Shown here: positions 1 through 23,080 of the stretch, in pieces
Layout of the letters: every line of letters begins with the position of its first letter
How positions within the stretch are numbered: the stretch's first letter is position 1
NCBI GenBank assembly: GCA_024278555.1
Contig: JAJRSX010000058.1
Location: forward strand, 1 to 23,080
Direction of reading: 5' to 3'
Source: a bacterium
Lineage (GTDB): Bacteria; CG2-30-53-67; CG2-30-70-394
Length of the DNA stretch: 23,080 bases
Program-made: the position numbers and the translations under genes
Notes under the pieces: model-generated
What the model saw: the letters and a program-made list of their open reading frames with translations, nothing else
Databases searched by the model: none
What the model was told of the DNA's origin: nothing

Positions 1-234
1 CAGATCGTCGGGGCCAACCTCCTCTTCCTCCTCCTCTTCCTCTTCACCGTCCAGGGGTTCGGCCTCCTCTCCCACCTGCTCCACCGGGCGCGGGTGCCGG
101 TGTTCCTGCGCGGCCTCCTCTACGCCCTGCTTCTGGTCTCCATCCAGCTCTACCCGCTCATCGCGGTGGCTGGCCTGGTGGAGGGGTGGCTCGACGTGCG
201 CCATTTGCGGCGCGGTGGCGACAAGGCGTCGTAG
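1..234 (+). CDS. DUF2232 membrane protein, C-terminal end (partial)
   Basis: The reading frame is open from the first base and ends at TAG (232-234), giving 77 residues of a longer protein. It shows a Leu/Phe-rich membrane helix (about residues 7-20), a basic turn with HRAR, a second hydrophobic helix (about 38-62), and a polar tail ending HLRRGGDKAS. The pattern (helix, QGFGLLSHLLHR, FLRGLLYALLL, then WLDVRHLRR) matches the C-terminus of DUF2232/YybS-type integral membrane proteins, whose function is unknown. From memory, in Geobacter-like genomes this gene lies between rpsR and rplI. No rplI follows here, because a transposase element starts 48 bases downstream. The family call is from pattern recall, not a search. 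Confidence 0.6.
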   Translation, partial: QIVGANLLFLLLFLFTVQGFGLLSHLLHRARVPVFLRGLLYALLLVSIQLYPLIAVAGLVEGWLDVRHLRRGGDKAS

Positions 235-282
235 CCCCGTGGAGCGCGAGCCCAAAGACCACGCGCCTTGCCCATGTGCCAA

Positions 283-1198
283 GGGTCAGGTCTTGTCTTG
301 CCACATTTACCGGTTCACTACCCGGCTGATCGTCGTGTAGTGGAGGCCGAGGTGGTCGCCGATGGTTTTGAGGGTGTAGCCGTGGATGAGGTGGGCATCG
401 CGGATCCGTTGGTTGCGCTCCGCGCGACTCGCCGTCTCGATCCCGGTAAAGAGGTCGGCGGGCGTCGGCCGGTCGACACGACGCTGCTCCCGGGGAACCT
501 CTTGGAGATTGGCTCCACCCCGGAGGAGGGGGGATAGGCGTTCCAGAAAGGCTGCACCCCCCAGGACAATCTGGCCCCGCACGCTCGCCCACGGGCTCGC
601 CTTCCCCACCCCCTCACGCACGAACCGGCAGTACTGCGCCCGTGCCTCGGGACGCGACCGACCGAACTGGCCCAGCACCCAGTCCGTCTGCAACCACGGG
701 GGGCTCTTGCATCGACCGGCGGTGGCCCGATAGCTGCTCCAACGGTAGCGGTCCGCCGAGGCCACCATGGCGGCGCGCACCGGGTTGAGCACCACATAGC
801 GGCACACCTCCAGGAGGTAGGGCTGCTCCTCCACGAGGATCGACTTGTATCGACCCTGGAAGAGGTGCCCCACGTGGTCGTGTCGCCGGTTGAAGCGCTG
901 GGTATAGACGCCGTTGAGCTGGCGCATGCCCCGTGAGAGGTTGGCTTCCGGGGTCTCGATGAGCAGGTGGTAGTGGTTGTCCATCAAACAGTAGGCGTAG
1001 CACCGCCACCTAAACCGTTCGACGATGGACGCCAAGAGGTCGACGAAGCCCTGCCGGTCACCGTCGTCTGCGACAATCGCCATGCGGCCATTGCCGCGCG
1101 CGGTGACGTGGTAGACCGCCCCAGGAAACTCGATCCGCAAGGGTCGCGCCATGGCGCCAGTCTGCCGGCGGAAATGTGGCAAGGCAAGACCTGACCCC
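283..1198 (-). mobile_element. REP-type (Y1/HUH) transposase element with terminal inverted repeats
   Basis: The element is bounded by near-perfect 26-bp inverted ends: 283-308 (starting GGGTCAGGTCTTG) and 1172-1197 (ending CAAGACCTGACCC), with one mismatch. A single transposase gene on the minus strand fills the interior. A perfect 12-bp palindrome, GCGCCATGGCGC (1146-1157), covers the transposase start codon. Ends beginning GGTCAGGTCTTG are typical flanks of solitary IS200-like/RAYT transposases. No target-site duplication is visible, as expected for single-strand HUH transposition. A miniature relative lies at 2658-2788 in the same orientation. Confidence 0.75.
307..1152 (-). CDS. REP-associated tyrosine transposase (Y1_Tnp, IS200-like)
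   Basis: This 281-residue protein is a Y1-family HUH endonuclease. The N-terminus MARPLRIEFPGAVYHVTARG is the classic RAYT opening. The HUH motif is His60-Tyr-His62 in DNHYHLL, and the catalytic tyrosine is most likely Tyr119 in CRYVVLNPVRA. The C-terminal end (IRDAHLIHGYTLKTIGDHLGLHYTTISRVVNR region) is a helix-turn-helix of the kind often appended to long RAYT proteins. The frame is open upstream to 1359, but the ATG at 1152 is chosen because it starts exactly at the conserved family N-terminus. The gene lies wholly between the element's inverted ends and all catalytic residues are present, so the copy may be active. Such enzymes mobilise single-stranded DNA of short palindromic repeats. 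Confidence 0.9.
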   Translation of the reverse strand: MARPLRIEFPGAVYHVTARGNGRMAIVADDGDRQGFVDLLASIVERFRWRCYAYCLMDNHYHLLIETPEANLSRGMRQLNGVYTQRFNRRHDHVGHLFQGRYKSILVEEQPYLLEVCRYVVLNPVRAAMVASADRYRWSSYRATAGRCKSPPWLQTDWVLGQFGRSRPEARAQYCRFVREGVGKASPWASVRGQIVLGGAAFLERLSPLLRGGANLQEVPREQRRVDRPTPADLFTGIETASRAERNQRIRDAHLIHGYTLKTIGDHLGLHYTTISRVVNR

Positions 1199-1207
1199 GG
1201 AGGGTCT

Positions 1208-2536
1208 TCATCCTTCCTGGGCCGGTTCGGAGAGCAGCCACTCGTAGGCCGGCTGAACCTGCACGCCGGGGGGGGAGGCGGGAGCAACCTGATCATGGGT
1301 GAGCACCAGCAGCCGCCGGGTTGCCCGCGGGTAGTCGCCCGCGGCTTGGGTGAGAGCACGCAGCTCGCGCCTCCTGGTGTCGGCCCCCGAGGGTTCCGCG
1401 CATACCTGGATCAGCTCCTCGCCGCCGGCGAGGTGGTGGGCGTGGAAGTCCACCTCGAACCCCTCCCGGCTCTTCACATACCCCACCTCGGCCTTGCGTC
1501 GGGTCAGCTCGTTGAACACCACCGTCTCCAGGGCCTGGCCCAGGTTCCCCCGACCGCCGATGTCAAAGGCGCCGATGAGGCCCGGGTCCACGGGATAGAT
1601 CTTGCGTGGATTGGAGTTGCGGCGCCGTTCGGACTCGCTGGCCAGGGGCACGGTGGCGATCAGAAAGGCGTCCAGCAGGTGGCCGAGCAGCGCATGCACC
1701 GCATCCTTCGCCACCCCGTGGCCCTGGGCCTTCAGGTCCTGATAGAGGCGATGGACGCTGAAGGCGCCGGCCGGATTCCGCAGACACTGGCGCGTCAACC
1801 AGCGTAGGGCCGCCACCTGCGACACGGCGTAGCGCTCCACCACGTCGCGGAAGAGCACCGTGTCCACGTAGCCCTGGAGTAGCTCGACACGCAGAGGAGG
1901 CGCCAGCCCCTGGGCCTCGGGAAAGCCCCCCTCCACGAGGTATTCGCCGAACCGTCTCTCCACCAGGGAGCGTTCCGCGCGGGTCAGGTGGGCCACCGGC
2001 TTGTCCGGCTCCTCGCCGCGGTGGCGCAGAAACTCGCGGAAGCTGAAGGGGTGGATGACGGTCTCCATCCCACGACCGCGCAGGGCGGTGTGCACCTCGC
2101 GGGAGAGCATCCGCGCCGAGGAGCCGGAGACCACGATCTCGACCCGCTCGGAGTCCACCACCCGGCGCACGAACCGCTCCCAGCCGGCGACGAGCTGGAC
2201 CTCGTCCAGGAGCCAGAGGACCGTCTCGCGTCCTCGCAGCTCCGAGTAGCGGCGGTAGTACTCCTCGAGCAGCAGGTTGAGCTGTTCGACCTCCAGGTTG
2301 GCGAGGCGGTCGTCGTCGAAGCTCACGAAGAGGGCCCGCTCCGGCGCCACCGCCTGCCGCCGCTCTCGCTGCAACTGGCGGAGGAAGGTGGTCTTGCCCG
2401 CGCGGCGCATGCCGATAACCGCATGCACCTTGCCGGCTACCGCCGGCAGCCGTGCCTCCCGCCGGGTCAGGGGCGGAGGCAACGCAGGTGCCACCGCCGT
2501 GTTGAGTTTCTCCAGGAGCACCGGATGGAGGGTCAT
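1208..2536 (-). CDS. AAA+ ATPase with DUF4143 domain
   Basis: The protein has 442 residues. Its N-terminal AAA_14-type ATPase core has a Walker A GMRRAGKTT (residues 42-50), a Walker B LWLLDE (107-112) and a sensor-like IVVSGSSA (about 134-141). The second half (about 200-370) is DUF4143-like, with RDVVERYAV, an Asn-Pro-x-Lys-x-Tyr-x-x-Asp-like NPRKIYPVDPGL stretch, and a restriction-endonuclease-fold-like VKSREGFEVDFHAHH ending. This ATPase family is widespread, frequently mobile, often found near toxin-antitoxin and REP elements, and has no settled biochemical role. The gene ends 10 bases from the right end of the full REP-type element and its start lies 122 bases from the miniature copy, so it is bracketed by related repeats. 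ATG at 2536 is the first start of the conserved region. It appears intact. Confidence 0.85.
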   Translation of the reverse strand: MTLHPVLLEKLNTAVAPALPPPLTRREARLPAVAGKVHAVIGMRRAGKTTFLRQLQRERRQAVAPERALFVSFDDDRLANLEVEQLNLLLEEYYRRYSELRGRETVLWLLDEVQLVAGWERFVRRVVDSERVEIVVSGSSARMLSREVHTALRGRGMETVIHPFSFREFLRHRGEEPDKPVAHLTRAERSLVERRFGEYLVEGGFPEAQGLAPPLRVELLQGYVDTVLFRDVVERYAVSQVAALRWLTRQCLRNPAGAFSVHRLYQDLKAQGHGVAKDAVHALLGHLLDAFLIATVPLASESERRRNSNPRKIYPVDPGLIGAFDIGGRGNLGQALETVVFNELTRRKAEVGYVKSREGFEVDFHAHHLAGGEELIQVCAEPSGADTRRRELRALTQAAGDYPRATRRLLVLTHDQVAPASPPGVQVQPAYEWLLSEPAQEG

Positions 2537-2561
2537 GGCACTACCACGATCGACGAAATGT

Positions 2562-2578
2562 GTCCTTGTGTAAAGGAC
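2562..2578. promoter_or_regulatory. Short inverted repeat upstream of the ATPase gene
   Basis: A perfect 6-bp inverted repeat, GTCCTT-N5-AAGGAC, lies 26 bases upstream of the ATPase start. It could be an operator or an mRNA leader hairpin. No convincing -35/-10 pair is visible beside it, so the role is only a suggestion. Confidence 0.25.
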
Positions 2579-2657
2579 GGATATCTATGTTTCCGGTCTT
2601 CCTGTGGGGCCAGAGTTGCGCCGTTCAACGCCGTCCTGCCCCCCGCTGCTGCCTCCA

Positions 2658-2788
2658 GGGTCAGACCGCGAGGGTCTTGTCTTGCCACATTTACCGGTTC
2701 ACCGCCCGGCTGATGGTCGCGTATCCGCAAGGGTCGCGCCATGGCGCCAGTCTGCCGGCGGCAATGTGGCAAAGCAAGACCTGACCCC
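2658..2788 (-). mobile_element. Miniature, internally deleted copy of the REP-type transposase element
   Basis: Bases 2674-2721 match the left end of the full element (290-337) and 2723-2788 match its right end (1133-1198), with a few substitutions. The roughly 795 bp in between (339-1132), nearly all of the transposase, is missing. The right half still encodes the transposase N-terminus MARPLRI and keeps the palindrome around its ATG. The outer left end is rearranged: GGGTCAG is separated from GTCTTG by extra bases. This is a non-autonomous derivative that the full-length copy at 283-1198 could mobilise in trans. Confidence 0.75.
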
Positions 2789-3038
2789 AGAGGGGGGCGA
2801 TGTCTCAATGCGAGACCGGGTGCGGAGTGGGTGGGCCGTTCCGAGACAATCTTCCGGTAAGGCTGAGGGTTGCGCCCACGGCTGGGCCATTCGGCGCAGC
2901 CACTGCGCGAGACCACGCAGTTGAGGGCCCAACCGAGGTTTTATCGCGCCTTACGCGGTTGTTGGCTACAATGAGAGAGAATGAGGATTTTCTAATAGTT
3001 ACGGCGATCACGAGGGAAAGCAGGGGGTAGGGAGGGAG
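2789..3038. other. Intergenic region upstream of the tetraheme cytochrome
   Basis: No convincing gene is seen on either strand; the short open frames here lack ribosome sites and family signatures. There is one small hairpin (GCGCA-N5-TGCGC, 2894-2908) and a more AT-rich patch (about 2960-3005), notable in an otherwise GC-rich window. Because a sigma-54 promoter follows at 3039, this stretch is the expected place for activator (enhancer-binding protein) sites, but no repeated operator motif could be identified by eye. Confidence 0.4.
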
Positions 3039-3055
3039 TTGGCACGCCAGTTGCT
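3039..3055 (+). promoter_or_regulatory. Sigma-54 (RpoN) promoter of the tetraheme cytochrome
   Basis: The sequence TTGGCACGCCAGTTGCT fits the -24/-12 consensus YTGGCACGNNNNTTGCW at every defined position, with correct GG-to-GC spacing. Transcription should start near 3065, giving an 87-nt leader before the ATG at 3153. A sigma-54 promoter implies tight control by an ATP-dependent activator. Confidence 0.88.
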
Positions 3056-3079
3056 ATAGCCCAGTCACTAACGCGAATC

Positions 3080-3127
3080 GCACCTCCCAAACGGGGAGTT
3101 GCATCTCAACCCACAGGCCCTCGGGCC
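3080..3127 (+). promoter_or_regulatory. 5' leader stem-loops of the tetraheme cytochrome mRNA
   Basis: Two hairpins lie between the sigma-54 start region and the ribosome site. The first is 3080-3102: GCA-c-CTCCC, loop AAACG, GGGAG-t-TGC. The second is 3116-3127: GGCC, loop CTCG, GGCC. They leave the strong AGGAGG ribosome-binding site (3139-3144, 8 bases before the ATG) free. Stable leader hairpins followed by a strong Shine-Dalgarno fit a long-lived, heavily translated mRNA. That role is inferred. Confidence 0.4.
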
Positions 3128-3152
3128 ACAACCTCATTAGGAGGAAGTACCG

Positions 3153-3893
3153 ATGAAAGCTCTCCTCTCCCTCACCGCCGGCGTGGCCATGGCCGCCATG
3201 CTCGCCCCCACCACCGCCTCCGCCCTGATCGACAACACCGCGCATGACTTCTCGAACGCTGCGTGGAACTTCGGCTCCGGCGAGATCTGCCGTGTCTGCC
3301 ACATCCCGCATGACACCGAGAATCCCAACCTGGTGGACGGCGCCGGCAACCCGATCGAGCTGCTGTGGAACCGCGCCCTCGACACCACCACCACCTTCCA
3401 GCCGTACGCGATCTTCTCCACCGCCTCGGCCGGCACCATGCCGACGGTGGGCCAGCCTGACGGCATCTCCAAGCTCTGCCTCGGCTGCCACGACGGTGCC
3501 GTCGCCCTCGACGAGTTCGACGCCCAGTCCGACGGCTCCCGCCGGACGACCTGGTCCGGGACCGACACCTACGTGGGTGACGTGAACCCCGAGGCCCTGA
3601 TCCCGGCGATGGGCGTTGGCGACCTGCGCCGGACCCATCCGATCTCCGTGACCTACCCGTCCGGCCTCTTCGTCCACAACAGCAGCTCCTTCTCGCCCAC
3701 CAGCCGTCCCCTCGGCATGTCCGGGACCATCGGCGACGTCCTCGACAACGGCAAGGTGCAGTGCTCCACCTGCCACGACGTCCACGCCGAGGAGGCGATC
3801 GCGGGTACGCACCTTCTCCGCCAGGCGGTGAAGCAGTCCCTCGCCACCGACGGCCGGGCCTCCTCCCTCTGCCGGACCTGCCACCTGAAGTAA
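3153..3893 (+). CDS. Secreted tetraheme c-type cytochrome, OmcE-like (candidate nanowire subunit)
   Basis: The protein has 246 residues with a Sec signal peptide (MKALLSLTAGVAMAAMLAPTT region, cleavage near ASA at 22-24). Four CXXCH heme sites lie at residues 46-50, 109-113, 204-208 and 240-244, the last only two residues from the C-terminus. Landmarks are CHIPH, LLWNRA, VGQPDGISKLCLGCHDGAVAL, a HPISVTYP block with candidate distal His, KVQCSTCHDVH and SLCRTCHLK. This order and spacing match, from memory, the OmcE filament cytochromes of Geobacter. Polymerisation is inferred, not shown. The start has AGGAGG at 8 bases. Codon use is strongly C-ending, consistent with high expression. It has its own sigma-54 promoter and terminator. 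The next operon encodes likely partners, including a larger cytochrome whose N-terminus is paralogous. Confidence 0.85.
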   Translation: MKALLSLTAGVAMAAMLAPTTASALIDNTAHDFSNAAWNFGSGEICRVCHIPHDTENPNLVDGAGNPIELLWNRALDTTTTFQPYAIFSTASAGTMPTVGQPDGISKLCLGCHDGAVALDEFDAQSDGSRRTTWSGTDTYVGDVNPEALIPAMGVGDLRRTHPISVTYPSGLFVHNSSSFSPTSRPLGMSGTIGDVLDNGKVQCSTCHDVHAEEAIAGTHLLRQAVKQSLATDGRASSLCRTCHLK

Positions 3894-3915
3894 GGATGGC
3901 TTGATCATCAGGATC

Positions 3916-3950
3916 AAGGCCCCTGTACCCTCGGGTACAGGGGCCTTTTT
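3916..3950 (+). terminator. Strong intrinsic terminator after the tetraheme cytochrome
   Basis: A perfect 14-bp stem (3916-3929 with 3934-3947), a CTCG loop and a run of five T (3946-3950) form a textbook Rho-independent terminator. A smaller stem (TTGATC-N5-GATCAA, 3901-3917) precedes it. The terminator separates the cytochrome from the NHL operon; limited readthrough would give a high subunit-to-machinery ratio. Confidence 0.93.
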
Positions 3951-4099
3951 CGTGCGCCGCCTTGACCCCAATGAGGGCAGCGTGATATCTCAGCGCGCTC
4001 GCCCGCGGCCCAAGAATGGTCGTGGGGCCTCGCGATCGGCGCTCCATTGAAGCCACAATCGCGCTCTCTCGTCTCTCCTAAAGGTTTGAGGAGCAATCG

Positions 4100-5323
4100 A
4101 TGTCCTTCGTTTATAGGTGGTCTCTGCGGCGTGGCGGTTGGCGCCGTCTCTTCCTGCTGGCGGCGGCGGTGGGTTTGGCTGGGTGCGGCACGGTCTCCCA
4201 CGAGCTCCCCACCCGCTTCTTTCCGGAACCGCCGACGCCGCCACGGATTCAGTTCCTGCAGGCGATCCGTACCTCCAACGACATCGAGCCGCACACGAAG
4301 ATGGAGGGCTTTCTCTTCGGCAACATCGAGGTGCGTACCTTCGCCAAGGTCTACAGCGTGGCGGTCCACGACGGGGTGATCTATGCCGCCGACACCCAGC
4401 TCGGCTCCCTGGTGATCGTCGACCCGATCCACCAGAAGTTCCAGGCCATCGACGACCGGGGCGAGGGGGACATGCACCGGCCGGTCTACGTCGCCATCGA
4501 CGACGAGGGGACCAAGTACATCTCCGACTATGACCGGCAGCAGGTCCTGGTCTATGACAAGCGCGACCGATTTGTCCGTGCCTTCGGCTCGAAGGAGGAG
4601 TTCAGGCCCATTGGCGTGGCGGTCTACGATGAGAAGCTGTACGTCACCGATACCAAGGATCAAGAGGTCGAGGTGCTGGACAAACGCACCGGCGAGAAGC
4701 TCGCCACCATCGGCCACCCGGGCACCGCCCCCGGGGAGTTCTACAACCCGTTGGGCTGCACGGTGGACCGGGAGGGTAATCTCTACGTCACCGATATGTT
4801 CAATGCCCGGGTGGAGAAGTTCGACTCCGATGGGAAGTTTCTCTTTACCTTCGGTCGGCGTGGCGATCGCCCCGGTGATTTCGCCCGCCCGAAGGGGATC
4901 GCGGTGGACGACGACGGCTTCATCTACGTGGTCGACTCCGCCTTCGAAAACGTCCAGATCTTCACTCCGGACGGTAAACCGGCCCTCTTCTTCGGCGGCT
5001 TCGGTGGTCCCGAGGTCCCGGGTGCCATGTGGTTGCCATCGGGGATCGTCCTTACCCAGGACGCGAAGCTGATGGAGTACTACCGGCCGCGCTTCGACCC
5101 GGACTTCGAGGTCAAGTACTTGATCCTCGTCTCCAACCAGTTCGGTCCGTCCTACATCAACGTCTACGCCCTGGGGGAGGCGCGGCCGGGGACGCCTCTG
5201 GCGGAGGGCAAGGTGCGCCAGCGGTTCAAGGAGTCGAAGGCGAAGGAGGACCTGAAGCCGTCGAGCTTCACGACGCGGCCGCAGGGGCAGGGCGCGGAGG
5301 GGGAGGCGGCGCCGGGGAAGTGA
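4100..5323 (+). CDS. NHL-repeat beta-propeller lipoprotein
   Basis: The protein has 407 residues. Its N-terminus has basic residues, a hydrophobic stretch and a lipobox LAGC with the lipidated Cys at residue 29, so it is membrane-anchored. After a proline-rich motif (FPEPPTPPRIQFLQAI) come repeated NHL/6-bladed propeller units, e.g. GVAVYDEKLYVTDTKDQEVEVLD, GCTVDREGNLYVTDMFNARVEKFD and GIAVDDDGFIYVVDSAFENVQIF. The C-terminal tail is charged (KVRQRFKESKAKEDLKP). TGAGGAG lies 6 bases before the ATG. It is the first gene of the conduit/assembly operon; the next gene starts one base after its stop. Propellers of this kind accompany Geobacter cytochrome clusters (OscD-like in the omcS-companion set), where a role in filament maintenance was reported. 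That correspondence is inference. No obvious promoter stands out between 3951 and 4099; TTGACC at 3962 is only a weak -35 candidate. Confidence 0.88.
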   Translation: MSFVYRWSLRRGGWRRLFLLAAAVGLAGCGTVSHELPTRFFPEPPTPPRIQFLQAIRTSNDIEPHTKMEGFLFGNIEVRTFAKVYSVAVHDGVIYAADTQLGSLVIVDPIHQKFQAIDDRGEGDMHRPVYVAIDDEGTKYISDYDRQQVLVYDKRDRFVRAFGSKEEFRPIGVAVYDEKLYVTDTKDQEVEVLDKRTGEKLATIGHPGTAPGEFYNPLGCTVDREGNLYVTDMFNARVEKFDSDGKFLFTFGRRGDRPGDFARPKGIAVDDDGFIYVVDSAFENVQIFTPDGKPALFFGGFGGPEVPGAMWLPSGIVLTQDAKLMEYYRPRFDPDFEVKYLILVSNQFGPSYINVYALGEARPGTPLAEGKVRQRFKESKAKEDLKPSSFTTRPQGQGAEGEAAPGK

Positions 5324-5324
5324 G

Positions 5325-5996
5325 ATGAGCCGACCTCTTGGCGCCTGGTCCTGGGTGGCTCTCCTACTCCTCGCCCTGGCGGGGTGTAGCGCGGTGGAGC
5401 GCCACCGGGCCCTCTCCCTGGTCTTCGACGGGGTGCCGCCTTTGGGTGGGGTGCAACCGCAGGAGAACAAACCGCTCCGCAACGCCCCGCGGGAGGATAC
5501 GGTCGCCTCCCTCGCCAAGGAGATGGGGGTGGAGGCCGACTTCGTCGGCCCGGTGCAATCGAAGTTCCACCGTCAGGTGGTCTACAAGCACCCCCCCTTC
5601 GCGGAGAAGCGGTGTGGTGGCTGCCACCTCCTGGCCAAGGGGAGCAGTGCCATGCCCACCGGGGTGGCCTTCGTCCTCCCGAAGCAACAGCTGTGCGGTA
5701 AGTGCCACAAGGATAAGCGGCAGGAGGCGCTCGCCTCGGCCAACCAGTGGCTCCACGCCCCGGCCCAGTACGGCGCCTGCCTCAAGTGCCACAACCCCCA
5801 CGAGAGCCCGAACCCGTACATGGCCCAGAAGGGACCGGTGCAGGCGCTCTGCTACCAGTGCCACGACCAGGCGCGCCTCACCGCCACGGAGGCCCACGCC
5901 GCCATCGGCGAGCGTGACTGCACCGACTGCCACGACCCCCATGGCAGCCAGCGGCAGTACATGCTGCTGCCGGAGGTGGAGGGGGGCACCGGTTAG
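5325..5996 (+). CDS. Pentaheme c-type cytochrome lipoprotein
   Basis: The protein has 223 residues. Lipobox LAGC puts the acylated Cys at residue 21, and five CXXCH sites lie at 97-101, 124-128, 152-156, 176-180 and 199-203. The mature N-terminus carries the motif RHRALSLVFDGVPPL, which I recognise from lipoprotein cytochromes coupled to outer-membrane porins. The second half has CHNPH and CHDPHGS patterns of NrfB/doubled-CXXCH type. The ATG lies one base after the preceding stop, so translation is coupled. With the beta-barrel gene 63 bases downstream, the most likely job is the periplasm-facing heme module that feeds electrons into or through the outer-membrane barrel. Partner identity is inferred from the operon. 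TAG is the natural stop. Confidence 0.88.
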   Translation: MSRPLGAWSWVALLLLALAGCSAVERHRALSLVFDGVPPLGGVQPQENKPLRNAPREDTVASLAKEMGVEADFVGPVQSKFHRQVVYKHPPFAEKRCGGCHLLAKGSSAMPTGVAFVLPKQQLCGKCHKDKRQEALASANQWLHAPAQYGACLKCHNPHESPNPYMAQKGPVQALCYQCHDQARLTATEAHAAIGERDCTDCHDPHGSQRQYMLLPEVEGGTG

Positions 5997-6059
5997 CCAT
6001 TCGGGGTTCTACGGATCGTCGTCTCCTTGCCGATGAGCCTTGTGGCCACCTTCCTATCC

Positions 6060-7766
6060 ATGTCTCTGCACACCTCCCCCCCCCCCACCGTGTCTTTTCC
6101 CGGAAAGGCGCGCCACAGCCGTCTGTGGCTCGTGTCGCTTGTGGGGGCGCTCCTCCTCCTCACCGTGGTGCCGGTGCGGGCATCGCGCCTCGACTACCTG
6201 CGGGTCCAGCCTATTACCCCCTTTCATGTCATGACCCACGGTGCGCGTTTCGATCTCGGTTTCGAGTGGGAGGACGACTTCCGTGACAGTGGTGGCGGGG
6301 GGGGCGCCGGGGACCAGAACTGGGCCCTCCTGGAGACCCTGGTGGTGGGGATGGACAGCTACTTCTTTCACCCCCTCCTTGTGGAGATGGTGGGCGATGT
6401 CGGGTTTGATCTGCGCCAGGAGTGGTTTGAGCCGGACGGATCGGCCAGCGGCACGATTCGCAATAACTCGGTCCTCTACGACCTCGACCTTTACTTCCTG
6501 CAGCAGAAGCCCGTCCACGGCTCGGTGTCGGTGGGGAGCAACGTCGTCCAGACGAACGCGAGCTTTTTTCGCAGCCAGCGGTATCAGAACGATTACCAGC
6601 GGGCCGCCCTGAACTACTGGAACCGCCTCTTCCCCCTCGACCTCACCTACTCGCGGATCCAGAGCCGGAGTGAGGGGACGGCGAGCCTTGACAGCGACGA
6701 GGATATTCTCGCCCTTGAGGTGCGCAACGAGACGAAGCACGCGGCGAGCCAACTCCACGTCCAACGGGAGACGCGCAGCCAGCCGGAGGGGGGGCTCGAC
6801 GCGACCACCAACACGGCGAACTTCTCCAACATTTTGCGTGCTGGGGGCTCCCGCTACTTCCTCCTCACCCAGGCGAACTGGAGCGAGCAGCAGGGGAGCC
6901 AGTCGATCCGTATGAGCCGCCTCGGCGAGGATCTCACCCTCCACCACACCACGAGTCTGGAGACGAACTACAGCTACCTTTTCGACAAGATCAACCGTGG
7001 AAGCTTCACGCGCGCGAACGCCACGTCACCCACGATTGCTCAGGCCCAGCAGAGCGGCCTCGACGAGCACGTCACCTACAAGGCACGTCTCACCCACCGC
7101 CTCTACGCCAGCGTCGCCACCAACCTCTTCGTGGAGAAGAACAAGGAGCGCCTCGACGCCGGCTTTCAGGACGTTACCTCGGGTGGCTTCAACATCAGCT
7201 ACCGTAAGCGGATTGGGGTAGGGACCATCGCCATCGGCTACGGCATGAGCAAGTTGCGTAACACCCAGGACCTCTCGGGGACCACCATCGCGATCCAGGG
7301 CGAGCGCCACACCTTCGGCGAATCACCGGAGGGGGGACGGGTGGTCACCCTCGGACACGATCTGATCGACGCCGCCACCATCACGATTGCCGACGCCGAC
7401 GGCTTTCCCATCCTCGATCCCCTTACCGGGGCGGAGATCAGCGAGGGGCTGCACTATCAGATCGAGCAGGTAGGGTCGGTAACCCGTATCCGCCTCCTGG
7501 CCCCCGACGGTCTCTTTCTCCTCGGCCGGGAGGTCTTTGTAAGCTACACCTTCCAGCCCCTGCCACCGGTGAAAATCGACACCCTGGCACGGAGCTATAA
7601 CCTCGGTTGGGAGGTGGGCAATATTTGGCGCATGTACTACGAGGCGATGCGCTCCGATCAGAGGTTGCGTGAGGGAGAGGCCCTGGGGCGCCTGGACAAT
7701 ATCAAGGACCGTCGCTATGGCGCCGACCTCCACTGGGGCGTCTCCACCACCCGTGTTGAGCGCTAG
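6060..7766 (+). CDS. Outer-membrane beta-barrel (porin-cytochrome conduit type), N-terminal part ending at an in-frame TAG
   Basis: The product has 568 residues with a signal peptide (RLWLVSLVGALLLLTVV, cleavage near VRA-S). It continues with alternating polar/aromatic strands typical of a large barrel: LDLYFLQQKP, YWNRLFPLDLTYSRIQ, TSLETNYSYLFDKIN, FNISYRKRIGVGTIAIGYG. An inserted soluble-looking domain (VVTLGHDLIDAATITIADADG to LLGREVFVSYTF) is shared by several Desulfuromonadales barrels. Translation stops at TAG 7764-7766, but the same frame stays open and barrel-like to 8168, so this is probably a truncated version of a ~704-residue protein. The start is uncertain: ATG 6060 is preferred for signal-peptide geometry, with ATG 6033 and TTG 6027 also in frame and no clear Shine-Dalgarno for any. 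A run of 11 C (6076-6086) lies just after the start. Confidence 0.78.
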   Translation: MSLHTSPPPTVSFPGKARHSRLWLVSLVGALLLLTVVPVRASRLDYLRVQPITPFHVMTHGARFDLGFEWEDDFRDSGGGGGAGDQNWALLETLVVGMDSYFFHPLLVEMVGDVGFDLRQEWFEPDGSASGTIRNNSVLYDLDLYFLQQKPVHGSVSVGSNVVQTNASFFRSQRYQNDYQRAALNYWNRLFPLDLTYSRIQSRSEGTASLDSDEDILALEVRNETKHAASQLHVQRETRSQPEGGLDATTNTANFSNILRAGGSRYFLLTQANWSEQQGSQSIRMSRLGEDLTLHHTTSLETNYSYLFDKINRGSFTRANATSPTIAQAQQSGLDEHVTYKARLTHRLYASVATNLFVEKNKERLDAGFQDVTSGGFNISYRKRIGVGTIAIGYGMSKLRNTQDLSGTTIAIQGERHTFGESPEGGRVVTLGHDLIDAATITIADADGFPILDPLTGAEISEGLHYQIEQVGSVTRIRLLAPDGLFLLGREVFVSYTFQPLPPVKIDTLARSYNLGWEVGNIWRMYYEAMRSDQRLREGEALGRLDNIKDRRYGADLHWGVSTTRVER

Positions 7767-8168
7767 AACCATCGGTCGCTTCGCACCCCCTTCGACACGA
7801 CGCGTTTGAGCGAGACCCTCACCTTCCCGATCGGTCTGGACACCCACGTCAACGTGGTGGGGAGCTACGAGAAGCGCCATTCCGCCGGGGTGGCGGAGAC
7901 CACCGCCGGTGCCCTGACCGGCCGCCTCACCTGGCGTCCCTCCAACAATCTCCTGTGGAACGGCGATGCCACCTACCGCAACAGCTCGGTGGTGGGCAAC
8001 TCGGAGCGCGAGTACGAGTTCAACACCGACCTCACCTGGAGCTTCCGCCACGCCGAACTGCGCCTCTACTATCGAGCCCTTCAGGGTTGGCACGAGATCA
8101 CCGGTAAGGAGAGGCGCCAGTACTTCTTCCTCCAGATCCGCCGGTACTTCGGACAGCGAAAGGTGTGA
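7767..8168 (+). pseudogene. C-terminal part of the outer-membrane beta-barrel, separated by the TAG codon
   Basis: Reading on in the same frame after TAG gives 133 further residues (NHRSLRTPFDTTRLSETLTF to FLQIRRYFGQRKV). These contain four to six amphipathic strands and an aromatic-rich final strand of the kind the BAM complex recognises. There is no frameshift between the two parts. The only in-frame start soon after the stop is a TTG at 7806 with no ribosome site, so independent translation is unlikely. Its TGA (8166-8168) lies one base before the next gene's ATG, which looks like translational coupling. The options are a nonsense mutation, a base-call error or stop readthrough. Confidence 0.75.
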
Positions 8169-8169
8169 T

Positions 8170-9273
8170 ATGGCGACCATGTGGAGACACCGGAGGCGCT
8201 CCCTTGGGCTGGCCGTCTGCCTGGCGATGGCGATGGCGTGCGTCCACGCTGCGCGGGTCGTGCCGCCGCCGCCTCCTAACCCCGCGGCCGGCCACCTGGT
8301 GTGGCCGCCGGCGCCGGCGCGGCCGCGGATCACCTACCTGCGCGATGTCATCCTGTCGCGTGACCGGCGACCGCCGCGCGGCTTCTGGCACCGGCTTGGC
8401 CGCCTCTTCGGCAAGGCGGCGCGGCCGCGGATCATCCGGCCCTACGGGGTGGCGGTGGGCGACGAGGGGGCGCTCTACATCGCTGATCCGGGAGCGTTCC
8501 GCGTCCACATCCTCGATCTCAGCGACGGGAGCTACCGTTTTCTCCCGGACCGCCGCGACCATCTCGCCCTCCTCTCGCCGGTGGGGGTGGTGGCGGACGG
8601 CGCCGGGGGGTGCTTCGTGAGCGATTCCGCCGCCGCCAAGGTTTACCGTTTCGACGCGGGCGGCCGTCTGCAGGCGACGATCGAGCGGTTTCACCGCCCC
8701 ACCGGCGTTGCCTTCAACCAACACCTCGGCCGTCTCTACGTAGTGGATACGGGAGACCACCGGGTACGGGTCTTCACCGCGACTGGGGACCACCTCTTCG
8801 ACTTCGGCTTCCGGGGCGACCAGGCAGGCGCCTTTAACTACCCCACCAATATCTCCGTCACCACCGCGGGCACCATCTACGTGGTGGACTCGATGAACTT
8901 CCGGGTCCAGCGCTTTGACCCCGATGGGAACCCCCTGGGGAGCTTTGGGGCCGCGGGAGACGGTCCGGGCACCTTCTCCAAGCCGCGCGGCGTGGCGCTA
9001 GACAGCGATGGCCACATCTACGTGGCCGACGCCACCTTCGACAACGTCCAGATCTTCGACGGCGAGGGGCGGGTCCTCCTCTACTTCGGCTCCACCGGGA
9101 CCGGTCCGGGCCACTTCTACCTCCCCGCCGGGGTGGCGATCGATGACAGGGACCGGATCTACGTGGCCGATTCGTACAATCGGCGAGTCGAGGTCTTCCA
9201 GTACCTGCGTGACCCGCTTGCGGCGCCCATGGGAGCCGGGGCGACGCTTCCCCCGAAGGAGGTGGAACGATGA
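8170..9273 (+). CDS. Second NHL-repeat beta-propeller protein, exported
   Basis: The protein has 367 residues. A basic N-terminus (MWRHRRRSLGLAVCLAMAMAC) leads to either a weak lipobox (Cys24) or a signal peptidase I site (VHA-A). Next is a proline-rich segment, WPPAPARPRITYLRDV, like the WPPPP-x-PRI-x-YL signature of the first NHL protein, then NHL blades such as GVAFNQHLGRLYVVDTGDHRVRVF, NISVTTAGTIYVVDSMNFRVQRFD, GVALDSDGHIYVADATFDNVQIF and GVAIDDRDRIYVADSYNRRVEVF. It is a paralog of the 4100-5323 product. The start is one base after the barrel's distal stop, and the stop overlaps the next ATG (ATGA). It is probably periplasmic or membrane-attached and acts with the adjacent 12-heme cytochrome; the exact role is unknown. 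Confidence 0.88.
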   Translation: MATMWRHRRRSLGLAVCLAMAMACVHAARVVPPPPPNPAAGHLVWPPAPARPRITYLRDVILSRDRRPPRGFWHRLGRLFGKAARPRIIRPYGVAVGDEGALYIADPGAFRVHILDLSDGSYRFLPDRRDHLALLSPVGVVADGAGGCFVSDSAAAKVYRFDAGGRLQATIERFHRPTGVAFNQHLGRLYVVDTGDHRVRVFTATGDHLFDFGFRGDQAGAFNYPTNISVTTAGTIYVVDSMNFRVQRFDPDGNPLGSFGAAGDGPGTFSKPRGVALDSDGHIYVADATFDNVQIFDGEGRVLLYFGSTGTGPGHFYLPAGVAIDDRDRIYVADSYNRRVEVFQYLRDPLAAPMGAGATLPPKEVER

Positions 9274-10979
9274 CCAGACATCAATCTCTGTGGCGTGCCG
9301 GCCTGGCGGCGGCTCTCCTCCTCCACGCCGCCTCGGCGGCGGCGGTAATGGACATCGAGCTTACCAAGCACAATCTGTCGCTCACCGGTCCGGGCCAGAT
9401 CCGCGCCGTCTCCATGGACCGCATCTGCGTCTTCTGCCACACCCCGCACAATGCCGCTTCCAACACCCTCCTGTGGAACCGGGCCGACACCACCACCACC
9501 TACATCCCCTACAGCTCCTCCACCGCGCCGCAGGTGGTCGGCCAGCCCACGGGGAGCTCGCGTCTCTGCCTGTCGTGCCACGACGGCACCATCGCCCTCG
9601 GGGCGCTCAACTCGCTCCCCACCGAGGTGGCCATGACCCAGCGCTTCCTCGGCATCGGCGCTGGAGCGATCGGCGCCGACCTCTCCGACGACCACCCAGT
9701 CTCCTTTCTTTACGATGTGGCCCTGTCGAATGCCAACCCCGAGTACAAGGACCCGTCACTCCTCCTGGAGCCGATCACCCTCGACAGCAACGGCGAGCTC
9801 CAGTGCTCGACCTGTCACGATGCTCACGACAATACCTACGGCAAGTTCCTCTACATGGACAACACCGCCTCGGCCCTCTGCCTCCAGTGCCACCAGCCCA
9901 CAGGTTGGCCGCTGTCGCCCCACAATCTGGCCTCCAACACCTGGAACCACGTCCTCCCGGACCCGTGGCCCCACACCACCTGGTCCACGGTGCACGACAA
10001 CGGGTGTGAGAGCTGCCACCGGCCCCACAGCGCCGGTGGCCATGCCCGCCTCATGAACACCTTCACCGAGGAGGACAACTGCCTCCCATGCCACAACGGC
10101 AACGTGGCGCCGCAGAACATCGCGGCCCAGTTCCAGAAGCCCTCGTCCCACCCGGTCGCCGCCACCGCCGGGGTCCACGACCCCACCGAGCAGGCGGCGA
10201 CCATGGGGCGCCACGTGGAGTGTGCCGACTGTCACGACGCCCACCAGGCGCAGCCGGGGAGCGGCACCCCGCCAGCGGTGAGCCCCCCCATCGCCGGGGT
10301 CTCCGGGGTCGACAGCGCCGGCATCGAGGTCTCCGTCGCCACCAACCAGTACGAAATCTGCTTCAAGTGTCACGCGGATACCGCCCAGGGGCTCACTCCG
10401 GTACCGCGCCAGGTCGTAACCCTTAACAAGCGGCTCCAGTTCGACATCACCAACCCCTCCTTCCACCCGGTGGAGGGGCCGGGGGTGAATCCCAACGTCC
10501 CGAGCCTCATCCTCCCCATGACCAGCGCCTCGGTGATCTACTGCACCGACTGCCACAGCAACGACGCCGGTCCTGGAGCCGGTGGCACCGGCCCGGCCGG
10601 CCCCCACGGGTCGAACTACCCATATCTGCTTGAGCGCCAGTACGTGATGACCGACAACACGGCGGAGGCACCCACGGTCTATGCCCTCTGTTACAAGTGT
10701 CACGATCGCAACAACATCCTCGCCGACCAGTCCTTCTCCAAGCACAGTCTCCACCTCGGCCCCCTGGTGAACGCCACCTGCGCCGCCTGCCACGATCCCC
10801 ACGGGATCAGCGGCGCTCAGGGCAACGCCACCAACAATGCCCACCTGATCAACTTCGACACCTCGGTGGTCTCGCCCAACTCCGCCGGGCTCCTCAAGTA
10901 CGAGTCCCTGGGTACCTTCACCGGCCGCTGCTTCCTCTCCTGCCACGGCCGCGACCACAACCCATCGGTCTACCCGTGA
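9270..10979 (+). CDS. Large multiheme cytochrome (11 CXXCH plus one CX3CH) with OmcE-like N-terminal domain
   Basis: The protein has 569 residues with a Sec signal (GLAAALLLHAASAAA, cleavage near residue 25). CXXCH sites start at residues 53, 100, 179, 204, 246, 271, 318, 364, 425, 474 and 504; a final CFLSCH at 554-559 has one extra residue and may bind a twelfth heme. Residues about 50-210 reproduce the tetraheme cytochrome at 3153: CVFCHTPH, TLLWNRADTTTTYIPYS, VGQPTGSSRLCLSCHDGTIAL, DHPVSFLYD, LQCSTCHDAH and ALCLQCH. The rest has CHDAH/CHDPHG-type sites. AAGGAGG (9256-9262) precedes the ATG, which overlaps the upstream stop. It is probably exposed on or outside the outer membrane as the terminal conduit cytochrome. 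The shared N-terminal domain suggests it could dock to or seed the filament. That is inference. Confidence 0.88.
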   Translation: MTRHQSLWRAGLAAALLLHAASAAAVMDIELTKHNLSLTGPGQIRAVSMDRICVFCHTPHNAASNTLLWNRADTTTTYIPYSSSTAPQVVGQPTGSSRLCLSCHDGTIALGALNSLPTEVAMTQRFLGIGAGAIGADLSDDHPVSFLYDVALSNANPEYKDPSLLLEPITLDSNGELQCSTCHDAHDNTYGKFLYMDNTASALCLQCHQPTGWPLSPHNLASNTWNHVLPDPWPHTTWSTVHDNGCESCHRPHSAGGHARLMNTFTEEDNCLPCHNGNVAPQNIAAQFQKPSSHPVAATAGVHDPTEQAATMGRHVECADCHDAHQAQPGSGTPPAVSPPIAGVSGVDSAGIEVSVATNQYEICFKCHADTAQGLTPVPRQVVTLNKRLQFDITNPSFHPVEGPGVNPNVPSLILPMTSASVIYCTDCHSNDAGPGAGGTGPAGPHGSNYPYLLERQYVMTDNTAEAPTVYALCYKCHDRNNILADQSFSKHSLHLGPLVNATCAACHDPHGISGAQGNATNNAHLINFDTSVVSPNSAGLLKYESLGTFTGRCFLSCHGRDHNPSVYP

Positions 10980-11005
10980 GCCACACTTTCTTTCCTGGAG
11001 CCCCC

Positions 11006-12022
11006 ATGGCCCGTTGCCTTGCAATTCTTCCCCTCCTTGCCCTCTTTCTGTTGCCCCTCCCGGCGGCGGCGGAGGGGGCGCCGGGAGGGGTGACCGATAC
11101 CGACGTGGTGGTGCGGGTGAACGGCACCGACATCACCGTCGGTGAGGTGGCGGCAGAGGTTCAGCACCTCCTGCCCGCGACCTTCTTTCACAACCGCGTC
11201 GACCCGGACAAGGTAAAGCAGCTTCAGGGTCAGGCGGTGGAATCGTTGATTGCCAAGGAGCTGAAGCTCCAGGAGGCAAAGCGGCTTGGGATCACCGTGC
11301 CGGAGGCGGAGATCGAGGCGCGGCTCGACGAGGCGATCGCCAAGTTTCCGAGCCGCGAGGCCTTTGACGAACGGTTGAAGAAGGGGGGCATCACCCGCGA
11401 CAGCGTGAAGGCGGAGATCCGCCGGCGAAAGCTCATCGCGCGGGTCGAGGCGCAGGCGGTGGCGGGGATCGAGGTGGGCGAGAAGGAGGCGCGCGCCTTC
11501 TACGACGCCAACCCAGCGCGCTTCGTGGAGCCGGAGCAGCTCCACCTCAAGGAGATCCTCTTGAAGGTCGCCCCTCTGGCGACCCAGGAGGACGCCAAGG
11601 TGGTCAAGGCGAAGGGGGATTGGCTGGTGAAGCAGCTTCGTACCGGCGCCATGACCTTTGATGACGCCGTCGCCCAGCATTCGGAGGAGAATAAAGAGAA
11701 TGGTGGTGATCTCGGATGGCTCCACAAGGGTCAGCTCAGTGAGGAGATCGAGGCGGAGGTAGTCAAGCTCAAGCTGGGAGAGGTGGCCGGCCCCTTCAAG
11801 GTCTTCAAGGGGTACTACATTCTCCAGCTCATCGATCGGAAGCCGCCGCGCACCGCCCCCTTTGAGGAGGTGCGGGACAAGCTGATCCGGCAGCTGCAGG
11901 AGAGGCGCGAAGAGGCGCAGCGCAAGGCGTGGCTCGACGGCCTACGCGAGAAGGCGAAGGTCGAGATCCTCATGCCGGAGGCCCTGGCCACGACGGAGAC
12001 GGGGGCGGCGAAGGGAGAGTAG
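11006..12022 (+). CDS. Periplasmic peptidyl-prolyl isomerase/chaperone, SurA-PpiC (parvulin) type
   Basis: The protein has 338 residues with signal peptide MARCLAILPLLALFLLPLPAAA. A SurA-N-like helical chaperone region follows (about 30-165: VVVRVNGTDITVGEVAAEVQ, ESLIAKELKLQEAKRLGI), then one parvulin domain (about 175-285) with LHLKEILLKV, MTFDDAVAQHSEENKENGGDLGWLHKGQL and GEVAGPFKVFKGYYILQLIDR. The C-terminal helix is charged. GGAG lies 5 bases before the ATG at 11006; the frame is open further upstream but only inside the cytochrome gene. It is the last gene of the operon. In the Geobacter osc cluster a prolyl-isomerase chaperone (OscH) folds the filament cytochrome; I propose the same role for proline-rich heme proteins here. 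Confidence 0.9.
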   Translation: MARCLAILPLLALFLLPLPAAAEGAPGGVTDTDVVVRVNGTDITVGEVAAEVQHLLPATFFHNRVDPDKVKQLQGQAVESLIAKELKLQEAKRLGITVPEAEIEARLDEAIAKFPSREAFDERLKKGGITRDSVKAEIRRRKLIARVEAQAVAGIEVGEKEARAFYDANPARFVEPEQLHLKEILLKVAPLATQEDAKVVKAKGDWLVKQLRTGAMTFDDAVAQHSEENKENGGDLGWLHKGQLSEEIEAEVVKLKLGEVAGPFKVFKGYYILQLIDRKPPRTAPFEEVRDKLIRQLQERREEAQRKAWLDGLREKAKVEILMPEALATTETGAAKGE

Positions 12023-12026
12023 CGGG

Positions 12027-12046
12027 GCGTCCCAGCGCCGGGACGC
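12027..12046. terminator. Hairpin between convergent genes
   Basis: A perfect 7-bp stem, GCGTCCC-N6-GGGACGC, fills most of the 39-base gap between the isomerase gene and the convergent TPR glycosyltransferase gene. It could end transcripts in both directions. There is no T run on either side, so it may need Rho or act only as a 3' stabiliser. Confidence 0.5.
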
Positions 12047-12061
12047 GGTTCGAGGCAGCGC

Positions 12062-13882
12062 CTACGGGGTGCCGCCCAGGGGGCGGGCCATCCGTGATAC
12101 CGCCGCCGCCCCGGCCGTGTCGCCGGTGAGCATCAGGGCGCGGGTGAGGTTGCGGTAGGCGGTCGCGGAGGTGGGGTCGTGGGTGATCGCAGCCCGTAAC
12201 TCGGAGATCGCCCGGACGGGGTCGCCCGCCATCAGGTAGGCGGCGCCGAGTAGCGAGTGGGCGCGGGCGTACGTGGGGGTGAGGCGTGTCGCCTCCTGCA
12301 GCCCCGCGATCGCTTCGGCCAAGCGTCCCTCCTTCAGGTCGAGGCGGGCGAGGTTGGTACGCGCCACCGCGTAGCCCGGGGAGAGGCGGATTGCCTCGGT
12401 AAAGGCCGCCCGCGCCGTCGCCAGGTTGCCGCTCCGAGCGTAGGCGGTGCCCAGGCGGCTGATCGCCTCCGCCGAGGTCGGACGGATGGTTACCGCCTTT
12501 CGGTAGCAGCGCACCGCCTCCTCCAGGCGACCGGCGTCATCGTAGACCACTCCGAGGTTGGTCCACGCCTGGGGTGCAGCGTCGCCGCCGCAGGTGATGG
12601 CGTGGCGCCAGAGGGACTCGCCGTCGTGCCAGATGTGGATCTGGGCCCGGGTGATGGGGACCAAGGCGCCGGTAAGGAGGAGGCAGAGGAGCCCGCCGCC
12701 GGCCGCGGCCGCGGACAGGCCCCCACGCCGACGCGCCACTCCGGTGAGCCACCCCACTCCCAGGCCGATGGCTAGCTCGGGGGCGAGGAGAGGCAGGTAG
12801 GTGTACCGGTCAGCCGCCGCCTGTAGTCCCACCTGGACGATCCCCACCACCGGCAGGAGGGTGGAGACGTAATACCCCCACACAGTGAGGGTTAGGCGGT
12901 GGCCGCGGCGCCACGCCACCGCTGCCGCCACGGTGAGGGCGATCGCCGCGGTCAGGTAGATTGTCTCGCCGCCCGGGTGGAAGTCGGGGGGGAGCTCGTA
13001 GAGGGGCGAGAGGCAGGCGGGCCAGAGGAGCTTGCCGAGATACAAGCAGAGGGCGTGGCCGGCGTGGAGGAGCCGGTCGGCGATGGGTAGGCGGGCCACC
13101 GGGACCACCGCGTGCATCTGCGCCTGAGCGATCACGGTCACCCCCGCCGAGCCCCCGGCGAGGAGGGCGAAGGGGACCTTCTCGAGGAGGAGGCGCCGCC
13201 ACCCGAGCCGCCTTGCTCTCTCCAGCGGGTAGAGGTCGAGGAGGAGGAGGACCACCGGCAGGCTTACCGCCATCGGCTTGGCAAGTAGCGCCAGGGCGGT
13301 GGTCGCCACCGCTACCGTGTAGGCGGTCCGCCCCCCGCGGGTGGTATAGCGGAGATAGGCGAGGAGGGTGAGGAGAAAGAAGAGGCCGCAGAGGACATCC
13401 TTGCGCTCGGCGACCCACGCCACCGACTCCACGTGTATCGGGTGGAGGCCAAAGAGCAGCGCTGTGGCAGTGGCCGCGGCGAGGCGCGCCGCCGGCTCGC
13501 GCAGCAGAGCATCGGGGGGAGCGCGGCGCCGACCGATTCCAATGAGCTGCCAGGTGAAGGCGAAGCAAAGCAGGGTGTCGGCGGCGTGGAGGAGGAGGTT
13601 GGTGCGGTGGTGGAGGCGTGGGTCACGGCCGAAGAGGGTGATGTCGACGGCGTGGGAGAGCCAGGTGAGGGGGTGGTAGTTGCCGGTGTGGAAGGTGGTG
13701 GCCATCCACCTCAGGGAGGCGGCGTCGAGGTGGTCGATGTGATGGTTGTCGGTGATGTAATCCGGGTCGTCCCAGGGGACAAAGCCGTTGTCCAGGGCCG
13801 GGAGGTAGGCGAGGTAGGTGAAGGCGGCGGTCACCACCGCCACGAGGGTGGCGACGGGGCGGAGGACGGCGGTGTGGCTCAT
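12062..13882 (-). CDS. TMTC-like GT-C membrane glycosyltransferase with C-terminal TPR repeats (second of tandem pair)
   Basis: The protein has 606 residues. The first ~420 are polytopic membrane sequence of GT-C type. After the first helix comes the FVPWDDPDYITDN loop (Asp38/Asp39 are candidate catalytic acidic residues), then NYHPLTWLSHAVD, and the family signature HPIHVESVAWVAERKDVLCGLF (about 147-168), also seen in eukaryotic TMTC O-mannosyltransferases. From about 430 to 600 there are four to five TPR units (e.g. AEAISRLGTAYARSGNLATARAAFTEAIRLSP). In TMTCs the membrane part transfers mannose from a polyprenyl carrier to Ser/Thr and the TPRs select protein targets; bacterial substrates are mostly unknown. 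Its ATG overlaps the stop of the upstream paralog by 4 bases. Confidence 0.8.
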   Translation of the reverse strand: MSHTAVLRPVATLVAVVTAAFTYLAYLPALDNGFVPWDDPDYITDNHHIDHLDAASLRWMATTFHTGNYHPLTWLSHAVDITLFGRDPRLHHRTNLLLHAADTLLCFAFTWQLIGIGRRRAPPDALLREPAARLAAATATALLFGLHPIHVESVAWVAERKDVLCGLFFLLTLLAYLRYTTRGGRTAYTVAVATTALALLAKPMAVSLPVVLLLLDLYPLERARRLGWRRLLLEKVPFALLAGGSAGVTVIAQAQMHAVVPVARLPIADRLLHAGHALCLYLGKLLWPACLSPLYELPPDFHPGGETIYLTAAIALTVAAAVAWRRGHRLTLTVWGYYVSTLLPVVGIVQVGLQAAADRYTYLPLLAPELAIGLGVGWLTGVARRRGGLSAAAAGGGLLCLLLTGALVPITRAQIHIWHDGESLWRHAITCGGDAAPQAWTNLGVVYDDAGRLEEAVRCYRKAVTIRPTSAEAISRLGTAYARSGNLATARAAFTEAIRLSPGYAVARTNLARLDLKEGRLAEAIAGLQEATRLTPTYARAHSLLGAAYLMAGDPVRAISELRAAITHDPTSATAYRNLTRALMLTGDTAGAAAVSRMARPLGGTP

Positions 13883-15792
13883 GGCTGCACCGGGGTGGCG
13901 GTGAGGGCACCGAGGCGAGCGGCGAGGTCGCGGCGCTCCGGCCGCAGGGCGAGGGCCTTCCGGTAGGCGGTGGCGGCTGCCGCCCGATGGCCGAGGCGCT
14001 CCTCGGCGAGCCCCAGGTTGTTCCAGGCGGTGAAGGAGGCGGGCTCCACCTCCAGGGCCGCCCGCAGGGTGGCCGCCGCCCGTGTCGGATCGCCGGCCAT
14101 CAGGTAGGCGGTGCCCAAGAGGCGCTGCGCCTTGGCGAAGGTGGGATCTTCGGCCACCGCCCTGGTGAGGAGGTCGATTGCCTCGGGGATCCGCCGCTGC
14201 TTCAGGCGCAGGTGGCCGAGGTTGGCGTGCGCGACGCTGTCCGCCGGGGTGACCTCCAGTGCTCGGTGAAAGGTGGCCTCGGCGCCGGCGAGATCTCCCT
14301 CCCGCGCCAGGGCGATCCCGAGGCGGTCTAGGGCGTCGACGAAGCGGGGGTGGATGGCGATCGCCCGCTGGTACTCGCGGATCGCGGTGGCGAGGTCGCC
14401 GCGCTCCTCGGCGAGGATCCCCACGGCCTCGTGGGCCTGGAAGGCGTGGTCCGGGTCACACGCCACCGCGTGGCGCCACAGGGTCTCGCCGTCGTGCCAT
14501 ACGGCGATCTGCCCCACGGTGAGGGTGGCGAGGGCGGCCACCACCGCCGCCGCCACGACCAAGGCAATGGTTCGGCCGGCGGTGGTGCAGGCGAGGCGGC
14601 GCCAGGCGACCGCCACCCCGGCGCCGGTAAGGAGGGCCAGGGGCAGGGTGGGCAGATAGGTGTAGCGGTCTGCCGCTACCTGCCGCCCCGCTTGCACCAC
14701 CCCCAACACCGGTGCCAGGAGGACGAGGTAGGCGAGCCAGGCGGTTCCGAGGGTCGGGTCGCCGCGCCGCCAGCGAACCACCGCCGCCAGGGTGATCGTC
14801 ACCACCACCGCTGCCGCGATCAGGTAGGGACCGAGGGGAGGGTGGAGGCGGGGCTCGTAGAGGGGGGAGAGGCGGAGGGGGAGGAGCGATTTTTCCAAAT
14901 AGAAGCAGATCCCGCGCACCGCGTTTGCCAGGCGTGCGGCCACCGGCAGGTGGTCGAGGGGGCTCACCGCGCCGCCCGCCTGTTGCGCCCGGAGGGTGAG
15001 CGCGGCCGAGGCCGCGGAGAGGGCGAAGAGGGGAAGTTTCTCCGCCCCCAGACGCGACCACCCGACGGCCGCCGGCCGCCGCAGGGGGAAGCGGTCGACG
15101 AGGAGCAGGACCAACGGCAGGGTGATCGCCATCGGCTTGGCGAGCAGCGCCGCGGCGAAGAGGGCGAGGGTGAGGCCGTAGCGGCGGCCGCCGCCGCGGG
15201 TCGCGAAGGCGAGGTAGGCGAGACAGGTGAGGAGGCAAAAGAGGCCGCAGAGGACGTCCTTGCGCTCCGCCGCCCACGCCACCGACTCCACCCGCAGGGG
15301 GTGGAGGACAAAGAGGAGCGCGGCGGCCGCCGCTGCCAGGCGCACCTCGCGCGCCTGCCAGCGAGGGGCGGCGAGGCTCAGGAGGCGGTAGGCGAGGAGG
15401 AGAAAGAGGGCGCCGTTGGCCGCGTGCAGCACGGCGTTGGTGAGGTGGTGCGGCGCCGGATTGAGCCCCCAGAGGGCGACGTCGAGGGCGTGGGAGAGCC
15501 AGGTGAGGGGGTGGTAGTTGGAGCAGTGAAAGGTGGTGAAGGCCCAGCGCACCGCCCCCCACGAGAGGGGAGTGATGTGCGGGTTCTCGTACAGGTAGCG
15601 GTTGTCGTCCCAGGGGACGAACTGGTTGCGCACCACCGGCAAATAGATGGCCACGGTGGCCAAGGCGACCGCGGCCGGGAGCCGCCATGGCAGGGATGAG
15701 GAGGGGGACCGTGGGAGGGGAGAGGGGGAGGCGTGGGGCTCCATGGGGGTCGGGTGCGGGGGGGATGGTCGGTGGCGGGCGCGGCGACCCAT
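13879..15792 (-). CDS. TMTC-like GT-C membrane glycosyltransferase with C-terminal TPR repeats (first of tandem pair)
   Basis: The protein has 637 residues and is a paralog of the downstream gene. It shares FVPWDDNRYLYENPHI (WDD at 61-63), NYHPLTWLSHALDVALWG, the HPLRVESVAWAAERKDVLCGLF signature (about 164-185) and VAADRYTYLP. About ten membrane helices are followed from about 440 by five TPR repeats (e.g. VDALDRLGIALAREGDLAGAEATFHRALEVTP). The first 16 residues are Pro/Arg-rich and unlike membrane sequence, so the ATG at 15744 (MEPHASPS) is an alternative start; neither has a clear Shine-Dalgarno. Its start is only 43 bases from that of the divergent GT2 gene, suggesting shared regulation. 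Tandem copies with diverged TPRs would allow two sets of target proteins; this is inference. Confidence 0.8.
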   Translation of the reverse strand: MGRRARHRPSPPHPTPMEPHASPSPLPRSPSSSLPWRLPAAVALATVAIYLPVVRNQFVPWDDNRYLYENPHITPLSWGAVRWAFTTFHCSNYHPLTWLSHALDVALWGLNPAPHHLTNAVLHAANGALFLLLAYRLLSLAAPRWQAREVRLAAAAAALLFVLHPLRVESVAWAAERKDVLCGLFCLLTCLAYLAFATRGGGRRYGLTLALFAAALLAKPMAITLPLVLLLVDRFPLRRPAAVGWSRLGAEKLPLFALSAASAALTLRAQQAGGAVSPLDHLPVAARLANAVRGICFYLEKSLLPLRLSPLYEPRLHPPLGPYLIAAAVVVTITLAAVVRWRRGDPTLGTAWLAYLVLLAPVLGVVQAGRQVAADRYTYLPTLPLALLTGAGVAVAWRRLACTTAGRTIALVVAAAVVAALATLTVGQIAVWHDGETLWRHAVACDPDHAFQAHEAVGILAEERGDLATAIREYQRAIAIHPRFVDALDRLGIALAREGDLAGAEATFHRALEVTPADSVAHANLGHLRLKQRRIPEAIDLLTRAVAEDPTFAKAQRLLGTAYLMAGDPTRAAATLRAALEVEPASFTAWNNLGLAEERLGHRAAAATAYRKALALRPERRDLAARLGALTATPVQP

Positions 15793-15835
15793 GAGTTTGC
15801 GCCCCAGACCGTGGGGTCGCTAGGCTCCCCCGCCC

Positions 15836-16780
15836 ATGTACCGAGAGACCCACATCCACGTGGTCATCCCCGCCTACAACGTGGCCCCCCACATTGAGGG
15901 GGTTCTGCGTACCCTCCCCGACTTCGTCGATGCGGTCACCGTGGTGGACGATGCGAGCGTCGATGCCACCGCCGGGGAGGTGGAGCGGGTGGCGGACCCT
16001 CGGGTGGTCCTCCTCCGCCACGCGGAGAACCAGGGGGTGGGGGGGGCGATGGCCACCGGCCTGGCCGACGCCCTCGCGCGCACCGAGGGGATCGTGGTGA
16101 AGATGGACGGCGACGGTCAGATGGACCCGGCGGAGCTGCCGGCGCTGCTCGATCCGATCGTCGACGGGGAGGCGGACTACACCAAGGGCAATCGCTTCCT
16201 GCGCAGCCGCGAGCTCGCCGCCATGCCGAAGGTGAGGCTGTTCGGCAACTTCGTCCTCACTTTTCTGACCAAACTAGCCTCGGGCTACTGGAACGTCTTC
16301 GATCCGCAAAATGGGTACCTCGCGATGCGCTCGGAGGTGGCGGCGCTGCTCGACCTCGAGCAGATCTCGCGCCGCTACTTTTTCGAGAACGACATGCTGG
16401 TGAACCTCAATATCTTCGACGTACCGGTCCTCGATGTGGCGATGGCGGCGCGCTACGGCGACGAAGCATCCTCCATGAACCTGTGGCAGGTGGTGGTCAC
16501 CTTCCCGTGTCACCTCTTCCGCCGGTACTGGTACCGCTTTTATCAGAAGCATGTCCTTCGCGATTTTTCCCCCATCGCCCTCTTCATGCTCCTCGGCCTG
16601 CCCATGCTCCTTTGGGGGATTCTCTTTGGCGGCTATACCTGGCTCCACTCCATCGTCCACCACGCCTTTGCCTCCACCGGCACGGTGATGCTCTCAGTCC
16701 TCCCCTTCCTGGTGGGCTTCGAGCTGGTCCTTCAGGCGATCGTCCTGGAGATCCACGCCACGCCGCGGAGCCGCCGGTGA
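15836..16780 (+). CDS. GT2 glycosyltransferase, dolichol/polyprenyl-phosphate sugar synthase-like
   Basis: The protein has 314 residues. The GT-A fold signature is clear: VVIPAYN (9-15), VVDDASVDAT (36-45), NQGVGGAMATGL (65-76), and the metal-binding MDGDGQMDP (90-98). C-terminal to the catalytic domain are two membrane helices (SPIALFMLLGLPMLLWGILFGGY and TVMLSVLPFLVGFELVLQAIVLEI), as in polyprenyl-phosphate mannose/glucose synthases of the GtrB/DPMS type. It would charge undecaprenyl phosphate with a hexose on the cytoplasmic face. It diverges from the two TMTC-like genes and overlaps the following methyltransferase (GTGA), with a GtrA-type protein next. This is the set expected for donor synthesis, flipping and transfer. 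The sugar cannot be told from sequence. Confidence 0.87.
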   Translation: MYRETHIHVVIPAYNVAPHIEGVLRTLPDFVDAVTVVDDASVDATAGEVERVADPRVVLLRHAENQGVGGAMATGLADALARTEGIVVKMDGDGQMDPAELPALLDPIVDGEADYTKGNRFLRSRELAAMPKVRLFGNFVLTFLTKLASGYWNVFDPQNGYLAMRSEVAALLDLEQISRRYFFENDMLVNLNIFDVPVLDVAMAARYGDEASSMNLWQVVVTFPCHLFRRYWYRFYQKHVLRDFSPIALFMLLGLPMLLWGILFGGYTWLHSIVHHAFASTGTVMLSVLPFLVGFELVLQAIVLEIHATPRSRR

Positions 16781-17472
16781 GGGGTGCGCCGCCCATCCGC
16801 TTCCGGCGGCTGCCGCGCGCGGTGATCCGCGAGGTGGCTGCCCCCCTCACCGTCCACCAGCGCGACGAGTCGGCCGTCCCCTCCTACCTCCACGCCAACC
16901 CGGCGGTGCGCTGGATGATCACCCGTCGATTGCAGGTGGCCGCGCGCCTTGCGGGCGAGGCCCTCGTCGAGGTCGGGGATGGGCCGGCGGATGGCCTCGA
17001 CTTCGGCTGCGGCGTCGGCCTCTTCGCCCCCTCCTTGGCGCCCCACCTGCGCCGCCTCTACCTCACCGACCTCGACACCCGGCCCGCCGAAGCCCTCGTC
17101 GTCCGCGAGGGGATCACCAACTGCGTTGTCTGCGATGCAGAGGCGTGGCGGCGCGAGATTCCCCAGAACTCCCTGGCGCTCGTCGTCGCCGCCGATGTCC
17201 TGGAGCATGTGGACAATCTCGAAGCGGTAGTGGGGGATCTGATGAGAAAGCTGGTAACGGGCGGTTCGCTCATCCTCTCTGGCCCCACCGAGTCGTGGGT
17301 CTACGGCCTGGCGCGCAAGGTTGCGGGGTTCACCGGTGAGTACCATGTGCGCACCATCTTCGACATCGAACGGGTGGTCGAGGCGCAGGGGTTCGCCTGC
17401 CGCCGTCGCCTCCTCCTCCCCTTTCCCCTCCTCCCGAAACTCTTTCGGGTGAGCCGCTATGTCCGCCGGTAG
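16777..17472 (+). CDS. SAM-dependent methyltransferase (class I)
   Basis: The protein has 231 residues and starts at GTG 16777, which overlaps the GT2 stop codon (GTGA). Motif I is LDFGCGVG (74-81), a second acidic strand is LYLTDLD (95-101), and DVLEHV (140-145) is the common post-I motif of Methyltransf_11/25 enzymes. GGSLILSGPTESWVYGLARKV resembles the methyltransferases found in glycan and polyprenyl pathways. The C-terminus is basic. It sits between the polyprenyl-sugar synthase and the GtrA-like gene with overlapping ends, so it probably modifies the sugar or lipid carrier of the same pathway; substrate unknown. A longer open frame extends to 16483, inside the GT2 gene, but lacks conserved sequence there. 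Confidence 0.82.
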   Translation: MRGAPPIRFRRLPRAVIREVAAPLTVHQRDESAVPSYLHANPAVRWMITRRLQVAARLAGEALVEVGDGPADGLDFGCGVGLFAPSLAPHLRRLYLTDLDTRPAEALVVREGITNCVVCDAEAWRREIPQNSLALVVAADVLEHVDNLEAVVGDLMRKLVTGGSLILSGPTESWVYGLARKVAGFTGEYHVRTIFDIERVVEAQGFACRRRLLLPFPLLPKLFRVSRYVRR

Positions 17473-17893
17473 CGGCACGGCACCGCAGCGAGAGATCAGG
17501 GGCGGTACGGGGGTCATACGTCTCCTCCGCTTTCTTCTTTCCGGGGCGGCGGCGGCGGCGATCCAGGCCGGCCTCCTCTACCTCCTCACCGACCGTGGGG
17601 GGGTGTGGTACCTCTGGTCCTCCACCATCGCCTTTCTCGCTGGAACCGCGGTGAGCTTCTCCCTCCAGAGGGGGTGGACCTTTGGTGATCGAACCAGCCA
17701 CCGCCTCGGCCGCCAGGCGGTGAGCTATCTGGCCCTCGCCCTTGTCAATCTCGCCGTCAACGGCGGCCTCATGTACCTCGCCGTGGAGCTGCTTCGTCTC
17801 CACTACGTGGTCGCCCAGCTTGCCGTGGCGGCGCTGATCGCCGGTGAGACCTTCCTCCTCTACCGCATCTGGATCTTCCGCCCCGCTTCCTGA
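17459..17893 (+). CDS. GtrA-family small membrane protein (polyprenyl-linked sugar flippase candidate)
   Basis: The protein has 144 residues with four membrane helices: LRFLLSGAAAAAIQAGLLYLLT, WSSTIAFLAGTAVSFSLQR, AVSYLALALVNLAVNGGLMYLAV and VVAQLAVAALIAGETFLLYR. The spacing, the FSLQRGWTFG segment and the closing FLLYRIWIFR are typical of GtrA. GtrA proteins are proposed to flip undecaprenyl-phosphate-glucose and also occur in arabinan and teichoic-acid pathways. Its start overlaps the methyltransferase end by 14 bases, completing a three-gene operon. It is convergent with the next gene, with 7 bases between stops. Confidence 0.88.
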   Translation: MSAGSGTAPQREIRGGTGVIRLLRFLLSGAAAAAIQAGLLYLLTDRGGVWYLWSSTIAFLAGTAVSFSLQRGWTFGDRTSHRLGRQAVSYLALALVNLAVNGGLMYLAVELLRLHYVVAQLAVAALIAGETFLLYRIWIFRPAS

Positions 17894-17900
17894 GATGTGG

Positions 17901-18863
17901 TCACGCCGCCACCAGGCGGGCGCGAACCACGTCGCCTTCGCCGATGGCGGCGAGGACCACGGCGGGGGGGAGGCAGAGGAGGGAGCCGGCGAGGATCGCG
18001 ACGGTGGCCGCCGCGCGTTGCGGCGCACCGGTGGCGGCACACTGGGCCCGTTCGAAGAGGCGGCTCTCCGGGGCGAGGTGGTTGGCGAGGGAGAGGAAGA
18101 GCGACGGGGCGGAGAACTCCAGGGAGAAGGTGTGGCGTTCCACCATCGCCAGTCCCGCAGTGGCCGCCGCCCGTTCCAGCCCCTCGCGGCTGAAGTGGAC
18201 CAGGTGGCGTGGCGGATCGAGGTGAAACCAGGCGGGGCCGAAGGCACGCGCGGTCTGGGAGAGGAGCGGTACCTCCAGGAAGAGCTGGCCCCCCGGGGCG
18301 AGGAGTCGGCGGGTCGCAACGAGGGTGGCGACGGGATCGACCATATGTTCCAGGGTGTGGAAGGAGGTGACCGCGTCGAAGCTCGCCTCTGGGAAGGAGC
18401 TCAGGGCGGTGTCGCCCACCCGCAGGTCGATCCCCGGGATCGTCCGCGCCTGCACCGCCGCCTCCTCGCCGATCTCCGTCGCCGCCACCCGGTAACCGCG
18501 CCGGGCGAGGTGGGCCAGCATGAGACCGCGGCCGCAGCCAATGTCGAGGACCCGGCCGCCGGAGTTCACATGGCGCATGAGCCAGCGGGCGCGCCCCTGG
18601 CGAAAGCGGCCCACCGCGGTCTCGATGGTGGCGGCGAAGCGCCGCCGCCCCTCCCCGTGGTAGACCCCGGCGGCATGGCGCACCAGGCGCGCCTCGTAGT
18701 CGGCGTCGGTCACCAGGGTGAGGCTGTGGCAGCGGGGGCAGCCGAGGAGGAGATCGCCCTCGCCGGCGCGGAAGGCGGGAGTGAGGCCGTCGGCGCCGCA
18801 GGCGCGGCAGGGGGGCTGGCCGGCGTTTGTGTCGGGGAGGGGGGGGGTGGGGTCAGGGGTCAA
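17901..18863 (-). CDS. Zinc-ribbon SAM-dependent methyltransferase with C-terminal membrane segment
   Basis: The protein has 320 residues. A rubredoxin-like zinc knuckle (Cys19-x2-Cys22 and Cys42-x2-Cys45) is followed by a class I methyltransferase with motif I VLDIGCGRG (105-113), VTSFHTLEHM, and GGQLFLEVPLLSQTARAFGPAWFHLDPPRHLVHFS, typical of Methyltransf_23 enzymes in surface-polysaccharide clusters. A hydrophobic segment near the C-terminus (AATVAILAGSLLCLPPAVVLAAIG) may associate with the membrane. The start is TTG at 18863, inside the end of the upstream gene (11-base overlap), with GGAG about 9 bases before it. The first codons lie in a G9/C9 homopolymer region (18839-18847), where sequence errors or slippage are possible. 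The substrate is probably a glycan or lipid-linked sugar (inferred). Confidence 0.8.
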   Translation of the reverse strand: MTPDPTPPLPDTNAGQPPCRACGADGLTPAFRAGEGDLLLGCPRCHSLTLVTDADYEARLVRHAAGVYHGEGRRRFAATIETAVGRFRQGRARWLMRHVNSGGRVLDIGCGRGLMLAHLARRGYRVAATEIGEEAAVQARTIPGIDLRVGDTALSSFPEASFDAVTSFHTLEHMVDPVATLVATRRLLAPGGQLFLEVPLLSQTARAFGPAWFHLDPPRHLVHFSREGLERAAATAGLAMVERHTFSLEFSAPSLFLSLANHLAPESRLFERAQCAATGAPQRAAATVAILAGSLLCLPPAVVLAAIGEGDVVRARLVAA

Positions 18864-19563
18864 GGTTCGAGCTCCGGAGGGTGTTGCGGGCGAGGCGGAC
18901 GACCAGGCGGATGGCCGTCACCGTGGCGATCAGGCCGGCGGCGAGGAGGGTCCACTGGAGGGGAGAGCGGCTGGCCTCCCCCGTCACCGCCGCGGCAAGG
19001 TCACCGGCCACGGCGCCGGCATAGGCGAGGGCGAAGAGCGATGGGAGGGTTCCGGCAAAGCCGATCAGGTAGTCCCGCCAGCGCAGATCGGTGAGGCCGA
19101 GGGTATAGCTCATGGCTCCGAAGGGCAGGATCGGCGACATGCGCAGGAGGAGGGCGATCTTCCAGCCGTGGCTGCGGACGGCGGCGTTGACCCGTTCGAC
19201 CGGTAGCCATCGTCCGAGCGCCGTGGTCACCCGGCGGCGCAGGAGGTGGCGGGCGGCGAAGAAGGGGGGAATGGAGCCGGCGAGGGTGGCCGCGCTCCCC
19301 AGGGCAAGGCCGGACCAGAGTCCGTAGAGGCTCCCCGCTGCCACTACCACCACCGACGCCGGGGCGAAGCCGGCGAGGCAGACACCCACTTGGAGGAGGA
19401 TCAGGAGACGCCAGTCGATTCCTGCGGCCACTGCCAGCCAGCGGGCGTACCGTTCGGCCGAGCCGCCACCGGCCACGACCAGGACCATCAGGGCCGCCAC
19501 CAGGAGGGCGGCGGCGATGCGGCGAACTACCCCTCTCCTACCTACGGTCGTGGCGGCGGCCAC
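18853..19563 (-). CDS. TVP38/TMEM64 (VTT/DedA superfamily) membrane protein
   Basis: The protein has 236 residues. Family landmarks are an N-terminal helix, GFAPASVVVVAAGSLYGLWSGLALGSAATLAGSIPPFFAARHLLRR, then RMSPILPFGAMSYTLGLTDLRWRDYLIGFAGTLPSLFALAYAG, and a final helix. The paired G-x-x-x-G and R-x-SP-x-x-PF segments are the VTT-domain re-entrant loops seen in DedA/TMEM41 lipid scramblases; the superfamily is linked to undecaprenyl-phosphate or phospholipid recycling. The start is GTG at 19563, 7 bases from the cyclophilin stop, with AAGGGG upstream. It is the middle gene of a three-gene minus-strand operon. A role in recycling the polyprenyl carrier used by the neighbouring glycosylation genes would fit but is inferred. 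Confidence 0.82.
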   Translation of the reverse strand: MAAATTVGRRGVVRRIAAALLVAALMVLVVAGGGSAERYARWLAVAAGIDWRLLILLQVGVCLAGFAPASVVVVAAGSLYGLWSGLALGSAATLAGSIPPFFAARHLLRRRVTTALGRWLPVERVNAAVRSHGWKIALLLRMSPILPFGAMSYTLGLTDLRWRDYLIGFAGTLPSLFALAYAGAVAGDLAAAVTGEASRSPLQWTLLAAGLIATVTAIRLVVRLARNTLRSSNLDP

Positions 19564-19570
19564 GCCCGAC

Positions 19571-20179
19571 TTACCCCTTGCGCCGCACCGAGAGGATCAC
19601 CACCTCCTCCTTCGGCCGCGTTCCCTGGAGGGGCACCTTGGCGATGTGATCCATCACGCGCCGTCCCTTCACCATCTTGCCGAAGACGCAGTAGCCCCAG
19701 GTGCGCAGGGTCTCCCCGTGGTGGTCGAGGTTCGGGTTGTCCACCAGGTTGAAGAAGAACTGAGAGGTGGCGGAGTCGGGCTTCAAGGTGCGGGCCATGG
19801 CGATGGTGCCACGTACGTTGCGCAGGCCGTTGCCGGCCTCGTTTTCGATCGGTCCATGGGTCTCCTTCGGCACCATGCCCGGACCGTAGCCCCCGCCCTG
19901 GATCACGAAGTTGCGCACTACCCGGTGGAAGAGGGTGTTGTCGTAGAACCCCTCATCCACGTAGCGGAGGAAGTTTTCCACCGTCTTCGGAGCCTTGTCG
20001 GGGTAGAGCTCCACGACCATGGTTCCCAAGGTGGTCTTGATCTCTACCTGCACCGGCGGTGCCTTCTCCTCGGCTGGCTGGCTCGCCGTTTTGGGAAGGA
20101 CGGAGACCTCCTTGGCGTGGTGGGCGCCACAGCCGACGAGGGCGACGAGGGTGGCGATGAGCGCAAGGGCACGGCGCAT
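19571..20179 (-). CDS. Cyclophilin-type peptidyl-prolyl isomerase lipoprotein
   Basis: The protein has 202 residues from ATG 20179, chosen over an in-frame start at 20191 because GGAG lies 6 bases upstream and the signal is then compact. Lipobox LVALVGC puts the lipidated Cys at residue 17. After a spacer the cyclophilin domain covers about 44-200: TTLGTMVVELYPDKAPKTVENFLRYV, the active-site LFHRVVRNFVIQGGG, NVRGTIAMAR, SQFFFNLVDNPNLD and VFGKMVKGRRVMDHI. The catalytic Arg (in FHR) and the Gln of SQFFFNL are present. As a membrane-anchored periplasmic isomerase it may assist folding of secreted proteins. It is the second isomerase in the window, unrelated in fold to the parvulin at 11006. A MITE-like element starts 13 bases upstream. 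Confidence 0.92.
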   Translation of the reverse strand: MRRALALIATLVALVGCGAHHAKEVSVLPKTASQPAEEKAPPVQVEIKTTLGTMVVELYPDKAPKTVENFLRYVDEGFYDNTLFHRVVRNFVIQGGGYGPGMVPKETHGPIENEAGNGLRNVRGTIAMARTLKPDSATSQFFFNLVDNPNLDHHGETLRTWGYCVFGKMVKGRRVMDHIAKVPLQGTRPKEEVVILSVRRKG

Positions 20180-20192
20180 AGTGGGCTCCAAT

Positions 20193-20365
20193 GGCTAGGA
20201 GTCTGTCGGACTTATGCGATCGTTGCGAGGGAAAGCGGGCTCGAGTCCGGATTGCGACCCGTTCGAGCGTTACGCGGGCCTATGTAACAAAGAACGGGGC
20301 GCGATCCGGGCCGAGATCCGCGAATCAAGCAGTAGATCGTGCATAAGTCCGACAGACTCCTAGCC
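20193..20365. mobile_element. MITE-like element with 25-bp perfect terminal inverted repeats
   Basis: Bases 20193-20217 (containing GGAGTCTGTCGGACTT) are the exact inverse of 20341-20365. The interior of about 123 bp holds no gene. CTAG sits near both outer ends and could be a palindromic target or part of the repeat. Ends of this type resemble some IS1182-like insertion sequences, but the family assignment is from memory only. The element occupies the whole promoter region of the cyclophilin operon, so it either supplies or interrupts that promoter; no clear sigma-70 promoter was recognised within it. Confidence 0.75.
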
Positions 20366-20422
20366 CGTGTTTCTCACGGGGCATCTGCATGTTCGTCGCC
20401 GATTCACGGTGAGAAATGCGGG
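20364..20422. repeat. Imperfect inverted repeat abutting the MITE
   Basis: CCCGTGTTTCTCACGG (20364-20379) and CGGTGAGAAATGCGGG (20407-20422) are inverse copies with three mismatches; TTTCTCAC/GTGAGAAA is a perfect 8-bp core. The left arm also folds on itself (CCCGTG-N5-CACGGG). It could be the remnant of another short mobile element or a terminator-like structure. Confidence 0.4.
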
Positions 20423-20504
20423 TGAAGGCAGAACGCGCCATGATATCGCTTCCTGTCTGCCGGGAACAGGTAGCGTTCGGGCACCGAAGGGAGTGCCGAC
20501 GTCC

Positions 20505-20521
20505 CCGCGCCGAGGGCGCGG
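20505..20521 (-). terminator. GC-rich hairpin downstream of the triheme cytochrome
   Basis: CCGCGCC-GAG-GGCGCGG is a perfect 7-bp stem 13 bases beyond the cytochrome stop. A second hairpin (GGCAC-N8-GTGCC, 20480-20497) follows. Neither has a clear U run on the minus strand, so termination may be weak or Rho-assisted. Confidence 0.45.
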
Positions 20522-20534
20522 TGGGTCACCTTGG

Positions 20535-21035
20535 CTACAGCAGGTGGCAGGTGCGGCACAGGTTGTCGTGCCTCGAGTCCACCGTAAGGTCGCCGGTGGT
20601 GAGGCAGCCGCTGGGCCGGGACACCGCCTCGCCGCTACGATTCTCCTCTACCAGGTGGCACGAGGGGCAGCTCACCCGCCCCTCCGGGAGCGCCATACGG
20701 GGCGGAAGGGTGGCGCGGCTGCGGAAGTGGCGCGGGTCGGTGAGGGCGAAGCGGTCGTAGCGCATCCCCACCGGGTGGTTGCGGGTCTGGAAGGCGGCGG
20801 TGTCGAGGTGGGTTCCGGCTCGCCGGAGGGTGATTCGGTGTGACCGGCTGCCGTCGTGGCAGCTCATGCAGCGCCTGCCGAGGGGGTCGAGGTCGTCCAC
20901 CCCACCGCCCTCTGCCGCGGCCGCCGTCTCACCGAGGAGAAAGGTGCGCAGCACGGTCGACCAGTGGGCCGCGGAGGCGGTGGGGGCGATGGCGAGGATC
21001 AAGAGGGTGGCGAGAAGGGTCGTGCGGTGGTGCAT
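20535..21035 (-). CDS. Secreted triheme c-type cytochrome related to the OmcE-like cytochrome
   Basis: The protein has 166 residues with signal peptide MHHRTTLLATLLILAIAPTASA. Three CXXCH sites lie at 56-60, 123-127 and 160-164. The arrangement CMSCHDG, then NHPVGMRYD, GRVSCPSCHLVE, LTTGDL, and DNLCRTCHLL at the very C-terminus follows hemes 2 to 4 of the tetraheme cytochrome at 3153 (CLGCHDG, HPISVTY, KVQCSTCH, SLCRTCHLK). The first heme domain (CxxCHxPH, LLWNR) is missing. AAGGGGA precedes the ATG. A GEMM-class riboswitch lies in the leader. It could be a periplasmic electron carrier or a filament-associated subunit; the sequence does not decide. Confidence 0.87.
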   Translation of the reverse strand: MHHRTTLLATLLILAIAPTASAAHWSTVLRTFLLGETAAAAEGGGVDDLDPLGRRCMSCHDGSRSHRITLRRAGTHLDTAAFQTRNHPVGMRYDRFALTDPRHFRSRATLPPRMALPEGRVSCPSCHLVEENRSGEAVSRPSGCLTTGDLTVDSRHDNLCRTCHLL

Positions 21036-21076
21036 GGTGGTTCCCCTTGCCCGCCGGGGGGGTCACCCAACGATCC

Positions 21077-21097
21077 CGATCCTCTCCCCGCGGATCG
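21077..21097 (-). promoter_or_regulatory. Leader stem-loop between riboswitch and triheme cytochrome start
   Basis: CGATCC-N9-GGATCG is a perfect 6-bp stem located 42-62 bases before the start codon, downstream of the GEMM aptamer. It may be part of the expression platform. It lacks a U tract, so it is not a classic terminator. Confidence 0.35.
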
Positions 21098-21155
21098 ACC
21101 CATGTGCAGGGAAGACTCCCTCGTCTCTGCTGGGTTGCGGGTGTGGACATCCGGT

Positions 21156-21240
21156 CTCTTCGGCGGCCCCTCGACCAGGATGGCTCCCCCCTGGCAGGTG
21201 GCTTTGCGCCCCGCCCTTACGGACGGTTTGCCTTTGTCAC
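21156..21240 (-). promoter_or_regulatory. GEMM-I riboswitch (cyclic dinucleotide aptamer)
   Basis: On the minus strand the core reads GACAAAGGCAAACC, then a GUCC/GGGC stem capped by a GUAA tetraloop, then GGGGCGCAAAGCC, and finally GGUCGAGGGGCCGCCGAAG, which matches the GEMM 3' block (Vc2: GGUAGCGGGGUUACCGAUG). The diagnostic GCAAACC and CGCAAAGCC segments and the GNRA loop are all present. The residue aligned with Vc2 G20 is G, which favours c-di-GMP over cGAMP (GEMM-Ib carries A). The aptamer lies 121 bases upstream of the triheme cytochrome ATG. No promoter was recognised upstream of it. Confidence 0.82.
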
Positions 21241-21409
21241 GAAACGTTGCTCTCTTGCCTCTTCGGTGGCGGGCCGGTGGGCTTGAGCGCGGTGCGGTTG
21301 CGCTGGATGGCGCAGGGGGTGAGTGAAATGGCGCACCGCCCTCTTCTCCGCTCGTCTCGGCAAATCGTCGGCAAACCCTTGTGCCCTCCTGCTTTTGGGG
21401 TCGCCTCGT
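21241..21409. other. Divergent intergenic region between riboswitch and sigma-54 promoter
   Basis: No credible gene is seen. The region must contain the promoter for the minus-strand riboswitch transcript. A near-miss sigma-54 site on the minus strand (GGGCACAAGGGTTTGC, within 21371-21394) has spacing one base too long. A short tandem repeat TCGGCAAA occurs twice around 21357-21375. Confidence 0.3.
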
Positions 21410-21430
21410 TGCCACCCCGAGAGGGTGGCA
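21410..21430. promoter_or_regulatory. Palindrome overlapping the -24 box of the downstream sigma-54 promoter
   Basis: TGCCACCC-N5-GGGTGGCA is a perfect 8-bp inverted repeat whose right arm supplies the first five bases of the -24 element (TGGCA). It may be an operator that competes with sigma-54 polymerase, or a terminator-like end for upstream transcripts. Confidence 0.45.
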
Positions 21431-21441
21431 CTAGAGTTGCT
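21426..21441 (+). promoter_or_regulatory. Sigma-54 (RpoN) promoter of the MopE-like gene
   Basis: TGGCACTAGAGTTGCT matches the -24/-12 consensus with exact spacing (TGGCAC-N5-TTGCT), the same core as the promoter at 3039. The start of transcription should be near 21452, giving a leader of about 184 nt before the ATG at 21636. The leader shows no recognised riboswitch. Confidence 0.82.
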
Positions 21442-21635
21442 TACGTTTCAGTCGAAGGGTAGATCCGGTTCGATCTGCCGTATGGCTCACATCCTCAGGA
21501 GGAGGTGGCACACCAGGCCAAGAGAGCTGTCGTGAGCGTACGTGTCCCCCGATTCCGGCGAGGACCATCGTTCATAATGCCCGATACCACCCGCTGTAGC
21601 GGACCCCACCCGCAGGTTGCCAGGAGGAGTATCCC

Positions 21636-23080
21636 ATGACCGTCGCCCGTCTCGTCCCCGTCCTTTTCTGTACCGCCTTTCTCTGGTCCCTTGGTGGACC
21701 ACCGGCTGCCTTCGCTCAGACGGAGAACTGTCCCGACGCCGACGGCGACGGCTACACCACCTGTCAGGGCGACTGCAACGACGCCGACCCGGTGGTCCAT
21801 CCGGGGGCGGTCGAGGTGTGCAACGGGGTCGACGACAACTGCGACTACGTGCTGCCGGCGAACGAGACGGACACGGATGGAGACGGCGTGCGCCTCTGTG
21901 ACAGCCCGCCCGACTGCAACGACTACAATGCCACGGTCTATCCAGGCAACGTGGAGATCTGTGGCGATGGACTCGACAACGACTGTAACGGCCAGACCGA
22001 TGAAGCGGGGTGCACCTGCCCCGACGGGGATGGCGACGGCTTCACCGCGGCGGTGTGCGGTGGCAGTGACTGCAACGACGCCGACCCGGCGGTCCACCCC
22101 GGGGCTACCGAGGACTGCGCCGACGGGATCGACAACGACTGTAACGGCCTGACCGACCTGGCCGACCCGAACGCGGTCGGCTGCCCGGCCTGCACCGACG
22201 CGGACGGTGACGGCTACAACGTCGAGGGTGGGGCCTGCGGCCTGGTGGACTGCGACGACGCCGATCCGGCGGTGCACCCGAACGCTGCGGAGATCTGCGA
22301 CGGTAAGGACAGCGACTGCAATGGCTCTCTGTCGCCCACCGAGGCGGACGCGGACGGCGACGGCTACGCCGTGTGCCAGGGCGACTGCAACGACGCCGAC
22401 GCGGCGGTCCATCCGGGCGCCGCGGAGGTGTGCAACGGCATCGACGACAACTGTGACTACATCGTGCCGGCGAACGAGCGCGATGCCGACCAGGACGGGG
22501 TCGCCGCCTGCGAGGGCGACTGCAACGACAACGATGCCACCGTCTCGCCGAATGCGGCGGAGGTGTGTGCCGACAACGTGGACAACAACTGCAACGGCTC
22601 CGTGGACGAGGCCGGCTGCGTCTGCCCCGATGCCGACGGCGACACCTTCACCGCGGCGGTCTGCGGCGGGGGTGACTGCAACGACGCCGACCCGGCGATC
22701 AAGCCGACAGCCACGGAGGACTGCACCGACGGGATCGACAACGACTGCGACGGCCTGACCGACCTGGCCGACCCGAACGCGGTCGGCTGCCCGGCCTGCA
22801 CCGACGCGGACGGTGACGGCTACAACGTCGAGGGTGGGGCCTGCGGTCTGGTGGACTGCGACGACACCGACCCGGCGGTCCATCCGGGCGCCGCCGAGGT
22901 GTGCGACGGCAAGGACAGCGACTGCGACGGCTCGCTGCCGGTGAGTGAGGCGGACGGGGACGGCGACGGCTACGCCGTGTGCCAGGGCGACTGCAACGAC
23001 GCCGACGCGGCGGTCCATCCGGGCGCCGCGGAGGTGTGCAACGGCATCGACGACAACTGTGACTACATCGTGCCGGCGAA
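21636..23080 (+). CDS. MopE-like secreted protein with Cys/Asp-rich metal-binding repeats (partial, runs off the window)
   Basis: From the ATG (AGGAGGAG 6 bases upstream) the frame is open to the last base: 481 codons without a stop. A signal peptide (LVPVLFCTAFLWSLGGPPAAFA) is followed directly by nine tandem units of about 50 residues: D-x-DGDG-(Y/F), CxGDCND-x-D-x-x-V-x-PGA-x-E-x-C, then (D/N)-N-(D)-CNG-x-x-DE. This is the MopE 'putative metal-binding motif' repeat; DxDGDG segments are of the calcium-binding type and each unit carries four or so cysteines likely to form disulfides. Related repeats occur in the Methylococcus copper-repressible surface protein MopE and in many long deltaproteobacterial surface proteins. 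The role here (metal binding, adhesion, surface layer) is unknown. Units 5-8 repeat units 1-4 and unit 9 restarts the cycle. Confidence 0.88.
   Translation, partial: MTVARLVPVLFCTAFLWSLGGPPAAFAQTENCPDADGDGYTTCQGDCNDADPVVHPGAVEVCNGVDDNCDYVLPANETDTDGDGVRLCDSPPDCNDYNATVYPGNVEICGDGLDNDCNGQTDEAGCTCPDGDGDGFTAAVCGGSDCNDADPAVHPGATEDCADGIDNDCNGLTDLADPNAVGCPACTDADGDGYNVEGGACGLVDCDDADPAVHPNAAEICDGKDSDCNGSLSPTEADADGDGYAVCQGDCNDADAAVHPGAAEVCNGIDDNCDYIVPANERDADQDGVAACEGDCNDNDATVSPNAAEVCADNVDNNCNGSVDEAGCVCPDADGDTFTAAVCGGGDCNDADPAIKPTATEDCTDGIDNDCDGLTDLADPNAVGCPACTDADGDGYNVEGGACGLVDCDDTDPAVHPGAAEVCDGKDSDCDGSLPVSEADGDGDGYAVCQGDCNDADAAVHPGAAEVCNGIDDNCDYIVPA
21771..23080 (+). repeat. Higher-order tandem repeat inside the MopE-like gene (about 606-612 bp period)
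   Basis: Four ~150-bp repeat types recur in fixed order. The first cycle starts around 21730, the second around 22345 (612 bp later) and the third around 22950 (606 bp later). Two stretches are identical between cycles: 22151-22241 with 22757-22847 (about 91 bp), and 22371-22474 with 22977-23080 (104 bp, to the window end). Such identity implies recent duplication or gene conversion and makes assembly of this locus error-prone. Confidence 0.85.

Follow-up and report, generated by a model that had tools for sequence, protein, structure and literature searches.

A recurrent Uet-type gene cassette with an OmcE-family tetraheme cytochrome and a candidate outer-membrane conduit

Introduction

Even in Geobacter, the way in which cytochrome filaments connect to the cell is still an open question (PMC10553843). 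The closest described gene set is the undecaheme electron transfer (Uet) pathway, which PMC10734462, citing Eddie et al. 2022, places in Ca. Tenderia electrophaga and the Tenderiales and also in Gallionella. Its parts are given there as the tetraheme cytochrome UetA, the prolyl isomerase UetB, the porin UetC, the triheme proteins UetDEG, the NHL proteins UetHI and the undecaheme cytochrome UetJ, and the pathway is read as a porin-multiheme complex whose tetraheme cytochrome is extracellular. A second relevant system is the omcS-companion (osc) cluster, which a preliminary description of the present locus had named and which is described in PMC13194489 and PMC12977616; the former proposes OscE, OscF and OscG for secretion of OmcS and OscH for its folding. 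The OmcE filament has an inter-subunit heme ligand (PMC9473688), and a Geoalkalibacter locus encodes an OmcE homologue together with two NHL genes (PMC12016550). Here we describe a locus in a window of 23,080 bases that is one entire contig of a 3.06-Mb metagenome-assembled genome (MAG) from an uncultured Nitrospirae-type bacterium.

Results

Gene content of the locus

All seven genes named in the preliminary description were recovered at the same positions from open reading frames, heme motifs and Pfam matches (Table 1). Its count of twelve hemes for the 12-heme cytochrome is right provided that a single CX3CH motif (CFLSCH at 554) is counted with the 11 CXXCH motifs.

Table 1. Features of the window, with the evidence for each.
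Feature	Position	Strand	Evidence
OmcE-family tetraheme cytochrome, candidate filament subunit, UetA-like	3153..3893	+	4 CXXCH, sequence and fold matches to OmcE
Intrinsic-terminator-like hairpin 3' of the tetraheme gene	3916..3950	+	14-bp stem, -32.6 kcal/mol, z -6.9
NHL1, 6-bladed-type beta-propeller lipoprotein	4100..5323	+	Pfam NHL; lipidation Cys in 69/70 homologues
Pentaheme lipoprotein, MtrA-like, candidate trans-membrane wire	5325..5996	+	MtrA profile match; Cys21 invariant (n=26)
Large outer-membrane beta-barrel, UetC/MtrB-like, broken by TAG 7764-7766	6060..8168	+	AlphaFold2, Foldseek
NHL2, second beta-propeller, probable lipoprotein	8170..9273	+	Pfam NHL; Cys in 72/83 homologues
12-heme cytochrome, UetJ-like: OmcE-like N-domain and 8-heme part	9270..10979	+	7tfs match, heme motifs
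SurA/PpiC peptidyl-prolyl isomerase, UetB-like	11006..12022	+	Pfam Rotamase and SurA_N
Triheme OmcE-related protein, associated with the cassette	20535..21035	-	Aligns to OmcE profile positions 83-212
DxDxDG-repeat protein truncated at contig end	21636..23080	+	Translation; relatives L014, L015, L017

The tetraheme protein and its transcription

The tetraheme protein carries a signal peptide and CXXCH motifs at residues 46, 109, 204 and 240. Just two relatives of known structure came up in a single-sequence search, namely 9yuq (2.4e-9) and 7tfs, the OmcE nanowire (9.6e-9), and a profile built from 67 homologues matched 7tfs at 1e-51 over positions 8-214 and 9yuq at 1.9e-44, followed by OmcS at 4.8e-8. 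The AlphaFold2 model (pLDDT 74, pTM 0.71) had a sole significant Foldseek match among 350,542 PDB chains, which was OmcE (E 2.3e-6), and VIA aligned 175 residues of the two at 3.5 A with a Z of 11.7. Cytochromes other than OmcE were absent among the Foldseek and VIA matches of this model, an absence that we did not use as proof.

Eight His residues are near-universal in 89 aligned proteins: the four of the CXXCH motifs and four others (H31, H53, H162 and H211 in the numbering of the window protein), all of which OmcE and 9yuq possess. The inter-subunit ligand of OmcE is most likely among these four distal His, and the window protein therefore probably has such a ligand too, as judged from the alignment; polymerisation does not follow from this. 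In a tree, the cassette tetrahemes enclose OmcE with its orthologues as well as 9yuq, and the N-terminal domains of 12-heme cytochromes fall on the opposite side. The only other OmcE-type genes in the genome are that N-terminal domain and the triheme relative. Sequence, predicted fold, axial His and place in the tree all assign the tetraheme protein to the OmcE family. The OmcE-like heme spacing noted at the outset thus turned out to be homology, seen in the single-sequence, profile and fold matches alike, and the suspected kinship with OmcE was borne out, with OmcE and 9yuq as the best matches and the distal His conserved.

Direct folding revealed a perfect hairpin with a T-run between the tetraheme gene and the operon downstream, which a simple terminator scan had not flagged. 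Across loci the gap between the tetraheme and NHL1 genes has a median of 115 nt, versus 0 between the remaining cassette genes. Judged by these features, the tetraheme gene looks like a transcription unit of its own.

One alternative reading of these data is a Uet-type porin-cytochrome conduit that works without a filament, the tetraheme and 12-heme proteins being discrete surface or secreted electron carriers. It agrees with the published reading of Uet (PMC10734462), and a single tetraheme gene per locus would suffice for a carrier. We nevertheless find this doubtful, since the nearest solved relative by both sequence and fold is a polymer, OmcE nests among the cassette tetrahemes and the subunit gene is followed by its own terminator. 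We lean towards OmcE-type polymerisation of the tetraheme protein.

Conserved linkage across phyla

In six relatives from the same small clade, the order of the cassette is kept as far as the contigs extend. Scanning with an alignment of the 12-heme cytochrome found at least 80 relatives with 42-58% identity over nearly the full length, from at least 13 named groups (the names are submitters' titles, and the records are mostly MAGs). At least about a dozen phyla share a gene order in which the tetraheme is followed by NHL, small cytochrome, barrel, NHL and 12-heme. Among the matches listed, 51 loci had at least 7 kb of flanking sequence on each side; the tetraheme gene was present in 48 of these, NHL1 in 46, the barrel in 47 and NHL2 in 48, and all four core partners were present together in 42. 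The pentaheme gene was found in 29 of the same 51 listed loci and PpiC in 8. Chance assembly of the neighbours is ruled out because the gene order recurs in many genomes and across many phyla. Linkage of these neighbours elsewhere, which the preliminary description had set as a test, is thus strongly conserved. Its view of the make-up as unusual fell, since this is a recurrent cassette whose components match those published for Uet. The isomerase is an optional member, missing from most of the listed loci.

The distance matrices of the five core families correlate (0.36-0.69, with 0/500 permutations as high), to which shared species history contributes. The cassette also varies in form. Bacteroidota and Calditrichota carry it in two separate blocks. 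Gammaproteobacteria lack the pentaheme gene, and some of their loci have triheme genes 5' of the barrel; more generally, triheme or 8-heme genes are often near where the pentaheme gene is absent. In genome G366, a tetraheme protein 50% identical to OmcE lies inside the same cassette, and the cassette is present in other genomes as well (L112, L117), one cultured carrier being Desulforhopalus sp. IMCC35007 (L040). The idea that Geobacter omcE itself sits within a full cassette proved untrue of the Geobacterales OmcE loci examined.

The 12-heme cytochrome

Residues 9-209 of the 12-heme protein match OmcE (7tfs) with an E value of 1.3e-29, and the remaining part carries eight more hemes. Close relatives retain all 12 heme motifs, and across about 95 such proteins conservation extends to 28 His. 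The N-terminal domains form a single clade (90/91, support 0.93), and the fusion of the OmcE-like and 8-heme parts therefore looks single and ancient from these sequences. In Geobacterales, the two halves are encoded by two adjoining genes 3' of an NHL gene.

At five Geobacterales loci (L114, L115, L116, L118 and L119), a 4-heme OmcE-like gene and an 8-heme gene stand for the two parts of the 12-heme protein. The split genes adjoin NHL, PpiC and type II secretion-like genes, the last identified by eye without the use of a profile.

Such a modular history points to a protein with an OmcE-type end and a docking part, and we tentatively propose that the 12-heme cytochrome could act as an adaptor between filament and conduit.

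The pentaheme lipoprotein and the barrel

In 26 relatives of the pentaheme lipoprotein, the lipidation residue Cys21 and the five CXXCH motifs are invariant. Its profile matches MtrA, which is 6r2q_A in the Mtr structure, with an E value of 3e-27, the runner-up being at 1.4e-9. The molecule name given in the structure file is evidently wrong. MtrA is thus the nearest solved relative. The sequence of the barrel has no detectable similarity to solved barrels. Its AlphaFold2 model (71 homologues, TAG read as Gln) has a pLDDT of 91.8, about 28 long strands and a beta domain inserted at residues 392-480. Foldseek ranked MtrB (6r2q_B) first at 1.8e-9, with TonB receptors barely behind at 3.4e-9, and VIA gave a Z of 15.5 for Fiu and MtrB alike, with 451 residues aligned to MtrB. 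A barrel common to other Geobacter conduits was also considered, and the genomes searched held no further match.

With an MtrA-like cytochrome encoded beside a wide predicted barrel of about 28 strands, the porin-cytochrome conduit suspected among the neighbours stands as credible, and we consider an MtrA/MtrB-like outer-membrane conduit likely. The barrel, propellers and isomerase could instead be an osc-like machine for secretion and assembly of the filament, without a role in electron conduction. Such functions have been proposed for OscE, OscF, OscG and OscH (PMC13194489), and Gammaproteobacteria retain the barrel and propellers without the pentaheme gene. We regard this alternative as unlikely, since an MtrA-like lipoprotein adjoins a barrel that is wide, like MtrB, and the triheme or 8-heme genes described above are often close by where the pentaheme is absent.

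An in-frame TAG in the barrel gene

The barrel gene of this MAG is interrupted by an in-frame TAG, beyond which the same frame is open to its natural end and still aligns to relatives; in six relatives, the barrel is a single uninterrupted ORF. Several other genes of the window end in TAG, so the codon is a stop here, and its use as a sense codon in the ordinary code is ruled out. By the barrel model, the stop would cut off the last seven strands. The interruption may be a strain variant, decay or an assembly error. That the cassette is decaying in this organism, with a broken barrel and a non-functional conduit, is improbable: the sole barrel copy does have a TAG of the kind that closes other genes here, and by the model it loses seven strands, yet all other cassette genes are intact with every heme motif present, and the open, alignable frame past the stop points to a change that is recent, strain-level or an assembly error.

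Propellers, isomerase and nearby genes

Given the lipidation Cys in most homologues (Table 1), the NHL1 and NHL2 families appear to be mostly lipoproteins. In one Nitrospirota branch, the PpiC gene lies not at the end of the cassette but between the barrel and NHL2 (L061 6499-8800, with two PpiC; L056 7888; L073 8090; L088 7834; L094 5629). The isomerase may accordingly have been recruited into the cassette more than once.

The triheme protein is kin to hemes 2-4 of OmcE and is without heme 1 and the N-terminal His. Relatives adjoin the cassette in three other loci (L012 8136-8735, L014 13966-14613, L015 14670-15323), and one guess is that it is a filament-capping subunit. The DxDxDG-repeat protein is secreted and MopE/EF-hand-like; in relatives, a protein encoded close to the cassette joins repeats of this kind to a 10-heme part (L014 15048-17183, L015 15759-17906, L017 1043-4534).

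Downstream of the isomerase, the window encodes two TPR-tailed multi-membrane proteins of the TMTC glycosyltransferase type, a GT2 and a GtrA/DPMS-type protein (12062-15792 (-), 15836-16780, 17459-17893 (+)). OmcE is glycosylated, and two Geobacterales loci have weakly similar TPR proteins 3' of OmcE. A dedicated glycosylation module formed by the TPR membrane proteins and GT2 (12-17 kb) was rejected, these genes being unlinked in other cassette loci, and we therefore claim no general link to glycosylation.

At 289-1204 lies a REP-associated tyrosine transposase element (307-1359, minus strand). At 2673-2794, 1.5 kb away, a copy of about 120 bp lacks the inside of the element and joins its two ends, one of 51 nt at 92% and the other of 72 nt at 96%. 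This copy is a non-autonomous derivative and sits just upstream of the tetraheme gene.

Discussion

The reading that we prefer, with a probability of roughly 60%, is that the locus is a cassette of the Uet type for extracellular electron transfer, built with an OmcE-family subunit, in which filament, connector and conduit are arranged as follows. Periplasmic electrons would enter the MtrA-like pentaheme lipoprotein inside the sheath of the wide outer-membrane barrel. The 12-heme cytochrome would receive them next, docked to the conduit by its 8-heme part and running on into the filament through its OmcE-like N-terminal domain. The tetraheme subunit, transcribed separately, would polymerise head to tail, so that a heme in one subunit is completed by a His from the adjoining one, and electrons would travel along the filament outwards or towards the cell. 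Assembly may be scaffolded or guided by the two NHL propeller lipoproteins, and the prolyl isomerase may aid folding. We infer polymerisation, docking, the propeller and isomerase roles and the direction of electron flow from the homology, the conservation of hemes and His, the predicted folds and the gene linkage observed above.

Several observations count against parts of this proposal. Conservation of the axial His would also fit a soluble bis-His cytochrome. Some Geobacterales have OmcE and lack this barrel, which is therefore not a requirement for OmcE. The likeness of the barrel to MtrB is barely above that to TonB receptors, and gammaproteobacterial cassettes do without the pentaheme. 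The interruption of the barrel in this MAG also weighs against the preferred explanation.

More speculatively, OmcE could be a stray member of a nanowire cassette that is ancient, spans many phyla and normally comes with its own MtrAB-like conduit, with the 12-heme cytochrome and its OmcE-type N-terminal domain as a dedicated connector between filament and conduit in one continuous heme chain. If so, one operon-sized unit would name conduit, connector and filament subunit alike in at least about a dozen phyla and would provide a short list of proteins for joint expression and structure solution. OmcE-type nanowires would extend well past Desulfobacterota, and Uet, hitherto read as a porin conduit, would be recast as a possible filament system. 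As far as we have checked, the link to OmcE, the spread of the cassette and the adaptor hypothesis are new here; a link between UetA and OmcE may already be in print.

Comparison with known systems

By its component list, on which the match rests, the locus resembles Uet in its tetraheme cytochrome, prolyl isomerase, barrel, two NHL proteins and 11/12-heme cytochrome. It differs in having the MtrA-like pentaheme lipoprotein where Uet has the triheme proteins UetDEG; the triheme protein of the window is OmcE-related and encoded far from the cassette, so the cluster has no UetDEG-type triheme. Because the pentaheme replaces these trihemes, we regard the locus as a variant of Uet and not as a plain member. 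Loci L140 and L141 represent the triheme version of Uet with the same core. With the OmcE nanowire of Geobacter sulfurreducens (7tfs) and with 9yuq, the tetraheme protein shares the family, four hemes, four distal His and the predicted fold; the OmcE polymer was solved, whereas the window protein is known from its sequence and a monomer model. Geobacterales omcE loci have NHL genes, but the pentaheme, barrel and 12-heme genes are not beside OmcE. With MtrAB (6r2q), the locus shares an MtrA-related cytochrome and a barrel of comparable size, although MtrA has ten hemes and the window pentaheme has five and is lipidated. Finally, like osc and OetABI (PMC13194489, PMC12977616 and PMC10553843), it places a filament cytochrome, here a candidate one, in the company of genes for a prolyl isomerase, for secretion or a conduit and for large cytochromes. 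Those clusters are built around the hexaheme OmcS and the window cassette around a tetraheme OmcE-family candidate, and by analogy the osc cluster and this cassette may be equivalent.

Follow-up and report, generated by a model that had tools for sequence, protein, structure and literature searches.

The stretch of DNA analysed here (the window; 23,080 nucleotides) carries a run of plus-strand genes (3153-12022) in which a cytochrome, an NHL propeller, another cytochrome, an outer-membrane barrel, a further NHL propeller, a large cytochrome and a SurA-like isomerase follow one another, and which is partly kept in all relatives examined (Table 1). This cytochrome cluster is adjoined on the minus strand by an IS200-like (Y1) transposase (307-1140) and an AAA_14/DUF4143 ATPase gene (1208-2536).

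Table 1. Features of the barrel locus, in coordinates of the window.
Feature	Position	Strand	Remarks
Multihaem cytochrome c, doubled CXXCH	3153..3893	+	
NHL beta-propeller lipoprotein-like gene	4100..5323	+	
Multihaem cytochrome c immediately before the barrel	5325..5996	+	neighbour kept in six relatives
Outer-membrane beta-barrel gene, whole frame including the single internal TAG	6027..8168	+	start uncertain: TTG 6027 or later
In-frame TAG	7764..7766	+	residue 571 of 704 when the frame is counted from 6054; inside predicted strand 564-575
Distal barrel part, 133 codons and terminal TGA	7767..8168	+	seven further predicted strands; relatives match to the end
NHL beta-propeller gene immediately after the barrel	8170..9273	+	start uncertain; on the expected side in five relatives
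Large multihaem cytochrome c	9270..10979	+	
SurA/PpiC-type peptidyl-prolyl isomerase	10970..12022	+	

Between the opening of the barrel frame at 6027 and its TGA at 8166-8168, the in-frame TAG at 7764-7766 is the sole stop. An earlier look at these letters (the sequence-only reading) had claimed that this lone TAG is followed by 133 sense codons, that the distal part ends one base before the next ATG with an aromatic-rich last strand, and that selection on the distal part looks intact, with the same composition. The first claim was confirmed by the frame, the coding score and the relatives described below. In agreement with the second, a single base separates the TGA from the ATG at 8170, and the last strand is indeed rich in aromatic residues (RQYFFLQIRRYFGQRKV). 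As to the third, the distal part scored as coding in the barrel frame only (+0.31 per codon, GC3 0.87; the other five frames were negative), which is similar to the proximal part (+0.25 per codon, GC3 0.84), and the homologues align to the C-terminus. The open run of 133 codons is by itself weak evidence, with a chance of about 4% by base composition.

The barrel in relatives and as a predicted fold

Six homologues of the barrel were found in the class (22-31% identity), five of them full length and the sixth matching the second half only, and the matched stretch was free of stops in all six. The cytochrome gene upstream of the barrel is present in 6/6 relatives and the NHL propeller gene after it in 5/6, the sixth (L004) reaching its contig end there. 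In these relatives the TAG column holds Arg, Asn, Lys, Lys, Lys and Glu. The sequence-only reading had predicted TAC, CAG, GAG or TGG as the sister codon; TAC and TGG occur in no relative, the residues seen being Lys, Arg, Asn and Glu. Because the homologues in five relatives run through to the same C-terminus, the barrel does not normally end at the TAG and, with the neighbourhood also conserved, the relatives confirm that the locus is one full-length barrel gene. The opposite arrangement, in which a barrel ending at the TAG is followed by a separate downstream gene, could make use of an alternative start in the same frame (TTG 7806), but the relatives have a single continuous ORF across the TAG, and in the model described next the TAG lies within a predicted strand of one barrel. 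We therefore rejected the separate gene, to which we assign practically no probability.

An AlphaFold2 model built from seven sequences (mean pLDDT 79.9, pTM 0.60) predicted a barrel, in which about 28 strands were counted, with the TAG in about strand 21 and seven strands after it. Among the listed fold matches, the highest TM-score, though a low one, was to MtrB of the Mtr complex (PDB 6r2q chain B; 0.41-0.43, with 0.41 by query length). The gene resembles this MtrB-type porin of porin-cytochrome conduits in encoding a predicted large barrel beside multihaem cytochromes, and its product is a putative electron conduit across the outer membrane. It is unlike the MtrB-type porin in that no Pfam or NCBIfam match to the barrel was found, in its about 28 predicted strands, and in having NHL propeller genes on both sides. 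A scan of the genome contigs with the barrel found no relative. In clusters of D. ferrophilus, multihaem cytochromes are paired with NHL proteins without an apparent porin (PMC9769857).

Decoding of UAG in this genome

We then considered how a UAG codon would be read. If UAG were reassigned, one would expect RF1 to be lost, TAG to be rare as a terminator, and one residue to stand behind the TAG sites. RF1 is intact (prfA, 533.9 bits), TAG terminates 225 of the 569 called genes (the calls include some doubtful ORFs), and the residues differ from site to site (see below). The sequence-only reading had named pyrrolysine genes and an amber suppressor tRNA as possible means of readthrough, and neither came to light. 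For PylS (TIGR02367), every match in the eight genomes of the class, of which the present one is a draft, stayed below the cut-off and was to a class II synthetase. No CUA anticodon was found among the 48 tRNAs of the draft (RF00005 for finding, ARAGORN for anticodons) or with patterns that are not exhaustive for odd tRNAs. A tRNA-Pyl-like pattern, whose hits were inspected in part, gave counts near those of the reversed control. The genome does contain a tRNA-Sec, with anticodon TCA. Pyrrolysine and a CUA suppressor tRNA were thus rejected as searched for and not found, and a UAG-decoding selenocysteine was rejected because of the TCA anticodon.

Dedicated recoding by any of these three routes is accordingly very improbable. 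In its favour, several in-frame TAGs occur in one genome whose lineage has tRNA-Sec, a combination also seen in pyrrolysine-using deltaproteobacteria (PMC8318568). Unlike in those bacteria, however, no PylS or CUA tRNA was found and the interrupted genes are not methylamine methyltransferases; the residues replaced at the different sites also argue against it. A CUA tRNA may lie in sequence that is absent from the draft.

A separate observation concerns an ArsM-like methyltransferase gene (L118:468-1274, minus strand; contig C50 of this genome, G000), which has an in-frame TGA at 611 where paralogues have Cys. Since the genome has a tRNA-Sec, selenocysteine is plausible at this TGA; no SECIS-like fold beyond those of shuffled sequences was found after it.

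Lone stops in other genes

The PylS search had chanced on a TAG inside lysS, and we therefore undertook a wider survey for lone stops. It covered stretches totalling 870 kb (28% of the genome, a draft of 211 contigs) with the 569 called genes, and a stop was listed when the sequence on either side of it scored strongly as coding in one and the same frame, which gave thirty candidates. After gene junctions had been discarded by eye, seven TAG, one TAA and one TGA (the last maybe selenocysteine) were kept as interior stops in otherwise intact genes, counts that are approximate and slightly biased as the barrel and lysS were known before the survey. The TAGs interrupt the barrel, lysS, an FAD-binding oxidase, a beta-propeller, CbbQ, a multihaem cytochrome and a response regulator, and the lone TAA lies in an MMPL/RND protein. 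Codons of a sister species were available at four sites, namely GAA in lysS, CAG in CbbQ, GAG in the response regulator and GAG in the RND protein, corresponding to Glu, Gln and Glu at the three TAG sites and Glu at the TAA site. With these codons differing, and with Lys, Arg, Asn or Glu at the barrel site, one common residue behind the TAGs was rejected. No sequence context common to the stop sites was found. Reciprocal tblastn, in which matches were mostly in antisense frames and three loci were chosen for known stops, revealed no convincing frameshifts beside the stops.

The distribution of stop types can be compared with mutational opportunity. At 69.5% G+C, the one-step paths from the codons of this genome to a stop lead to TAG in 70%, to TGA in 16% and to TAA in 14% of cases. 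The seven TAG, one TGA and one TAA seen are therefore what random substitutions would be expected to give. First-base changes make up 68% of the paths to TAG and are thus the commonest random route. As a control, a genome of the same genus showed one doubtful lone-stop case in 490 kb, and 331 kb of two other relatives showed none. When all eight sites are counted, the excess over these relatives gives p = 0.04, and p = 0.12 once the barrel and lysS are dropped; it is thus statistically weak and by itself proves little. In the same-genus genome we noted an in-frame TAG in the apparent P-loop region of an AAA-type ATPase gene that seems degraded downstream (L143:17214, minus strand; G001 contig C10).

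The most telling case is lysS (L054:8005-9642, plus strand; G000 contig C56), whose in-frame TAG at 9010 falls in the middle of the catalytic domain. The closest named lysS is that of Nitrospirae bacterium CG2_30_70_394 (92% identity over 169 residues, 90% in DNA), and on the strength of this one gene the window probably belongs to the CG2-30-70-394 lineage, a name that PMC12501874 gives to a phylum. Only this single full lysS was found in the genome, other matches being far weaker or partial. A cell with its sole LysRS cut mid-domain should not live, which is the strongest single argument in our data, and at least the lysS stop is therefore either an error or read through.

Origin of the barrel TAG

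The sequence-only reading had left three options for the barrel, namely a dead conduit, a sequencing error or readthrough. Of these, error is the best supported, because lone stops strike unrelated genes in a random pattern that includes the sole full lysS, whereas for readthrough no dedicated machinery was found. We consider that in this draft assembly, itself probably metagenome-derived, the barrel TAG most likely stems from one wrong base or from a minority variant that entered the consensus; with no decoding rule in sight, this is the simplest common cause, and the lone TAG most likely does not reflect a novel use of the genetic code. The case resembles the interrupted coding sequences surveyed in M. 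smegmatis, in which, as here, lone in-frame stops in otherwise intact genes that are full length in relatives affected about 1-2% of genes (PMC1852416). There, resequencing and proteomics decided the cases and many were frameshifts, whereas here we deal with single-base stops, and we infer the wrong base from the assembly sequence. The main doubt on the error reading is the implied substitution rate of 4e-4 to 6e-4 per base, which is high even for a low-coverage assembly. In addition, several of the interrupted genes may be ones that the cell can do without and that really are broken.

It is possible, though on balance unlikely, that the TAG is a genuine recent nonsense mutation that cuts the barrel in strand 21, leaves it unassembled for want of its C-terminal strand and costs the population its conduit. 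Bacterial genomes commonly have about 1-2% of their genes interrupted, and resequencing of 73 such genes in M. smegmatis traced 28 to sequencing errors and showed several to be authentic (PMC1852416); the weak excess over relatives also fits this explanation. Since the distal part is still intact, any loss of the barrel would have to be recent. Against a true nonsense mutation stand the like defect in the single full lysS, which is not a tolerable null, the conserved gene order around the barrel in relatives, and the lack of accompanying frameshifts. We think it rather improbable that a real TAG is read through by near-cognate Gln, Lys or Glu tRNAs, yielding enough full-length barrel, LysRS and other products despite RF1. 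It is equally improbable, in the wider form of the same idea, that UAG within genes, even in lysS, is tolerated by this bacterium because ordinary tRNAs read through it, with RF1 still terminating other genes at that codon. The sister codons at four sites are NAG or NAA, mostly one first-base change away, as such decoding would favour, but first-base changes are also the commonest route by which random substitution gives TAG here. In-frame stops under purifying selection are widely reported in bacteria (PMC7918605), and as in those prokaryotic genes the part downstream of the barrel TAG still looks selected; some of the reported stops are conserved between species, however, whereas the sister genome has a sense codon at each of the four sites compared here. 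RF1 would compete with any readthrough, because TAG still ends so many genes. One of the sites is a TAA, the sites have no context in common, and a leaky supply of an essential synthetase would be costly.

If the TAG is an error or a minority variant, the living cell would have a sense codon at 7764-7766, and a full-length barrel of, as modeled, about 28 strands would be made and would work together with the products of the multihaem cytochrome and NHL propeller genes beside it. More generally, lone in-frame TAGs in high-G+C drafts can mimic recoding, since a stop reached by a single base change is there usually TAG. Error and recoding can be told apart cheaply by a survey of other genes, by comparing stop types with mutational opportunity, by the codons of sister genomes, and by asking whether an essential gene is interrupted. 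Should the TAGs nevertheless prove real, it would be very surprising to see a UAG within an essential synthetase gene while the cell retains RF1.
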